Positions 1 to 64,000 of a stretch of DNA of 64,000 nucleotides are shown here, one piece after another. Positions within the stretch are counted from its first letter, which is position 1; each line of letters opens with the position of its first letter. The stretch comes from an uncultured cyanobacterium (GTDB lineage Bacteria > Cyanobacteriota > Cyanobacteriia > PCC-6307 > Cyanobiaceae), in the NCBI GenBank assembly GCA_903935205.1, contig CAIZQU010000075.1:1-64000 (forward strand). Direction: 5' to 3'. Under the pieces are notes generated by a model, which was given only the letters and a program-made list of their open reading frames with translations, did not search any database and was not told the DNA's origin. Both the position numbers and the translations under genes were made by a program.

Positions 1-67
1 TGCCGTACAGCTCCAGGAACTGCGACAATGACATCCCAGGCTGGAACTGGATCCGGTTCATAGCCAT
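1..67 (-). CDS. IS1595-family transposase, N-terminal fragment cut by window edge
   Basis: Only the first 22 codons are inside the window; they read MAMNRIQFQPGMSLSQFLEL followed by YG. This start (MNR-x-QFQ-G-S-x-x-F-L) is the usual N-terminus of IS1595/ISXO2-type DDE transposases, so an insertion sequence probably runs off the left edge. A second in-frame ATG lies two codons in. Family membership rests on the N-terminus alone; the catalytic DDE part and the terminal inverted repeats cannot be seen. Confidence 0.6.
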   Translation of the reverse strand, partial: MAMNRIQFQPGMSLSQFLELYG

Positions 68-130
68 GGCATCTGGGCCAGTACACGCGTACCAGCTTAG
101 CCTGGGAAAGCTGGTCGCGGAGCTTGGTGC

Positions 131-373
131 CTAATCAAGTTGTTGCTTGATGGCAGCAAGAACGCTGATTGCCAGCAGTAAATCAGCAGCACCTAGGCCC
201 TGTGCCTCTAACAGGGTGCTGACTGCTTCTAGGTGCTTCTGCTGCTCGGTAGAGGCGGCATATTTTGAACTCCCCTTGAACCCAGTGCTCTGGACTTGAC
301 CCGTGCTTAGAGGGTCTTGAGCCGACTTTGAACTGGGTTTCTGGGGAGGATTATTTCTTGAGAATCCAATCAC
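131..373 (-). CDS. hypothetical protein, 80 aa
   Basis: Begins with GTG and ends just upstream of the transposase fragment on the same strand. The N-terminal half is polar and low in structure. The C-terminal half (from about residue 47) is an amphipathic, Ala/Leu-rich helix pair with the look of a genuine helical domain. I recognise no family. It could be a passenger or accessory gene of the neighbouring insertion sequence, or a chance reading frame; there is no clear ribosome binding site. Confidence 0.35.
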   Translation of the reverse strand: MIGFSRNNPPQKPSSKSAQDPLSTGQVQSTGFKGSSKYAASTEQQKHLEAVSTLLEAQGLGAADLLLAISVLAAIKQQLD

Positions 374-411
374 AGCGTGGGTTCTTGGGTTTGTCCATCT
401 GGTTTTGGTGC

Positions 412-2211
412 CTAGTAGTGGTTCCCCACTTTGCGGTGATGAACGGCGGTGGTGGCGGTGGTGTCAGCCACGTTCCCCTGCTCCACCACCGCATAGATGA
501 TCCAGTGGTCGGGGCCTTCGAGCCGCTGGGCGACGCGACAACCGAGGTAGGCGAGGGCATCGCCGAGCACCGGCCCGCCGGCGGCGACGCCATCGAGGGT
601 GTTGACGCCGGCGAAACGGTCGGCACCCGGCGGGAAGCGCCGCAGGAAATGGCGCAGCAGCTGCTGGTGGTTGTCCTCTCGCAGCACGTTGAGCACGAAG
701 CGATCTCCCACCTGCAGCAGGGCTTCGATCGCCCGGTCCCGGGCCACGGCCACGGTCAGGCCCGGCGGCTCGAAGCTGGCCTGGCTCACCCAGCTGGCCA
801 CCATCGCGCCGCTGCGCTGGGATTCCCCCTCCCCCTGGCGGGCCGTGACCACGTACAGCCCTCCGGAGAGGCGGCCGAGGGCCTTGTCGAGATCACCGTC
901 GAGGCTCTTCATCGCCGCGATTGTTCTGTCTCGGGTGAGCAGCTGGCCCAGGTCGGTGCCGGCCTCCTCGCAGCGCTGGTAATCCTCGGCCAGCGGCACC
1001 TGGCGAATCCGCAGGGGCTCGAAGGCCTGCTTCTGACCGAGGCTGCGCAGCTGGGAGGCCACGGTGTCGATCGGTTCATCGTTGCCGCCGTAGGCGTCGT
1101 AGCAGGCCACCCACTGGCCCGGCTGCAGGGCCGCCAGCAGGGTGCCGATCGAGGCCTGCAGCTCCGCCTCCGGCTCGGCCGGCCAGGTGGGCACCACCAC
1201 GGCGCTCGCCTCGCCCACCAGGGCCGCCAGCTCCTGGGCATCGCTGGCGCGCAGATCGACCAGCTGCACCTGGGCCTCGGCCTTGCCGATGCCGCGGGCG
1301 ATGGCCTGGCTGATCCGGTCGCAGAAGCCGTATTGGCTCAGATAGCAGACGGCGGTGTAGGCCTCACCTTTGCTGCGGCCGCTGCTCCAGTCGCGGTAGT
1401 CACCCACCCAGAGATCGAGGTGGTGGCGCAGCAGCGGGCCATGGCCCACGGCGATCGTCTGGATCGGGGGCAGGGCCTCCATGCGCTTGAGCGCCTGCAG
1501 CACGCTGCGGGCGTTGGGGCCCATCAGGCAGTCGTAGTAGAAGCGGAAATCCGGGGCGATGGCGCCCGGGTCGCTGTCGAACAACTCCTCGGAGCAGTAG
1601 TGCAACCCGAAGGCATCGCAGGTGTAGAGGATGCCGCTGCCGTGGTCGAAACTGAAGATCGTGTCCGGCCAGTGCAGGTTCGGAGCGCTGAGGAATTCAA
1701 GCCGATGGTCGGTGCCGCTGCTCGGGTTGGTGCCCAGTTCGAGGCTGTCGCCGCTTTTCACCGCTCGGCTGCGGAAGGGTCGATGCAGCTGGTTTTCCAG
1801 GAACTGGATCGCCACCTTCGAGGCCACGATCTCGATCTCGGGGTTGCGTTCGAGCAGGTGGCCGATCAGGCCGGAATGGTCGGGTTCGGTATGGGAAACG
1901 ATCAGGTGGTCGATCGCCGCCGGATCGATCTGCTGCTCCAGGGCTGCCAGCCAGGTGTCGGCGAATTTGAGGTGGCTGCTGTCGATCAGGGCCGTTTTTT
2001 CGCCGCGGACCAGAAAGGCGTTGTAGGTGGTGCCATTGCGCAGGCCGAATTCGATGTCGAAACGGCTGCGATCCCAGTCGAGCGAGCGGATGGTGGTGGT
2101 GTCGGTGGCGATCGGGGCCACCTGGAGGCTCAGGCGTGGGGGCGCTGTCGGGCCGGCGGGCGGACTGGTGCCAGGGCTGTCGCTCAGGGAGGCGAGGGAG
2201 GTGGGGACCAT
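412..2211 (-). CDS. flv3: flavodiiron protein Flv3-type (NAD(P)H:oxygen oxidoreductase)
   Basis: Cyanobacterial class C flavodiiron protein, which reduces O2 to water with electrons from photosystem I and protects against fluctuating light. Order of domains: metallo-beta-lactamase-like diiron domain (about 40-270), flavodoxin-like FMN domain (about 290-430), flavin-reductase domain (about 445-590). The sequence IRSLDWDRSRFDIEFGL and the intact diiron motif H107-T-E109-P-D111-H match Flv3 rather than Flv1, whose ligands are usually replaced. The ATG used here gives 599 aa, the normal family length. An upstream GTG at 2316 would add 35 low-complexity residues. Flv3 normally works with Flv1; no flv1 is in this window. 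It is divergent from the PilZ gene. Confidence 0.92.
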   Translation of the reverse strand: MVPTSLASLSDSPGTSPPAGPTAPPRLSLQVAPIATDTTTIRSLDWDRSRFDIEFGLRNGTTYNAFLVRGEKTALIDSSHLKFADTWLAALEQQIDPAAIDHLIVSHTEPDHSGLIGHLLERNPEIEIVASKVAIQFLENQLHRPFRSRAVKSGDSLELGTNPSSGTDHRLEFLSAPNLHWPDTIFSFDHGSGILYTCDAFGLHYCSEELFDSDPGAIAPDFRFYYDCLMGPNARSVLQALKRMEALPPIQTIAVGHGPLLRHHLDLWVGDYRDWSSGRSKGEAYTAVCYLSQYGFCDRISQAIARGIGKAEAQVQLVDLRASDAQELAALVGEASAVVVPTWPAEPEAELQASIGTLLAALQPGQWVACYDAYGGNDEPIDTVASQLRSLGQKQAFEPLRIRQVPLAEDYQRCEEAGTDLGQLLTRDRTIAAMKSLDGDLDKALGRLSGGLYVVTARQGEGESQRSGAMVASWVSQASFEPPGLTVAVARDRAIEALLQVGDRFVLNVLREDNHQQLLRHFLRRFPPGADRFAGVNTLDGVAAGGPVLGDALAYLGCRVAQRLEGPDHWIIYAVVEQGNVADTTATTAVHHRKVGNHY

Positions 2212-2393
2212 GGTCTGCAGCCGCTGCGGATCAGGGAGGCTGGGACTGTAGGCAGAACCTGAGCGATCGGGGCTGGACGCTGACGAACACTTCCCATCGC
2301 CAGAAAGAAGTTGCACAATCGGGGTCTAGCGGATTCGGCCTCCGATCCTTGACATCTGATCAACCGGGACCAGATCGTCCCACCCGTCCCGCC

Positions 2394-2801
2394 GTGGACC
2401 CTTCCCTGTTTGGCGACGATCACCTCAGCGACACCAGCGGCGGGCTGAGCGGTTTCCGGGCGGCGCTCGAGAGCCTTCAGTCCCGTCTGGATGCGGCCTC
2501 CCGCCCCAGCCGCTTCAAGCCGGTCGAAGACCTCTCCCTGGCGCGCATCCTCTTCGGTGAGGTGCCCAGCGGCCCGCCGGTGGTGGGGGAGATCCTCGAT
2601 CTGAGCCGCGATGGCATGAAGATCGCTCTGGAGGTCAGCCAGACGGTGGAGCTCGACCAGACCTGCCATCTGCTGGTCGGTCCACCCGATGGTGAGTGCT
2701 ACCAACTGCTGGGCACGGTCCGCTGGGTCGACCGCAATCCCTACATCACGGTCTTCGGCCTTGCCCTCCGGGACGCCACCCTCCACAACCCCGCCAGCTG
2801 A
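2394..2801 (+). CDS. PilZ-domain protein
   Basis: About 135 aa with one C-terminal PilZ-like domain, a fold that often binds cyclic di-GMP. The conserved (D/N)-x-S-x-x-G element is present as DLSRDGMK. The upstream arginine motif is seen only as RPSR, shorter than the canonical R-x-x-x-R, so c-di-GMP binding is uncertain. The GTG start is chosen because it precedes the first conserved-looking residues; an in-frame TTG at 2349 is an alternative. It is divergent from flv3. A PAS-GGDEF-EAL protein elsewhere in the window shows the cell has c-di-GMP-type genes. Confidence 0.75.
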   Translation: MDPSLFGDDHLSDTSGGLSGFRAALESLQSRLDAASRPSRFKPVEDLSLARILFGEVPSGPPVVGEILDLSRDGMKIALEVSQTVELDQTCHLLVGPPDGECYQLLGTVRWVDRNPYITVFGLALRDATLHNPAS

Positions 2802-2822
2802 TCCCGACCGGGACGCCGGTAC

Positions 2823-3311
2823 TCAGAGCCAGCACCAGTCGGCGAAGCAGGCGCCCTGACCGCAGGCCTGCCCCTGGCTGTCCCGGAGGGTCCAGAGCCG
2901 GGCATTGCGGATCCGGAAGCGGCGGCCGTGGCTGTCGACGCGGATGCCGCTGTACCCGTTGAAGCTGCCCTGCTGCAGAGCCAGGGCCAGGGCGTCGGCG
3001 CGGGCGGCTCGTTCGCAGGGTTCGGCGGTGAGCCTCGAGGGGATCCCCACCATCGCCGCCCAGTCCCGCCGCCAGAGGCTGAGGGCGGCGCGGTTGGCAT
3101 AGATCAGGCGCGGGTCGTCGCCGCCGTCGTGGGCGGCGACCACGGTGGCGGCGCTGAACAGCTCCTGGGCCGCCAGCCGGGGGTGGGTCGAGGCGGGCAG
3201 GGCCAGCAGCGGCCGTCCCCAGGCCTGCCGGTAGCTCTGCAGGATCAGGTCGCTGATCTCCAGGGCCGGGCTGCACAGCCAGGGAGGATCGGGGGGTGCC
3301 GCTATCCGCAT
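2823..3311 (-). CDS. MEKHLA domain-containing protein
   Basis: About 162 aa. The MEKHLA domain is a PAS-like module named from plant HD-ZIP III proteins and found alone in cyanobacteria. The sequence shows its typical elements in order: a start region around EISDLILQSYRQAWGRPLL, then YANRAALSLWRRDW, SRLTAEP, YSGIR and GRRFRI. The ATG at 3311 has a purine-rich GGGGGA just upstream, and longer in-frame starts would overlap the SWIM gene promoter region with low-complexity sequence. Its ligand is unknown; it is a probable small sensory or redox-linked protein. It is co-directional with, and 151 bp downstream of, the SWIM-finger gene. Confidence 0.85.
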   Translation of the reverse strand: MRIAAPPDPPWLCSPALEISDLILQSYRQAWGRPLLALPASTHPRLAAQELFSAATVVAAHDGGDDPRLIYANRAALSLWRRDWAAMVGIPSRLTAEPCERAARADALALALQQGSFNGYSGIRVDSHGRRFRIRNARLWTLRDSQGQACGQGACFADWCWL

Positions 3312-3462
3312 CGATCCCCCGGGCGCGGCAGCTGCTGCCGCCACCGCTGCCGGCTGGGCTGGGGCAGCGATGGACCCTGCGGTGAACCTGCTGATCCTGG
3401 GCGCCTGGATGGGGTCGATTGTCCGACCCGCTGCTCCCGGGGCCGGGCTGGGCGTGGCCCGG

Positions 3463-4353
3463 TCAAGGGCTGACCTCCCGATCAGCCCCTGCGGCAACCT
3501 CGCTCGCTTCGCCACTGCCTGCGGCCATCGCCCGGGTCATCGCCAGCTGGCCCAGTTCGCTGCCGTGGCTGCGCAGCCGGTTGAGGAACAGCTGCCGGGC
3601 CTCCGGGAAGCGGGGTTCTTCCGCCAGCGGCAGGGGCCCGGCCTCCTCCAGCCCCGTCTCGCCCTCCAGGGCCGGGGTGATGACCACCAGATCGGGATCG
3701 AGGGCGGCGTCGTAACGCCACCAGCGGTTGGGGTCGGCGATGGCCCCGTGCACCGGATGGGGGGCGGCCTCCACCGCCTTGACCGCCCCCTGGCGCCGCC
3801 GTTCCGCCAGTTCCGCCAGCAGCTGGCTGCGGGTGCGGCCGCGGAGCTGGAAGAGGACAAAGGGATCCTCCGAGAAGCGATCCCCCATCAGGTAGTAGAC
3901 GGCGCTGACGTGTTTGCAGGGGTTGGCCTTATCGGGGCAGGTGCATTCGCTGCGCACCTCCTGGAGCTTGAACGGAAACAACCGCTTGCCGCTGGCGGCG
4001 AAGGCCCGCTCGATGTCCTGGGGCATGATCCCGGCCAGCAGCTGGGCGGACCAGCGGGCTTTCTGGCTGAGGGCCTCGAGCACATAGCCCCAGTCTTCTT
4101 CGTTGAGCACATCGAGCCAGAGCTTGACCTTGTAGGGGTCCTCACCGGTGCCCTGGACGCGGGCATGCACCCGGCGCCCCTCGAAGCGGATCGAGACCAC
4201 GTTGCCGGAGCGGGCATAGTCCCAGGCGCGCTCCAGCCGTTTCTTGAAGCGGTAGGCGTTGATCAGTTCCATCCACTGCTCCACCCACCAGGGCTGCTGG
4301 CCGAGACCCTGCTGGCCCAGCTGGGTGCTGATGGCGGAGGGGGAGAGGCTCAT
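3463..4353 (-). CDS. SWIM zinc-finger protein
   Basis: About 296 aa. The SWIM finger ligands C-x-C-x(n)-C-x-H are present in CTCPDKANPCKH near the middle, preceded by QPWWVEQWMELINAYRFKKR and followed by GDRFSEDPFVLFQLRGRT, all hallmarks of the cyanobacterial family. In many bacteria such proteins are encoded beside a SNF2/HepA helicase and may act with it on DNA; no helicase is adjacent here. An in-frame GTG six codons upstream (4371) is an alternative start. Confidence 0.88.
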   Translation of the reverse strand: MSLSPSAISTQLGQQGLGQQPWWVEQWMELINAYRFKKRLERAWDYARSGNVVSIRFEGRRVHARVQGTGEDPYKVKLWLDVLNEEDWGYVLEALSQKARWSAQLLAGIMPQDIERAFAASGKRLFPFKLQEVRSECTCPDKANPCKHVSAVYYLMGDRFSEDPFVLFQLRGRTRSQLLAELAERRRQGAVKAVEAAPHPVHGAIADPNRWWRYDAALDPDLVVITPALEGETGLEEAGPLPLAEEPRFPEARQLFLNRLRSHGSELGQLAMTRAMAAGSGEASEVAAGADREVSP

Positions 4354-4409
4354 GGCCACCGCGCGGTCCACCCAGTATCGCCCTGGCCTTCAGGCGGAGC
4401 CAAGCCGGG

Positions 4410-4445
4410 CCGCTGACCTGGCCGCTGACCTGGCCGCTGACCTGG
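4410..4445 (+). repeat. 12-bp tandem repeat, 3 copies
   Basis: Three perfect copies of ccgctgacctgg in the gap between the divergent SWIM and pentapeptide-repeat genes. It is a simple minisatellite in the shared promoter region, so copy-number change could alter spacing of upstream elements. No function is implied by the sequence alone. Confidence 0.9.
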
Positions 4446-4494
4446 ACCCTGGTCTCCTGCACTGTTCCGGTGCTCTGTGGTCCTGGGCTGCGCC

Positions 4495-5577
4495 ATGGCT
4501 GGTTCGTCGCGCTCGATACATCTCGGACTGGCCCTGGCGGTCACCTCCCTGCTTCCCCTCGCCGTTGCGTTCGCTCCCCGATGGCAGGGCCAGCCGCCCT
4601 GTCGGATCGGCCCCGGGGCCCGCTGCGCCGGGGCCGATCTCAGCGGCAGGGATCTGGCCCGGGCCAATCTGCGCCGGGCCGATCTGCGGGGGGCGCGGTT
4701 GGTCGGCACCGACCTGGAGGAGGCCGATCTCCGCCAGGCCGATCTTCATGGCGCCACCCTGATCGGGGTGGATCTGGCCCGGGCGCGGCTGCAGGGAAGC
4801 CGGCTGGGGGAAGCGCTCCTGCTCTCCTGCGACCTGGAATCGGCCGATCTGGGAGGTGCCGATCTGCGCGGTGCCCGGCTCGATGGCAACGATCTGGAGA
4901 GCGCTCGCCTCAGCTGGAGTCTGTTGCGGGGCGCCCAGCTGCGGGGGGTGGACCTGGAGAGCGCCGATCTCAGCGGCAGCGATGCCCGCGGCGCCGATTT
5001 CAGTGGTGCCAACCTGGGTCGGGCCCGACTGGTGGCGGGCCGTTTCGAGTCTGCCCTGCTCGAGGGCGCCAACCTCGCCTCCGCCCGGCTGGAGCGCGCC
5101 CGGCTGGCGGGGGCTGATCTGCGCCACGCCCATCTCGGCCGGCGCAGGATCGGAGCCACGCCGCCCGATGGATCCAGGCCAGCGATCGGTGTCGGCCAGG
5201 CCGGCGGAGCCGATCGCAGCAGCGCCCAGGGCCCTGGAGCTTCAGAGCCTGCCGCCGTCGGTGCCGAGCCCGACGCGGACGATGGCGGCGTCGGAGCTCT
5301 GCTGGTGGATACCGATTTCACGGGCGCTGATCTGCGCTGGAGCGATCTGACCGGGGTGGTGATGCTGCGGGGCTCCCTGCGCCAGGCGCGGCTGGAGGGT
5401 GCCCGGACCCAGGGCTCCCGCTGGCTGGATGTGGCCTTTGGGGCCACCCGCTGCCCGGATGGGGTGCGGCGCTCCGTTGCCTGCAGCGGCTTCCTGGTGC
5501 CCAGCGCAGGGGTGGAGCGGAGCCGGGCCGAGGCGAGGGTGGCCTGGTTGCGATCCCGGTCCTGGCCGGAGGATTGA
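4495..5577 (+). CDS. secreted pentapeptide-repeat protein
   Basis: About 360 aa. An N-terminal hydrophobic signal sequence (about residues 8-27) is followed by two blocks of A(D/N)LXX pentapeptide repeats. The first covers roughly residues 45-215. A 45-residue Gly/Ala/Pro/Ser-rich linker interrupts it, and a shorter block follows near residue 280. Such repeats fold as a right-handed quadrilateral beta-helix; in cyanobacteria many are exported to the lumen or periplasm and have no known biochemical role. ATG at 4495 is preferred to an in-frame GTG six codons earlier because it puts the signal peptide at the N-terminus. Confidence 0.85.
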   Translation: MAGSSRSIHLGLALAVTSLLPLAVAFAPRWQGQPPCRIGPGARCAGADLSGRDLARANLRRADLRGARLVGTDLEEADLRQADLHGATLIGVDLARARLQGSRLGEALLLSCDLESADLGGADLRGARLDGNDLESARLSWSLLRGAQLRGVDLESADLSGSDARGADFSGANLGRARLVAGRFESALLEGANLASARLERARLAGADLRHAHLGRRRIGATPPDGSRPAIGVGQAGGADRSSAQGPGASEPAAVGAEPDADDGGVGALLVDTDFTGADLRWSDLTGVVMLRGSLRQARLEGARTQGSRWLDVAFGATRCPDGVRRSVACSGFLVPSAGVERSRAEARVAWLRSRSWPED

Positions 5578-5701
5578 ACGATCCCCGCGGATTGGCGCCG
5601 GATGGCCGCCCGGCTGGACCGCCGCCGCGCAGGTCCCGCATCCCCCAGGGCCGGATCGATGCTGGCGGCGGAGGATGGAAGTTCCCCACCCGGCGTCCGC
5701 G

Positions 5702-6454
5702 ATGGCTTCCCCCGACAGCGACTGCCTGGCCGTGCTGATCGATGCCGACAATGCCCAGCCCGGGGTGGTGGGCGAGCTGTTGGCGGAGGTGGCCAGCTAC
5801 GGCACCGCCACGGTGAAGCGGGCCTACGGCGACTGGACCACCCCTCAGCTGGGCCGCTGGAAGGATGTGCTGCATGTGCATGCGATCCAGCCGGTGCAGC
5901 AGTTCAGCTACACCAGCGGCAAGAACGCCACCGATTCGGCCCTGATCATCGATGCGATGGACCTCCTGCATGGCGGCCGGGTCGATGGTTTCTGTCTGGT
6001 GTCCTCCGACAGCGACTTCACCCGGTTGGCCACCCGCCTGCGGGAGGCGGGGCTGGCGGTCTATGGGTTCGGCGAGCGCAAGACGCCCAAGCCGTTCGTG
6101 GCCGCCTGCGACAAGTTCATCTACACCGAGATCCTCAAGCGCCCGGTGGTGGCGGCGGCCCCGGCGGGACCGGAGCTGGAGGAGCCCGGGGAGGCGGGCG
6201 AGGGCATCGGGGGGAGCCTCCGCCAGCTGGGTCCGGCGTTAAGGGCGGCGATCGCGGCGGTCGACCAGGAGGACGGCTGGGCGCCCCTGGGACAGGTGGG
6301 GACCTGGCTGCTCAAGCACGACCCCTCCTTCGATGCCCGCAATTTCGGTTTCAAGAAGCTCAGCGACCTGGTGCGGGCCCAGACCGACCTGGACCTCAAG
6401 ACGGTGCCGGGCAGCCAGGGGGCCCATCTCTATGTGCGGTTGAGAGAGGGGTGA
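5702..6454 (+). CDS. NYN-domain (PIN-like) protein with OST-HTH/LOTUS domain
   Basis: About 250 aa. The N-terminal NYN ribonuclease-like domain is shown by the start LIDADNAQPGVV, then the internal DSALIIDAMDLLH and the acidic SSDSDF motif that supplies metal-binding aspartates in this fold. The C-terminal part (about 180-250), with LGPALRAAI...FGFKKLSDLV, fits an OST-HTH/LOTUS RNA-binding winged helix. The pair is common in bacteria and predicted to act on RNA. The ATG directly precedes the conserved start of the domain; longer in-frame sequence upstream is antisense-like and low complexity. Confidence 0.88.
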   Translation: MASPDSDCLAVLIDADNAQPGVVGELLAEVASYGTATVKRAYGDWTTPQLGRWKDVLHVHAIQPVQQFSYTSGKNATDSALIIDAMDLLHGGRVDGFCLVSSDSDFTRLATRLREAGLAVYGFGERKTPKPFVAACDKFIYTEILKRPVVAAAPAGPELEEPGEAGEGIGGSLRQLGPALRAAIAAVDQEDGWAPLGQVGTWLLKHDPSFDARNFGFKKLSDLVRAQTDLDLKTVPGSQGAHLYVRLREG

Positions 6455-7345
6455 GGGATGGCGGCAATGGCAGCCGGAAGTGTCTGCAGAGTGCCCAGAG
6501 AAGGTCCAGGCGGTTGAAGCCCTGATCCGGCGCAACGCTCTTCTCGCTCTCCATCTAAGGGCAGCTCATGGAATCGCACTTTCCCTGGCCAATGGGCCTA
6601 CATCGCTGTGGCCAGACAACGAGTCCCACCCATCCCAACCAGCGGGAATCAGGGATTTTCGAGGTATCTCTAAGAGAATCCTGAGATTGTTCGTTCTTGC
6701 GTTTAATCATCGGCTCCCGGCCATGACCGATGGTTTGCAGATGAAATAAGGACGGCTTGGAAATCTCGCTTGGGGAGCCAGTGCATCTTGATCGCTCGAT
6801 CCAGACAATCAGGCTCACTCTTGATCCGTCGGGAATCTGATTTATCGAGCTTCTTATGCTCTCGCCAGCCACATCATTCGCCTGAGTTGCCATCGCGGAG
6901 TGGGCGTATCTGTTTGTATATGAAGTATCTTCTGATCACCTCTATGCATCGCTGTGAACAATTCGCCAATCGCTCTCCTTGGGGGTGGTGATCTCATGGC
7001 AGTGAAACCCATCTCACCAGCAGCAAGTAGGCAGGCCATGCCGAAGAACGAGCGCATGACAAGCGAGAATTAGTATTTTGTCTTGCCATTTAGTCCCAGT
7101 TTGTTCCATGTTGACAGTCCAAAGAGGGGATGTTGTCTTGGGCTGTAAATGTCGCCTCAGCCAGCGGGTCTGAGGTGGGTGTCTCTTGCTGGACCCATGG
7201 CAGCCCTTGTTGGACTCGGCATTTGACTGGGCATTGAGCCCACCGCCTCTGGCCAGCAGCCGCCATCACCCGCCAATCCCCGGGAGCTGCTGCAGGAGGT
7301 GAGCATCATGGGGGCAGACCACTGCCATCCTCTGCCGCATCTGCC
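6455..7345. other. non-coding stretch, no recognised gene
   Basis: About 890 bp with visibly lower G+C than the flanks, especially from 6600 to 7130. Short open frames occur on both strands but none has signal peptides, recognised motifs or a ribosome binding site. No tRNA-like fold or long repeat is seen. It may be decayed sequence or carry small RNAs not visible by eye. Confidence 0.5.
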
Positions 7346-7651
7346 ATGAAACACTCGCCCCTGGTTGGCATCGCCCTGGCCGCGGTGGCGTTTGCAGCTC
7401 CTGGCCTGGCCGACAGTACGGAGGCGTTCTGCATCCTGAGCCGCCATGACCACTCCATCGCCGTTGAGCGGGGGCCTTGCCAGTTCAGCCAACGTCAGGG
7501 CCATGTGGCCGTGCTGATGGGCAACCGCTGGGCCTTCCGCTTCGGCGCTGAGGACCAGGGCATGACCTACCACCGCACCAACCTCAGCGATGGCATCCGC
7601 TTTCAGCGAGAGGGTGCCTATACCCTCACCGTGCTCTGGCGAGAGCCCTAG
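7346..7651 (+). CDS. small secreted hypothetical protein
   Basis: 101 aa. Residues 1-22 (MKHSPLVGIALAAVAFAAP) form a clear signal peptide with an Ala-x-Ala-like cleavage region, so the mature protein of about 79 aa is probably periplasmic. The mature part has two cysteines (FCIL and GPCQF) that could form a disulfide, and a Tyr/Thr-rich C-terminus. I do not recognise the family. It stands alone in a gene-poor region. Confidence 0.65.
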   Translation: MKHSPLVGIALAAVAFAAPGLADSTEAFCILSRHDHSIAVERGPCQFSQRQGHVAVLMGNRWAFRFGAEDQGMTYHRTNLSDGIRFQREGAYTLTVLWREP

Positions 7652-7991
7652 AGATCTGCGGATCCATGTTGGCGGCGGTAGCCATGCTTCTGGCGCGGGC
7701 GGAGCCCCGGGTACTGGCTTGCTGAACGGGTTGCTGTTGGCATGCCTCAGCGGTGCTGGTGGCGGTGATTTGGCCAACGGTGCGGGGGCATCTCAAATCC
7801 TGATTCCCGGCAGCACCACGCAGGTCTGCACCGCTTCGATCGCTTGCCCAGATTGGCCGGATAGGCCAACTGGCCAGGCGTTGACGGCTGGCCATATCAC
7901 CAACGATTGCAAGCTTTCTCTGGCCTGCAGGGTTGCGCGACGCCTGGTTCTAAGCTGCTGCAAAGCCGAAGCCTTGAGCTGAAAAGCCGCG
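7652..7991. other. intergenic region, nothing recognised
   Basis: About 340 bp between the small secreted protein and the nuclease-like gene. No convincing frame, terminator hairpin or promoter is seen on either strand. Confidence 0.5.
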
Positions 7992-8807
7992 ATGGGTTTC
8001 ACCTTGATCCAAGGCACCTATTACCTCAAACTGGGTCATCCCGACGGCGACTCGATGCGGTTTGTCGCCGATCGTCCCGACCTGTTGGACCGCCTTGCCG
8101 GCCCTCCGGTTGGCTTCAAGGAGCAGGGCACGGTGCAGCTGCGCTATGAGGGCATCGATACGGTTGAGAAGGGCGCTATCCAGCCGCTGGCTCGCGATTC
8201 GCTCAACAAGAACCTGGATTTCCTGCGGGATGTCGACCATGCCGGACCGGCTGCCAGCAGCGTGCGTGGCTTCATCCTGAGCCAATTGGTCGATGCCAAT
8301 CGTCGACCGGTCTGTTTTGTGTTCGCCGGTGCTTCTCCCCATCCCGATGGCACCCGCATGCCGCTGGCGTTGGCGCAGCTGCGCCAGAGCGTCAACTACA
8401 AGCTGCTCAGCAGCGGCATGGCCTATACGCTGTTTTATGAAACCCTTTCTTCCGAGATACGCAGCCATCTGACCGCGGCCTTTCAGCAGGCCAGAGAAGC
8501 GCGGCTGGGCCTGCATCTGCGCGATCGCACCACCACCGGGGTGGTGATCCACGGCCGTCGACAACTGGCGATGATTCCGCCGATTTTCCCGAAGCTCTGG
8601 CGTCGTCTCGATACGTTTTTTGCCTCCCATGACAACCTTGCGGCTTTCAAGGATTGGTTGGCGGCCAATCCGCACGACAACGAACAGCTTTCCACCCTGT
8701 CGGACCGCCGCCGCCGGATCGCCCTCGCTGAGATCATCGCTGTTGAAGCGGATCTGATCCGATTGCTCTATAGCCCAGATGACCTACTCTTCCACCGCTC
8801 ATCTTGA
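7992..8807 (+). CDS. staphylococcal-nuclease-like (SNase fold) protein
   Basis: 271 aa. The N-terminal half carries a pattern like thermonuclease: an acidic DGDS near residue 18, then QLRYEGIDTVEK, which lines up with the catalytic R-x-x-G-I-D-x-x-E region, then a segment with LSSGMAYTLFYE and a basic helix ending ARLGLH, like the end of the SNase barrel. Large insertions separate these elements. The C-terminal 80 residues (HGRRQLAMIPPIFPKLWRRL onward) are a helical extension of unknown role. No signal peptide is seen, so it would be cytoplasmic. Nuclease activity is inferred, not certain. Confidence 0.6.
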   Translation: MGFTLIQGTYYLKLGHPDGDSMRFVADRPDLLDRLAGPPVGFKEQGTVQLRYEGIDTVEKGAIQPLARDSLNKNLDFLRDVDHAGPAASSVRGFILSQLVDANRRPVCFVFAGASPHPDGTRMPLALAQLRQSVNYKLLSSGMAYTLFYETLSSEIRSHLTAAFQQAREARLGLHLRDRTTTGVVIHGRRQLAMIPPIFPKLWRRLDTFFASHDNLAAFKDWLAANPHDNEQLSTLSDRRRRIALAEIIAVEADLIRLLYSPDDLLFHRSS

Positions 8808-8893
8808 GCCGTGGGCTGGGCTGAACCCCGCAATGGCCAGGGGTAGGACCCTCGCCCTGTTCGCGTCCTGGCCACTCTGACCGCTGGTCAGGA

Positions 8894-9142
8894 TCAGAAG
8901 TGGCTTCGTCCGCTGGCGGCTGCGTCGTTAACGACTTGGTATAACTCGCCGATGGTCATGTTGAGGACGATCACTTCGGGCTTGATCCTGGTGCCGCATT
9001 GATGGTTGATTGCATCCGCAAGATCCTCCATCATGTCTTGGTTGCAGAATTGGCCAAGGATCATTTCATTGTCCATGTAATCCCTGGGAATGGCACAGAC
9101 ATCGCTCAGAACCCGGCTCACGGTGTTGCTGTGGTCGTGCAT
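8894..9142 (-). CDS. small acyl-carrier-like protein lacking the carrier serine
   Basis: 82 aa. The helix pattern and the C-terminal MTIGELYQVV (compare the T-V-G-D-L-Y end of acyl/peptidyl carrier proteins) suggest the four-helix carrier fold. The position of the phosphopantetheine serine (D-S-L in carriers) reads NQDM, so no prosthetic group could be attached there. A GGAG motif lies about 11 bases before the ATG, supporting expression. The gene stands alone. Fold assignment is by eye and tentative; calling it simply hypothetical would also be defensible. Confidence 0.55.
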   Translation of the reverse strand: MHDHSNTVSRVLSDVCAIPRDYMDNEMILGQFCNQDMMEDLADAINHQCGTRIKPEVIVLNMTIGELYQVVNDAAASGRSHF

Positions 9143-9309
9143 GGCTGGCTGTCTCCGTTGTCGACTGCTGCTGTTTCAGGGTTTTTTAGGGACGATCGCT
9201 GGCCTTGTCATCGCCTCGGCTCTGGCTCCTGATCCACGGGCTCTGCCTCGCGGTTGATGGTGCCCTTCCCCCAGGCCGGCTTCTGACCGGATGCGGCTGC
9301 CCGGTGCGC

Positions 9310-10617
9310 TCATTCCGGCCACCCCTGGCGGCCGGCCAGGCGTTGCGGTGGCGGTTCCGGCTCCAGCCCGGCCCTTGCGGATCGGCTGGCTGGCAGCAGC
9401 GGCTGCGCCTCCTCCGCCGGCATCAGTGCGGCTGGCTGGCCTGCCCTGGGTTCCAGCGCAGGGGCCTGTGGTTGAGCTGGTTCGGCCACCGCAGGTTGCG
9501 CCTCCCCTGCCTTGGCGTTCCCGGTCTCGACGACCGCCGTCTCCCCGTTCCCACCCAGCCAGGGTTGGGTCTTGGCGGGAGCGATCCCTGGGGCCAGGCT
9601 TTCGGCGTGCTCCGGCTTCGCATCCGCGGGGGCTGGCCGCTGATGCTCCGTTCCAGGCGGCCCTGATGAGGGGCGCCGTTCTGGACGCTGGGGCTGTCTC
9701 TGCTCCTGGTCCGCCTCGTGGGGATCCGTGCCCCGTGGGTGGGCTGCCGCCATCGCGGATACCGCCGCAGCCGGTTGATCGCCAGCGGCCGGCAGGGTCA
9801 GCTCTGGATCGATCGCCGCCAGGGGCGTCAGCACAAAGGCCCGTTGACGCAGCCGCGGATGGGGCAGCTGCAGCTCGGGCAGGTCCAGCTGCTGGGGGCC
9901 GCACCAGAGCAGATCGAGATCGAGGCTGCGGGGACCCCAGGGCTCGCTCCGCACCCGCCCGAAGCGCTGCTCCAACCGCTGCAGCCGCCGCAGCAGCACC
10001 AGGGCCGCCGTGGCGCTCGGCTCGACCCCGGCCTGGGGGATGGCCTTGCCGATCGCGCTTCGCCCTGCCCCTGGCGGCGCTCCGGCAAGCCCCGGCCGGT
10101 CGGCGGCAGACGGTGGGGGGCCGCCATCGATCACCACCACGGCATTGAGGTAATCGGGTTGTCCCGCCGGACCTCCCACCGGCGCGGTGCGGAACAGCGG
10201 CGACCAGCGCAGCCGCGGCCCGGCGCTCCGCTCCGCGCCATCGCTGGCGCACTCCCCACCGCCATCGCTGGCGTACCCATCGCGATGGCCCAGGCCCAGG
10301 CCCAGGCCCAGGCCCAGGCCCAGGCCCATGCCAAGGCCCATGCCAGGGCCAGGCCCATCGCCGGCCCCATCGCCCCGATCCTGATCCACCCCAAGCCCCG
10401 GAGCCCGGTCGGGCCCCAGCACCAGCTCCATCCACCAGCTGCGCAGCTCCGCCGCCAGCAGCGGCCGCACCGCCAGCAGCGTGGCCAGCGGATCCCCCAG
10501 ATTCGCCCCCAATGCCACCGCCACCGAACCGCTCCCCTGCGCCAAGCCCGGCTGGCGCCGCTGCTCCCCGGGTCGGGGCTGGCCTGGGCGCCCGGATGCT
10601 GAATCGATCTGCTGCAT
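9310..10617 (-). CDS. folK: 6-hydroxymethyl-7,8-dihydropterin pyrophosphokinase with insert and long tail
   Basis: HPPK transfers pyrophosphate from ATP to 6-hydroxymethyl-dihydropterin in folate synthesis. The core is recognised by VAVALGANLGDP near residue 32, then SPLFRTAPVGG, QPDYLNAVV and the signature WGPRSLDLDLLWCG. At 435 aa it is more than twice the usual 160-200. A Gly/Asp-rich insert of about 60 residues (including seven Leu-Gly-type repeats) sits between the first strand region and SPLFRT. After about residue 270 there is a Pro/Gln/Glu/Ala-rich tail of about 160 residues with no recognisable domain. The gene is last in a minus-strand operon, 16 bp after the preceding small gene. 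Confidence 0.85.
   Translation of the reverse strand: MQQIDSASGRPGQPRPGEQRRQPGLAQGSGSVAVALGANLGDPLATLLAVRPLLAAELRSWWMELVLGPDRAPGLGVDQDRGDGAGDGPGPGMGLGMGLGLGLGLGLGLGHRDGYASDGGGECASDGAERSAGPRLRWSPLFRTAPVGGPAGQPDYLNAVVVIDGGPPPSAADRPGLAGAPPGAGRSAIGKAIPQAGVEPSATAALVLLRRLQRLEQRFGRVRSEPWGPRSLDLDLLWCGPQQLDLPELQLPHPRLRQRAFVLTPLAAIDPELTLPAAGDQPAAAVSAMAAAHPRGTDPHEADQEQRQPQRPERRPSSGPPGTEHQRPAPADAKPEHAESLAPGIAPAKTQPWLGGNGETAVVETGNAKAGEAQPAVAEPAQPQAPALEPRAGQPAALMPAEEAQPLLPASRSARAGLEPEPPPQRLAGRQGWPE
10287..10328. repeat. hexanucleotide repeat (ggccca)x7 inside folK
   Basis: Seven perfect ggccca units, followed by degenerate copies to about 10354. On the folK strand it encodes alternating Gly and Leu. As the unit is a multiple of three, slippage would change repeat number without breaking the frame. 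Confidence 0.95.
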
Positions 10618-10633
10618 CGCCGCGGCACCCGCC

Positions 10634-10891
10634 TCAGCCCAGCCGCACCTGCCGCTCCTCCCGCACCTGTACGGGGATCTCCAGATGGGAGCGGCCGATC
10701 ATCTGCGGGCCATCCACCGAAAAGATCCGCGCCTCGATGCCGAACTCGCGGAAGGCGTTCTCCAGCTCCTGGATCAAGGCCTTCTCCACCTGCGCCTCCG
10801 CATCGACCACCTTGCCGATCAGACGGCTGCCCAGGGGGCCGATCCGCTGCCGCACCACATCCCGCGCATTGGTGACCTCGATGACCAGCAC
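10634..10891 (-). CDS. conserved hypothetical protein, 85 aa
   Basis: 85 aa from a GTG start. It has a compact alpha/beta composition (MLVIEVTNARDVVRQRIGPL, then a helix with EAQVEKALIQELENAF, then two strand-like segments), and looks like a well-folded cytosolic protein. It lies 16 bp upstream of folK and 84 bp downstream of the DUF3181 gene, all on the same strand, so it is probably co-transcribed. I cannot name the family. Confidence 0.7.
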   Translation of the reverse strand: MLVIEVTNARDVVRQRIGPLGSRLIGKVVDAEAQVEKALIQELENAFREFGIEARIFSVDGPQMIGRSHLEIPVQVREERQVRLG

Positions 10892-10975
10892 GGCGTCTCG
10901 GCGGTGGTGGTCACCCTATCGGCAACCGAGGCCCCCACTGGCCTGATTGCTGCCAACCGGAACGTTCGTGCACCC

Positions 10976-11263
10976 TCAGGCGTAGGGCTGGAGCAGATCC
11001 TCCAGGTCCCGCAGCTGGCCCGGGGGCACCAGCCGCGCCAGCGGCAGCCTTGTGCCGCCTCCGCCGATCGGCACCTGCACCGCCTCCAGCGCCTGGCGGG
11101 CGCAGACGGAAGCGCCCTGGTCGAGCCGGGCTGCGCATTCGCAGGCCAGGGTGTCGGCCAGGCCCGCATCACCCAGATACAGATGCCAGCTCGCCACCTG
11201 CACGTACAGGCGATCGGCGATGGCCCGGGTCAGGTCTTCGAGATCCTGGGCGGTGAGGCTCAT
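10976..11263 (-). CDS. DUF3181 family protein
   Basis: 95 aa. The start LTRAIADRLYVQVASWHLYL-GDAGLAD is typical of the small cyanobacterial DUF3181 family, whose function is unknown. The ATG overlaps the TGA of the upstream membrane-protein gene by 4 bp, implying translational coupling. Second gene of the four-gene operon ending in folK. Confidence 0.85.
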   Translation of the reverse strand: MSLTAQDLEDLTRAIADRLYVQVASWHLYLGDAGLADTLACECAARLDQGASVCARQALEAVQVPIGGGGTRLPLARLVPPGQLRDLEDLLQPYA

Positions 11264-11499
11264 GGTTCGGGCTGGGGCCGCTGCAACACCACCACGCTGG
11301 CATGCACCAGCAACAGCGCCCCCCAGCCGAGGGTCAGCCAGGCCAGATGGGTCCAGGGGTGGCGGATCCCCTGCACGAACCAGAGGCCGCTGTTCAGGGC
11401 CGCGAACAGCATCGCGTGCAGCGTCAGGTTGACGATCCGCGCGAAGTGGCGGTAGGTGGGATCGGTGGGATCGGCGGGGCCGTACCAGCGGATCGGCAT
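11260..11499 (-). CDS. small two-transmembrane protein
   Basis: 79 aa with two hydrophobic helices (about 27-46 and 51-70) separated by a short turn containing RHPWTH. The N-terminus is polar (MPIRWYGPADPTDPTYRHFA). It is the first gene of the folK operon and overlaps DUF3181 by 4 bp. No family is recognised, but the layout resembles a 2TM-domain membrane protein. Confidence 0.75.
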   Translation of the reverse strand: MPIRWYGPADPTDPTYRHFARIVNLTLHAMLFAALNSGLWFVQGIRHPWTHLAWLTLGWGALLLVHASVVVLQRPQPEP

Positions 11500-11591
11500 C
11501 GGGGCGCGGCCCTCCTCGGCTCTGCCGGCGACGCTAACCGGCTCGGCTCGGTTGACGGATGGGCCCCCGATGGGCTCTGATGAGTTGGCAG

Positions 11592-11665
11592 GCGCTTGTA
11601 GCTCAGCGGATTAGAGCATCTGACTACGGATCAGAGGGTCGGGAGTTCGAATCTCTCCAAGCGCG
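11592..11665 (+). tRNA. tRNA-Arg (anticodon ACG)
   Basis: 74 nt cloverleaf: acceptor GCGCTTG/CAAGCGC, D arm GCTC...GAGC, anticodon stem TCTGA/TCAGA with loop CTACGGA (anticodon ACG, read as ICG), T arm GGGAG-TTCGAAT-CTCTC with one G-U pair, and discriminator G. CCA is not encoded. It reads CGU/CGC/CGA arginine codons. Confidence 0.96.
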
Positions 11666-11672
11666 TCCTTCC

Positions 11673-11697
11673 AGCCACCCCACGGGGTGGCTTTTTT
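11673..11697 (+). terminator. rho-independent terminator after tRNA-Arg
   Basis: An 8-bp stem AGCCACCC/GGGTGGCT with a CACG loop is followed directly by six T residues, 8 bp after the tRNA. A textbook intrinsic terminator. Confidence 0.92.
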
Positions 11698-12018
11698 GTT
11701 GGGCCTTGCGGCGGGTCTCATCGATCCTTCGCCGCCCGGCCCGGTCGCCACAACCGCTGCCGCGCCTCCGCTGGCGGCGCTCAGAGCGGGCCCCGGGCCA
11801 AGGGCCGCTCGTCCGCTCGTCGCCCCGCCCGCTCCCGGCTCCCGGGCACCCCGCTCCGGTGCGCAGGCCGGCACAGGGCCAGGCCAGGGGCCTGCGCAGC
11901 CCTGCCGTTTCCGTACGATCAGGCCGGAGCTTGCCGAACGGGCCTCAGCCCGGTGACCCCGGCCATCCGAACGGCGGCCCACCGCCATCCCCATCCCAGC
12001 TTTCCCATCGCCGCTCCC
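11698..12018. other. glyA upstream region
   Basis: About 320 bp, very G+C rich, between the tRNA terminator and glyA. A tacgat near 11914 could be a -10 element, but no matching -35 is evident. No gene is supported. Confidence 0.4.
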
Positions 12019-13317
12019 ATGGCCGCCTCCTCTCCGTCGTCACTGGCCGCGATCGATGCGCCCCTGGCCCAGTCCGACCCCGCCATCGCCGCCCTGATCG
12101 GCCAGGAGGAGAACCGTCAGGAGACCCACCTGGAGCTGATCGCCTCCGAGAACTTCGCCTCCCGCGCCGTGATGGAGGCCCAGGGCTCGGTGCTCACCAA
12201 CAAGTACGCCGAAGGCCTGCCCGCCAGGCGGTACTACGGCGGCTGCGAATTCGTCGACGGTATCGAGGAGCTGGCGATCGAGCGCGCCCGGCAGCTGTTC
12301 GGCGCCGCCTGGGCCAACGTGCAGCCCCACAGCGGCGCCCAGGCCAACTTCGCCGTGTTCCTGGCCCTGCTCCAGCCCGGCGACACGATCCTCGGCATGG
12401 ACCTCAGCCACGGCGGCCACCTCACCCACGGCTCGCCGGTCAATGTCAGCGGCAAGTGGTTCAAGGCCGTCCACTACGGCGTCGATCCCGAAACCCAGCA
12501 GCTCAATTTCGCCTCCATTCGCCAGCTGGCCCTGGAGCACCGCCCGAAGCTGATCGTCTGCGGTTACTCCGCCTACCCCCGCAGCATCGACTTCGCCGCC
12601 TTCCGCGCCATCGCCGATGAGGTGGGCGCCTACCTGCTGGCCGACATGGCTCACATCGCCGGCCTGGTGGCGGCCGGTCTCCACCCCAGCCCCATCCCCC
12701 ACTGCCATGTGGTCACCACCACCACCCACAAGACCCTGCGAGGCCCCCGCGGCGGCCTGATCCTCTGCGGTGACGCCGATTTCGGCAAGCAGTTCGACAA
12801 GGCCGTCTTCCCCGGCACCCAGGGCGGCCCCCTCGAACACGTGATCGCCGCCAAGGCCGTGGCCTTCGGTGAAGCCCTGCAGCCCTCCTTCCGGGCCTAC
12901 AGCGAGCAGGTGATCCTCAATGCCCGCGCCCTGGCCGCCCGCCTGATCGAGCGCGGCATCGCCGTGGTCAGCGGCGGCACCGACAACCACCTGGTGCTGC
13001 TCGATCTGCGCAGCATCGGCATGACCGGCAAGGTGGCCGACCTGCTCGTCAGCGATGTCAACATCACCGCCAACAAGAACACCGTGCCCTTCGATCCCCA
13101 GTCGCCCTTCGTGACCAGCGGCCTGCGGCTCGGCACCGCCGCCTGCACCACCCGGGGGTTTGATCAGGGCGCCTTCGTGGAGGTGGCCGATGTGATCGCC
13201 GATCGCCTCCTCAATCCCGAGGACGACGCCATCGAACAGCGTTGCCGCGAGCGGGTGGCCGATCTCTGCCGCCGCTTCCCCCTCTATGGCCGCGAACGTG
13301 CCCTTCAGCACGCCTGA
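12019..13317 (+). CDS. glyA: serine hydroxymethyltransferase
   Basis: 432 aa, the standard length. PLP enzyme interconverting serine and glycine with tetrahydrofolate, central to one-carbon metabolism and, in cyanobacteria, photorespiratory glycine use. Clear family motifs: [10 protein letters not shown], the glycine-rich [26 protein letters not shown], and the PLP lysine motif [14 protein letters not shown]. The ATG at 12019 is preferred; a longer frame reaches 11953 but adds only His/Pro-rich sequence. A hydroxypyruvate-reductase-like gene lies 2.7 kb downstream. Confidence 0.98.
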
Positions 13318-13375
13318 AGCCAAAGCCCTTTCTTAACGTGAACGCACCAGGTCAGCCGCTTCCCGCTCCGCTGCC

Positions 13376-14449
13376 GTGACCCTCGCTTACAGCCCCAACG
13401 CGGCGGCGCTCATCACCCTGGTGGTCGCCGGAGCGGTCACGGCCCTGGTGGTGCCCCTGGTTCGTCGGCTCGGCCTGCGCTGGGGCCTCGTCGACCCCCC
13501 CGATCCCCGCAAGCAGCACACCGCCCCGATGGTGCGCCTCGGCGGTGTGGGCATCGTGATGGGCTTCAGCCTCGCCCTTTGCGTCACCTGGCTGGCCGGC
13601 GGCTTCGCCGATCTCGCCCCCGACAAGGATCGCCTGATCTGGACCTCCCTGGCCGGTGCCCTCTGCTACTTCGTGATCGGCCTGGCTGACGACCTCTTCG
13701 CCCTGCCGCCCCTGCCCCGTCTGCTCGGCCAGTTGCTGGTGGCTGCCGTGGTCTGGGAGCAGGGGGTGCGGATCGGCAGCATCGAGCTGCCGTTCGAGGG
13801 CTCCGGCTTCCTCACCCTGCCGCCCCTGCTCAGCCTGCTGGCAACAGTGGTCTGGCTGGTGGGCATCACCAACGCCATCAACTGGCTCGATGGTCTCGAT
13901 GGCCTGGCGGCTGGCGTCAGCGGCATCGCCGCCGTGGCCCTGCTCTCGGTGAGCTTCAGCCTCGCCCAGCCCGCCGCCGGCCTGCTGGCCGCCGCCCTGG
14001 CCGGCGCCTGCCTCGGCTTCCTCCGCCACAACTTCAACCCCGCCCGCATCTTCATGGGCGACGGCGGCTCCTACTTCCTCGGTTTCGCCCTGGCTGCGAT
14101 CAGCATCGTCGGGCCGGCCAAGGGGCTCACCGGCGTCAGCCTGCTGCTGCCCCTGCTGATCCTCTCCCTGCCCCTGGCCGACATGTCGGCGGTGATCATG
14201 GGCCGCCTGCGGGAGGGGCGCTCCCCCTTCTATCCCGACCGCCGCCACCTCCACCACCGCCTGCTGCGCTCCGGCCTCAGCCATCGCCGCACCGTGGTGC
14301 TGATCTATGCCTTCACCCAGTGGCTCGGTGCCCTGGCCCTGGTGCTGGCCAACACCGAAAACCGCTTCCTCTGGCTCACCCTGGCCACCGCCGTGCTGAT
14401 CGCCACGGTCGTGCTCAGCCGTCGCTCCCGCCAGGCGGAGATCCGCTGA
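13376..14449 (+). CDS. MraY/WecA-family glycosyl-1-phosphate transferase
   Basis: 357 aa polytopic inner-membrane enzyme that moves a sugar-1-phosphate from a UDP-sugar to undecaprenyl phosphate, beginning lipid-linked glycan synthesis. Ten or eleven hydrophobic helices are visible. Motifs: DPPDPRKQH after the first helix, the catalytic DGLDGLAAGVS, NFNPARIFMGDGGS, and the cytosolic His loop RRHLHHRLL. The His motif favours the WecA/TagO (UDP-GlcNAc) branch over MraY. GTG start. It lies between glyA and cinA on the same strand. Confidence 0.92.
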   Translation: MTLAYSPNAAALITLVVAGAVTALVVPLVRRLGLRWGLVDPPDPRKQHTAPMVRLGGVGIVMGFSLALCVTWLAGGFADLAPDKDRLIWTSLAGALCYFVIGLADDLFALPPLPRLLGQLLVAAVVWEQGVRIGSIELPFEGSGFLTLPPLLSLLATVVWLVGITNAINWLDGLDGLAAGVSGIAAVALLSVSFSLAQPAAGLLAAALAGACLGFLRHNFNPARIFMGDGGSYFLGFALAAISIVGPAKGLTGVSLLLPLLILSLPLADMSAVIMGRLREGRSPFYPDRRHLHHRLLRSGLSHRRTVVLIYAFTQWLGALALVLANTENRFLWLTLATAVLIATVVLSRRSRQAEIR

Positions 14450-14581
14450 GCCTGCCGGCGGGGCTCTGGCGCCGCATTGCCCACCATGGCCCTCAGGCCC
14501 CGCCCTGGCTCCCGGCCGCCACCGCCGCACTCCAGGCCCCTGCGCGCCGCCTCCACGACCGATCCCCTGCCCCTCCCTCCC

Positions 14582-15925
14582 ATGCAGCCCCCCGCTCCCG
14601 ATCCGGCCTCCGTCCAGGCCGGCCCGCCCCCCGCCGAGGCCCGGGCGGTGGAGGTGCTCTGCATCGGCACCGAGCTGCTGCTCGGCAACATCCTCAACGG
14701 CAACGCCCGCTGGATCGCCGAGCGACTGGCCGGCCTCGGCCTCCCCCATTTCCGCCAGGAGGTGGTGGGTGACAACCGCCAGCGCCTGATCGCCGCCGTC
14801 CGCGCCGCCGCCGGTCGCTGCCGCGTGCTGGTCACCACCGGCGGCCTGGGGCCCACCCCCGATGACCTCACCACCGAGGCGATCGCCGCCGCCTTCGGCG
14901 CACCCCTGGTGGAACATCCCGAGATCTGGGAGGGGATCCGCGCCCGCATCGAGGCCCGCGGCCGGGTGGCGGCCGCCAGCAACCGCCGCCAGGCCTTCCT
15001 GCCCGAGGGCGCCGCCGTGCTGCCCAACCCCACCGGCACCGCCCCCGGCATCATCTGGACCCCCACGCCCACCGATCCCGGTTTCCCGATCCAGCCCGGC
15101 TTCACCGTGCTCACCTTCCCCGGGGTGCCCAGCGAGCTCCACGCCATGTGGCAGGCCACCGCCGAACCCTGGTTGCGGGACGCCCGCCTGGCCCAGGGCG
15201 TGTTCGCCAGCCGCCTGCTGCGCTTCTGGGGTGTGGCCGAATCGACCCTGGCCGAACAGGTGGCCGACCTGCTGGAGGGGGAGAACCCCACCGTGGCGCC
15301 CTATGCCGGCGCCGGTGAGGTGAAGCTCCGCCTCACCGCCCGCGCCGACGACCAGGCCAGCGCCGCCGCCCTGCTCGACCCCCTGGAGGCCGACCTGCGC
15401 CGCCGCACCGGCTCCCTCTGTTTCGGTGTGGATGACGACAGCCTCGCCTCGGTGGTGCTGGCCCGCCTGCGCCAGCGGGGTGAAACCCTGGCGGTGGCCG
15501 AATCCTGCACCGGTGGTGGTCTGGGGGCCGCGATCACCGCCGTGCCCGGTGCCTCCGATGTGTTTCTCGGGGGCGTGATCGCCTATGCCAACGCCCTCAA
15601 GCAAGCCTTGCTCGATGTGCCCGCCAGCCTGCTGGCCGAATCCGGTGCCGTCAGTGATCCGGTGGCTGTGGCGATGGCCGAGGGGGTGCGGCGCCGCACC
15701 GGCAGCAGCTGGGCCCTGGCCGTGACCGGCGTCGCCGGGCCCGGTGGCGGCACCCCGGACAAGCCCGTGGGCCTGGTGCACATCGCCCTGGCCGGTCCCG
15801 ACGGCACGACCAGCTCCCCGGTGCGCTTCGGTGAGAGCCGCGGCCGCGACTGGATCCGCACCCTCACCACCGGCGAAGCGCTCAACCGCCTGCGGCTCGC
15901 CCTGGCCGATCCCGCCTCGCCCTGA
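14582..15925 (+). CDS. cinA: CinA family protein (NMN amidohydrolase / competence-damage protein)
   Basis: 447 aa. The N-terminal MoCF/COG1058 domain (about 20-190) starts at [18 protein letters not shown] and contains [12 protein letters not shown]. The C-terminal CinA/PncC domain (about 290-440) has the amidohydrolase motif [20 protein letters not shown] and [11 protein letters not shown]. The full-length two-domain form hydrolyses nicotinamide mononucleotide and may have ADP-ribose pyrophosphatase activity. The ATG at 14582 starts directly before the first domain. It lies 44 bp upstream of the dehydrogenase gene, probably in one operon. Confidence 0.94.
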
Positions 15926-15968
15926 GGGCCCGCCGATCGGCCACGCTGGCTCCAGCCGTTCCACTCCC

Positions 15969-16970
15969 ATGGCCGTCGCCGCCAGCCCCCCGCCTCGCCT
16001 GGTGGTGCTCGATGGCCACACCACCAACCCCGGCGATCTCTCCTGGGAGCCGCTGCAGCGCCTCGGCACCCTCACCGTCCATCCCCGCACCCCGCCGCAG
16101 CTGGTGGCGGAGCGGATCGCGGCGGCCGATCTGGTGATCACCAACAAGACCCGCCTCGGCGCCGCCGAGCTGGCCGCAGCCCCGGAGCTGCGCGGCATCT
16201 GCATGCTCTCCACCGGCTATGACGCCGTCGATGGGGCCGCCGCCGCCGCCCGCGCCATCCCCCTCTGCAACGTGCCCGACTACGGCACCCCCTCCGTCGC
16301 CCAGGCCGTCTTCGCCCTGCTGCTGGAGCTGACCAACCGCACCGGCCACCACAGCGAGCGGGTGCGGCAGGGGGCCTGGAGCGCCAGCCCCGATTTCTGC
16401 TTCTGGGAGGGCAACCTCACCGAGCTGGCGGGGCTCCGCTTCGGGGTGGTGGGCCTGGGGCGGATCGGCCTGGCGGTGGCGACGATCGCCCGCGCCTTCG
16501 GCATGGAGGTGATCGCCCATCGGCGCCGTGCCTCCGTCGGCGGCGAGGCGGCCACCGCTGCCGCCAGCCCCGTCCCCACGGTGGATCTGGCCACCCTGCT
16601 GGCCCGCTGTGATGTGGTCAGCCTCCACTGCCCCCTCACCCCCAAGACCCGCGGCCTGATCAACGCCGAGCGGATCGCCGCGATGAAGCCCGGAGCATTG
16701 CTGCTCAACACCGGCCGCGGCCCGCTGATCGAGGAGGCCGATCTCGCCGCCGCCCTCCACAGCGGCCATCTCGGCGGCGCCGGCCTGGATGTGCTCAGCC
16801 TGGAGCCCCCCGACCCCACCAACCCCCTGCTCCGTGCCCCCAACTGCGTGATCACCCCCCACATCGCCTGGGCCAGCCGCGCCGCCCGCCAGCGGCTGCT
16901 CGCCGCCGTGGCGGCCAACGCCGCTGCGATCCTGGCTGGTGCCCCCAGCCATGTTGTCAACGGCGTGTGA
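15969..16970 (+). CDS. D-2-hydroxyacid dehydrogenase, glycerate dehydrogenase / hydroxypyruvate reductase-like
   Basis: 333 aa NAD(P)-dependent dehydrogenase. The opening VVLDGHTTNPGDLSWEPL is characteristic of glycerate dehydrogenase-type members. The Rossmann motif VVGLGRIGLAVA is near residue 160. The catalytic Arg (NTGRGPLIEE), Glu (DVLSLEPPD) and His (ITPHIAW) regions are all present. It could supply hydroxypyruvate reductase activity in photorespiration, in line with glyA nearby, though substrate cannot be decided from sequence. It is co-directional with cinA. Confidence 0.88.
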   Translation: MAVAASPPPRLVVLDGHTTNPGDLSWEPLQRLGTLTVHPRTPPQLVAERIAAADLVITNKTRLGAAELAAAPELRGICMLSTGYDAVDGAAAAARAIPLCNVPDYGTPSVAQAVFALLLELTNRTGHHSERVRQGAWSASPDFCFWEGNLTELAGLRFGVVGLGRIGLAVATIARAFGMEVIAHRRRASVGGEAATAAASPVPTVDLATLLARCDVVSLHCPLTPKTRGLINAERIAAMKPGALLLNTGRGPLIEEADLAAALHSGHLGGAGLDVLSLEPPDPTNPLLRAPNCVITPHIAWASRAARQRLLAAVAANAAAILAGAPSHVVNGV

Positions 16971-17028
16971 AGTGCTGGCCGGCCGCCCGCCAGGCCAGGC
17001 TTGGCTTGGTGGTTGTGACCCGGTTCCG

Positions 17029-18228
17029 ATGCGGATGCCCCCTTTCCTCAGGCCGAGCGTTCCGGGCGTTCCCCTGCTGGTTCTGGCCTGGGTGGCCGGG
17101 CCGATCCTGCCGCCGACGGCGATCGCGGCGCCTGCTGCCGGCTCCCCTGCTGGTGTGGCGCCATCTGCCGCTGGCTCTCCTGCGATCACGGCCCCTGCCG
17201 CTGGCGCCGACGCCCTGGCTCCGCTGCCCCTGCCCGCCGGCCTGCGCTGGCGGGAGGATCCCCGCCTCGGCGCCCTGTTCCACCAGGCGGGGCTGGGGGG
17301 AACCTTCGTGCTCCTCGATCGCCGCCGCGGCGAGCTGGTGGGCAGCAACCGGGAGCGGGCCCTGAGCCGCTTCACCCCGGCTTCCACCTTCAAGATCGCC
17401 AACAGCCTGATCGGCCTTTCGGTCGGGGCGGTGGCCAGCGTCGACACGGTGCTTCCTTACCGCAGCGACGCGCCACCGTTCAGCCCGGCCTGGGAGAAGG
17501 ACATGGGGCTGCGGGAGGCGATCGTGGTGTCGAACGTGCCGATCTACCAGGAGCTGGCCCGCCGCATCGGCCCGGCCAGGATGCAGGCGGCGATCGACCG
17601 GCTCGACTACGGCAACCGCCAGATCGGCTCCAGGGTCGACAGCTTCTGGTTGCGCGGGCCCCTGGCCATCAGCGCCGTGGAGCAGACCCTCTTCCTCGAT
17701 CGTCTGGCCCGCCAGGCCCTGCCCTTCCCGCAGCAAACCCAGCGGGCGGTGCGGGAGATCACCCTGGTGGAGCGCGGCCCCGGCTGGGAGCTCCACGCCA
17801 AGACGGGCTGGCAGAACGGGCCGAACCCCGGCGTGGGCTGGTGGGTGGGCTGGGTGGAGCGCCAGGGCGTCGTCCAGGCCTTCGCCCTGAATCTCGACAT
17901 CCGCCGGCGCGCCGATGGTGACGCCCGCCAGCGTCTGGGTCGCGCCGCCCTGGAGCTGCTGGGGCTGCTGCCTCCCGCCGCCACCACCTCCACCTCCTCC
18001 ACCTCCACCACCACCACCTCCTCCAACACCTTCACCGTCCCTGCTGCGGCTTCGGCCGCTTCCGCCGGCTCCGCCCATTCCGCCGGCCCTACGCCCGCCG
18101 CCCCAGCCGCTTCCGGCCCTGCGGCCGGCCGCTCCCTCGCCACGCCGGTCGCCCCAGCCGCCACTCCCGCGGCGGCTCCTGTTCCCACTCCCGCCGCCAC
18201 TCCCGCGGTCCCCGCCGCGGTTCCCTGA
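17029..18228 (+). CDS. class D beta-lactamase-like serine hydrolase with Pro/Ala/Thr-rich tail
   Basis: 399 aa. After a signal peptide (about 1-33) and an Ala/Pro linker, the catalytic domain (about 70-315) carries the penicillin-recognising motifs in order: S119-T-F-K122, S168-N-V170, [14 protein letters not shown] (206-219, the OXA-type F-W-L-x-G region) and K258-T-G260. This fits OXA-type class D enzymes better than low-molecular-weight PBPs. The last ~85 residues are Thr/Ser then Pro/Ala-rich and probably unstructured. It could be an exported beta-lactamase or a peptidoglycan-related enzyme. ATG at 17029 gives the signal peptide at the N-terminus. It sits between a dehydrogenase gene and leuC. 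Confidence 0.88.
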
Positions 18229-18340
18229 TCCCCGGCCCACCCCCCGCCCACCCTCCTCGCGGAACCCTCCGTGGACCCGTGCTGGGGGAGCGGGCGATGG
18301 GCTCCTAGGCTTGTCTCTTCTTTTAACCTTCCGCCACCGC

Positions 18341-19795
<1,455 letters not shown>

Positions 19796-19898
19796 GGGCC
19801 CGGGCCTGCGCCGCTCTGCCGTTCCCGCCGCGCTCCGCCCTCCCGCTCCGCTGCTTTCCCCCCCTGCCCTGCCCGCGCCTTCCTGCCTGCTGCCACTG

Positions 19899-20588
19899 AT
19901 GTCTGCCCCCCCCTCGCCAGCCGCCGCGTCCCACGCCCCCACCCCTGTGCTGGCCCCGGCGCCGTTTCCGAGCGGTCCGGTGCGTCGCCTCCAGGGCCGC
20001 GGCGTGGCGGTGGTCGGCAATGACATCGACACCGACCGGATCATCCCGGCCCGCTTCCTCAAATGCGTCAGCTTCGATGGCCTCGCCCAGGGTGCCTTCG
20101 CCGATGACCGACTGGAGCAGCCCGGCGCCCATCCCTTCGATCGCCCCGAGCACCAGGGGGCCACGATTCTTGTGGTGAACGGCAACTTCGGCTGTGGTTC
20201 CAGCCGTGAACACGCCCCCCAGGCCCTGATGCGCTGGGGCATCCGCGCCCTGATCGGTGAGAGCTTCGCTGAGATCTTCTTCGGCAACTGCCTGGCCCTC
20301 GGCATCCCCTGTCTGCAGGCCCCGGCCGCCGATCTGGCGGCCTTGCAGGCGGCGCTGACGGCCTCACCCGCCACCATCCTCGACCTCGACATTGAGGCCC
20401 TGCGCCTCACCATCTCGCCGGCCGCCGGCGCAGGAGATCCCCGCTCCCTGGCCCTCTCCCTGGCCGAGGGCCCCCAGCGCATGCTGGTGAGCGGCCAGTG
20501 GGATGGCACCGCCCAGCTGCTCGCCCACGGGGCCGCCCTGGACGCCACCGCCGCCCGCCTGCCTTACCTGAGCGGCTTCGGAGCCTGA
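19899..20588 (+). CDS. leuD: 3-isopropylmalate dehydratase small subunit
   Basis: 229 aa swivel-domain partner of LeuC. Recognised by GNDIDTDRIIPARFLK, NFGCGSSREHAPQAL and FAEIFFGNC. An extra ~27-residue Ala/Pro N-terminal extension precedes the usual start. Downstream of leuC on the same strand and very likely co-transcribed. It converges with the LptD-like gene 44 bp later. Confidence 0.97.
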   Translation: MSAPPSPAAASHAPTPVLAPAPFPSGPVRRLQGRGVAVVGNDIDTDRIIPARFLKCVSFDGLAQGAFADDRLEQPGAHPFDRPEHQGATILVVNGNFGCGSSREHAPQALMRWGIRALIGESFAEIFFGNCLALGIPCLQAPAADLAALQAALTASPATILDLDIEALRLTISPAAGAGDPRSLALSLAEGPQRMLVSGQWDGTAQLLAHGAALDATAARLPYLSGFGA

Positions 20589-20632
20589 GGGGGCCGGGGG
20601 CAGGGCTGCGCGGGCGGCGGGGCCGGGCTCGC

Positions 20633-23600
20633 TCAGAACAGGCGCCGCAGGGTTTCCTGCTGCGGCGTGCGGGTCGGGTCCTGATAGGGCACAAAGGGCA
20701 GCCCGGGACCGTTGAAATTGAAGTCGTTGAGTTTCAGCCGCACCCCGCCGAGACCGTCGTAGGGGCTGTAGAAGAAGCCGATCTCATAGGCACGCCGCTG
20801 CCAGCGGAATTCGAGGTAGGAGTTGGTCACCTTGCCGAAATCCTCTGAATTGGGATCGACGTTGTAACCCACGCCACCGCTGAACACCAGCGGCCCGGCG
20901 ATCTGCTGGGTCAGGCCGATACCCAGGGTGCCCAGATCCACCGCCCGATCGAAGCTGAATGGGCTGGCCCCCTGGCGCAGGCTGCCGCCGCCGGTGATCG
21001 TCAGTTCGGTGTAGTCGAGATAGGGCTTGATGAAATGCCCCAGGGTCAGGGTGGGGCCGCCGCTCAGGCTGAGGGTGTTCTGGTGATTGCCGTCGCCGTA
21101 ATAGGCGAAGCTCCCCAGCACGTTGGCCTGCAGCCGCAGCCCCGGTTGAATCGGAACGGCGCTATTGGCCAGGCCTGCCGTGGCGGTGGCGGGGGCGGGC
21201 TGCCCCTGCCAGAGGGGATAGCTGAAGTTCACCGAACCGATGCCGCTGAATCGCCAGAAGTCGGCCAGGTTGTTGCTGCTGAAGTCGTTGCCCTTGAAAT
21301 TGCCGACACCGGTGCGCCACAGATAGTTGCTGCTCAACTTGCCCCAGTTGGGCAGGTTGCCCTTCCCCTCCAGGGAAGTCCCGTAGGCCGAGTAGATGTC
21401 CTGTTCGCCGAGCGTGCCGTTCCAGGTGCGGTAGCGGTAGGCGCCGAACAGACGCCAGTCGCTTGAGCCGATCAGCGGCAGGCTGAGACTGCGTTTGAAG
21501 TCCGCCCAGCTGCGGGTGCCGTTGGCGATGTTGTCGGGGTTGAAGGTCGAGACATCCAGCGTGGCATCGGAGCGGAAGCCAGCGACTTCGCCGCGCAGGG
21601 TGGTGAGCAGACCGAACAGATCTGAGGTCTTGGCACTCTGGCGCTGCGGCTCGGCATTCGCCGATTGGCCCGGGAGGGGATAGCTGTCGGTGCTGCCATC
21701 AATCGCCCGCTGAATCAGGAGCTGGGGCTGCACGGTCAGCACCCCTTTCTCGCCGATCGGCGCGACGACATTGTAGCCGCCGTAGTAGCCATCCCGGTCT
21801 TCCTTGTCGATGCCGAGAACCCAGCGATTATCGATTTTTTCTTCTTTTTTGATCCGCGTGCTCCGCGTCACCGGCACCGCCAGGCTGTCCTCCACGATCA
21901 GATGGTTGCGGCCGGCGCGAATCTGGGTGTCGCCGTTCGGCAGCAATGTGGCCACCACATCTTCCGAATCCATCCAGGTCTGGGCCGGCGTGAACGGGTC
22001 GTTGCTGAAGGCCATGCGATCGGCCTTCAAGGTGTCGCGACTGAAGCGCAGCCTGCCGCTCTGGATCCGCCAGCGGCTGATCGTGCCCTGCACCAGCTGG
22101 CTGTTGCTGGAGGTGGTCAGGCTGTTGAGCTGGCTGGGCTTGATGCCGCCATAGTCGTTGATCTCATCCGGTGTGGTCAGCGTTGAGGGAAAGCCGTGGC
22201 GGCGCTCGGCCCGCAGGCTTTGCTGGAACGTCACATCCCGCACCCGCTGGTCGAGCTTCGCGATCGCGGCATTCCGCGCCTGCTCCTGGGCCCGGGCCCT
22301 CTTCCAGATGTTGTCGGTCGGGCGTCGGCCGGGGGCGGCGGGGGCGGCGGCCGGGCGGGCGGGGTCACCCGGAGGGGCGCCGAGGGTCACCAGGTTCAGC
22401 TGGCTGGCGAGGGTGTGGGCCTCCCGGCTCTCCGGCGCTGGCGCCCCGGGGCAGCCCTGGGCGGGCGGCAGGCTCACCGGCAGCCGCGGTGCCGGGGAGC
22501 TGCCGAAGCGATAGCGCAGACCGAGCAGATAACCGTTGCTGCCCTCGCTCACGCCGCTGTAGGTGCCGTAGGCGCCGGAGCGGTGGTGGATGCGGCCGAT
22601 CGCCGAGAGTTGGGGGCTGACCAGGGCCTCGACCTCAAAGGCGAGGTAATTGAGGAAGGTGGTGTAGTTCTCGCGGAAGGTCTTTTCGTAGTTGCTGGCT
22701 TCCGTCAGCAGGCTGACCCCTTCCACGGCATAGAGGCTCAGCCAGGGCCGCAGCCACAGACGTACCCCCAGACCCGCCGTGCCTTCGCCGAAGTTCTGGC
22801 CTGGTGTGGTCGCGAAGGGGTCGTCCTGGTTGAAGCCGCCGCCGGGCATCGAACGGGAGCGGTGGTTGAGCAGGTTGCCATCGAATTCGAGGGCGAATGG
22901 TCCGCCGTCGATCAGTCGCCGTTGCAGGCCCACGCCGCCCAGATACTCAGGCCTGAATTTGCCTTTGAAGACGAAGGTATCGCCGAAATTCGCCGTGAAC
23001 ATCTGGCCTCCCCACAGCGTTGCCGCCCAGGGGGAGGGATGCCAGTCGGGTTGGGGTGGTAGGTCCGGCGGGCAGCTGATCGGTTCGATCGGCGGCAGCG
23101 TTGCTGTGGGGGCGGTGCCGAGGTTCAGGTCGCCGGCGACCCCATCGAGGTCCAGAACCCCGTAGACGTCCTCCATCTCCCCCCAACCCTCCGGCAGGCT
23201 GAACCGCAGGCGGCTGGCCTGCAGATACTGCTGGCCCCGCTGGAAGCGCACCCGCCCCGAGGCCGCCAGCACCCGGGTGCTGGGATCAAACTCCAGCCGG
23301 TCGGCCAGGATGCGGCCGCCGGCGATCAGGGCCGAGACCTGGCCGGTGGCCACAAAGCGGTTGAGCTGGCGGTCGTAGAGCTGGCGGTCGGCCGAGAGCT
23401 GCAGCTCCAGCGGCACACCCACCGCTGCCGTTGCGCTGCCCGCGGTGGCGGGAGCTGCAGATGGGGGCGCAGCACGCCCAGGGCCGCGGCCTGGGGGGGC
23501 TGGCGGTGGGCTGGAGGCTCCGGGCTGGGGGCCGGAGGGGACCGGGACCGCGGCATCGCCCATGGGCGGCATCCCCGGGGCTGCCAGGCCCGCTGTTCCC

Positions 23601-23749
23601 AGGGCAAGCGCCAGGGGCAGGGCTCCGGCGCCTCGGATCAGAAGGCGTCTGGAGGGGCCGCGGAGGCCCAGGGGCGGCTGATCGGCTGCAGGCCATCGCT
23701 GGAACGCCACGATCGGCCTGGGCTGGCAAGGTGGGCGTGATCCTGCCAT
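20633..23749 (-). CDS. DUF3769 LptD/OstA-like outer-membrane protein with embedded PagL-like barrel
   Basis: 1038 aa. After an N-terminal basic/hydrophobic signal (about 34-58), an OstA/LptA-like segment (about 115-210: LSADRQLYDRQLNRFVATG, LEFDPSTRVLAASGRVRF) is followed by a beta-rich region (about 240-416) that resembles the lipid A deacylase PagL. It includes RIHHRSGAYGTYSGVSEG, with an H389-x-S391 pair and E402. The rest (about 500-1038) is the cyanobacterial DUF3769 region with many beta strands ending in PQQETLRRLF, a likely LptD-type barrel for LPS export. ATG at 23749 is chosen because it begins just before the signal; longer frames upstream run through a tandem repeat. Confidence 0.87.
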   Translation of the reverse strand: MAGSRPPCQPRPIVAFQRWPAADQPPLGLRGPSRRLLIRGAGALPLALALGTAGLAAPGMPPMGDAAVPVPSGPQPGASSPPPAPPGRGPGRAAPPSAAPATAGSATAAVGVPLELQLSADRQLYDRQLNRFVATGQVSALIAGGRILADRLEFDPSTRVLAASGRVRFQRGQQYLQASRLRFSLPEGWGEMEDVYGVLDLDGVAGDLNLGTAPTATLPPIEPISCPPDLPPQPDWHPSPWAATLWGGQMFTANFGDTFVFKGKFRPEYLGGVGLQRRLIDGGPFALEFDGNLLNHRSRSMPGGGFNQDDPFATTPGQNFGEGTAGLGVRLWLRPWLSLYAVEGVSLLTEASNYEKTFRENYTTFLNYLAFEVEALVSPQLSAIGRIHHRSGAYGTYSGVSEGSNGYLLGLRYRFGSSPAPRLPVSLPPAQGCPGAPAPESREAHTLASQLNLVTLGAPPGDPARPAAAPAAPGRRPTDNIWKRARAQEQARNAAIAKLDQRVRDVTFQQSLRAERRHGFPSTLTTPDEINDYGGIKPSQLNSLTTSSNSQLVQGTISRWRIQSGRLRFSRDTLKADRMAFSNDPFTPAQTWMDSEDVVATLLPNGDTQIRAGRNHLIVEDSLAVPVTRSTRIKKEEKIDNRWVLGIDKEDRDGYYGGYNVVAPIGEKGVLTVQPQLLIQRAIDGSTDSYPLPGQSANAEPQRQSAKTSDLFGLLTTLRGEVAGFRSDATLDVSTFNPDNIANGTRSWADFKRSLSLPLIGSSDWRLFGAYRYRTWNGTLGEQDIYSAYGTSLEGKGNLPNWGKLSSNYLWRTGVGNFKGNDFSSNNLADFWRFSGIGSVNFSYPLWQGQPAPATATAGLANSAVPIQPGLRLQANVLGSFAYYGDGNHQNTLSLSGGPTLTLGHFIKPYLDYTELTITGGGSLRQGASPFSFDRAVDLGTLGIGLTQQIAGPLVFSGGVGYNVDPNSEDFGKVTNSYLEFRWQRRAYEIGFFYSPYDGLGGVRLKLNDFNFNGPGLPFVPYQDPTRTPQQETLRRLF

Positions 23750-23950
23750 GGCAGCGGAGGGGTTCGTCGCCCCCACCGACCGCTTGCTGCCTTGGGGGGG
23801 GGCCGGCCGGCCCCGTCCGGCGCCCGGGTGGATGGCCCAGCCATGGGTCCGCCCGCTGGCGCCGGAAGGATCGCGGGCCAGCCGTTGCGCCGCCGGCTCG
23901 GCCGCCGGCCCCTTGCCTGGCCTCAGGCCCTGCAGGCCTCTGATGACAAG

Positions 23951-24027
23951 CGTGTGACCAGCGTGTGACCAGCGTGTGACCAGCGTCAGACCACCGTCAG
24001 ACCACCGCGAGCCCACCTTGTGACCAC
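23951..24027. repeat. 11-bp tandem repeat, 7 copies
   Basis: Unit cgtgtgaccag: three perfect copies (23951-23983), then two cgtcagaccac, one cgcgagcccac and one cttgtgaccac. It is a diverging minisatellite about 200 bp upstream of the LptD-like gene. There are no spacers, so it is not a CRISPR array. Confidence 0.92.
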
Positions 24028-24652
24028 CGTGCCAGTCCCGGCTTGTCTGCGGGTGAACCGGGAGGGACCAAGGTTGGGACCGGGCTGGGGGCCTGTTGCG
24101 CGTTCGCAGACAGGCCAGGCCCTGAACAGAGACAGGCCCGATCGGGCGCCGATCGCGGGCTCAGCCTGAGACAAAGGGCATCAGGAGCAACGCCCCAGCT
24201 TGATGCAGGATCTACCGCGGCGCCATCGTTCTGCCCTTTGGCACGATGTCGCCATCGCGATGCCGATGGGATTCATGGGAGACCCGCTTCCGTTCCCAGC
24301 GAGATCACCCCATGGATCCGGAGCCACGACGGCCACGCGCAACAGGCTCCTGGTTCCGTCGGCGTGCCCTTGTGATCCCGCCCGGGCCGACGGTCTCAGC
24401 AGGCCCGTCAGCGGCCCTGGCGGCATGCTCCTGGGCTCCTGGGCATCGCCCTGATGGAGGGACGAGGACCTCCATCGGAAACCCCCCGATCCCCGCAGAG
24501 CGGCAACCGGGGGGTGAGCCCTGAGGGGGCGGTGCTGGGGCCAGGTGAGACGGGGCTGGATCCAGCCACCGCCGATGGCACGGCCAGGGCTCAAGGACCG
24601 CCAGCCGGAGGCGCAGCGTTGCTGAAGCCAAACACGGCCTTGCTGAGCGGCT

Positions 24653-24699
24653 TTGCCTTGCTTTGGCTTGCCTTGGCTTGGCTTGGCTTGGCTTGCCTC
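24653..24699. repeat. TTGGC pentanucleotide repeat
   Basis: Four perfect consecutive ttggc units (24673-24692) flanked by imperfect copies such as tttgc and ttgcc. Simple slippage-type repeat in a non-coding stretch. Confidence 0.85.
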
Positions 24700-24784
24700 T
24701 GCCGCAGTCAGAAGGGTCAACCGGAGCACCGACGCCAGCCCCTTTGGAGCGGCAGCGGCGGGCAGCGGCCCCTGGCCGGCGGAT

Positions 24785-24904
24785 TCAGTCTTCCAGGTCC
24801 TTGCGGCTGGGGGTGCGGCTCGGGTCGCTGGCCAGGAAGCCGAACACGAAGATCCCGATGAAGAAGAACACAACGGAATAAACCGAGATCTTGAGGGCGA
24901 GCAT
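24785..24904 (-). CDS. psbI: photosystem II reaction center protein I
   Basis: 39 aa, the exact family length. One transmembrane helix followed by the conserved stromal end [19 protein letters not shown]. PsbI is a low-molecular-weight thylakoid subunit next to D1 that helps PSII assembly. The ATG at 24904 gives the canonical [12 protein letters not shown] start; upstream in-frame codons are unrelated. It is divergent from the alpha-mannosidase gene. Confidence 0.97.
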
Positions 24905-25065
24905 GGGCTGTCCGGCGGTTGAGCGGGCGGTTGACAGGAGAGAGGGCAGGGCCGTTGTCGGCGACCGACAGGCCAGGGACACAGGCCTGAATGACAGGCC
25001 GTGAACGGCTGCGGACTCGTTCTGCCGCGGCCCCATCATCCTATGGGGCTTGTGAGGCTATCCAA

Positions 25066-28000
25066 ATGCCCGAGGGGCAGTCGCCGTGGCCGGAGGCCCG
25101 GATTGAAATGTTTCAGTCACGTTCCGCGGCTCGGCCTCCCCTGGAGCTTCTGGGGCTCTGGCGCTGCCAGGGGCCCGATGGCGCCCCGATCGCGGCTCTG
25201 GCCGATCCCTGGGGCCAGCGCCACCGCCCCGACTGGCATGCCCGAGGCCTGCTGATCTGGCCCCGCGGCGGCCTGATCCGCACCCTGCGACTCAGGCTTG
25301 GCCTCCCTGAGGACTGGCGGCACCTGGGGCCGGATCAGGCCAGGGCCAGGCTGGTGTTGCGCTGGTGGGCCGACGCCGCGGAGCTCCGGGTCGATGGCCG
25401 CACCGTGCACCGCGGCGATCTCTTCGACACCGCCTGCCGTTGGCCGCTGCCGTTGCGCTGGTGGCAGGGGGAGGCGCTGGAGCTGGAGCTGGTGCTGCGC
25501 AGTCCGCTCCACGACGATGGCGCCCTGATCCAGAGCCGCGTCGAGCTGGAGCCCCGCGACCCGTCCGACCCCCTCGGTCTGCTGGCGCCGGTGCTGGCGG
25601 AGCTGGAGCAGCTGCGCGCCGAGCAGGGTGCCGGCGGCCCCCAGGCTGGACCGGGGCCCGGGCTGGTGCAGGTGCTGGGTCACGCCCATCTCGATCTGGC
25701 CTGGCTCTGGCCGGTCGCCGACACCTGGCGGGCGGCGGAGCGCACCTTCCGGTCCGTTCTCGCCCTGCAGGAGCGTTTCGCCGACCTCCATTTCGGCCAT
25801 TCCACCCCTGCCCTCTTCGCCTGGCTGGAGCGCCACCGCCCCGCCCTGTTCGCCCGCATCGCCGCCGCCGTGGCGGCCGGCCGCTGGGAGCCCCTGTGTG
25901 GCCCGTGGGTCGAGACCGATGCCGTGCTGATCGGCACCGCCTCGTTGCTGCGCCAGTTTCAGGAGGGTCAGCGCTACTGCCGCCGCACCTTCCCCTCCTG
26001 GGAGCACAACCTGGCCTGGCTGCCGGACAGCTTCGGCTTCAGCGCCGGCCTGCCGGCCGTGGCTGCGGCCACCGGGGTGGACTGGTTCTGCACCCACAAA
26101 CTCGCCTGGAACGCCACCAACCCCTTCCCCCACAAGCTGTTCCGCTGGCGCAGCCGCTGCGGAGCCGAGCTGCTGGCCCTGATCACCGCCCCGATCGGCA
26201 GCGATGGCGATCCCGTGGCGATCGAGCGCCATCGCCTCGGCTGGCGCGCATCCAGCGGTTGCGACGACGTGCTCTGGCTGCCGGGGGTGGGCGATCACGG
26301 CGGCGGCCCGACCGCGGAGATGTTGGAGCAGCTCGCCCTCTGGCAGGGCCATCCCGCCGTCGCCCCCCAGCGCCACGGCAGCGTGCGCCGCTTCCTGAAC
26401 GATCTGGAACCCCTGCGCCGCCAGCTGCCGATCTGGCGCGATGAGCTCTATCTGGAGCTGCACCGCGGCTGTGCCACCAGCCGGCCCGATCAGAAGCGCC
26501 ACAACCGCAGCCTGGAGCGGTTGCTGCGGGAGGCCGAGCTGGCTCTGGCCCTGGCCGGCAGTGCGGCCGGAGACTCGGCCGGAGGCTCGGCCCTCACTGA
26601 GGCCAGGCCCACCGATCCGGTGGTCACTGGATCCGCCGGGATGCCGCTCGGGTCGGCCGAACCCGGCCGCACCGATCACTTCAGCGAGCCACCCGACTGG
26701 CGGCCGCTGCTGTTCCAGCAGTTTCACGACATCCTTCCCGGCACGGCGATCCCGGAGGTGTTCGACCAGGCCGAGACCGAATGGCGCCGCGCCCGCCGCC
26801 GCGCCCGCCGCCAGCGGGACCGGGCCCTGGCCGCCGCTTCCGCCGCCAGCGCTCGCCAGGCCGATGGTCGCGAGCGCTGGCGGGTGGTGCAGCTGCTGCC
26901 CCTGGCGGCCCAGGCCCGCACCCTGCGCCTGCCGCCCGGCCGCTGGACCCTGGTCGACCCCGCTACTGGGGAGCAGCCCCTGCCCCAGCAAGGCGCCAGG
27001 GGGGGGGGCACCTGGCTGCAGTTGCCCCCGATCGCCGGCGTCGCCGCCCTCGAACTCCGCCGCCAGCCCGGAGCCGGTCAGGCGCCACCCCCGGGGGCCT
27101 GGCCGGCTCCGGCCGCCGCCCCTGAGGACTCCGTGGTTCCGAGCGGCGCAGGGCGGACCGATGCTGCGGCGATCCATGCTCCGGTGCGGCTGGACCCGGC
27201 ACCGGAGCTGGGGGAGGGCCGCTGGCGGCTGAGCAACGGTCTGCTCACGGCGATCATCGGGCCCGAGGGGATCGAGCAGCTCCTCGATTCCCGCGGCCGG
27301 CCCCAGCTGGCCGCGCCCCTGACCTGGTGCCGCTTCTCGGACCGCGGCGAGTTCTGGGATGCCTGGGATATCGCCCCCGATTACCGCCAGCACCCCCTGA
27401 AGCTCCGCTGGAGCGGGCCGGCCCGCTGGCTGGAGCGGGGACCCCTCGCCGCCCAGGTCCAGTGGATCGGCCGCTGCGGCCGCAGCGCCCTGCGCCTGGA
27501 CGGGCGGCTGCTGGCGGGCAGTCCCTGGCTGGAGCTGGTGTTCAGCGTCGACTGGCGGCAGCGCCATGAGCTGCTGCGGTTCGAGGTGCCCCTGGCCCGG
27601 TCGGCGGTTCGCTGGGCCGCGGACACCCCCGCCGGGGTCCTGGAGCGACCGGCGGCGCCGCGCACGCCCCGGGAGGCGGCCCGCTGGGAGGTACCCGCCC
27701 TGGCCTGGCTGGCTGCGGTGGAGGAGGGGGCCGCCGGCGGGGGGCTGGCGGTGCTCCTCGATGGCCCCCAGGGGGTCGATGCCGGCCCTGAGCGGCTGGG
27801 GGTGTCGCTGCTGCGGGGCCCGACCTGGCCCGATCCGGGGGCCGACAACGGCTGGCAGCGCTGCCGCCTGGCGCTGCTGCCCTGTCCGGAGGGCTGGCGC
27901 CAGGCGGAGGTGCCGGCCCAGGCCAGGCGCTTCCGGGAGCCCCTCTGGTGCCATCCCCTGGCCCCAGCGAGCCAGGGGGCACCTCTGGGAGCGTTGGCCC

Positions 28001-28299
28001 CCCTGGCTCCGGACCTCGCATTGATCAGCCTGAGGGAGGCGGGTGATGGCAGCGGCGAGCAGCTGCTGGCGGTGCAGAACGAAGGACCATGCCGCCGCCG
28101 GGTCGATCCGGGGGGAGGCTGGGAGCTGGTGGAGCGTCTCGATGGCCTGGGGCGGCCGCTGCAGCGCCCTGGACCAGGCCATGGGACCCTGCCATTGCCG
28201 GCGAGCGAACGGGACGGATCTCCCTCGGATCGCAGCCTGGCCGTGGATGACCGGCTGGGGCCCTGGCAACTGGGCTTCTGGCGCCTCAGGCGCCGCTGA
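25066..28299 (+). CDS. glycoside hydrolase family 38 alpha-mannosidase
   Basis: About 1077 aa, cytoplasmic (no signal peptide). GH38 zinc enzymes release alpha-mannose. Visible features: the zinc-binding H-x-D in GHAHLDLAWLWP (about residue 203), the catalytic Asp region WLPDSFGFSAGLP (about residue 320), the metal-binding GVGDHGGGPT, the mid-domain FQQFHDILPGTAIPEV, and beta-sandwich C-terminal domains with ALELRRQP and FWDAWDI. All core motifs appear intact, so the enzyme is probably active. ATG at 25066 is chosen; 24991 and 25108 are in-frame alternatives. It is divergent from psbI and converges with psbN. Confidence 0.92.
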   Translation: MPEGQSPWPEARIEMFQSRSAARPPLELLGLWRCQGPDGAPIAALADPWGQRHRPDWHARGLLIWPRGGLIRTLRLRLGLPEDWRHLGPDQARARLVLRWWADAAELRVDGRTVHRGDLFDTACRWPLPLRWWQGEALELELVLRSPLHDDGALIQSRVELEPRDPSDPLGLLAPVLAELEQLRAEQGAGGPQAGPGPGLVQVLGHAHLDLAWLWPVADTWRAAERTFRSVLALQERFADLHFGHSTPALFAWLERHRPALFARIAAAVAAGRWEPLCGPWVETDAVLIGTASLLRQFQEGQRYCRRTFPSWEHNLAWLPDSFGFSAGLPAVAAATGVDWFCTHKLAWNATNPFPHKLFRWRSRCGAELLALITAPIGSDGDPVAIERHRLGWRASSGCDDVLWLPGVGDHGGGPTAEMLEQLALWQGHPAVAPQRHGSVRRFLNDLEPLRRQLPIWRDELYLELHRGCATSRPDQKRHNRSLERLLREAELALALAGSAAGDSAGGSALTEARPTDPVVTGSAGMPLGSAEPGRTDHFSEPPDWRPLLFQQFHDILPGTAIPEVFDQAETEWRRARRRARRQRDRALAAASAASARQADGRERWRVVQLLPLAAQARTLRLPPGRWTLVDPATGEQPLPQQGARGGGTWLQLPPIAGVAALELRRQPGAGQAPPPGAWPAPAAAPEDSVVPSGAGRTDAAAIHAPVRLDPAPELGEGRWRLSNGLLTAIIGPEGIEQLLDSRGRPQLAAPLTWCRFSDRGEFWDAWDIAPDYRQHPLKLRWSGPARWLERGPLAAQVQWIGRCGRSALRLDGRLLAGSPWLELVFSVDWRQRHELLRFEVPLARSAVRWAADTPAGVLERPAAPRTPREAARWEVPALAWLAAVEEGAAGGGLAVLLDGPQGVDAGPERLGVSLLRGPTWPDPGADNGWQRCRLALLPCPEGWRQAEVPAQARRFREPLWCHPLAPASQGAPLGALAPLAPDLALISLREAGDGSGEQLLAVQNEGPCRRRVDPGGGWELVERLDGLGRPLQRPGPGHGTLPLPASERDGSPSDRSLAVDDRLGPWQLGFWRLRRR

Positions 28300-28317
28300 G
28301 GCCCGGGCTGTTCAGGG

Positions 28318-28464
28318 TCAGTCGTCGTGGTCGTCGAAGGGGTCGGTCAGCTTGCGGGAGGGCGGACCGAAGGCCGTGTAGATGCCGAAACCGGTGAGGC
28401 CCAACAGAACGGTGAGCACCGCGATGGCCACGGAGAGGGCGGGGGAGGTGGTGCTGGGTTCCAT
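28318..28464 (-). CDS. psbN: PsbN, photosystem II assembly protein
   Basis: 48 aa: one transmembrane helix, then the hallmark GFGIYTAFGPPSRKLTDPF and an acidic end. PsbN is not a PSII subunit but is needed for early PSII assembly and repair. As in other cyanobacteria and plastids it is encoded opposite psbH, here divergent with 145 bp between the start codons. The ATG is followed directly by EPSTTSPALSVAIAV. Confidence 0.96.
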   Translation of the reverse strand: MEPSTTSPALSVAIAVLTVLLGLTGFGIYTAFGPPSRKLTDPFDDHDD

Positions 28465-28609
28465 GGGGGGGCCGGCCTGGCGTAGGGGTGGGTGACCGAT
28501 CCGACGAACGCGGCGGGCTTCGTCACATCTTTCGACAGGGCTCCCGGAGCCGCCGCCGACTCCCCTACAGTAGCCAGAGCGATCTGCCGTCTGAGAGGAC
28601 CGAGCCGCC

Positions 28610-28810
28610 ATGGCCCAACGCACCCGTCTGGGAGACATCCTTCGCCCCCTGAATTCCGAGTACGGCAAGGTCGTTCCCGGTTGGGGCACCACACCGGTCA
28701 TGGGCATTTTCATGCTCCTGTTTCTCGTCTTCCTGCTGGTGATCCTGCAGCTGTACAACAAGTCGCTGCTGCTCGAGGGCATCAATGTCAACTGGAATGG
28801 CGTCGGCTGA
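28610..28810 (+). CDS. psbH: photosystem II protein H
   Basis: 66 aa. A polar N-terminus ([19 protein letters not shown]) is followed by GWGTTPVMG and one transmembrane helix, then [14 protein letters not shown], all conserved in PsbH. A thylakoid PSII core subunit near CP47. Divergent from psbN; tatA follows 27 bp downstream in the same direction. Confidence 0.98.
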
Positions 28811-28837
28811 TCGCCGCGCCAACGCCGGATTCCGTCC

Positions 28838-29164
28838 ATGAATATCTTCGGCATCGGCCTACCGGAGATGGCGGTGATTGCCGCCATCGGTCTGTTGGTC
28901 TTCGGTCCTAAGCGTCTGCCCGAGCTCGGCAAGACCCTGGGGCGCACTCTCCGTGGGTTCCAGTCGGCGTCCCAGGAATTCGAAAAGGAGTTCCGTTCGG
29001 CCATCACCCCCGAACCGGCCTCCGAGACCGAGATGGTGGCGGCTCAGGTTTTGCCGGCTGCCGATTCCGGGGTTTCGGCGGCGGTGACAACCTCTGATCC
29101 CCAGGCCATCGGCGCAACCGCCGAAACCGTCGATGTCATCAGTGCCGATCAGCCCCAGGGCTGA
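28838..29164 (+). CDS. tatA: Sec-independent protein translocase TatA/TatB-type
   Basis: 108 aa. Short N-terminal transmembrane helix (MNIFGIGLPEMAVIAAIGLL), the hinge VFGPKRLPELGKTLGR, an amphipathic helix (to about residue 55) and an acidic disordered tail. The hinge and amphipathic helix define the TatA/B/E family; cyanobacterial TatA and TatB are hard to separate by eye. The protein builds the twin-arginine export pore in thylakoid and plasma membranes. It lies between psbH and pth, a common picocyanobacterial order. Confidence 0.92.
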   Translation: MNIFGIGLPEMAVIAAIGLLVFGPKRLPELGKTLGRTLRGFQSASQEFEKEFRSAITPEPASETEMVAAQVLPAADSGVSAAVTTSDPQAIGATAETVDVISADQPQG

Positions 29165-29178
29165 GGGTATGGACAGCT

Positions 29179-29793
29179 TTGGATCTTCAGCTTCTCGTCG
29201 GCCTGGGTAATCCGGGCGACCGCTACGCCGGCACCCGCCACAACGTCGGCTTCATGGCTCTGGAACGGCTGGCCTCCGGCGCATCCGCTTCCTTCCAGAA
29301 CCAGAACCGTCTCCATGGCCTGATGGCGGAGGTCGGCAGCGGTTCATCCCGGCTGCGGCTGTTGATGCCCCAGACCTTCATGAACGACAGCGGCCGTTCG
29401 ATCCGCGCTGCCCTCGACTGGTACCGGCTCGATCCGTCTCAGCTGTTGGTGATCGTCGATGACATGGATCTGCCCCTGGGGCGCCTGCGACTGCGGGCCG
29501 AGGGCAGCGCCGGTGGTCACAACGGCCTGAGAAGCACCATCCAGCACCTGGGCCGCCAGGACTTTCCCCGCTTGCGGATCGGCATCGGTGCCCCGGCCGC
29601 CGATCCCGTGGCCCGCCGGGAGCGCACCGTGGGCCATGTGCTGGGCCGCTTCAGCCCCGCCGAGCGGCCCGTGCTTGAGGCGGTGCTCGACGAGGTGGTG
29701 GCCGGCATCGACCTGATCCGCCGCCAGGGGATCGAGAGGGCCGGCAATCGCCTCAACGGTTTTCGGGTCGCCGCTCCGATCGGTTCCCCATGA
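29179..29793 (+). CDS. pth: peptidyl-tRNA hydrolase
   Basis: 204 aa. Cleaves peptidyl-tRNAs that drop off ribosomes. Conserved: VGLGNPGDRYAGTRHNVGF (with catalytic His), LMPQTFMNDSG, DDMDLPLGRLRLR, GGHNGLRS and FPRLRIGIG. The frame requires a TTG start at 29179; an ATG at 29169 is out of frame and stops after 13 codons. It overlaps the next gene by 4 bp (ATGA). Confidence 0.97.
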   Translation: MDLQLLVGLGNPGDRYAGTRHNVGFMALERLASGASASFQNQNRLHGLMAEVGSGSSRLRLLMPQTFMNDSGRSIRAALDWYRLDPSQLLVIVDDMDLPLGRLRLRAEGSAGGHNGLRSTIQHLGRQDFPRLRIGIGAPAADPVARRERTVGHVLGRFSPAERPVLEAVLDEVVAGIDLIRRQGIERAGNRLNGFRVAAPIGSP

Positions 29794-30047
29794 GTCGGTT
29801 GCCCACCACCACCGCCCGGCTGCGGGTGCTCCACCAGAGCTTCAGCCCGTGCCTGCTGGAAGGGGAGGTGAGCGCCGGAGGCTTCCAGTGGACCTTTCGC
29901 TGGTTCTTCGATCGGGGTGAGCTGCTGGTTGAGCCCTCCCTGGGCCGCGCCCTGATTCAGGATGCCCTGCTGCGCTTCCTGCTCAAGGCCGACTACCAGC
30001 TCGAACCCGGCGGCGACTATGCCTTCACGGTGCGTGCCCGCTTCTGA
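29790..30047 (+). CDS. DUF3146 family protein
   Basis: 85 aa cyanobacterial family of unknown function. Typical elements: the SxSPCLLEGEVSA-type start, QWTFRWFFDRGELLVEPSLG, then RALIQDALLRFL and YQLEPGGDYAFTVRARF. The ATG overlaps the TGA of pth, so translation is probably coupled. Its 3' end overlaps the convergent YqgF-like gene by 23 bp. Confidence 0.9.
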   Translation: MSRLPTTTARLRVLHQSFSPCLLEGEVSAGGFQWTFRWFFDRGELLVEPSLGRALIQDALLRFLLKADYQLEPGGDYAFTVRARF

Positions 30048-30576
30048 GGCTCGCACGCTCCGGCCCCGCCAGCTGCCGCGGCAGGGTCTGGCTCAGCCAG
30101 CGCTCCACCAGGATCTGGGCGACCACATCGTCCCAGTCGCGCGGGGGCTGGCGCAGGCCTCGGGGCAGCCATCGCCGCCAGCCCCGGGCCGGTTCGATCC
30201 GCCAGTAGCGCTCCCGTGCCGCCAGGGTGGTATCCCGCTCCTCCACCAGCGCCACCGGCAGCCACGGCTCCAGCTGCTGCTGCCAGCTGCGGTGGCCCGT
30301 GCCGTTGCCCAACACCACCAGGGCCAGGCCCTGCCGCTGCCATTGGCGCAAGGCTTCCAGGGCCTGGGCTGGCGCCAGCACCCGCGCCTCCACGATCCGC
30401 CGCCGTTGCGGGTCGGTTTGCACCAGGCCGCATTTGCTGCGCCCGGGATCCAGTCCGGCCACGGCTCCGGGCCCGGCGCCAGGGCCCCAGGGCGGGCCAC
30501 CGGCAGGGCCGGCCCCGGTTGTGCCGCTACCGGCGGCATTCGGGGGTTGATCGGCGGCGGGAGTGGGCGGCGTCAA
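30025..30576 (-). CDS. YqgF/RuvX-like RNase H-fold protein
   Basis: 183 aa. After a 35-residue Pro/Gly-rich start, AGLDPGRSKCGLV is the first strand with its catalytic Asp, as in YqgF/RuvX and resolvase-like nucleases. Later elements are VVLGNGTGHRSW and an acidic helix DWDDVVAQILVERWL. In bacteria YqgF helps mature the 16S rRNA 5' end; this divergent cyanobacterial form may do so, which is inferred. The TTG start overlaps the TGA of the DUF3084 gene upstream. Its end overlaps the DUF3146 gene on the other strand. Confidence 0.8.
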   Translation of the reverse strand: MTPPTPAADQPPNAAGSGTTGAGPAGGPPWGPGAGPGAVAGLDPGRSKCGLVQTDPQRRRIVEARVLAPAQALEALRQWQRQGLALVVLGNGTGHRSWQQQLEPWLPVALVEERDTTLAARERYWRIEPARGWRRWLPRGLRQPPRDWDDVVAQILVERWLSQTLPRQLAGPERASLRSGHAP

Positions 30577-31859
30577 CGGCGCCCCCTGCGGCCCTCGCCG
30601 CCGGTGCTGCTGCGCAGTTCCACCATGATCGGATCGGGGGTATCGGCATTGGCCATCGCCACCGCTTCCAGGTTCACCGCCTGGCCGGGCGGCCGTTCCG
30701 CCAGGGTGCGGCTGAGGGCGTTGAAACTGCTGCCATCCACCTGCAGGCCCTCCGCCAGCGTTCCCTGGCGCTGGGCCTGGGCGAAGGCAGCGGCCAGCAA
30801 CAGATTCAGCCGGCTGCGGATCTCCTCAAGGCTGCGCTCCTCCGCTTCCAGGGCGGTGCGTGCCAGCACCTCCCCCTGCCGCACCACCGGCCGGTTGGGC
30901 CGCAGATCCGGGAAGGCCACCACCCGCCCCTCACCCCGCAGCACATTGGCCGCTGAGCGAATCGTCACCACCCAGGTCTTGCCTGGCTGCAGCATCGTCG
31001 CCAGCCGCTCGACATCACTGCGGGGTACCAGCAGGATCTGGCGATTCGCCGGCTGGCCGGGCAGCAGCAGCTGGAAGGCCACCTGGTTGGCCTGCTGGAG
31101 CAGGCCATCGATCACCTCCCTGGCCTGGGTGCTGCGTTGCATCTTGACCCGCACCGTCGCCAGCGGTTGACCGCTGGCGATCACCACATCGCCACGCCGC
31201 AGGGCGATCACGTTGGTTTCGAGCTGCTTGAGCTCCTCAGCGCCGGCGGCGATCCGCTGCCGCACCCGCCCGAGCTCCTGCTCATTGCGGCGGATCTCCT
31301 GATCGCGTCTCCTGACCTCCCGACTGAGCCGCCCCCGCTCGGCCTCCAGCTGCAATCGTTGTCGCTGCAGCGGTTGCAGCTCCTGGCGCAGGCTGCTCAC
31401 CCGGGTCTGGGCCAGGGCCAGCTCCCGCTGCACCGCCTCCCGCTGGCTGATGGCCTCCTGGCGGCTGCGCAGGGCCAGGCTCCGGCCCTTCTCAGCCTCC
31501 TGCACGACCAGGCGGCTGCGGGTCAGCTCCCGCCGGCTCTCCACCAGCGCCGCCTGGCTCTGCTTCAGGGAGGCCTGGCTCTGGGCCAGGGAGCTGCGGC
31601 TGTCCCGCAGTCGGGCCTGGATCTGATCCAGCTCGAACAGCCCCACCCGCAGCCGCTCGCTGACCAGCAGCATCAGACCCAGGGAGATCGCGCTGATCAG
31701 GGCGCCGGTGAGGGCCGTGATCACCACCGCCGTGTCGCGGGGGCGCAGATTGAAGAGGCTGAGGCGTGCCTTGCCGACCCGGCTGCCGAGGCGATCGCCG
31801 AGGGTGGCGAGGATGCCGCCGAGCACCAGCAGCGCCAGGATCAGCAGCCAGCCCGACAC
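30573..31859 (-). CDS. DUF3084 membrane-anchored coiled-coil protein
   Basis: 428 aa. N-terminal transmembrane helix, then LGDRLGSRVGKARLSLFNLR and a second helix, followed by a long coiled coil (about 75-220, rich in Arg/Glu/Gln/Ser heptads) and a globular C-terminal domain (about 225-400) with QLLLPGQPANRQILLVPRS. This is the cyanobacterial DUF3084 layout; function unknown, possibly envelope organisation. It forms a coupled pair with the YqgF-like gene, whose start overlaps its stop. Confidence 0.92.
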   Translation of the reverse strand: MSGWLLILALLVLGGILATLGDRLGSRVGKARLSLFNLRPRDTAVVITALTGALISAISLGLMLLVSERLRVGLFELDQIQARLRDSRSSLAQSQASLKQSQAALVESRRELTRSRLVVQEAEKGRSLALRSRQEAISQREAVQRELALAQTRVSSLRQELQPLQRQRLQLEAERGRLSREVRRRDQEIRRNEQELGRVRQRIAAGAEELKQLETNVIALRRGDVVIASGQPLATVRVKMQRSTQAREVIDGLLQQANQVAFQLLLPGQPANRQILLVPRSDVERLATMLQPGKTWVVTIRSAANVLRGEGRVVAFPDLRPNRPVVRQGEVLARTALEAEERSLEEIRSRLNLLLAAAFAQAQRQGTLAEGLQVDGSSFNALSRTLAERPPGQAVNLEAVAMANADTPDPIMVELRSSTGGEGRRGRR

Positions 31860-31914
31860 ACCACGCTCCAGCTGCCCCCAGTATCCCCGAGCCCCATGGC
31901 CCGGGGACTGGCGA

Positions 31915-32658
31915 TCAGCTGAACCGCTTGGCCAACGCCACCGGATCGAAGACCGTGATCTTCTTGCGGTCGATCTGCACCAGTCCCTCGTTGCGCAGAT
32001 CGCCGAGCAGACGGGTGATCGTCACCCGGGTGGAGCCGATCGCTTCGGCGATGGCCTGATGGGAGAGGCGCAGGTCGATGGTGATGCCCTCGTTGCTGGG
32101 CACGCCGAAATCGCGGCAGAGCACGAGCAGGAAGCTCACCAGGCGCGAGCTCATGTCGCGGTGGGTGAGGGTTTCGATCATCGTCTCGGTCTGCAGGATG
32201 CGGGAGGAGAGGCCCTGCAACAGCAGCAGTCCAACGCTGGCATCCTGCTCGATCGCCCGTCGCACCGACGTGGCCGGCGCCGTGATCATCTCGACCCGGG
32301 TGAAAGCGATGGCGTGATAGAAGCGATCGGAACGCTGGCCGGTGAGCAGCGAGAGCACGCCGAACAGGCTGTTTTCCCGCAGCAGGGCGACCGTGATCTC
32401 CTCGCCCGATTCGTACACCCGCGACAGCCGCACGGCCCCGCGCCGCAGCAGGTAAACACGCTCGGCCGGATCACCGGGGAAGAAGATCGTCTTGCTGCGC
32501 TCGATCGTTTCGACACTGCTGCCGGCCAGGCTCCTGATCACCTCGAGCAGGGTCGGGGTGGCGCCGGCTGCGCCGCCGAGGCCCGTGCCGGCAGGGGACA
32601 CCCCGGGGGAGGCGGGGGGGCTCGCGTAGCGGCTGAACCCGCGCGTGGCTCCAACCAT
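31915..32658 (-). CDS. ntcA: global nitrogen regulator NtcA
   Basis: 247 aa CRP-family activator/repressor that senses 2-oxoglutarate and controls nitrogen assimilation in cyanobacteria. Nearly invariant family sequence is seen: [20 protein letters not shown] in the effector domain, then [20 protein letters not shown] in the dimer helix. The helix-turn-helix is [20 protein letters not shown] (about 195-215) and the C-terminus is KKITVFDP. The N-terminal 35 residues are a variable Pro/Gly/Ala-rich extension, as usual. It has its own NtcA-type promoter upstream (listed separately). Confidence 0.98.
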
Positions 32659-32684
32659 GGGGTGGGAAGGGGATTTGGTTCAGG

Positions 32685-32726
32685 ACGCTACGAATCGCGC
32701 CCCTCCTCTCCTGTAGCGGATCACAC
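32685..32726 (-). promoter_or_regulatory. putative NtcA-activated promoter of ntcA
   Basis: On the minus strand a near-consensus NtcA site GTG-TGATCCGC-TAC (32726-32713; consensus GTA-N8-TAC, one mismatch) is followed by exactly 22 bp and then a TAGCGT -10 box (TA-N3-T, 32690-32685). NtcA-activated class II promoters have this spacing of about 22-23 bp, and the element lies 27 bp before the ntcA ATG. This agrees with known ntcA autoregulation in cyanobacteria; activity is inferred. Confidence 0.65.
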
Positions 32727-32753
32727 CATGCCGCATGGACATGGTGGGATCGG

Positions 32754-33566
32754 TCACGTCCCGAAGCCCCCCGGCCCGCCCTCGGCGCCCTCCGATCCGG
32801 CCCCGGCCGCCGCGTCGTGCACCATGGCGAGCGCGGCCAGGGCCTGGCGTTGGGCCTGCTGCAGCTCGGCGATTCCCGCCTCGGCCAGATCGAGCAGGCT
32901 GTGCAGCTGCTGCCGGGAGAAGGGAGCTCCTTCGGCCGTGCCCTGGATCTCCAGCAGCTGGGCGTCGCCATCGCCCACCACGTTCAGATCGACCGCGGCC
33001 CGGCTGTCTTCGCTGTAGTCCAGATCGAGCAGGGCCCGATCTCCAACCAGCCCCACCGAGACCGCGGCCACCTGTCGCCGCAGCGGCGAAACGCTGAGCA
33101 CCCCGCGGCTCTGCAGCCGCTGCAGGGCCACCGCCAGGGCCAGCCAGGACCCCGTCACCGCCGCCGTGCGGGTGCCGGCGTCGGCCTGGAGCACATCGCA
33201 GTCCACCAGCAGGGAGCGCTCGCCCAGGGCACCCAGGTCGAGGCAGGCCCGCAGGCTGCGGCCGATCAGACGCTGGATCTCCTGGGTCCGTCCGGAGAGT
33301 TTGAGCAGTTCCCGCGGCTGCCGCTCCGGCGTGGAGGCCGGCAGCAGCCGGTAGTCGGCGCTGAGCCAGCCCTGGCCCGATCCGCGGCGCCAGCGGGGCA
33401 CCTCCTCCTCCAGGCAGACGCTGCACAGCACCCGGGTGCGGCCCGCCGCGATCGTCACCGAGGCCAGGGCGAAGCCCATCGGATCCCAGTCGAAGCGCAC
33501 CGGTCGCAGGGCATCGGCGTCGCGGCCGTCGCGGCGCGACCCTGCGAAGGGGACGGGATTCGCCAT
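32754..33566 (-). CDS. rph: ribonuclease PH
   Basis: 270 aa phosphorolytic exoribonuclease that trims tRNA 3' ends. Motifs: RPVRFDWDPMGFALASV at the start, then TRVLCSVCLEEEVPRW, ADYRLLPAST, QEIQRLIGRSLRACLDL, and the phosphate/substrate site DCDVLQADAGTRTAAV. DLDYSEDSRA and EIQGTAEGAPFSRQQL follow. The ATG gives a normal-length protein; the much longer open frame upstream (to 34460) is antisense to the next genes. The C-terminus has a short Gly/Ala-rich tail. It lies upstream of ntcA on the same strand. Confidence 0.96.
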   Translation of the reverse strand: MANPVPFAGSRRDGRDADALRPVRFDWDPMGFALASVTIAAGRTRVLCSVCLEEEVPRWRRGSGQGWLSADYRLLPASTPERQPRELLKLSGRTQEIQRLIGRSLRACLDLGALGERSLLVDCDVLQADAGTRTAAVTGSWLALAVALQRLQSRGVLSVSPLRRQVAAVSVGLVGDRALLDLDYSEDSRAAVDLNVVGDGDAQLLEIQGTAEGAPFSRQQLHSLLDLAEAGIAELQQAQRQALAALAMVHDAAAGAGSEGAEGGPGGFGT

Positions 33567-33872
33567 GCGCTGTCGGTCGGAACGGGAGGAGCCGTCCCCC
33601 AGCGTGCCCCATGGCCGGCGGATCCCTGTCGCCGGCGCCGCTCCCGGCCCAACCACTACCGATGGTGTGTGGTGCTTGCTGGCCCCGCTACATTCAGCAG
33701 GCGGGGGTGCGGAGCTGCTCCGGCCATCCCTCGCCCCATCCCCCGCTTCCCGCTCCGCCGCTGCCACGGCCACCCCGTGGTCGTCGTCCTGGGACCCGCG
33801 GTCGAGGGGGATGGCGGACCCGGTTCCGCGCCGGCCTCCGGCTTCCCCCACAGCGCTGCACCACCGCCGTCC
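33567..33872. other. divergent promoter region rph / BtuR-like gene
   Basis: About 306 bp between two divergent start codons. No clear promoter pair, hairpin or small gene is seen. Confidence 0.4.
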
Positions 33873-34478
33873 ATGACCCTCAGCCTTGCCGATCTGGCCA
33901 AGCCCTCCCCCAGCGCGATGGCCGAGCCCCGGGGCGAAGCGGCTTCGCTGCGCTCGTCCCCGTCGCTTCGGCTGGTGCCGCGGCCTGAGGGTTTGCTGCA
34001 GATCCACACCGCCCCCTTCCGCGGCAGCGTGGCGGCGGTATTCAGCCAGGCCCTGCGCAGCGCCGGCCTCGGCAGTCGGGTGCTGATCAGCCAGTTCCTC
34101 AAGGGGGGCGTCGAGCAGGGGGTGGAGGGTTCCCTCTGGCTCTGCGGCCGTCTGCAGTGGCTGCGGCCTGCCACCCCCCATTGCCTCGACCGTCCCGCCG
34201 CCTGCCATGCCGCCTCCGGCAGCGCTGAGGATCCCCTTGAGGCGGTGCGGGCGGTCTGGTCGTACAGCCGGGAGCAGCTGCTCTCCGGTGCCGTCGATCT
34301 GATGGTGCTCGATGAGCTGGGGCTGGCCGTCGAGCTGGGCTACCTCACGGCCAACGATGTCACCGACACCCTGGAGCGGCGGCCGCTGCACTTGGATGTC
34401 ATCCTGACGGGCCCCTCCATGCCGCCGGCCCTGATCGCCATGGCTGATCAGATCACCCAATTGCGCCGCGCCCCTTAG
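33873..34478 (+). CDS. CobA/BtuR-like P-loop-family protein
   Basis: 201 aa resembling cob(I)yrinic acid a,c-diamide adenosyltransferases. The family pattern is seen as LQIHTAPFRGSVAAVFSQAL, VLISQFLKGG, DLMVLDELGLAVELGYL and DVILTGPSMPPALIAMADQI. However the ATP-binding P-loop (G-x-G-K-G-K-T in BtuR/CobO) is replaced by APFRGSVA, so ATP binding and adenosyl transfer are doubtful. This variant recurs in cyanobacteria as a conserved paralogue of unknown role. It is two bases upstream of dcd and co-transcribed. Confidence 0.8.
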   Translation: MTLSLADLAKPSPSAMAEPRGEAASLRSSPSLRLVPRPEGLLQIHTAPFRGSVAAVFSQALRSAGLGSRVLISQFLKGGVEQGVEGSLWLCGRLQWLRPATPHCLDRPAACHAASGSAEDPLEAVRAVWSYSREQLLSGAVDLMVLDELGLAVELGYLTANDVTDTLERRPLHLDVILTGPSMPPALIAMADQITQLRRAP

Positions 34479-34480
34479 CG

Positions 34481-35074
34481 ATGCTCAAGAACGACCGCTG
34501 GATTCGGCAGCAGGCCGAAGCCGGCATGATCGAGCCGTTCCAGGCCAGCCTGGTGCGCCACCTGGAACCGGACACCGCCAGCCAGCCGGTGCTGAGCTTC
34601 GGATGTTCCTCCTATGGCTACGACCTGAGGCTGTCGGCCCGCGAATTTCTGATCTTCCGCCATGTGCCCGGCACGGTGATGAATCCGAAGCGGTTCAATC
34701 CGGCCAATCTCGAACCGGCTCCGCTGCATCGCGATGACGACGGCGCTTACTTCATCCTGCCGGCCCATTCCTATGGCCTGGGTGTGGCGCTCGAGAGGTT
34801 GAGGGTGCCGGCCAATATCACCGTGATCTGCCTCGGCAAGAGCACCTATGCCCGCCTGGGGATCATTGTCAACACCACCCCGGCCGAAGCCAGCTGGGAG
34901 GGCCACCTCACCCTTGAATTCAGCAATTCCTCCGGCGCCGACTGCCGTATCTATGCCGAAGAAGGCATCTGTCAGCTGCTCTTCTTTGAGGGTGATCCCT
35001 GCGACACCACCTATCAGGATCGGGCTGGGAAATACCAGCACCAGCCCGAGCGCGTCACCCTCGCCAGGATCTGA
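34481..35074 (+). CDS. dcd: dCTP deaminase
   Basis: 197 aa trimeric enzyme converting dCTP to dUTP for thymidylate synthesis. Start MLKNDRWIRQQAEAGMI, then SFGCSSYGYDLRLS, the catalytic-site segment GKSTYARLGIIVNTTPAEA (with the conserved catalytic Glu just after), and EEGICQLLFFEG. The deaminase-only form is indicated because the length and C-terminus match Dcd rather than a bifunctional dUTPase. It converges with thyX, the next step toward dTMP. Confidence 0.97.
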   Translation: MLKNDRWIRQQAEAGMIEPFQASLVRHLEPDTASQPVLSFGCSSYGYDLRLSAREFLIFRHVPGTVMNPKRFNPANLEPAPLHRDDDGAYFILPAHSYGLGVALERLRVPANITVICLGKSTYARLGIIVNTTPAEASWEGHLTLEFSNSSGADCRIYAEEGICQLLFFEGDPCDTTYQDRAGKYQHQPERVTLARI

Positions 35075-35159
35075 GCCGTTTCTGGCCGGAATGGCTCTGA
35101 AACCACGGCCATACCCCTTGCCGATCGGCCTGGATCCCTGATTCAGCCGATCCCAGGTT

Positions 35160-35885
35160 TCAGGGCGCCAGCCGTGCGCGATGCAGCCGGCTCTTCTCGT
35201 ACCAGGCGGCGAATTCCGGGGCCCAGGCCTGGAGGTGGGGCCAGAGCAGGTCGCAGAGTTCGCGGATCTCCTGCTGGGCGTCGAGCTTGGCGCGCAGGTC
35301 GAGGAAATGGAGCAGGGCCCGCAGGCTGAAACTGACGATGAAGTGCTGGCGGTAATCGAAGGGCAGGATGCCGCGGGCGTGTTCCTCCGCAAAGCCGGCC
35401 GCCAGCAGGTCGCGATAGCGTTCCGCAGCCGTCTGGCACAGGGCCAGGTCGGCGGCGCGTTGGCAGGCGGTGTAGCGATAGCGCTTGCCCTGGCGGTCGC
35501 TGTAGTCGCCCTCGGGCCTCAGGTAGAAGACCTCCTCGAGTTCGATCTCGCCGTTCGCCGCCTTGCAGATGCGGTCTCCGGTGTAGCGCATCGATTGCAC
35601 ATCGAAACTCACACCCACCCGATGGGTGCGAGCCTGTTGCATCACCGAATGGGGAAACCAACCCACATTGAGCACGATCTGGGCATGTTCCAGCGGCCCA
35701 TAGTGGCCGCGTTCGCCGGCCAGCAGCCGTTTGATGCAGATCTCACCGGCCCGCCGTTCATCGGGCCAGCTGTCCCGGTCCGCGGCCACGAAGCCCTCGC
35801 TGTAGTCCTGGTGCATGCCCGCATACACGCACTGCTGCGGGTTGGGTGTGGCGGCGATCAGGGCGACCCGGAAGCGGGGATCCAT
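35160..35885 (-). CDS. thyX: FAD-dependent thymidylate synthase
   Basis: 241 aa. Methylates dUMP with methylene-tetrahydrofolate and FAD. The ThyX signature R-H-R-x(7)-S is present as THRVGVSFDVQSMR, with preceding HYGPLEHAQIVLNV and later RGILPFDYRQHFIVSFSLRA, LHFLDLR and AQQEIREL. Marine and freshwater picocyanobacteria use ThyX and lack ThyA. It is convergent with dcd (85 bp gap), so the two deoxynucleotide genes form a functional pair. Confidence 0.97.
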   Translation of the reverse strand: MDPRFRVALIAATPNPQQCVYAGMHQDYSEGFVAADRDSWPDERRAGEICIKRLLAGERGHYGPLEHAQIVLNVGWFPHSVMQQARTHRVGVSFDVQSMRYTGDRICKAANGEIELEEVFYLRPEGDYSDRQGKRYRYTACQRAADLALCQTAAERYRDLLAAGFAEEHARGILPFDYRQHFIVSFSLRALLHFLDLRAKLDAQQEIRELCDLLWPHLQAWAPEFAAWYEKSRLHRARLAP

Positions 35886-35927
35886 GGGCGGGGTCGGGGG
35901 GGGAGACGGGGGCTATGGGCGGGGCCC

Positions 35928-36500
35928 TCAGCCATGGCTGCGGGGGGAGATGGGGGCCTCGGCCGGGGCGACAGCAGCCGTCGCCAGATCGCTGCTGGCC
36001 CCCACACCGGCGAGCATGGGCAGGGGTTGATCCTCCAGCAGGGCTGTGGTGAGGGTCTGGAGCTCCTCGGGCCGCCGGGCCCCGATGGAACGGCCGACGG
36101 CTTCGCCGCTGGCGTTGAAGAACTCCAGCTGGGGGATGCCGTTCACGGCGTAACGCTCCAGCTGCGGTTGCCAGCGGGGGTTGTCCACATTCAGCAACAC
36201 CACGTCCAGGGCGCCGCGGTGCTGGCGCTCCAGGGCCTCCATCGCCGGCGCCATCGTCCGGCAGGCTTCACACCAGTCGGCGTAGAACTCCACCAGGGTG
36301 GGCCGGCCATCGCTCAGGGCCGTGTCCAGCTCGGGCGATTGGCGGGCCAGCCGCTCCAGGGGGGCAGCGGGGTGCAGGCCTCCGCGCAGGCCGACCAACA
36401 ACAGGGCCAGCACTCCAGCCACCAGGCCCAGCAGGAGGCGCTCCAGACGGCCCTGGGGCTGGCCGCTGCTCGGGGGGAGGGGATCCGGGGTGGCACCCAT
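35928..36500 (-). CDS. txlA: membrane-anchored thioredoxin TxlA/HCF164-like
   Basis: 190 aa. One N-terminal transmembrane helix (about 20-38), then a thioredoxin fold with active site W-C-E-A-C (in FYADWCEACRTM) and the cis-Pro region NGIPQLEFF. The W-C-E-x-C active site is typical of HCF164/TxlA, a thylakoid lumen-facing thiol reductase needed for cytochrome b6f assembly; in this group electrons come via CcdA. ATG at 36500 is chosen; upstream in-frame residues are low complexity. The protein has an Ala/Pro-rich C-terminal tail. Confidence 0.9.
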   Translation of the reverse strand: MGATPDPLPPSSGQPQGRLERLLLGLVAGVLALLLVGLRGGLHPAAPLERLARQSPELDTALSDGRPTLVEFYADWCEACRTMAPAMEALERQHRGALDVVLLNVDNPRWQPQLERYAVNGIPQLEFFNASGEAVGRSIGARRPEELQTLTTALLEDQPLPMLAGVGASSDLATAAVAPAEAPISPRSHG

Positions 36501-36656
36501 CGCTGTCGCGTCGGCCAGGAAGCTGCGCTGCACTCTGGCAGCAACGCCGTCGCCGTGGTGGGCGGGCTTCCGGCTGGGTTGGCGACCCGCTTCCAGCCGG
36601 GTGGCCAGGACCGCTACGGGCAGCGTTGCTAAGGTCCGGCCAGCGGGCCGCTCCCG

Positions 36657-37082
36657 GTGAAACGGCGCCTCACCCTCCACTTTCCCCGCGAGGCGGTGCA
36701 TCAGCCGATCACCTACCGGCTGGCCGTCGATTTTGATGTGGCCGCCAAGATTCTGCGTGCCCAGGTCGCGCCCAACCAGGTGGGCACCATGGTGGTGGAA
36801 CTCTCCGGCGACATCGATGAACTCGATGCGGCCGAATCCTGGCTTGAGCTCCAGGGCCTCGGCATCAACCGTGCCCTCGGCGAGATCCGCATCGATTCCG
36901 ACCGCTGTGTCGACTGCGGCATCTGCTCCAGCGTCTGCCCCAGCGGTGCCCTCCGCTTTGATCCGGCTGAGCAGCGCCTTCGCTTCGAGTCCCCCCGCTG
37001 CCTGGTCTGCGAGCAGTGCATCCCCAGCTGCCCCCTCGATGCCATCGCCCTGCTGCTCGATCCTGAGCCGGTGCTGCGATGA
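36657..37082 (+). CDS. NIL-domain 4Fe-4S ferredoxin-like protein
   Basis: 141 aa. N-terminal NIL domain (about 1-75; sequence THFPREAVHQPITYRL-like, with QVAPNQVGTMVVELSG) is fused to a bacterial ferredoxin with two C-x2-C-x2-C-x3-C-P clusters (CVDCGICSSVCPSGAL and CLVCEQCIPSCP). Such proteins are widespread in cyanobacteria; NIL domains also occur in methionine-import ATPases and may bind a small ligand. The GTG start is the only one giving a full NIL domain. The next gene overlaps by 4 bp. Confidence 0.9.
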   Translation: MKRRLTLHFPREAVHQPITYRLAVDFDVAAKILRAQVAPNQVGTMVVELSGDIDELDAAESWLELQGLGINRALGEIRIDSDRCVDCGICSSVCPSGALRFDPAEQRLRFESPRCLVCEQCIPSCPLDAIALLLDPEPVLR

Positions 37083-37714
37083 GAGCCCTGGCTGGCCTGC
37101 TGCTGCCTTTGCGGGCGCCGATGCTGCTGATCCTGCTGGCGGTGAGCACCTACCTGGGCCTCCACTGGACCCAGCCGCTCCAACCCGTCGAGGCGACGTC
37201 GCCCCTGCGCACCCTGATCTGGTCAGCGGAATGCGCCCAGGCCCTGGTGGTGGTGATGGTGTGCTGCATGCCCGATCTGCTGCTGCGCCGGTTCACCGCC
37301 CTGCTGGCCACCAGCCGGGTGATCACGCTGGTGGCCACCCTCCTGCTGGTGACGGTCGGCGGTCTCTACCTGCTGCACCTCGAGGCGCTCTCCAACGTGT
37401 TGATCCTCGGCTCGGCGGTGTTGTTGGCCCGGCTCGATCTGGCCAGGATCCGCATCGCCCCCGCTCCTCCCCTGCTGGCGGCGCTGCTGGCGCTGCTGGT
37501 GCTGGGTGGCGCCGGGCTGGGCCACTGGCTCAGCCTCCGCGGAGCCCCGTCGATCCTGCCCCTGGTGCCCCGCTCCCCCGAGGCTGTTACGCCGCCGCCC
37601 CCATCCCGTCAGGATCGGCGCTCAGCAGTTCCGGCCCGGGCCCGGCCCGGCGGCCAGCCCCCCTGGAGAGCGCCCCTGTTCGGGCGGGTCCGCGAGCCGG
37701 CCCGTAGCCCTTGA
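37079..37714 (+). CDS. four-helix membrane protein, unknown function
   Basis: 211 aa with about four transmembrane segments (residues 8-28, 48-65, 78-115 as two, 124-142) and a 65-residue Pro/Arg-rich cytoplasmic-like tail. The ATG overlaps the TGA of the NIL-ferredoxin gene, so the two are translationally coupled and may work together; no family is recognised. Confidence 0.75.
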   Translation: MRALAGLLLPLRAPMLLILLAVSTYLGLHWTQPLQPVEATSPLRTLIWSAECAQALVVVMVCCMPDLLLRRFTALLATSRVITLVATLLLVTVGGLYLLHLEALSNVLILGSAVLLARLDLARIRIAPAPPLLAALLALLVLGGAGLGHWLSLRGAPSILPLVPRSPEAVTPPPPSRQDRRSAVPARARPGGQPPWRAPLFGRVREPARSP

Positions 37715-37742
37715 GCCCCGGGCGGCCTGCCCATGGCTCCCC

Positions 37743-39779
37743 TCAGCACGGGGGTGGCGCCGCCCTGGGCCGGAGGGTGGCGTAGCTCCAGGCGTTGCCC
37801 AGCACCTTCTTCACATAGAGCCTGGTCTCCGGGTAGGGAATCGCCTCCACCCAGAGCTCAGGCGCCTGGCCCAGCTGCGGTGTGATCCAGCCCTCCACAG
37901 CGCCGGGGCCGGCGTTGTAGGCCGCCGCTGCCGCCAGGGGATTCCCCTGCCATTGCCCGAGCATCTGGCGCAGGTAGAGGCTGCCCAGCTCGGCATTGCG
38001 GGCTGGATCCTCCAGATCGGAGGGAGCCACGGGGCGGCCGGCCAGTTCGGTGGCGGTGGAGGGCAGCAGCTGCATCAGGCCCACCGCGCCGGCGGCGGAA
38101 TGCACCGTGGGTGTGAAGCGCGATTCCTGCTTGCTCAGGCCCTGCAGAAGGGCCTGAGGCACCTGACGCCGCTCCGCCCAGGTCCGGAACACCTCCTGGA
38201 AGCGGGCCGGGTGGAGGCTGCGCTGCAGCACCGGCTGCAGGCTGCACTGGTCGGCCATCAGCCGCAGGTCGGCCTGCTCCAGCTGGGCCAGGCCTGTCCA
38301 GTCGTCGCCGACCCCCTGGCGCAGGCGGCCCTCCACCAGCAGCTCGGCGGGCTGCCGCGGCGGACGGCTGCGACGCTGCTCCCGCCAGCTCTCCCAGGCC
38401 TCGCTGCGCTGATCGAGCCGCCAGAGCCGATCGAGCTGCGGGTCGCCGCTGGCCAGGGGATCCCAGCCCAGGGGCGCTGCGCTGCCCGTTGGGGCCGCCA
38501 GGGCCGGAAGACCATCCGGAGCCTCCCCGAGCCGCACCGCTGCGCGCCAGTCGTAATAGCCACCGCTCTGCTGCCGCCGCAGCTCCCGCCAGGTGGCGTT
38601 GGCTTGCTGGCGGTCGCCCGCTTGGGCCTGGGCATAGCCGAGCCAGAACCGCTGCCGGGCCGCCAGGGCAAGGGGCAGATCGGTGGCCGGAATCGCTTCC
38701 AGCAGGGTGATGGCCTGCGGCCACTGGCCGGCCAGCAGCGCCCGGCGCGCCAGTTCCCATTGCAGCTCCCAGCTGGCGCTGTCCCGGGGCCAGCGGCGCA
38801 GCACCGCCAGGGCCCCCTGGCCGCTGGGATCGGCGAGCGCCCGCTGGGCGGCGGCAGCCGGGCTGTTGCGCCAGGCCGGCGGCAGGGCCGCCAGGGCCGC
38901 CGCCGCGCCGGGACCCTCCTGCTGGGCCAGGAGCTTCAATGCCTCGTCGCCGAGGTTGTCGCCGAGGTTGGGCTCCTGCCCCTGGCTTTGCAGCAGCTGG
39001 GTCAACAGGGTGAGACCGGTCTGTTTCTGGGCGTCATCACCCTTGAGCAGGACCCGGGCCAGGCTGAGCCTGGCGGCATCGGGAAAGGTGCGCCAGGCCG
39101 CGGCGCCATGGAGACAGTCCAGGGCGGCCTGGGCGGCACCCACCTCGGCGAGCCCCGCTGCCACCGCGGCCCGCTCCTCACCAGCGTTGGCCGAAAGTTC
39201 GGACGCACAGGCCTGCTTCAACCGTTCCTCGGCTCCGGGCCAGCGGGCTCCCCAGCGGGCCAGGTGGATGGTGCCGGCCAGCCGCTGCCCGGGATCGGGC
39301 CCCGCCTCCAGGGCGGCGGCCAGGGCGGCGGGGTGGGCGGGGAAGCGGCTCAGCAGTTGCCGGCGCAGGGGCGGCTGGTTCCGTCCCAGGGCATAGAGGG
39401 CGTCGGCGCTGGCGGGGCTGGCGGGAAAACGCCGCAGCACCTGGCGCCACAGGCTCTGGGCCGCCCCCTGATCCGCCGCTGCCTCCGCGTCGAGGGCGGC
39501 GTTCTTGAGCACGACCGCCGCCAGGGGATCACTCCCCCATCCCTGGCCTCGCAGCAGCTGGCGACGCAGCTGGGCATCGTCGCCGAACCGGCTGTGCAGC
39601 AGCAGGGCCGCCTCCCGGCGCCGCTCTGGATCTGGAGACCAGCGGCGCAGCCGCTCCAGGCTGGCGCTGCCCATGGTCGGGGTGAGGGCGGGCTGCCGGG
39701 CCAGCAGGGCCCGGCCCCCGAGCAGGGCTGCTGCGGTGCCGAGACAGGAGGCCGCCAGCAGCAGCGAGAGGCGGGTCAA
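37743..39779 (-). CDS. slt: soluble lytic murein transglycosylase
   Basis: 678 aa exported enzyme that cleaves peptidoglycan with 1,6-anhydro product formation. N-terminal signal/anchor (about 4-27), a long Ala/Leu-rich superhelical region of TPR-like helices (about 40-510), then the C-terminal SLT goose-type lysozyme domain. Its catalytic Glu is in LSKQESRFTPTVHS, and GAVGLMQLLPSTA, NPLAAAAAYNAGPGAV and PETRLYVKKVL follow. It converges with the upstream membrane-protein gene. Confidence 0.94.
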   Translation of the reverse strand: MTRLSLLLAASCLGTAAALLGGRALLARQPALTPTMGSASLERLRRWSPDPERRREAALLLHSRFGDDAQLRRQLLRGQGWGSDPLAAVVLKNAALDAEAAADQGAAQSLWRQVLRRFPASPASADALYALGRNQPPLRRQLLSRFPAHPAALAAALEAGPDPGQRLAGTIHLARWGARWPGAEERLKQACASELSANAGEERAAVAAGLAEVGAAQAALDCLHGAAAWRTFPDAARLSLARVLLKGDDAQKQTGLTLLTQLLQSQGQEPNLGDNLGDEALKLLAQQEGPGAAAALAALPPAWRNSPAAAAQRALADPSGQGALAVLRRWPRDSASWELQWELARRALLAGQWPQAITLLEAIPATDLPLALAARQRFWLGYAQAQAGDRQQANATWRELRRQQSGGYYDWRAAVRLGEAPDGLPALAAPTGSAAPLGWDPLASGDPQLDRLWRLDQRSEAWESWREQRRSRPPRQPAELLVEGRLRQGVGDDWTGLAQLEQADLRLMADQCSLQPVLQRSLHPARFQEVFRTWAERRQVPQALLQGLSKQESRFTPTVHSAAGAVGLMQLLPSTATELAGRPVAPSDLEDPARNAELGSLYLRQMLGQWQGNPLAAAAAYNAGPGAVEGWITPQLGQAPELWVEAIPYPETRLYVKKVLGNAWSYATLRPRAAPPPC

Positions 39780-39834
39780 CGGGGCAGCGGCGGCATGGCT
39801 GCATTCTGGTGAGGGCCTGCTGCGCGGACCGCCG

Positions 39835-40074
39835 ATGTCCCGTTTCCTTCCGATCGCCAGCCTGCGGGCTGCCCTGCGCTCCTGGGGAGTGGATCGGCCG
39901 GGTGTGGGGCAGCGGCGCCGGGCGGCGGCGGTGGCTGTGGTGGCGCTGGCGGTGTTGCTGTTGCGACCCTGGCCACCGTTTCAGGGACTGCCGGGATGGT
40001 GTGTGGGGGGCCTGCTGCTCTGGGCCCTGGTCGAGCTGTTGCTCTGGCAGTGGCGCCCCCGCCGCTGGCGTTGA
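39835..40074 (+). CDS. small membrane protein
   Basis: 79 aa with two hydrophobic segments (about 30-44 and 53-70) and Arg-rich ends; the C-terminus is LLLWQWRPRRWR. Divergent from slt (55 bp) and upstream of glmM. No family recognised and no ribosome binding site, so it is only moderately certain. Confidence 0.5.
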   Translation: MSRFLPIASLRAALRSWGVDRPGVGQRRRAAAVAVVALAVLLLRPWPPFQGLPGWCVGGLLLWALVELLLWQWRPRRWR

Positions 40075-40349
40075 GGGGGCCCGGCTCCAGGGGCGATGGG
40101 GGCGACTTGGCCCCTGAGAGCTGGTCCCTGCACGGTGGGGCGCCATGGCAGGGGAAGGCCCCAGCCCGACGGCAGCCGATCCTGTTCCCCTGCAGGTGGC
40201 AATGGTCGCCGCCTCCGGGCGGGCCTGAGAACCGGGTATCCGGGCGGCCTGAGACCGGGACAGGGCCTCTGCTGGAGCCTGCCAGGGGCCGCTGCCGAGC
40301 CCCCTGCGACCGCCGCGTAGCCTTCCCCCCACCCTGTTCCACCCCGCCC

Positions 40350-41747
40350 ATGGCCGACGCCACGGCCACTGATCCCGCCCCGATCGGCGCACCCCTCCAG
40401 GGCGGCCAGGCCCGATTCGGCACCGATGGCATCCGCGGCCGGGTCGGCGGCGCGATCACCCCGGCTTTGGCGCTGCAGGTGGGCTACTGGATCGGACGGG
40501 TGCTGCCCCAGGAGGGTCCGGTGCTGATCGGCAGCGATTCGCGCAGCAGCGGGCCGATGCTGGTGGCGGCCCTGACCGCCGGCCTGACCGCCGCGGGTCG
40601 GGAGGTCTGGTCGATCGGGCTCTGCCCCACCCCGGCGGTGCCGGCCCTGATCCGCCATTGCGCCGCCGCCGGCGGGCTGATGGTGTCCGCCAGCCATAAC
40701 CCTCCGCACGACAACGGCATCAAGGTGTTCGGGGCCTCCGGCGCCAAGCTGGGCCGCGCCGACCAGGAGGCGATCGAGGCCGGCCTGGGCGGTGCTGCTG
40801 GGCCCGCCACCCTGGCGGCTGATGGGCTGGCGCAGCAACGGCCCGATCTGCTGGAGGTCTACGCCGATGGCCTGGTGGCGAGCGTGGCCGGGGCCCGGCT
40901 CGATGGCTGCCGGGTGGTGCTCGATCTGTGCTGGGGTTCGGCCACCGCCTGCGGCGAGCGGGTGTTCCGGGCCCTCGGCGCGGAGTTGCTAGTGCTGCAC
41001 GGCAAGCCCGATGGCCGCCGCATCAACCAGGACTGCGGCAGCACCCACCTCGAGCCGTTGCGGCGGGCCGTGATCGAGAGCGGCGCCACGATGGGCTTCG
41101 GCTTCGATGGCGATGCGGACCGAGTGCTGGCCGTCGATGGCCAGGGGCGGCTGGTCGATGGCGACCAGATCCTGTATCTCTGGGGATCAGCCCTGCGCGA
41201 TGCCGGCGCCCTGCCCGACAACCGCATCGTCGCCACGGTGATGTCCAACCTCGGATTTGAGCGTGCCTGGACCGATGCCGGCGGCCTGCTGGAGCGCACG
41301 CCCGTCGGCGATCAGCATGTGCATGCGGCGATGGAGGCGCTGGGCGCCGGCCTTGGGGGTGAGCAGTCGGGCCATATCCTGTCGGCACGCCATGGCCTGA
41401 GCGGCGATGGCCTGCTGACGGCCCTGCAGGTGGCCACCCTGATCCATGGCCGCGGCCAGAGCCTGGCGGATTGGATGGATGGCAGCTTCCGCCCCTATCC
41501 CCAGAAGCTGGTCAATGTGATCGTTCCCGACCGCGAGCGCCGCACCCGGTGGCAGCAGTGCGAACCCCTGCGCCAGGCGGTCGAGAATGCCGACGAGGCG
41601 ATGGCCGGCAGCGGCCGGGTGCTGGTGCGGGCCAGCGGCACCGAGCCGCTGCTGCGGGTGATGGTCGAGGCGGCCGAGGCGGAGATGGTGGAGCACTGGG
41701 CCAGCCTGCTGGCGGCCGAGGCGGAGCGGCAGCTCAACCAGGCCTGA
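40350..41747 (+). CDS. glmM: phosphoglucosamine mutase
   Basis: 465 aa. Converts glucosamine-6-P to glucosamine-1-P for UDP-GlcNAc. Motifs: FGTDGIRGRV, the phosphoserine loop GGLMVSASHNPPHDNGIKVF, the metal-binding FGFDGDADRVLAVD, the sugar-binding GGEQSGHI, and the phosphate-binding RASGTEPLLRVMVE. The ATG at 40350 gives the normal length. It is the last housekeeping gene before the accessory island. Confidence 0.97.
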   Translation: MADATATDPAPIGAPLQGGQARFGTDGIRGRVGGAITPALALQVGYWIGRVLPQEGPVLIGSDSRSSGPMLVAALTAGLTAAGREVWSIGLCPTPAVPALIRHCAAAGGLMVSASHNPPHDNGIKVFGASGAKLGRADQEAIEAGLGGAAGPATLAADGLAQQRPDLLEVYADGLVASVAGARLDGCRVVLDLCWGSATACGERVFRALGAELLVLHGKPDGRRINQDCGSTHLEPLRRAVIESGATMGFGFDGDADRVLAVDGQGRLVDGDQILYLWGSALRDAGALPDNRIVATVMSNLGFERAWTDAGGLLERTPVGDQHVHAAMEALGAGLGGEQSGHILSARHGLSGDGLLTALQVATLIHGRGQSLADWMDGSFRPYPQKLVNVIVPDRERRTRWQQCEPLRQAVENADEAMAGSGRVLVRASGTEPLLRVMVEAAEAEMVEHWASLLAAEAERQLNQA

Positions 41748-42253
41748 TCCGGCCCGGATTGCAGGCGGATGGCGAAAGCAGGATGCTCAGAGGGTGTTGG
41801 CGGGTTGCCGAATCATGGGTGGAATTGGCAACATTCATTGTCTTGCGTCAGTGGCAGTCCGGCAGATCATCGAGGTTGAACGGGGCCGTGGCAATTGAGG
41901 AGCTCAGCCTCACCATCACCCTCAGCGGCTGTTGTTGACGACGTTGTCGGGCTGACCAAGGAGGTGTGGCTGGTTATCAAGAGCTGGTGGCATTTGTCAA
42001 CAACGCTCCTGATCACCAGCTCACCTCAGCTACCGATGATTGACGGCAACCATTGGCCAGCTCAGCGGCATGATGTGTTGGGCAATTCCTGCTTCGCAGG
42101 CAGCGATTCAGGGGTGTTCGCTAAGGAGTTGCATCATGGCCAGTGGCTTTTGGTTTGCGCAACCATTGAGGCCGTAATGGCCAGCGGGAGAGGCCGCGCA
42201 GCGGCAGCACCAAGGAGGGAGCCTGGGGGGAGAACACAGCAGGGGCGCACACC
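41748..42253. other. degenerate region downstream of glmM
   Basis: About 500 bp of lower G+C with no intact gene. Short frames on the plus strand (for instance around 41960-42040) look coding-like but are broken by stops. It may be the remains of the same transferred DNA as the dnaG fragment. Confidence 0.45.
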
Positions 42254-43112
42254 GAGGCCGGGGAACTGGAGCTGGCCGATGTCAGCCTCCCGCCTGGCAG
42301 CGATCCCGATGCCTTGATCTGCGAGCAGGGGATGGAGGCCCTCCAGCGGCTTGTGGCCAATGCCAGCCATTGGCTGACACGGGGAGCTGGAGCTGCTGTT
42401 GGCGCCCCTGCAGGCCGATCCCGACAATCTTTCGGTCGTCCAGCGCTGTGAGCAGCAAGCCAGACAGCTCCTGGCCCTGTTGCCCCCCGGTGCGCTGCGT
42501 CAGCGGGCGGAGCAGCGGATCAGGGAGGCCCTGGGGGTGGTGCCCAAGGTGGCTCCAGCACCCAAGGGGCGAGCGGAGGAAGCCGCTGGGCGGCTCAGAG
42601 GGGGGAAGGCTTGGGCGCCTTGCGGGGGCAGTGCCGGTGGGGGGAGATCAGGGGGCAGGCAACCAGGCACGCCCGACCGCCCTGCAGCGGGTTTCCCTGC
42701 AGGGCGGTCCCCCCAGGAGCAGGGCACCACGCCGACCACGGAGCCCGCCGCCGCCCTCTCACCCGAGCAGACCGCCGCCATTGAGCGGGCGGAATTGCGC
42801 GCATTGCGCCTCTTCCTCTGCAGCCCTGTCTGCCGGGATCCCTTGGCCGTCCTTGTCGTCAGAAACCCGCTCTACCGGCAAGCTCAGGCTTGTCTGGTGG
42901 AGGCCCATCGGCGGCTGCCGCGCTCCATTCGCACTGCTCAGGAGGATCCGTTGCCCAAGGTCGTGCTTGCTCTCTGTCCCCAGCTGGAGCCGCACCTTGC
43001 TTCCCTCCTGGAGGGGTTGTGCACCATGGAGGCGGCGGCAAGAGAAGCGTTATTCCTTGCACCCGAGGGGGAAATGATGGCGATCTTGGATGTGTTGGAG
43101 CCGGTAGAATGA
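42254..43112 (+). pseudogene. DNA primase (dnaG) fragment: end of Toprim region plus C-terminal domain
   Basis: The translation resembles DnaG after the catalytic core. DVSLPPGSDPDALICEQG and LQRLVANASHWLT (compare the L-P-x-G-x-D-P-D-x-L-I-R motif) run to 42379. A one-base insertion in the G run at 42381-42384 then shifts the frame to ELELLLAPLQADPDNLSVVQ and RQRAEQRIREALGVVP. An Ala/Gly/Pro linker and the helical C-terminal domain with ERAELRALRLFLCSP follow. Zinc finger and most of Toprim are missing, so it cannot prime. The stretch after the shift is open for 237 codons from a TTG and could still be translated as a DnaB-binding-like fragment, but that is speculative. Confidence 0.7.
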
Positions 43113-43300
43113 AAGAGTGAAAGCCCACCGAGTCACCCAGGTTCTTTGGCCATGGGGCAGTGGGCCGGTGCTGTGCGGATCGTGCGGCCGTTGGTTCGGG
43201 GCAGGCCTTGCCAACGGGGGTCGCCGATCACCGGAGCGGGTCTGGACCCTTCTTGCACTCCCGCTGGAATCCCTTCCAACGGCTCTGACGGTGAAGGGTG

Positions 43301-43425
43301 CTGGGGGAGAGAAACAGCCGGGACGGACGCCCACAGTGGTATTGAGGTTGTCCGGGTGATTGCTGTTCCGCATGGCCGCGCGGGCGTTGACAGGATCGTT
43401 GATCCAGGACCCGCCGCGCAGCAGC
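43301..43425 (-). repeat. DGR template repeat (TR)
   Basis: 125 bp, 113 identical to the variable repeat at 43609-43733 and in the same orientation. All 12 differences are at TR adenines of the minus (coding) strand: A to T, G, while none of the other 104 bases differs. On the target's reading frame the TR has the adenine-rich codons expected of a DGR template (AAC, AAT, AGC, CAC), giving LLRGGSWINDPVNARAAMR, then NSNHPDNLNTTVGVRPGCF. It is not preceded by a start codon or a complete gene. It lies downstream of the target gene, the common DGR arrangement. Confidence 0.92.
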
Positions 43426-43496
43426 TGAACGACCCGCCCTCACCGACTAATCAAGCGCATCGAGCCTTGGAGGAGGTGCTTTGAAACAAAAAATTT

Positions 43497-43514
43497 CAGG
43501 CGCCTGCGGCGCCG
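43497..43514. repeat. adjacent GC-rich palindromes between VR and TR
   Basis: caggcgcctg (10-bp perfect palindrome) directly followed by cggcgccg (8-bp palindrome), in an otherwise A-rich spacer of 183 bp that also holds several aacagcc motifs (43520-43570). Inverted repeats downstream of the VR assist retrohoming in some DGRs; whether this one does is inferred. Confidence 0.6.
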
Positions 43515-43588
43515 TAGGGGCAACAGCCAAAAGCCGTAAGCCAACAGCCAAGGGTAAAACAACAGCCCAGTGCCAAGAGATAAAGGGC

Positions 43589-46500
43589 TTAAGGGTAAAG
43601 AATTAGTCCTGGGGGAGAGAAACAGCCGGGACGGACGCCCACAGTGGTAACGAGGCCGTCCGGGCGATCGCCGTACCGCATGGCCGCGCGGGCGACGACA
43701 GGATCGAAGATCCAGGACCCGCCGCGCAGCAGCCTGTAGATCTGCTCATTATTTCCCTCCAGTTCTGGATCAGGGCCATCCAGCGCTCTCCCATCCCCCC
43801 CAGCGCCCTCCAAAGGATCACGGTGCCATTGGTCCTCACACCATTCCAAGAGCTGCCCGTGCATCTCGGCCAACCCCCAGCGGTTCACCAGGCCAAAGGA
43901 GCCCATTGGCACCGGCCGTTGGCGATAAGCACCCTTGCGCCCACCGCCGTAGCTGTAGCCGCCGTCGTAATTCGCCCAGCTGGCATCCAGGGTGTCGCCG
44001 AAATGGAAGGGAGTCCCCGACCCAGCCCGGCAGGCCGCCTCCCATTGGCTCTCGCTCGGCAGGGCCAGCTGGGGCGCCTCGCCCTGGCCGCCCAGCTCCG
44101 GCCACTGCTCCTTGAGCCAGCGGTTCAGCCTTCGCAGCCATTCGTGACAGTCGAACCAACTCACGCTGTCCACCGCCAGGCCGCCGGGCTGGGCGTGACT
44201 TTCCCAGAGCCCATCGGGTTTGTAGGTGCCGGGGGTCGAGCTGATGTCGCGCTCCAGCCTGGGCAACGCCGCCACCGCACGCCACTGCGCCTGGCTGATC
44301 GGATGGCGCACCAGGGCATACGCCTTCAGGCTCACCCGGCGCTGGGCCTCCACATTCACCCCCTCGCATTTCTGCCGGAATTGGGTGTAGACATCCCGGC
44401 CGGTTTCCCCCTCATGAGAACCGATCGTGTAGTCATCTCCAGGCACCAGCACCAGCTCCAGTTGTTGCGGCTCCAGCCCTTGACATTCCGGCAGGGGTAG
44501 CTTCCACACAGGTGGAGTCACCACCTCCGTGCGGATCCGCAAGCCCCTCCCTTCCTTGATCGCGCTGAGAGTGAGCATCGGCACCCTTCGGCCGGGACCG
44601 CTACCCAACAGGGGCAACTCCGCCGACGCCGCCAACTGCAATCCCCTGGAGGCTCCCTGCAACACCGGTAGCCGGCGGTCATGCTCCGCCCAGCCTTCTT
44701 CTTCATCCACCAGCAGATCCAAGGCATCGGCGCGGAGGTGCTCCTCCAGCAAGCCCTCGATCCGCTCCCTCAGAAGGGAGTGCTTGCCGCCCAGGCGCTT
44801 GGCCGCCAGACCCAGGGCCTCCACTGCCGCCCTCCGCAACTCAGCGGGTTGCTCTCCTTTCCGCGCCAGCTTCTCCAGCGCCTCCACACCGGTCTCCGAG
44901 CCGATCAGGCCCAATGCCACTGCCGCATCTTCGCGCTCTTCCGCAGGCAGGGCGTCATTGGCCAGCACCTGGCTCAAGCGATCGGTGGCCACCACCGAGG
45001 CCGCCCGTCGATCCTCTGGCTCAGCCGCCGCCGCCATCGCCGCCAATTTGCTGATGGCATCGCGCCGTTCGCTGGCCACCGGCACCACCAGCTCCCACAT
45101 CCATTTGCGGGCCCGCTGCTCCGCCAACCGTTCCCTTTCCTTCTCCGGATTCAGCCCGCCCAGTTGCGCCAGCCGATCGGGCGCCGCCAACGGCACGCCA
45201 CGGCCGTTGCGTTCCAGAGCCGCATCGCGCAGGGCCAGAAAAAAGCCCCTCGCCCGTGACAAGTCCTCCCCCTTGGCCTGACGCCGCTCCAGGGCCCCCA
45301 GAAATCCCTCCCAGGCCACCGTTTGCCCGGCACTGCGGCTAAAACTTTCCAACACTTCCAAACGCGCCAGCGCCGCCAGGTAATCCGCCAACGGATCGAG
45401 CGGAAAGCGCAGTTCGCTGGTGTCTTCGCCGGGGTGGATGAGCAGCCGCAGTTCGCAGAGATAGGCGAGCAACGCCTCCGCCTTCAACGCCGTCATCGCC
45501 AGCCCGTCCGGTTCGGCCAACATCAGCGTGGCCATGGCCAGGCCCCGGCTGAACTCCCGCGGCTGATAGGCCGGCTCCCCATCCACCCCCTCCTGCTGGT
45601 GGCTGGCCAAAGCCAGGCGCTTGAGGGCCCGCTGCACAAGATCGCGGTCGATCGTCAGCCCCGCCCGTTGCCGCTGGACTGGATCGGCTGGCGTATCAAT
45701 CCGTCGCACGTAGCTCAACATCAGTTGCGGCACCGACCCCGCCAGCAACCCTTTGGCCCGATTGGCGATCACATCGTCGATGAACATCTGGGCCAGCAGC
45801 GCCGTGATCGGCTTGTCGCCCACGATGCGGCGCAGCTGGTTCTGGGCGGGCACAAGCTCGTCATCCCGCAGCAGCTCACCCCGCCCGCCCGCCTTGAGGT
45901 ACTCCACAAAAAACGTCTGCAACCGATCCAATGCGATCGGGCGCGGCTTGATCTGGCTCAGGGCTCGGCCCGTCCAGCTGTCCTCCTCGCTGCGACTGGT
46001 GGCCAGCACCAGCCCCGGCGGCAACCCCGCCAACAGCCGCTGGCGGGCCGCTGGAGCGAGTTCCGACACATGGTCGAGGATCGGCACCAGCCGCCGCCCG
46101 CGCAGCAAAGCCTCCACCAGCTCCAACCCGGGCGGCTCGCCCAGGTGATCGCCCAGCCAGCCGCGCACCTTCTGGGCCACCGTTTCCCCCTCCCCCAGGC
46201 CCGTTTCGATCAGCACCGGCAGACGCACCACCTCGCCGGGCTCACCCTTCAGCCACCAGCGGGCGATCGCAAACGCCAGGCTTGTCTTCCCCGCGCCGCC
46301 ATCACCACTGATCAGGAGGATCCGAGCCGGACCATCGGCCAACAAGGGCGCCACATCCGCCGGCCGCAACAGCGCGGCTGGGGCCTGGCCGGACCCGTTG
46401 GGCAGAAATTCCACCTCCAGGGGCACGTGCACCTCCCGCTGGCTAACCGTGGGCGTTGTGAGGAAGGCCTTCTCCAGATCGCTGTGGTGACATTCCACCC

Positions 46501-47080
46501 AGGTCTGGAGCTCCTGGGGGGTGTAGACCCGCTGGGTGGTTGTGCCATTCCATGCTCGCTCTCCCTGTTTAGGCGGTGGGTTGGCTGCCAGGGTCGTGAT
46601 CGCCTCGCGGAACACCCGCCAGCCGCTGCGACCGTCCTCGTGATCGCTGCAATCCACCGGCACGCACTTGTCGCTTACACGGCGACGAAAGGCCTCCAGC
46701 GCTGCCTGTGCTTCTGCGTCGCGTTCGATGCCATTGCGTGAATCAGAGACAAAACCAAGGAAAAAGGCATGGAGGGACAGGCCGGCATCCAGGGCAGCCT
46801 CAAACTCCAGCTCCGTCACCGATTTTCCCCCGTGCTCGGCCCGCCGTGTGCCATAGCGCTCGCCAAGGATCAACACGTAGTGATCGCTGGCCCGCACATC
46901 CCGCTGACAGGTCTCCACCAAGGGATCCGGAGAGCCGCCGTAGCTATCGCCATACGCATGGTTTCGGCGGGTGATCAGCTCCTTGGCTTCCTCCCGCTCT
47001 TTCTTTAAGCCCAGAAAGGGGCTGGAAATGTAAAACCTGTGGGCTGAGTCTCCTCCCTTGGCTCTGCCCTTGGCTTCCAT
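43589..47080 (-). CDS. DUF4062-NACHT-HEAT-FGE (C-type lectin) protein, DGR target
   Basis: 1163 aa. DUF4062 at the N-terminus (about 14-165: RFYISSPFLGLKKEREEAKE, DHYVLILGERYGTR, GKSVTELEFEAAL). NACHT/STAND NTPase next, with Walker A G259-DGGAGKTS and Walker B RLVPILDHVSEL (about 330-341), then a helical region and HEAT-like repeats (about 690-800: EDAAVALGLIGSETGVEALE, LRRAAVEALGLAA). The C-terminal FGE-sulfatase/C-type-lectin domain (about 874-1163) contains LALPSESQWEAACRAG and ends in the VR. By family analogy a sensor: the variable domain binds a ligand, NTP drives oligomerisation, and the N-terminal module signals or executes. A role in conflict or phage defence is inferred. No downstream effector gene is adjacent. 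Confidence 0.9.
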   Translation of the reverse strand: MEAKGRAKGGDSAHRFYISSPFLGLKKEREEAKELITRRNHAYGDSYGGSPDPLVETCQRDVRASDHYVLILGERYGTRRAEHGGKSVTELEFEAALDAGLSLHAFFLGFVSDSRNGIERDAEAQAALEAFRRRVSDKCVPVDCSDHEDGRSGWRVFREAITTLAANPPPKQGERAWNGTTTQRVYTPQELQTWVECHHSDLEKAFLTTPTVSQREVHVPLEVEFLPNGSGQAPAALLRPADVAPLLADGPARILLISGDGGAGKTSLAFAIARWWLKGEPGEVVRLPVLIETGLGEGETVAQKVRGWLGDHLGEPPGLELVEALLRGRRLVPILDHVSELAPAARQRLLAGLPPGLVLATSRSEEDSWTGRALSQIKPRPIALDRLQTFFVEYLKAGGRGELLRDDELVPAQNQLRRIVGDKPITALLAQMFIDDVIANRAKGLLAGSVPQLMLSYVRRIDTPADPVQRQRAGLTIDRDLVQRALKRLALASHQQEGVDGEPAYQPREFSRGLAMATLMLAEPDGLAMTALKAEALLAYLCELRLLIHPGEDTSELRFPLDPLADYLAALARLEVLESFSRSAGQTVAWEGFLGALERRQAKGEDLSRARGFFLALRDAALERNGRGVPLAAPDRLAQLGGLNPEKERERLAEQRARKWMWELVVPVASERRDAISKLAAMAAAAEPEDRRAASVVATDRLSQVLANDALPAEEREDAAVALGLIGSETGVEALEKLARKGEQPAELRRAAVEALGLAAKRLGGKHSLLRERIEGLLEEHLRADALDLLVDEEEGWAEHDRRLPVLQGASRGLQLAASAELPLLGSGPGRRVPMLTLSAIKEGRGLRIRTEVVTPPVWKLPLPECQGLEPQQLELVLVPGDDYTIGSHEGETGRDVYTQFRQKCEGVNVEAQRRVSLKAYALVRHPISQAQWRAVAALPRLERDISSTPGTYKPDGLWESHAQPGGLAVDSVSWFDCHEWLRRLNRWLKEQWPELGGQGEAPQLALPSESQWEAACRAGSGTPFHFGDTLDASWANYDGGYSYGGGRKGAYRQRPVPMGSFGLVNRWGLAEMHGQLLEWCEDQWHRDPLEGAGGDGRALDGPDPELEGNNEQIYRLLRGGSWIFDPVVARAAMRYGDRPDGLVTTVGVRPGCFSPPGLILYP
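43609..43733 (-). repeat. DGR variable repeat (VR) at the 3' end of the NACHT/FGE gene
   Basis: Covers codons about 1115-1156 of the target. Relative to the TR eight codons are changed: N to F1125, N to V1129, N to Y1136, S to G1137, N to D1138, H to R1139, N to G1142 and N to V1144. These all lie in the ligand-facing C-terminal part of the C-type-lectin/FGE fold, between the invariant LLRGGSW and TTVGVRPGC. The last 41 bp before the shared end are identical in both copies, as expected for the initiation-of-homing region. Confidence 0.92.
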
Positions 47081-47179
47081 CTCCTGATCAGATCCAACAC
47101 GTTCCCATCATCCACTCACCAGGCGCTAGGGGCAAGCTGAGCCGGCTCAACCCTCCTCATGCGATCTGGGCATCTCCTC

Positions 47180-47504
47180 TGGAGCACCCCCCTCCCCCGC
47201 CAACCAAAGCACCGCCCCCCGCACCACCTACGCATGGCAGGGCAACGGATGGCACCAGCAGAGCAGCTCCAGCTCCCCCACCCGCGTGCGCTCCAACAGC
47301 CGCCGCAGCTCTTGCTCCTGAGCTGAGCCCGGCTCCTGCAGCCGTGCCCAGAGCCAGCGCCGGTACTTGGCCGATCACCTCCTCGCGGCTGCCATCCCGC
47401 CCCATCACAAATGGATTCCCCAGCGCACTGGGCCACCCCACATCGGCCTGTCCGGGTAACAGGCTGCCAAGGCCCCCTTTGGCTTTGCCGATGGTGATCC
47501 TCAT
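47180..47504 (-). pseudogene. DUF4326 family gene, frameshifted and with internal stop
   Basis: Frame 1 begins at the ATG MRITIGKAKGGLGSL and contains VGWPSALGNPFVMGRDGSRE, the family start. A one-base insertion at 47369-47372 (ggcc) moves the rest to another frame: AKYRRWLWARLQEPGS, LRRLLERTRVGELELLCWCH and PLPCHA, then TAG at 47228 where the family has an Asp. The repaired protein would be about 105 aa. DUF4326 proteins are small and of unknown function, common in phages and mobile DNA. It sits upstream of the NACHT/FGE gene, same strand. Confidence 0.75.
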
Positions 47505-47638
47505 CGGAGCAGCTGGTGGCGGCTTGCGAGAGGGATAGGGAGCCCCACCAACCAAAGGGTTCCGCCCGTTCGCCCCAGATCCCGTAGGAAGTCTGGATAG
47601 CCTATGGAGCTGCTCTTACCCCGGCAGCCCCCGCTGCC

Positions 47639-47842
47639 ATGGCTGAACCTCCCTCCCCTGAACACGCCGATTACGTGCTTCTGCACGGGACCACCGGCAT
47701 GGCCCTCTACAGCACCTGCGCCACGGCGGCCGAGATCCATAGGGCCAACGGCAACCTCCAGCGGGCCGGCCATCCAGCCCGCTACGTGGCGGCAAGGCAT
47801 CTGCGACATCGGCCGCCGCACCACATCCATCCCGGGGGCTGA
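47639..47842 (+). CDS. small hypothetical protein, 67 aa
   Basis: Begins ATG and has a compact start EHADYVLLHGTTGMALYSTC-ATAAEIHRANGNLQRAGHPARY, the pattern of a short alpha/beta protein. The last ~15 residues are His/Pro-rich and may reflect a late frameshift. Unrecognised; located between the DUF4326 remnant and the integrase remnant on the opposite strand. Confidence 0.5.
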   Translation: MAEPPSPEHADYVLLHGTTGMALYSTCATAAEIHRANGNLQRAGHPARYVAARHLRHRPPHHIHPGG

Positions 47843-47859
47843 TCGCAGAAGAAAGGGAC

Positions 47860-48579
47860 TCAGGCCTCCAGGGCCTCTATTCCTTGTGAGCTCCTGGCAT
47901 GGCGCCGCTTGCTGGCCATGGCGAAGGCAGCGGCCGTGTTGCTCGCCGATGCCCATGGGTAGCTCCTGAGATGCACCTCCAGCGAATGCCCCATGCTGTG
48001 GGCCATAGCCCCCGCGTCGATGCCACGGCGGTGGCCCCTCAGGCTGTAGGTGTGGCGGAAGCTGTAGGGAACGAGCCGGCGCTGCTCCACAGCCATCTGA
48101 TCCCTTACCTCCAGCCAGGCCTTTTGCCGGCCCAGGTACGTCCCAAAGGAATCCCTTGCCCCGTTGCCGCTGCGCAGAGGTGGCAGCTGGATCTCCCCCG
48201 CCTGCCAGCGCTCCAGCAACGACCACTCCCGCAGTTGCCCCGAACGGTCCTCCAGGGGCAAGGGGAACACCCGCCTGGCGTCTGTGTCCCCACCCCCGCT
48301 GCGCTTCTGGTATGCGCACCACCCATGCGGCTCACTGATCCGAGAGCACCGGATACGGCCTTGATGCAGTGGGCTTTGGCTCACAGCCACGCCGTTTTCA
48401 CCCACGCTCTTGACTTCGAGCCACTCCACGCCGGGCCATCGGTGAGGGCCAGAGCCCCTATGGGAGTCCCCTGACAGGTGGTCGCGGCGGACGACCCCGC
48501 GCTCGACAAGCTCGACGGCGCGGGAGCGCGATTGGCCTGCAGACCGGCTCAGCCTGGATCCCCTGACGCAGTCCGCCAA
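47860..48579 (-). pseudogene. tyrosine integrase, 5'-truncated
   Basis: The C-terminal catalytic part is clear: PYSFRHTYSLRGHRRGIDAG (Arg and His), MAHSMGHSLEVHLRSYPWAS (second His region and nucleophile Tyr), preceded by the family-typical LLERWQAGEIQLPPLRSGNG and FGTYLGRQKAWLEV. The N-terminal core-binding part and the first catalytic Arg are missing: the frame begins with unrelated sequence and overlaps the 3' end of the neighbouring kinase gene. It marks the right end of the island. Confidence 0.75.
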
Positions 48580-49664
48580 GCGAGAGGCTGATCCTCCAGG
48601 GTGTCAATCGCCAGCTGCAGGGCCCCCTGGCAGGCATCTCCCATCGGGGCAACCAGCCGGGCGGTGGGCAGCAGCTCCTCAACGGCCTGGCGGAACCGTT
48701 CCCCCAACCCCCGCAGGTGCTCCAGGCCGCCGCCCATGGCGCAGACGGCCGGGGCCGGCAAGGCCAGCTGCCGGGCCACAGCGGCCGCCATCAGGGCCAG
48801 GGCCCTGGCGTTGGCGTCCAGGATCGCCGCGGCCTGGGGGTCGCCCTCGGCCGCCAGCTCCGCCACCACCGGCGCCAGCCTGGCGAAGCCCGCCGCCCCG
48901 AAGGCCGGTTCCACCACCAGCGCCTTGATCCGCTGCGGCGCCTCGGCCTCCGTCGTCTCCAGGCCCAGGGCCCGCCAGATCGCCCCCTGCAGCGCCGTGG
49001 CGGCCACCCGGCCATCGGCCATCCGCAGGCTGAGGGCCAGGCCGTCGCGGCCGATGTCCATCGCGGAGCCGGCGCCATCGAGCAGCCAGCCATAGCCGGC
49101 CACCCGCCGCTGCTGGCCCCGTCCGTCGCTGCCTACGCAGATCGTGCCGGTGCCGCAGATCACCACGATGCCCGCACCGCCCGCGAAGGCCCCAGCCAGG
49201 GCGGTGCGTTCATCACCGGTCACGGCCAGCCTGGCCGGCGGCAGCCCCAGGGCCTCGGCCGCCAATTCCAGTCCGCGCTGCTGCACCGCCGTGCCGGCCT
49301 CGATGCCGCTGGCGCCCACCGCCGCCGCCTGCAGGGGCCCGGCCGCCGCCGGCCCCGCCGCCGCCAGGGCCGCCGCCAGGCTGTGGCGCAGGGCCGCCTG
49401 GAAGCGCTCCGGCCCCTCCGCTGCGGCCAGATGGCACACCCCCGGCCCCTCGCCCTCCGCCACGGTGGCGCCGCTGCTCCGCTCCGCCAGGCGGCAGGTG
49501 GTGTGGGTCTGGCCGGCGTCGAACCCGGCCAGCAGCGCCGGTGGGGGCTCCTCGTCCGGCGGCTCCAGCCCGGCCCGCCGCTCCTGGGGCCCGCTGTTCT
49601 GGGGCAGGCGGCCCTGAGGCCGGGGGGCCTCCAGCCGTGGCGGGGGATCGGCAGGTGCTGCCAT
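48549..49664 (-). CDS. BadF/BadG/BcrA/BcrD-type ATPase, GlcNAc kinase-like
   Basis: 371 aa. After a 45-residue Pro/Ala-rich start, the ASKHA phosphate motif GFDAGQTHTTCRL, the second-domain VTGDERTALAGAFAGGAGIVVICGTGT and AGYGWLLDGAGSAMDIGRDG all fit the BadF/BcrA family, which includes N-acetylglucosamine kinases. This suggests recycling of an amino sugar, near glmM before the island inserted. Last of a tight four-gene minus-strand operon (9 bp after ictB). Its 3' end abuts the island. Confidence 0.85.
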   Translation of the reverse strand: MAAPADPPPRLEAPRPQGRLPQNSGPQERRAGLEPPDEEPPPALLAGFDAGQTHTTCRLAERSSGATVAEGEGPGVCHLAAAEGPERFQAALRHSLAAALAAAGPAAAGPLQAAAVGASGIEAGTAVQQRGLELAAEALGLPPARLAVTGDERTALAGAFAGGAGIVVICGTGTICVGSDGRGQQRRVAGYGWLLDGAGSAMDIGRDGLALSLRMADGRVAATALQGAIWRALGLETTEAEAPQRIKALVVEPAFGAAGFARLAPVVAELAAEGDPQAAAILDANARALALMAAAVARQLALPAPAVCAMGGGLEHLRGLGERFRQAVEELLPTARLVAPMGDACQGALQLAIDTLEDQPLAWRTASGDPG

Positions 49665-49673
49665 GGCGATCCC

Positions 49674-51032
49674 TCAGCCCCTCAGGCCGGAACCCTCGGC
49701 TCCATCGAGCTCCGCGATGGGCCGCGGCGGCTCCAGGCGATGGGCCGCCGCCGCCAGGGTGGCCAGGCTGAACAGGGCCACCAGCTGCACCTCCGGCCGG
49801 AAGAAGATCGTGTCGGTCAGACCCTGCACCGCCAGGCCCGCGAACACCGCCACCGCCGCCAGGGCGGGCAGGGCCAGGGAGCCTTCGCCACGCCCCAGCC
49901 GCAGGCCCGTGCGCACCGCCGTGATCAGCACCGCCAGTCCCGCCAGCAGGCCCGGCACCCCGGCCTCCACCAGCAGTTCAAGTGGAATCGAATAGGCGCT
50001 GAGGGCGTTGAACTTGGGCTGTTGGTATAGCGGATAGATCAGGTTGAAGGCGGTGTTGCCCGGTCCGATCCCGAACAAAGGCCGGTCCTGGATCATCGCC
50101 AGCACCGACGTCCAGACGTTGATCCGGAAGTTGTTGGAGCTGTCCTCACGGCCCGCCACCAGGCTCATCACCCGCACCCGCAGAGGCTCCACCTGGGTGA
50201 CCAGCACCACCAGGGCCAGCGCCCCGCCCAGCAGCAGCAGCAGGGGCAGGGTGCGGCGCCAGAAGGCCGGCCAGTGGCGGCTGGCGCGGCCGGCCAGCAG
50301 CAGCGCCAGCACCCCGAGCGATGCCACCATGCCCATCCAGGCGCCGCGGCTGTAGGTCAGCACCAGGGCCACGATGCCCAGCACCAGCGAGCAGAGGGCG
50401 AACAGGCGACGGGGACGCTCCCGCCAGCGCAGCAGTGCCACCACCGCCAGCGGCAGGATCGGCAGCAGGTAGCCCCCCAGCAGGTTGGGGTTGTCGAGGC
50501 TGCTGTAGATCCGCACCGTGCCCGCCGCCACCGAATTGTTGTCCGACCACCGGGCCAGCTGGCTGGCGTCCGCATAGAGCTGGCGGATGCCGATCACGCT
50601 GGTCAGCAGCTCCCCAGCCAGCAGCGCCGCCGTCAGCCGATCCCACCACCGCGGCGACTCGGCCAGCAGCTGACGCATCAGGGCGTAGACGCCCAGATAG
50701 CTGGTGAGTTTGAACAACCCCTTGGCTGCCGCCACCGGCACCGGCGAAAACCCGGTCGCCACCACGGACACGGCCAGCACCGCCAGCAGGGCCAGGTTGA
50801 TCGGCCCGATCCGGCCGGGCGGCGTGCGCAGCGCCCAGAGCACCCAGAGCAGGGCGCAGGCGGCGATCAGCAGGCTGAGGCCGCCGCGGCTCACCTGGGG
50901 CAGCCAGGCCAGCAGGGCCATCAGCACGGCGCCGGAGATCAGGGGCAGCTGCCGCCCGATCGCCCCCGCCGGACCGGCGGCGAGCAGACCCTGCCAGCGC
51001 AGCAGCCAGGGTGTGGGGGCGGAGGTCAGCAC
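49674..51032 (-). CDS. ictB: IctB / O-antigen ligase-family membrane protein
   Basis: 452 aa with about 11 transmembrane helices and one large loop (about 295-345). Wzy/O-antigen-ligase-like motifs: YSSLDNPNLLGGYLLPI, VLTYSRGAWMG and GIGPGNTAFNLIYPLYQ, where the family-typical loop occurs. IctB was first named in inorganic-carbon accumulation, but the fold suggests polysaccharide ligation; the true substrate is unknown. GTG start, 5 bp downstream of trmB. Confidence 0.9.
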   Translation of the reverse strand: MLTSAPTPWLLRWQGLLAAGPAGAIGRQLPLISGAVLMALLAWLPQVSRGGLSLLIAACALLWVLWALRTPPGRIGPINLALLAVLAVSVVATGFSPVPVAAAKGLFKLTSYLGVYALMRQLLAESPRWWDRLTAALLAGELLTSVIGIRQLYADASQLARWSDNNSVAAGTVRIYSSLDNPNLLGGYLLPILPLAVVALLRWRERPRRLFALCSLVLGIVALVLTYSRGAWMGMVASLGVLALLLAGRASRHWPAFWRRTLPLLLLLGGALALVVLVTQVEPLRVRVMSLVAGREDSSNNFRINVWTSVLAMIQDRPLFGIGPGNTAFNLIYPLYQQPKFNALSAYSIPLELLVEAGVPGLLAGLAVLITAVRTGLRLGRGEGSLALPALAAVAVFAGLAVQGLTDTIFFRPEVQLVALFSLATLAAAAHRLEPPRPIAELDGAEGSGLRG

Positions 51033-51037
51033 AACGA

Positions 51038-51742
51038 TCAGCCGCGGGCGGTGTCGGCTGGATTATCGGTGGCCCGCAGCGCCGCTTCCAGGGCTTCGGG
51101 CGAGGGCACGGCCGTGCCGTTGCGTTGATACAACACCCGCAGCACCGGCAGGCCGTGGGTCAGGGCGTAGCGCTCCCGCTCGGTGGGCACCGGCAGCGGA
51201 TTGTCCGCCCGCCAGGGGAGGGCATCGCCAGGGGGCCTGCGGAAGCAGCCGCTGGCCTCGCAGAGGGCCACCATCGGTTCGATCACGGCGGCCACATCGC
51301 TCTGCAGGAACAGCCAGCCCCCCTCCTCCAGGGCCAGGGCGATCGCCCGCAGCAGGGAGGGCTGCAGCACCCGCCGCTTGTGGTGCTTGGTCTTGAACCA
51401 GGGGTCGGGGAACTGGATCGACACCCGCCGCAGCAGCCCCCGGGGCAGCTGCCCCATCCAGCCCTCGAGGCTGACATTGGCATTGCAGAACAGGAAGCGC
51501 AGATTGGTCAGGCCCAGCTCCTGCCGTTCGGCCTCCGCCGCCTCCACCAGGGGCCGGCGGATCTCCACGCCGAGGTGGTTGATCTCCGGCTCCAGGGCCG
51601 CCAGCTCCAGCAAGAAGCGTCCCCGGGCGCTGCCGATGTCGAGGTGGAGCGGCAGATCGGGCTGGGCGAAGCAGTCGGCCGGGGGTGGCAGCGGCCGGGG
51701 CAGCTGGTGAAAGCGGCTGAGTGGATTGACGTGCTGGCGCAC
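51038..51742 (-). CDS. trmB: tRNA (guanine-N7)-methyltransferase
   Basis: 234 aa SAM-dependent enzyme making m7G46 in tRNA. Family features: [16 protein letters not shown] (SAM site, here a variant of D-x-G-x-G), [22 protein letters not shown], and the substrate motif [21 protein letters not shown]. The GTG start [10 protein letters not shown] lies one base after the stop of the FIST gene, so coupling is likely; longer frames are overlapping sequence of that gene. Confidence 0.96.
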
Positions 51743-51743
51743 C

Positions 51744-53000
51744 TCAGTCCTCCGGCACCAGGAAGCCCCAGCTGGCGGTGTAGCCGTGCAGGTGGGTGGC
51801 GCTCCCCACCGGACCGATCTCGCCATTGCAGAAGAAGCCGGCCATCGGCAGCTGGCTGAACCGTTCACGGCAGAGGCTCACATCGCCATCGGGTTGGCCG
51901 TAGAAGCCGCGGCCCCGCCCCAGGCAGGCGAAGAGCAGGGCCGCCAGCGGTTCACCACCCGGCTGCCGCTGCTGCTGCAGCAACAGCTGGCGCGACTCCT
52001 CCCGCGCCGTGGCCGCATCTCGCAGCTGGAACTGGACCTTCTGGCCCACCCGCATCCGTTCCCCCACCGCCACGGCACCGTTGCGGGGATCGACGCCGAT
52101 CAGATTGCGCACCAGAAACGCCGGTGCCGGGGCTTCCGAACCGCTGGATTCGAGGCTGAAATCGCTGCGGGCCACCCCCAGCAGCAGTGAATCCTTCACC
52201 TGCTCCCGTTCGGCCGGGCTGAGGCCGCCCAGCACCGACTGGAGCGCCTGCACCGGGCTGCGCCGCTCCTGGCCGCGGCTCACCTGCAGCACCACATTGC
52301 GCTGGGCCTGCTCCACCTCAAACACCGGTCCGATCGGCCGGCAGCCCTGGGCCAGCACGGGATCCAGCCGCCAGCGGCCGCCGATCACGCAGCCCACGGC
52401 CCCGCCGCAGACCTTGTCGCCCAACAGCAGGGAGCCGTGGGGGGCGCTGTGCTGGCCGGCGATGCCGCCCACCTTCGGGCGTCCGGGGTAGGCGTAATCC
52501 AGACCCCCGACCAGATCGTTGATGGCGCGGCAGCCCGGATCCACCAGCAGCAGCATCCCGCGCATCGACTCCAGATCGACCCCAACCGCCTCCCGCCATG
52601 GTTCTGCAGGTCCGTCCAGGTCCGGCAGCTCCTGGGCCTCGAAATGGAACGGATGCAGCTGGGCCCCTGGAAGGTGCAGCAGGGTCAGGCTCAGGGCCGG
52701 TTCATGTTCCAGTTCGTGGGGGGCGCCATCGGCTCCGGTGCCCACCACGCCGGCACCGACGCACCCAAGCCAGTGCTGGGCCTTCAGGCGCTGTTGCAGC
52801 AGCGGCAGCAGGCGGGGCAGATCGCTGGCATAGCTGGCGGAGGCAAACACCAGGGCCAGGTCGGCTGGACCCACTCCCCCCAGCTGGCGAAACAGAGCCT
52901 CCACGGCTCCCTGCAGGGAGGGGTCGCGGGCGAGGGCTGTGCGGCACCAGGCGGGTCGCTTGCGGCGTGCCAGCCAGGGAAAGGAGGGGATGGCAACCAT
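51744..53000 (-). CDS. FIST-domain sensory protein
   Basis: 418 aa. FIST_N (about 35-230) and FIST_C (about 240-410) domains, thought to bind small ligands in signal transduction. Seen as CRTALARDP and [13 protein letters not shown] in the first, and [32 protein letters not shown] and [14 protein letters not shown] in the second. No kinase domain is attached. First gene of the operon FIST-trmB-ictB-kinase; divergent from DUF3177. Confidence 0.88.
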
Positions 53001-53058
53001 GGCGGGACCCTAGACCCTGACGGGGTGCGGATAATGGCGCCTTACCGAACCCGAGGCC

Positions 53059-53673
53059 GTGCCGGATCCGCTGTTTCGCTCCCTCGTCTGGCTGGACGTG
53101 CGGCTGGGCCTGCTGTTCGCCGTTGGTCTCCCCCTGGTGCTGCTGGTCTGGGCGGTGATCCGTCGGGAGGCAGCGGTGAAGCGCCTGCTCGGCCTCTACT
53201 GGAAGGTGGCCAGCCTGCAGCTGATCGCCCTGCTGCTGCTCACCGATCGACGCGCCCTGGGTCTGGTGCTGCTGGTGCTCGCGCCGCTGCTGATGCTGGC
53301 GGTGCTCTGGCTCTGGCAGGACCTCAACGAGGAGCTGGCCGACATGCCCACCTGGCGGGGCCTGCCCCTGACCGTGCGGATCTGGCGGTGGAGTCTCAGC
53401 TTTTATGCCCTCGGCGCCAGCGCCCTGGCGGCCTCCGCCCTCGCCTGCCTGGGTGGCTCCCTGCAGAGGCCCCTGTGCGCCGTCTGGCTGGAGGCCCCCG
53501 GAGGATTGCACGGCATCGTCGCCCAGCTGTTCGGCTTTGTGTTCGGCGGCCGTTGGACCCAGGGGCTGGCGGGCTTCGTGGGCTTCATCGGCCTGGCGGC
53601 CTACGGCGTGGGGCTGTTGCAGTGGCTGCTGGTGCGCCTGCCCCGCCAGGGTCGGGTGGCCGGGGAGTTCTGA
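53059..53673 (+). CDS. DUF3177 membrane protein
   Basis: 204 aa with about five transmembrane helices (residues 14-34, 50-62, 66-84, 110-130, 165-195). Cyanobacteria-specific DUF3177 features: SLVWLDVRLGLLFAVGLPL at the start and LYWKVASLQLI. GTG start, since no ATG precedes the first helix. Function unknown. Divergent from the FIST gene by 58 bp. Confidence 0.85.
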   Translation: MPDPLFRSLVWLDVRLGLLFAVGLPLVLLVWAVIRREAAVKRLLGLYWKVASLQLIALLLLTDRRALGLVLLVLAPLLMLAVLWLWQDLNEELADMPTWRGLPLTVRIWRWSLSFYALGASALAASALACLGGSLQRPLCAVWLEAPGGLHGIVAQLFGFVFGGRWTQGLAGFVGFIGLAAYGVGLLQWLLVRLPRQGRVAGEF

Positions 53674-53771
53674 AGGAGCAGCGTCCCCAGCGGCTCGCGC
53701 CGCCATGGGCAAGCCCATGGCGGTCCCGATAGGGTCCCCTTTCTCAATGCCCGCCAGCGTTCCGTACCGCC

Positions 53772-54155
53772 ATGGCCGAAGCACCCACCGACCCTGGGGA
53801 GTCGATCGCTGCCCTGCTCCGCCAGCTGGAGGCCCTGAGCCTCCACCATCCCGATCGGGTGCTGCGCCTGCGGGGCACCCTGCCGCCCCCGGTGTCGGCC
53901 GAGCCTGGCTGTGACCAGAAGGGTGAGCCGTTTGAGCTGCTGCTGTTCCGCGGCTTCTCCAGCCTCACCACCCACCCCACCGCCTTCGATCCCGACCGTG
54001 CCGCCCTGCCCGAGGGCAGCGAGCTGATCAGCGCGGAGCTGCTCCAGGGCCCCCTCGACCCGGCGGCGGAGATCGTGCTGGCCGGCCCGGGGCCGGTCCG
54101 CGCCTATCGCTCTGCGGCCTCCTGGAGGGGGCCCGCTGGCCGCGAGCAGGGCTGA
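53772..54155 (+). CDS. conserved cyanobacterial protein, DUF7734-like
   Basis: 127 aa soluble protein. Recognisable conserved run: RVLRLRGTLP, then PFELLLFRGFSSLTTHPTAF-DPDRAALPEGSELISAELLQGPL, characteristic of a small protein family kept in cyanobacteria and plastids. No catalytic motif is visible. The C-terminal 20 residues are Gly/Arg-rich. Confidence 0.75.
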   Translation: MAEAPTDPGESIAALLRQLEALSLHHPDRVLRLRGTLPPPVSAEPGCDQKGEPFELLLFRGFSSLTTHPTAFDPDRAALPEGSELISAELLQGPLDPAAEIVLAGPGPVRAYRSAASWRGPAGREQG

Positions 54156-54487
54156 AGGCCGGGCCAGGGTGGATCCGTTACGAAATCCCAGCCATTTCGG
54201 GCCGCAATTCGACAACTCTGGTTATCATGGCAAGGGATGTCTTTGGTAGAGATTGCTCCAGTGTCAGCCCCCTGGTTCGCTCCACTGTTCATCGGGAACC
54301 TTGACGCCCGAGTCTGATCGCTACCACTGGGATCTGACTGGCCCGTGGTCTGGTTTTCGCCGCTCCTGCCACCCCTGGGCCGATCCCAGCCAGCCGGCCT
54401 GCCCGGCGTCCGGTCTCCAGCGGCTTTGACGATCCCAGCCGGCCTTCCATTGACGCCCCATCACCCTGCCCCGGTCGCTCCCCAGCC
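54156..54487. other. P450 upstream region
   Basis: About 330 bp. A tatcat at 54223 could be a -10 box; two very short frames start just after it (54227 and 54237) but neither is recognised. Nothing else is seen. Confidence 0.4.
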
Positions 54488-56233
54488 ATGGACCAGCTTC
54501 GATGCCTGGCTGTCCTGCCGCACCGGGGAGGCGATCGCTTGCTGGGGAGCGAGCCGCTGCTGCTGCTGCTGCCGCTGGTCGTTGTGGCCCTGCTGCTGTT
54601 GCCGCGCCTGCCCGGTCTGATCCCTGCCCTGGCGCTGCAGCTGGCCCGGGTTCGGGAGCTGGCCAGCCGTCTCTGGCGCCTGCTGCTGGCTCTGCTGGCG
54701 GCCCTGGCCCCGGCCCAGCCACCCCCAGGCGCGACCGCTGCGGATCCGTTGGACCCTTCCGCATCCTGGCCGGGCACCGACCGCCGGGCCCGCTTGCGGC
54801 GCGCCCTGGCCCGGAATCTCACCCCCTACCTGCTGCTGTCGCTGCTGCGCCTGCTGCTGCCGCGCTTCTGGCTGCCTGCGGCCCTCTGGCGCCGCCTGGT
54901 GCATCCGGAAAGCTTCGGCCCTGACTTCCCGATCGGCGGCATGGTCTGGTTGAGCCACAACGCCGATGTGCGTGAGGTGTTGGAGCGGCCCGACTCGTTT
55001 CTGGTGGTCTATGGCCCGCGCATGCGTTCCGTGACCCTGCCGCTCGATCCTCCCCCCGCCGATGACGCCGCCGTGCCCGAGGCGGAGCGGGGCAATTTCC
55101 TGCTGGGCATGCAGGACACACCCCGCTATCTGCGCGACATCTCCAACATGCGCCTCGCCTTCCGCCGCGAGGATGCCCAGCGCTGCGCTCAGCTCGCGGG
55201 TCAGGTCGCCACCGCCGCCTTGGAACGGGCCTGCGCCGAGCGGCGGCTGCAGGATCCGGAGGCGGCGTGGCTGCCGTTCGATCTGCCCGTCGATCTGGTG
55301 CTGCCGGTGGTGGAGAGCCTGATCAACGACTACTTCGGCATTCCCGTGCCGCTGCGCTGTCCAACCGCCGGCCTGGATCAGAACGCTGAGGCCGCTGCCG
55401 CTGCCGTCGGCCCCGCAGGTTCTGCCGATGCCGTGGTCGACGATCAGCAGAGCTGGCTGGCGGTGCTCTTCAACCACCTCTTCTACGACCTCAAGGGCGA
55501 CAGCAGCCTCGACGCCTGCCGCCGCGATGCGCCGCTGGTGCGTGGTGCCCTGCGTCAGATCATCCGCCGCCGTCGCCAGGCCTTCGAGGCCGGCGAGGCC
55601 CCCGAGGCAGACGACGTGCTCAGCCGCTGCCTGCGCCTGCAGCGCTCCGGCACCCCTGGCATGGACGACGAGACCCTGCGGGTGAACTTCACCGGCTTCC
55701 TCGTCGGTGCGATGGCGCCGCTGATCAATGCCTCCTGCCAGGTGCTCGATCTGCTGCTGGAGCGCCCCGAGGCCCTGGCCCTGGCCCAGGATGCCGCCCG
55801 GCGACAGGACCAGCGGCGGCTCAGCGGCTGCGTGATGGAAGCCCTGCGCTTCTCGCCCGGCGATCCGGTGATCTACCGCTGGACCGCCGCGGACACCTGG
55901 CTGGGTGAAGGATCGGGCCGTTGCACGCTGCCGCGGGGAACGCTGGTGATGGCCTGGAACTCCTCGGCCATGTTTGATCCGGCCCTGGTTGAGTCCCCCT
56001 GGCGGTTCCGCCCCGATCGCGAACCGGGCTCCTATCTCCATTGGGGCCTGGGTCAGCACAGCTGTGCCGGCGCCTACATCAACCAAGCCGCCATCCCGGC
56101 CATGCTGGCGCCTCTGCTGCGGATCGAGGGGCTGCGCCGCGCCCCAGGCGATGCGGGCGAGCCCCTCAAAAACGGGCCCGATGGCATCACCATTCGCCAT
56201 CTGCAGCTGCTGATTCCGTCCTCCGCCCGCTGA
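54488..56233 (+). CDS. membrane-anchored cytochrome P450, atypical I-helix
   Basis: 581 aa. N-terminal hydrophobic helix (about 22-47) and a Pro/Ala linker precede a heme domain (about 110-575). The E-x-x-R pair is E451-A-L-R454 and the heme-binding loop is HWGLGQHSC526AGAYIN. The I-helix reads GFLVGAMAPLINASCQV, without the usual A/G-G-x-D/E-T acid-alcohol pair for O2 activation. P450s lacking this pair often act as peroxygenases or on hydroperoxides. No redox partner gene is adjacent. The ATG at 54488 gives a membrane anchor at the N-terminus. Confidence 0.88.
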   Translation: MDQLRCLAVLPHRGGDRLLGSEPLLLLLPLVVVALLLLPRLPGLIPALALQLARVRELASRLWRLLLALLAALAPAQPPPGATAADPLDPSASWPGTDRRARLRRALARNLTPYLLLSLLRLLLPRFWLPAALWRRLVHPESFGPDFPIGGMVWLSHNADVREVLERPDSFLVVYGPRMRSVTLPLDPPPADDAAVPEAERGNFLLGMQDTPRYLRDISNMRLAFRREDAQRCAQLAGQVATAALERACAERRLQDPEAAWLPFDLPVDLVLPVVESLINDYFGIPVPLRCPTAGLDQNAEAAAAAVGPAGSADAVVDDQQSWLAVLFNHLFYDLKGDSSLDACRRDAPLVRGALRQIIRRRRQAFEAGEAPEADDVLSRCLRLQRSGTPGMDDETLRVNFTGFLVGAMAPLINASCQVLDLLLERPEALALAQDAARRQDQRRLSGCVMEALRFSPGDPVIYRWTAADTWLGEGSGRCTLPRGTLVMAWNSSAMFDPALVESPWRFRPDREPGSYLHWGLGQHSCAGAYINQAAIPAMLAPLLRIEGLRRAPGDAGEPLKNGPDGITIRHLQLLIPSSAR

Positions 56234-56363
56234 CGCCGATGGTTCGGAACGCTCGTCACCGATCCGATCCTGGAATCCTGACCGGTGGATACCCAGCCGC
56301 AGGCGCCGGCCGCAAGCTGGCCCCGGTTCTGCACCATCCGGCAGCGCCTTTCCTGTAGCCGCC

Positions 56364-58283
56364 ATGGCCGACGACTACGGCACAAGCCCAGCCAATCCGC
56401 TGCCGATCGAACCTGCGGATCGTCTGCCCCTCAGGGCTGATGTGGTCGATCTGCTGCGCCGGGCCGGGGTGGAGTTCTTCCGCATCCCGATCGCGCCGGA
56501 GGGCGATGCGATGCGGGCCTACTTCCTGTCGCCGGCCTACATCCACTGCCATTTCACCCCGGATTGGATCGCCCAGCAGGGCTCGGCCCTGACCCTGCTG
56601 CAGACCTTCCTGGCCAAGGTCCATCCGGAGGACCGGGACCACATGGCCGGGGTGGCTCGGCTGCTGTTGTTGAGCGAAGGCGACTCCACCGACATCACCA
56701 GCAATCGCTTCCGCGGCGTCTCCGAGACCGGCCAGTGGTGCTGGTACGAAGTGCGGATGAGTGTGCGGCGTGAGGGGGAGCTGCGGATCTGCGAAGGGCT
56801 GATGATCAATGTGGAGGAGCAGCAGGAATCACGCCGCAAGCTCGAGCGGCTCGCCTTCGAAGACCGTCTCACCGGACTGGGCAACCTGACGGCGACCCTG
56901 CGCAGCCTGGAGCGGCTGCTGCCACCTCCCCAGCCGCCCGGCGCCGCTGGGGAGGCCAGCAGCGCCGCTGCCGATTTCGATGCTCGGCCATCGGCCCAGG
57001 AGCAGGGGCCTGGGGCCGATCCCTTCGCGATCATCTGGTTGGATCTGGCCGGCTTCGGGCGGATCAATTCGATGCTGGGCCGGGCCAAGGGGGATGAAAT
57101 CCTGATCCAGACCGCCGCGATCCTGCGCGACTGGATCCAGCCGGGCGATCTCGTCACCCGGCCCAGTTCCGATGAGTTCGTGATCGTGCTGCCCGGCCGC
57201 GACAGCGACGCCGCGATGGCGGCGGCCCGCCACCTGCAGCAATCCCTGCCCGGCCGCATGCAGGGCCTCTGCGATCTGCAGCGGGGTCTGACATTCCAGG
57301 CCGGGATCTGCGCCTATCCCGAGCACGGCGATGACGCCGAGACCCTGCTCAGCTACGCCGCCGCCGCCCTCGACCAGGCGTCCCGCCGCGGCGGCGACAC
57401 CTTGATCCTTTACAGCGGTGCCCTCACCCATGCCGGCCGCGAGATGCTGGCGATCGAGCAGGGGCTGCAGCAGGCCATCGCCGAGGGGCAGCTGCGGCTG
57501 ATGTTTCAGCCCCAGGTGGGGGGGCAGGGGGAGCTGCTCGGCTGTGAGGCGCTGTTGCGCTGGCATAGCCCCGAGCTGGGGCTGGTGTTGCCGGGGCGGT
57601 TCATTCCCCTGGCGGAGCAGACCGGTCAGATCCATGCCATCGGCGCCTGGGTGATCGAGGAGGCCTGCCGTTCCCAGGCCCACTGGCAGCAGCAGGGCCT
57701 GCAGCCTCCGCCGCTGGCGATCAACGTCTCCGCCGTGCAGCTCACCGACGACCGGCTCGGCCTGGCGGCGCACCTGCTGCGCTGCCTGACCCGCTACCGC
57801 CTCGATCCCGCCTGCCTGCATGTGGAGATCACCGAGTCCGGTGCCCTCGAGGAGGGCGGCATCCGCCAGCTGATCGCCATCCACGAGGCCGGCGTGGCCC
57901 TGGAGATCGATGATTTCGGCACCGGCTTCGCCAGCCTCAGCTCCCTGCTGCGCCTGCCGATCCACACCCTCAAGCTCGATCAGAGCTTCGTGCGCGAGAT
58001 GGACAGCTCCGAGGCCTCGGTGGCGATCCTGCGGGCCAGCCTGGCCCTGGCCGGTTCGATCGGTGCCAAAGCCCTGGTGGAGGGGGTGGAGGAGTCGTGG
58101 CAGGCTGAACGGCTGCTCGGCCTGGGCTTCCGCCACTTTCAGGGCTACCTCTTCTGCCAGCCCCTGGAGGCCGGGGCCTACGCCGAGCTGCTGCGCGATC
58201 CCGGTCTCTTCCCTCTGGGGGGCGGGGCCAGCCGTGCGGGGGTTGCCCCTGGCTCCGCCGCCGACCCCGCTTCCGACCAGTGA
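56364..58283 (+). CDS. PAS-GGDEF-EAL protein with degenerate GGDEF
   Basis: 639 aa cytosolic signalling protein. PAS domain about 30-150, GGDEF domain about 160-350, EAL domain about 365-615. The cyclase active-site motif reads S268-S-D-E-F instead of G-G-D/E-E-F, so diguanylate cyclase activity is unlikely. The phosphodiesterase domain keeps CEALLRW (E395-A-L), INVSAVQL, EITES, IDDFGTGFASL and LVEGVEE, so it probably hydrolyses c-di-GMP, perhaps with the GGDEF domain as a GTP sensor. Stop codon lies in a 7-bp repeat. Confidence 0.93.
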   Translation: MADDYGTSPANPLPIEPADRLPLRADVVDLLRRAGVEFFRIPIAPEGDAMRAYFLSPAYIHCHFTPDWIAQQGSALTLLQTFLAKVHPEDRDHMAGVARLLLLSEGDSTDITSNRFRGVSETGQWCWYEVRMSVRREGELRICEGLMINVEEQQESRRKLERLAFEDRLTGLGNLTATLRSLERLLPPPQPPGAAGEASSAAADFDARPSAQEQGPGADPFAIIWLDLAGFGRINSMLGRAKGDEILIQTAAILRDWIQPGDLVTRPSSDEFVIVLPGRDSDAAMAAARHLQQSLPGRMQGLCDLQRGLTFQAGICAYPEHGDDAETLLSYAAAALDQASRRGGDTLILYSGALTHAGREMLAIEQGLQQAIAEGQLRLMFQPQVGGQGELLGCEALLRWHSPELGLVLPGRFIPLAEQTGQIHAIGAWVIEEACRSQAHWQQQGLQPPPLAINVSAVQLTDDRLGLAAHLLRCLTRYRLDPACLHVEITESGALEEGGIRQLIAIHEAGVALEIDDFGTGFASLSSLLRLPIHTLKLDQSFVREMDSSEASVAILRASLALAGSIGAKALVEGVEESWQAERLLGLGFRHFQGYLFCQPLEAGAYAELLRDPGLFPLGGGASRAGVAPGSAADPASDQ

Positions 58284-58329
58284 CCCCTGACCCCTGACCC
58301 CTGACCGCTGACCCCTGACCGCTGACCCA
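58281..58329. repeat. 7-bp tandem repeat (tgacccc), 7 copies
   Basis: Units tgacccc/tgaccgc/tgaccca follow one another; the first unit supplies the stop codon of the EAL gene and the array ends before ileS. A copy-number change would not alter the protein since the first TGA stays in place. Confidence 0.93.
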
Positions 58330-58369
58330 ACGCTGAGCCGAACAGCGATCAGCCCAGGCCCCCCTGGCT

Positions 58370-61300
58370 TCACCCCTCCAGAACCGCCACGCAACGGCCG
58401 CAGAGGGTCGGGTAGGCGGAATGCTGGCCGATGTCGGTTTCGTAGTGCCAGCAGCGCTCGCATTTGCTGCCTTCGGCCCGGGCGATGCGGACGCTGAGGC
58501 CGGCTTCGCTCGCTTCGGCCAGCACCTCCGCCGGCACCTCCCCCCCGTGCCGCAGCTGCGAGACCAGCAGCCAGTCGGCCAGGTTGTCGACCTCCGGCCG
58601 GGGGCTCCGGGCCAGCAGGGCCAGCGCTTCCGCCAGCGGCCGGACCTCCTCGCCCTGGGCCAGCTCCAGCTGCACCTGGGTCTCCAGGGAGGAACCGATC
58701 GCTGCGGCGGAGCCCTGGGGGTGTGCCCCGCCAGCCTGCTGGCGCCTGCAGGCCTCCAGCAGTCGGTTGACCCGCGGCCGCAGCGTCAGCAGCAGCTCGC
58801 GGACGGCCGCATCGCTGGCGCTGCTGTAGGCCCCTTCGCGGCTCGGCCGCCACTCCGGCGGCACCGTGGGCCAGCCCCGCTCAAACACCGAAGCCTCGGC
58901 CACCGGGTAGGGCAGGTTCTGCCAGATGTCCTCGGCCATGTGGCAGAGCACCGGCGCGATCAGGCCTGCCAGACGTTCCACCACCAGGTGGAGCACGGTC
59001 TGGCAGCTGCGGCGGCGGAAGGAGTCGGCCGCGCTCACATAGAGGCGGTCCTTTGCGATGTCGAGGTAGATGTTGGAGAGGTCGACCACGCAGAAGTTCT
59101 GCAGGGCCTGGAAGAAGCGGTAAAACTCAAATCGCTCGAAGTCGGTGCTCACCCCATCGATCAGGTCGGCGGTGCGGGCGAGCATCCAGCGATCGAGCAG
59201 CGGCAGCTCGGCGATCGGCACGGCATCACTGGCCGGATGGAAGTCGTGGAGGTTGCCGAGCAGGTAGCGGGCCGTGTTGCGCACCTTGCGGTAGACATCG
59301 GCCAGCTGCTTGACGATCCCGGGGCCGAGCGGCACATCGGCGGAGTAATCCACCGAGCTCACCCACAGCCGCAGCACATCGGCCCCATAGGCCGGCTCCT
59401 GTTTCTCATTCTTGCCCCCCTCCACCAGCACCGCTGGATCGACGACGTTGCCCAGGGACTTGCTCATCTTGCGGCCCTTCTCATCGAGGACGAAGCCATG
59501 GGTGAGCACCCGCCGATAGGGGGCGGTGCCGTTGACGGCCACCGAGGTGAGCAGGCTGCTCTGGAACCAGCCGCGGTGCTGGTCGGAACCCTCCAGGTAG
59601 AGATCGGCCGGGTAGGCCAGGCGAGTGCCGCCGCCCGCCTCACCGGGGGTGCCGGCAGCGGCGGAGCCCAGCGCGGCCTCGGGCGCGGCCAACGCCCCGT
59701 CGCCAGCCCCCGGGCCGGCGGGGCTGATCCCCCCTCCCTCGCCCGGATGTCCGCTGCGCTCGGGGTCGCCGAGGCCCCCCAACACCCCCGCCCAGGAGGA
59801 GCCGGAGTCGAACCAGACATCCATCGTGTCGGTGCCCTTGCGCCACTGATCGGCCTGGTCGGCATAGGCGGGCGGCAGCAGGCCGGCCTCATCGCGCTCC
59901 CACCAGACATCAGAGCCGTGGGCGCCGATCAGGGCTTCGATGTGGGCCAGGGTGTCCGCGTTGAGCAGCACCTCACCGCTGTGGCGGTGATAGAAGACCG
60001 GGATCGGCACCCCCCAGTTGCGTTGGCGGGAGATGCACCAATCGCCCCGCTCCCGCACCATCGCCTCGATCCGGTTGCGACCGCTGGCCGGCAGCCATTC
60101 CACCTCGGCGATCGCCGCCAGGGCCTGCTCCCGGAAGCCCTCGACCGAGGCGAACCACTGTTCGGTGGCGCGGAAGATCGTGGGTTTCCTGGTGCGCCAG
60201 TCGTAGGGATAGCGGTGTTCGTAGCTCCGCTCCGCCAGCAGGGCGCCGGTGTCGCGCAGGGCGGCCAGGATCGCGCCGTTAGCGTCCTTGAGCACGTTCA
60301 GACCGGCGAAGGGGCCCGCCTCGGCGGTCAGGGTGCCGCCTTCATCCACCGGGCAGAGCACCGGCAGCCCGTGCTTGCGGCCGGTGTTGAAGTCGTCGAC
60401 GCCATGGCCGGGGGCGGTGTGCACCAGGCCGGTGCCCGATTCGGTGGTCACGTAGTCGCCACCCACCAGCACCGGACCGGTGCGATCGAGCAGGGGGTGG
60501 CGGTAGATCACGCCCGCCAGCGCTTCGCCCTTCACCTGCAGCAGCGGCGTCAGGGGCCTCTCCAGCACGGCGGCCAGGCTGTCGATCAGGGCGGCGGCCA
60601 CCACCAGGTAGCGGGGCGCCCTGTCGGGGCTGCCACCATCGCGGCAGATCGCGTAGTCGAGGGAGCCATTCACGGCCACCGCCAGGTTGGCCGGCAGGGT
60701 CCAGGGGGTGGTGGTCCAGATCGCCACGAACAGCTGCTCGCGGTGGTCGGTGTCGGTCGGTCCTTCGATGCCGTGGGGGCGCAGGGCGCCGGCCAGGGCG
60801 GAGGGCAGCTCCAGCACCGGGAAGGCCACGTAGGCGCTGGGGGAGGTATGGCCGTCGGGGTACTCCAGCTCCGCCTCCGCCAGGGCGGTGCGGGAGCTGG
60901 GACTCCAGTGGACGGGCTTGAGGCCGCGATAGATGTGCCCGGCCAGGGCCATCCGCCCGAACACCCCGATCTGGGCGGCCTCGTAGCTGGGTTTGAGGGT
61001 GAGGTAAGGGCTGTCCCAGTCGGCCCAGATGCCCCAGCGACGGAAGCCCCGTCGCTGACCCTCCACCTGCTCCAGTGCATAGCTATGGGCCCGGCGCCGC
61101 AGGGCCAGGGGCGTCAGCCCACGCCGTTCGTCGCTGCTGAGCCCCTGCAGCACCTTCAGTTCGATCGGCAGGCCATGGCAGTCCCAGCCGGGCACGAACC
61201 GGGCCCGCCGCCCCTGAAGCAGGGCGTGCTTGTTGATGATGTCCTTGAGGATCTTGTTGAGGGCGTGGCCCACGTGCAGGGCCCCGTTGGCATAGGGGGG

Positions 61301-61480
61301 GCCGTCATGCAGGGTGAAGACCTCTCCGGGGTTGGCGCCGCTGAGGCGCTCGTAGACGCCGGTGCTGGCCCAGAAGGCCTGGATCTCAGGTTCCCGCACC
61401 CGGGCGTTGGCCCGCATCTGGAAGGGGGTCTCCAGCAGGTTCAGGGTGTCCTTGTAGGAGGCCGGGCCGGCGGCGGTCAC
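58370..61480 (-). CDS. ileS: isoleucyl-tRNA synthetase
   Basis: 1036 aa class I synthetase. HIGH-type motif in GPPYANGALHVGHALNKILK (about residue 61), editing-domain WTTTPWTLPANLA and TAPGHGVDDF, KMSKS loop GRKMSKSLGNVVDP, anticodon-binding helices, and a C-terminal zinc site CERCWHYETDIG...CGRC. A Gly/Ala/Pro-rich insert of about 45 residues lies between the DSGSSWAGVL and YPADLYLEGSDQHRGWFQSS segments, accounting for the extra length. GTG start. Confidence 0.98.
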   Translation of the reverse strand: MTAAGPASYKDTLNLLETPFQMRANARVREPEIQAFWASTGVYERLSGANPGEVFTLHDGPPYANGALHVGHALNKILKDIINKHALLQGRRARFVPGWDCHGLPIELKVLQGLSSDERRGLTPLALRRRAHSYALEQVEGQRRGFRRWGIWADWDSPYLTLKPSYEAAQIGVFGRMALAGHIYRGLKPVHWSPSSRTALAEAELEYPDGHTSPSAYVAFPVLELPSALAGALRPHGIEGPTDTDHREQLFVAIWTTTPWTLPANLAVAVNGSLDYAICRDGGSPDRAPRYLVVAAALIDSLAAVLERPLTPLLQVKGEALAGVIYRHPLLDRTGPVLVGGDYVTTESGTGLVHTAPGHGVDDFNTGRKHGLPVLCPVDEGGTLTAEAGPFAGLNVLKDANGAILAALRDTGALLAERSYEHRYPYDWRTRKPTIFRATEQWFASVEGFREQALAAIAEVEWLPASGRNRIEAMVRERGDWCISRQRNWGVPIPVFYHRHSGEVLLNADTLAHIEALIGAHGSDVWWERDEAGLLPPAYADQADQWRKGTDTMDVWFDSGSSWAGVLGGLGDPERSGHPGEGGGISPAGPGAGDGALAAPEAALGSAAAGTPGEAGGGTRLAYPADLYLEGSDQHRGWFQSSLLTSVAVNGTAPYRRVLTHGFVLDEKGRKMSKSLGNVVDPAVLVEGGKNEKQEPAYGADVLRLWVSSVDYSADVPLGPGIVKQLADVYRKVRNTARYLLGNLHDFHPASDAVPIAELPLLDRWMLARTADLIDGVSTDFERFEFYRFFQALQNFCVVDLSNIYLDIAKDRLYVSAADSFRRRSCQTVLHLVVERLAGLIAPVLCHMAEDIWQNLPYPVAEASVFERGWPTVPPEWRPSREGAYSSASDAAVRELLLTLRPRVNRLLEACRRQQAGGAHPQGSAAAIGSSLETQVQLELAQGEEVRPLAEALALLARSPRPEVDNLADWLLVSQLRHGGEVPAEVLAEASEAGLSVRIARAEGSKCERCWHYETDIGQHSAYPTLCGRCVAVLEG

Positions 61481-61542
61481 AGCGGCGGTGGCGGGAAGGG
61501 GGATTATCCCGTCCGGCCGGCCGCGGGCGAAGCGGCCTGCCT

Positions 61543-62439
61543 TCAGGGCAGGGTCGGCGGCGGCTCGAGGCCGTTCTCCGGCATGGCCGCTGGGGGTTCC
61601 TCGCCGTCGGCCGGCGCTGGCGCCTCGTCGGCGCGGTCGTGGGGGGGCCGGTGATCGGCCACGTCCGCGACCTGCTCGGAAAAGCGCTCGATGCTCCCCG
61701 CGGCGCCCTCGGGGGCGCCATCGCCGTCGTCGTCGTCGTCGCCGTTGCTGTCCGCGGCGGCTACGGCGGTCACCGCGGCGCTGTCAGCGCCGGCGGCGGT
61801 GGCCGGTTCGCTGGCGGCGCCAACCCCGGCGGCGGCGCTGCCGCCGATCGCCCCGGTGCCTGGCACCGTCGCAGGGTCTGGGGCCTGGGCTGGCCCTGCC
61901 GTGGCGGTAGAAGGGGCCTGGGGCGTGGAGCTGGCTGGCTCGGCGCTGGGGGCCGGCTCAGGCCGCACCCAGCGCTTGCTCCGGCCCCGGCTGCCGCCGG
62001 CCGTGGCCCTGGGGGCGGCGGCAGCGCCGCCGGCAGGGGCTGTGCCGCTGCGGGCCCGACCGAGGCGATCGCCGAGGTTGGCGGCCAGCGATCCCAGCTG
62101 CTGTCCGGCCTGCGCCAGGGTGGCGCCGAGCTGGCTAAAGCTGGTGGACCAGCGCTCCGTCGAGCCGAGCCGTTGGCGTTCCTCATCGCTGAGCTGGCGC
62201 CAGCGGCCCAGCCCCACCTCCACCCCCAGGCGGCCGATCAGCAGGGCGGCGCAGACCACCCCGAGCATCGGGGCGCCGCTGAGCCGGTCGGCGCTGGTCA
62301 CCAGCACCAGGCCCAGGAGCAGCACCAGGGCCCCCCAGGCGGAATCCCGCGGACGGCTGAGCTCGGTGGCCAGCAGCGGCAGGAGCAGCACCGCCAGTCC
62401 CAGCGGCAGGGCAAGCAGTCCTCCCAGGGTTGCGACCAT
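61543..62439 (-). CDS. Ycf66-family membrane protein
   Basis: 298 aa. N-terminal membrane part with two to three helices (about 1-80) resembles the picocyanobacterial Ycf66 family (LLPLLATELSRPRDSAWGA, LVLVTSADRLSGAPMLGV, WRQLSDEERQRLGS). The remainder is a Gly/Ala/Pro/Ser-rich disordered tail with acidic DDDDDGDG. Ycf66 is an uncharacterised thylakoid-associated protein. ATG at 62439 is chosen because it starts the first helix; the upstream frame is antisense to the tRNA. Located between ileS and tRNA-Leu. Confidence 0.75.
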   Translation of the reverse strand: MVATLGGLLALPLGLAVLLLPLLATELSRPRDSAWGALVLLLGLVLVTSADRLSGAPMLGVVCAALLIGRLGVEVGLGRWRQLSDEERQRLGSTERWSTSFSQLGATLAQAGQQLGSLAANLGDRLGRARSGTAPAGGAAAAPRATAGGSRGRSKRWVRPEPAPSAEPASSTPQAPSTATAGPAQAPDPATVPGTGAIGGSAAAGVGAASEPATAAGADSAAVTAVAAADSNGDDDDDGDGAPEGAAGSIERFSEQVADVADHRPPHDRADEAPAPADGEEPPAAMPENGLEPPPTLP

Positions 62440-62509
62440 GCCGGATCGGCGCCGGATCGGCGCGGATGAATGGCCTTCATTCTGCGCTTTCTGCCTAAAA
62501 TCGAGGCAC

Positions 62510-62591
62510 GCCCACCTGGCGGAATTGGTAGACGCGCTGGGTTTAGGTTCCAGTGGCTCAGGTCGTGGGGGTTCAAGTCCCCCGGTGGGCA
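62510..62591 (+). tRNA. tRNA-Leu (anticodon TAG)
   Basis: 82-nt class II tRNA. Acceptor GCCCACC/GGTGGGC, D arm with AATTGGTAGAC, anticodon stem CTGGG/TCCAG around loop TTTAGGT (anticodon UAG), a long variable arm, T arm GGGGG-TTCAAGT-CCCCC, discriminator A. CCA is not encoded. A taaaat at 62495-62500 could be its -10 box, 9 bp before the tRNA. Confidence 0.96.
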
Positions 62592-62874
62592 TGGTTTGCA
62601 AGTGTTTGCTTGGCCTGGTTATCCAGCCCGCCGCTGGGCCTGGGTCGCAGGCCCGCCGGTGGACACGGCCAGGGCGTGAGGCGATGCCGCTTCGGCCAGG
62701 TCCCCCGCGGGCCCCGTGCCTGTCTGCGGTCCCCACGGCCAGCCATCCCCCCGGGCCCGCCAGGGGGACGCCACCAGCCCGGGGCCATGGCCGGGGCCGA
62801 ACCCTCCCCGTCGCGGGCCTGCCCACCACTCCTTAGGGTGGTGTCCCTTCGGCGACACGGCCCCGTTTCAGGAG

Positions 62875-63927
62875 ATGTCCCAGGCCCTGACACGCATGCG
62901 GGTCCCGCCCACCGCCGCCATCGGCGCTGCCTCCAGGGAGCGCCAGATCGCTCCCCTGCGCTCGGTTCCCAAGGAGTTTCTCGATCCCCCACCCCCCTGG
63001 AACCCGACGGTGGTTCTTTTCCTGGGGGGCTATGGCCTGGCCGGCCTGACGATCTGGGGCTGGTTTGGCGCCGGCTGGCCCCTGCCCCTGCTGCTGCTGC
63101 TCGGCTTCCTGGCCCTGCACCTGGAGGGCACGGTCATCCACGATGCCTGCCACAACGCCGCCCATCCCAACCGGCTGATCAATGCCGCCATGGGTCATGG
63201 GGCAGCCCTGTTGCTGGGGTTCAGTTTCCCGGTCTTCACGCGGGTGCATCTGCAGCACCATGCCCATGTCAACGACCCCAAGCACGATCCAGACCACATC
63301 GTCAGCACCTTCGGGCCGCTGTGGTTGATCGCGCCGCGCTTCTTCTACCACGAAGTTTTTTTCTTTCGCCGTCGCCTCTGGCGGGGTCATGAGTTGATCG
63401 AATGGGCCCTGGCCAGGGCTGTGTTCATTGGCATTGTTGTCATTGCTGCCCGCCATGATTTCCTGCCCTTTATTTTCAACTGTTGGTTCGCCCCGGCCCT
63501 GATGGTTGGCGTGACCCTGGGATTGTTCTTTGATTACTTACCCCATCGCCCCTTCCATTCCCGCAACCGTTGGCATAACGCTCGCGTTTATCCTGGCCGG
63601 CTGATGAATTGGCTGATCATGGGGCAGAATTATCATTTGATTCATCATCTCTGGCCGTCGATTCCCTGGTTTGAATACCGGCCCGCTTACCACGCCACCC
63701 GCCACATCCTCACCGCAAAAGGCTCACCCCAGCGGCTTGGTCTTTTCGAGAGTCGCCGCGATGGTCTGAACTTTCTCTACGACATCTTTCTTGGTGTCCG
63801 CAGCCACAAGCTGCAGCGCAGTCGCCTTCGTCCGATCGCAGCCCTGATGCCCACCCGCCACGCTCGCCGTCGCGTGCTCGAACTTCTGCACCGCACGGCC
63901 GTCTCGCCCCGCCGAGCCGGCACCTGA
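62875..63927 (+). CDS. crtR: beta-carotene hydroxylase
   Basis: 350 aa diiron membrane hydroxylase of the desaturase superfamily that makes zeaxanthin. Histidine boxes: H-D-A-C-H-N (GTVIHDACHNAAHPNRL), FTRVHLQHHAHVND, YLPHRPFH, and GQNYHLIHHLWPSIPWF. About four membrane segments. The start VPKEFLDPPPPWNPTVVLF is typical of CrtR. ATG at 62875 follows GGAG closely; ATG at 62896 is an alternative. Unlike the C-terminal half of other members, the last 40 residues are Arg-rich. Nothing is resolved after it. Confidence 0.95.
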   Translation: MSQALTRMRVPPTAAIGAASRERQIAPLRSVPKEFLDPPPPWNPTVVLFLGGYGLAGLTIWGWFGAGWPLPLLLLLGFLALHLEGTVIHDACHNAAHPNRLINAAMGHGAALLLGFSFPVFTRVHLQHHAHVNDPKHDPDHIVSTFGPLWLIAPRFFYHEVFFFRRRLWRGHELIEWALARAVFIGIVVIAARHDFLPFIFNCWFAPALMVGVTLGLFFDYLPHRPFHSRNRWHNARVYPGRLMNWLIMGQNYHLIHHLWPSIPWFEYRPAYHATRHILTAKGSPQRLGLFESRRDGLNFLYDIFLGVRSHKLQRSRLRPIAALMPTRHARRRVLELLHRTAVSPRRAGT

Positions 63928-64000
63928 GCCCCGGTCCCGGTGCCAGCGGACACAGGAGTTGGATGCATGGGTCAGGGTCGGTTGCTCTGCCCTCCGGGAT

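Follow-up and report, generated by a model that had tools for sequence, protein, structure and literature searches.

How does a cytochrome P450 come by its activated oxygen when the acid-alcohol pair of its I-helix is missing? The question is raised by a gene in the window, the whole stretch of 64,000 nucleotides analysed here (contig C75 of an uncultured cyanobacterium of the family Cyanobiaceae).

The P450 gene and its protein

The gene lies at 54488..56233 on the plus strand and encodes a cytochrome P450 of 581 aa with an N-terminal hydrophobic anchor, as judged from the open reading frame, the Pfam p450 match and the homology to the P450 of locus L026 (genome G255). The frame is open over 581 codons from an ATG start. 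Residues 345-545 score 36.1 bits with Pfam p450 (PF00067; cut-off 22.8), and this is the sole match to the family in the 3.82-Mb genome. The first-pass annotation had described the heme-Cys loop and the E-x-x-R motif as intact, and both are: EALR occupies residues 451-454 (55838..55849, plus strand) and WGLGQHSCAG residues 519-528 (56042..56071, plus strand), with Cys526 in the loop. The E and R of the first motif and the G, H, C and G of the second are invariant in alignment A3. The protein thus has the superfamily's loop (F/W-G-x-G-x-H/R-x-C-x-G), its E-x-x-R and a Pfam p450 score above cut-off, and PWRF is present at residues 504-507.

A hydrophobic segment at residues 23-41 (PLLLLLPLVVVALLLLPRL; 54554..54610, plus strand), with a Kyte-Doolittle mean of 2.47 over its 19 residues, is a probable membrane anchor. 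Identity to the L026 P450 is 65% in A3 and 64% over residues 99-576, and the homology starts at residue 35. An antisense frame of 634 aa overlies the whole gene. Homology favours the plus-strand frame, the codon-position GC (0.77/0.51/0.85) fits it, and the antisense ORF (54461-56365) was rejected as the true gene.

Upstream of the P450 is a gene for a DUF7734 protein (53772..54155, plus strand; Pfam and locus comparison), and the next gene downstream encodes a GGDEF-EAL protein of 639 aa (56364..58283, plus strand; Pfam, gene maps and motifs). The earlier observation that no redox partner is nearby held for the whole contig: Fer2 (PF00111) and NAD_binding_1 (PF00175) gave zero matches on C75, as well as on contig C144 of the same genome, with seven Fer2 matches and one NAD_binding_1 match elsewhere in the genome. 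The nearest relatives of the P450 come from the same genus or family (G255, G174, G312, G310, G313, G319, G506 and G509). Another close relative, L009, is filed as 'uncultured proteobacterium' and falls among the cyanobacterial sequences in the tree, while the remoter relatives are plasmid P450s of Skermanella, Novosphingobium, Pararhizobium and Sulfitobacter.

Loss of the acid-alcohol pair

The I-helix segment GFLVGAMAPLINAS (residues 403-416; 55694..55735, plus strand) reads G403-FLVGAMAPLINAS-416 and aligns without gaps to GLLVGSVETTSQA and similar segments of the relatives. This gapless alignment puts Ala410 at the position of P450cam Asp251 and Pro411 at that of Thr252, so the Asp/Glu251-Thr252 pair of O2-dependent monooxygenases is absent here, as had been noticed at the first reading. 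A conserved Thr elsewhere in the alignment, which would have spoken against that reading, did not turn up; the closest Thr and Ser, T402 and S416, are both out of register. A frameshift or misregister in the I-helix is also ruled out, the segment being gapless in all 39 P450 rows.

The change is shared by the P450s linked to DyP-type peroxidases (DyPs). The acid at 251 is absent from all 15 P450s of the DyP-linked group, the window's included, and Asp or Glu stands at 251 in 24/24 P450s outside it. Within the group the acid is replaced by Pro, Ala, Leu or Thr. Positions 251-252 are Pro-Thr in three fusion proteins and in the type B sequences introduced below, Pro-Gln in Skermanella, and Ala/Leu/Thr-Pro in the sub-lineage of the window's P450 and in G312. 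The usual protonation of iron-bound O2 requires both residues; judged by sequence, the acid is gone from the whole P450 group, and from the window's sub-lineage the alcohol as well. On these alignments the loss of the acid is a lineage trait, beyond chance.

The counts take in the 36 rows of a first tree (15 in the group, 21 others) and three lipoxygenase-linked rows added in a second, and include the near-copies L013/L055/L061, L010/L060 and L012/L052. A P450 was called DyP-linked by adjacency or fusion in 13 rows and by presence in the same genome in two (the window's and L029). The first tree leaves out L065, a fragment, and L054, the same gene as L059; the second, from which the I-helix columns were omitted, is also without the long rows L056, L057 and L069. 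The window's P450 falls in a 10-row DyP-linked set with support of 100/100 in the first tree and 99/99 in the I-helix-free tree. A branch with 95/88 support separates all 15 rows of the group from the rest in the first tree. In the I-helix-free tree the group is unresolved: the DyP-linked P450s fall on one side of a branch in only 38% of bootstrap trees, which counts against the reading proposed below. Acid loss and DyP linkage coincide on the tree, with one change in the first and two in the I-helix-free tree. This means that the two traits arose together once or twice, and that their correlation rests on few events.

A four-protein system around a DyP-type peroxidase

What are the partners of these P450s? 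Two of them belong to protein families for which the names HFARW and HFAR2 were coined in this analysis. HFARW proteins have about 220 aa, with I-H-F-A-R-W followed by S-N-F-x-G-T-W (alignment A1), and HFAR2 proteins have 330-400 aa, a T-H-F-A-R motif and one or two hydrophobic segments (alignment A2). The two profiles are alike (hhalign probability 84, E 7.7e-6). Searches of Pfam with ten HFAR proteins gave nothing better than E 0.05, searches of NCBIfam with four gave zero matches, and the best match among solved structures, at E 0.22, was not convincing. The idea that they are DyP-like domains was dropped, since they have no profile similarity to DyP, and the predicted structure of HFARW, with a mean pLDDT of 40.2, was of no use.

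The third partner is the DyP-type peroxidase, with DyP_N and/or Dyp_perox_C domains in the members scanned. Where DyPs belong to P450-linked sets, their catalytic motifs are intact; in the L026 DyP, the distal Arg was missed by the pattern scan and found by eye in RRMLRRG.

The operon HFARW-HFAR2-DyP-P450-GGDEF/EAL is complete in five genomes (G255, G174, G312, G506 and G509). L009 has the same order up to the contig end, which cuts it, and G310 and G313 have HFARW-HFAR2-DyP-P450 without GGDEF/EAL. In the five genomes and in G310 and G313, the gaps between adjacent frames are 179 bp at most and some frames overlap, which leaves no room for a reductase gene inside the seven cyanobacterial operons. 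On three alphaproteobacterial plasmids (Novosphingobium, Pararhizobium and Sulfitobacter), P450, HFARW and DyP are matched by HMM in a single polypeptide of about 1420-1620 residues. The interval between P450 and HFARW in these fusions has a hydrophobic part that looks HFAR2-like by eye and has no HMM match. Two Skermanella plasmids carry HFAR2 and HFARW as one protein, followed by DyP and then by the P450.

The GGDEF-EAL protein follows the P450 in five relatives as well. Its GGDEF motif is degenerate (SSDEF in the window) and its EAL motif intact in the window, in the five operon copies and in the copy of G317, which makes it a likely c-di-GMP phosphodiesterase. A role of the locus in anti-phage defence was considered and set aside, as PADLOC gave no match for five proteins.

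The P450 and HFARW also occur together across the family. With profile A3 at E <1e-140 (next best 1e-70), the P450 clade is detected in 9/400 family genomes, and HFARW (profile A1, E <1e-80, next best 4e-24) is found in the same nine and no other, a co-occurrence with a Fisher p of 1.5e-18 when kinship is ignored. At these thresholds, no genome among the 400 has one without the other. Two of the nine, the window's own (G000) and G319, have the P450 and the HFARW-HFAR2-DyP set on different contigs and have kept both parts. A tenth genome, G317, contains an operon remnant (L065) with fragments of HFARW and the P450 in one frame before GGDEF-EAL, and G316 has a divergent HFAR-DyP-catalase-like set with no P450 match at 1e-15. 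As far as sequence comparison goes, shared operons, fusions and a strict co-occurrence in the family tie HFARW, HFAR2, DyP and the P450 together.

A system of this kind has apparently gone undescribed, as judged from the literature searches made here. Among the matches listed in the open-licence literature for DyP with P450 and for DyP with lipid hydroperoxides, no paper on a DyP-P450 operon or fusion was found. The main text of a survey of cyanobacterial P450s (PMC7014017), in the part available, has no word starting with 'peroxid'.

A split arrangement in the window's genome

In G255 (L026) the gene order is DUF7734 counterpart, HFARW, HFAR2, DyP, P450, GGDEF-EAL, and in the window it is DUF7734, P450, GGDEF-EAL. 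The three genes that L026 has between its DUF7734 counterpart and its P450 are thus missing in the window, and a search of 54100-54900 for DyP or another remnant of them gave nothing clear (best E 0.52). Despite the lack of a redox partner near the P450, the partner set HFARW-HFAR2-DyP is present in the genome, on contig C144 (L039:8443-12075). The DyP of this set (L039:8443-10068) matches DyP_N, Dyp_perox_C and TIGR01413, and has the GXXDG motif (GFTDG), the proximal His and the distal Arg. Its NCBIfam score of 86.6 bits is below the cut-off of 100.5, and the nearest solved chain is 8re3.

The two halves differ in their affinities. In the DyP tree, the C144 protein groups with G319, G310 and G313 (99/98), called type B, and in the P450 tree the window's protein groups with G255 (93/87), called type A. 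A P450 of type A thus seems to be combined with a DyP of type B in this organism. A quick HFARW tree agrees weakly with such a mixed origin (83). A quick HFAR2 tree disagrees: in it the C144 protein joins the type A sequences at 86, though the row nearest to it by path is of type B, and the origin of the whole C144 set is therefore not settled. The loss of one part from each of two sets, or a replacement, would fit the split, and a mis-binned contig is a possible source of it (the contamination estimate is 0.28%). The window's P450 and the C144 DyP module probably still act together.

Neighbouring P450s and other DyP loci

The closest P450s outside the DyP-linked group form a branch of 14, all near oxidising enzymes that lie next door or one gene away. 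Five of them adjoin An_peroxidase proteins, each with the COX-type YRWH (Tyr-His) motif (5/5), another four are near lipoxygenase-like proteins (called by Pfam for L035 and by a profile of L035 for the other three), and five are near RoxA-like di-heme proteins, with a regulator gene in between in three Methylobacterium records. The RoxA-like calls come from Pfam for L013, L059 and, in a partial frame, L032/G298, and from profile and annotation for the other two. The P. aeruginosa 10S-dioxygenase and diol synthase belong to the same di-heme superfamily and have the signature PYLHNGSV, according to excerpts of PMC4496055, and L013 shows this motif. The P450s of the branch thus sit near enzyme types that are known to make fatty-acid hydroperoxides, and their own partners are probably such enzymes. 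No HFARW, HFAR2 or DyP match was found in their loci. Six annotated plasmid loci (L013, L052, L053, L055, L059 and L061) likewise show no annotated ferredoxin or reductase for about 6 kb around; in L033, an FAD-dependent oxidoreductase lies about 0.9 kb from the P450.

These P450s bear directly on how the I-helix is to be read. Position 251 is Glu in 13 of them and Asp in one, and Thr252 is kept in 12/14. Since all 14 sit near probable hydroperoxide makers and keep the acid, loss of the pair is not the mark of hydroperoxide-linked P450s here, nor is it required for hydroperoxide chemistry. The step from the I-helix to peroxide use, which the first-pass annotation had taken, is therefore not diagnostic by itself.

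DyP-HFAR neighbours do not predict acid loss by themselves either. In Methylorubrum (L047), genes for a ferredoxin, an FAD oxidoreductase, a P450, a catalase-family protein, an HFAR-like protein and DyP lie in a row, and this P450, which belongs to another branch, keeps Glu-Thr. Counted by neighbourhood alone, acid loss is found in 15/16 DyP-linked P450s, with L047 as the exception. On this one case, the lack of an own redox chain may be a better correlate of acid loss than a DyP neighbour. Fourteen HFAR-DyP plasmid loci, from 82 records, were opened. Four have a catalase-family neighbour (L047, L048, L076 and L077), three of these lying beside an oleate hydratase and looking like copies of one mobile block; two have a fused P450 (L043 and L044); and eight have neither, among them L051, which is without annotation. 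The P450 is thus not obligatory for the module, as loci without an adjoining one show (L042, L045, L046 and L049 among others).

What the system may do

The best explanation, to which we give a probability of roughly 0.55, is that the window's P450 is a membrane-anchored subunit of a four-component heme system that uses a ready-made O-O bond. Rather than activating O2 with reductase-supplied electrons, the P450 would receive an O-O bond already made. The oxidant-substrate would most likely be an organic (lipid) hydroperoxide and less likely free H2O2, since the neighbouring branch is tied to probable makers of lipid hydroperoxides and since the P450 and HFAR2 are predicted to be membrane-bound. 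At the membrane, the P450 may rearrange or cleave the peroxide or oxygenate a hydrophobic substrate with it, and the DyP-HFAR module may make, hold or dispose of this peroxide. Genomic context favours action on a peroxide rather than on O2 with a reductase as the most likely mode. The use of peroxides or hydroperoxides that had been proposed for this P450 therefore stands as the favoured view, with the operons, the fusions, the co-occurrence with DyP and the neighbours of the nearest outside P450s as its support. Against the best explanation is the observation that in the window's genome the P450 and the DyP come from different sub-lineages and lie on different contigs. The few events behind the correlation, the L047 row, the acid kept by P450s near probable hydroperoxide makers and the HFAR-DyP loci that lack a P450 also speak against it, as does the normal use of H2O2 by DyPs.

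Other explanations draw on the same facts. Instead of a lipid hydroperoxide, free H2O2 might be used by a CYP152-like peroxygenase, with DyP sharing or limiting the H2O2 pool. The DyP motifs are intact here, and the DyP family uses H2O2. In the CYP152 peroxygenases, Arg-Pro replaces the acid-alcohol pair and the Arg binds the substrate carboxylate, according to excerpts of two papers (PMC5818669, PMC5377825), and the window's P450 likewise has Pro at the Thr252 position. However, the substrate-binding Arg is missing (Ala410), the CYP152 name is absent from the best 60 of 585 solved matches and a DyP in competition with the P450 would make a strange constant companion, which leaves this reading rather doubtful. 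The genome's general ferredoxins and its one NAD_binding_1 match would make O2 turnover with a general electron supply possible, and the P450 could then be an ordinary O2-dependent monooxygenase with an unusual I-helix, a general ferredoxin and a substrate or ordered water that relays protons. The Thr is also missing from some P450s that do depend on O2, P450eryF among them; the best 60 of 585 solved matches include erythromycin C-12 hydroxylase and mycinamicin IV hydroxylase/epoxidase; the neighbouring P450s keep the acid; and the L047 P450, in its DyP row, has its own ferredoxin and FAD oxidoreductase. The odds of the best explanation are unchanged by L047, which belongs to another branch and brings its own redox chain. 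An ordinary monooxygenase is nevertheless unlikely, because in the DyP-linked group it is the acid itself that has gone, in 15/15, because the seven operons have no room for a reductase and neither C75 nor C144 has a Fer2 or NAD_binding_1 match, and because DyP is the constant partner.

The split arrangement suggests yet another explanation, that the window's P450 is a decaying orphan, which has lost its own HFARW-HFAR2-DyP genes and no longer works with the C144 DyP. The locus does lack three genes, its P450 is of type A and the DyP on C144 of type B, and G317 carries an operon remnant. This is nonetheless improbable, given that the 581-codon frame is uninterrupted and every heme motif is preserved, that a second genome (G319) likewise keeps both halves on separate contigs, and that the P450 clade and HFARW are never apart in 400 genomes at the thresholds used.

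The reading of the P450 as a subunit that receives a ready-made O-O bond can be taken one speculative step further. HFARW-HFAR2-DyP could be a new membrane-bound lipid dioxygenase or hydroperoxide generator, with the acid-less P450 as its dedicated hydroperoxide-converting partner in a bacterial oxylipin-like pathway. This is conceivable, and we regard it as unlikely. DyPs normally consume H2O2, and we know of no DyP that makes lipid hydroperoxides. If true, this P450 lineage would be paired with a fourth unrelated maker of O-O bonds, after the COX-type, lipoxygenase and RoxA-like partners, and in cyanobacteria a probable c-di-GMP phosphodiesterase would share an operon with an oxylipin-like pathway.

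Significance and comparison with known systems

P450s that use peroxides are few, and they are wanted since they need no reductase. The related P450s described here form a natural I-helix series (Glu-Thr; Pro-Thr; Pro-Gln; x-Pro) that is tied to a change of partner, and with it the way in which a P450 abandons the activation of O2 can be put to the test. To our knowledge, the natural substrates of DyP peroxidases are mostly unknown, and a constant HFAR-DyP companion would place these peroxidases in a defined biochemical context. HFARW and HFAR2 are also flagged as two protein families without a Pfam or NCBIfam match.

How does the system compare with those already known? The profile search gave no support for close kinship to CYP74 or CYP152, neither name being found among the best 60 of 585 solved matches. 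It may resemble the plant CYP74 enzymes (AOS and HPL) in taking a ready-made hydroperoxide and needing no reductase. The CYP74 enzymes carry an insertion in the Cys loop, whereas the loop of the window's P450 is of ordinary length. Plant AOS has Asn321 in its I-helix, as seen in an excerpt of PMC13049297, and the window's P450 has Asn414, the equivalence of the two being only possible. With the CYP152 enzymes (P450 BS-beta, SP-alpha and OleT), in the account given by the two excerpted papers, it shares a replaced pair with Pro at the Thr252 position and differs in having Ala410 where they have Arg at 251. With Ala-Pro here and Arg-Pro there, the Pro is present and the Arg is missing, and the window's P450 shares half of the change.

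The fungal dioxygenase-P450 fusions (linoleate diol, allene oxide and epoxyalcohol synthases) also couple a peroxide-handling heme enzyme to a P450, and some members of the present system are fused too. The H-x-C in the Cys pocket is another likeness, according to the same excerpt (PMC13049297). In the fungal fusions the P450 is joined to a COX-like dioxygenase that works with a Tyr radical, whereas here the partner is DyP with two HFAR proteins; linkage of the PPO/LDS type is absent from the window, in which positions 46001-64000 gave no An_peroxidase-type match. The neighbouring bacterial P450s, too, have a single oxidising enzyme close by, either adjacent or beyond one intervening gene, but theirs is a probable dioxygenase, not DyP, and they keep the acid. 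As for the DyP-type peroxidases themselves, the C144 partner has their domains and catalytic motifs, but it falls under the NCBIfam cut-off and is tied to HFAR proteins and a P450. The P450 type is a known one; its acid-less, DyP-linked form is new, in a system that is apparently undescribed.

The pairing of DyP-type peroxidase genes with genes of the uncharacterised HFAR families extends beyond the P450 system, because no P450 is annotated near the HFAR-DyP genes at loci L042, L045, L046 and L049 (from Rhizobium, Sinorhizobium and Granulicella). A similar plasmid block, with transposase genes close by, is carried by different alphaproteobacteria (L048, L076 and L077) and includes genes for an oleate hydratase, a 3-hydroxyacyl-CoA dehydrogenase, a thioesterase, a TetR regulator, a catalase-family protein, a short HFAR-like protein and a DyP.

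On a Methylorubrum plasmid, a gene row (L047:743-6716) encodes a ferredoxin, an FAD oxidoreductase, a P450, a catalase-family protein, a short HFAR-like protein and a DyP, so that this P450, which keeps the Glu-Thr pair, is accompanied by its own redox partners inside the DyP row. Among the cyanobacterial P450s linked to lipoxygenase (L072:7274-8998, L073:6923-8767 and L074:6603-8378), those of L072 and L074 have three copies of a KIALKADTGKYVARC-like unit ahead of the P450 domain.

In three of three genomes, a thioesterase-family gene adjoins the type B P450 on the opposite strand (L029:6833-7528, L030:8783-9262 and L031:6131-6736); the family was assigned by 4HBT_2 in L029 and by similarity in the other two. 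In genome G317, an operon remnant (L065:3571-6314) has a single frame holding HFARW and P450 fragments, followed by a GGDEF-EAL gene whose match spans its length. Contig CAJXNF010000081.1 (L009) is filed as an uncultured proteobacterium, and its P450 and DyP both branch within the cyanobacterial set; it could be either a mis-binned contig or a transfer.

In the window's own genome, a caspase-domain gene (Peptidase_C14 by domain match; L039:6248-8266, minus strand) lies immediately downstream of the DyP set. The window itself encodes a 1163-aa protein (43589-47080, minus strand) that, judged by eye, begins with a region similar to DUF4062, has a central NTPase part and repeats, and ends in a region resembling formylglycine enzymes; in appearance it is a STAND-type protein of signalling or defence.
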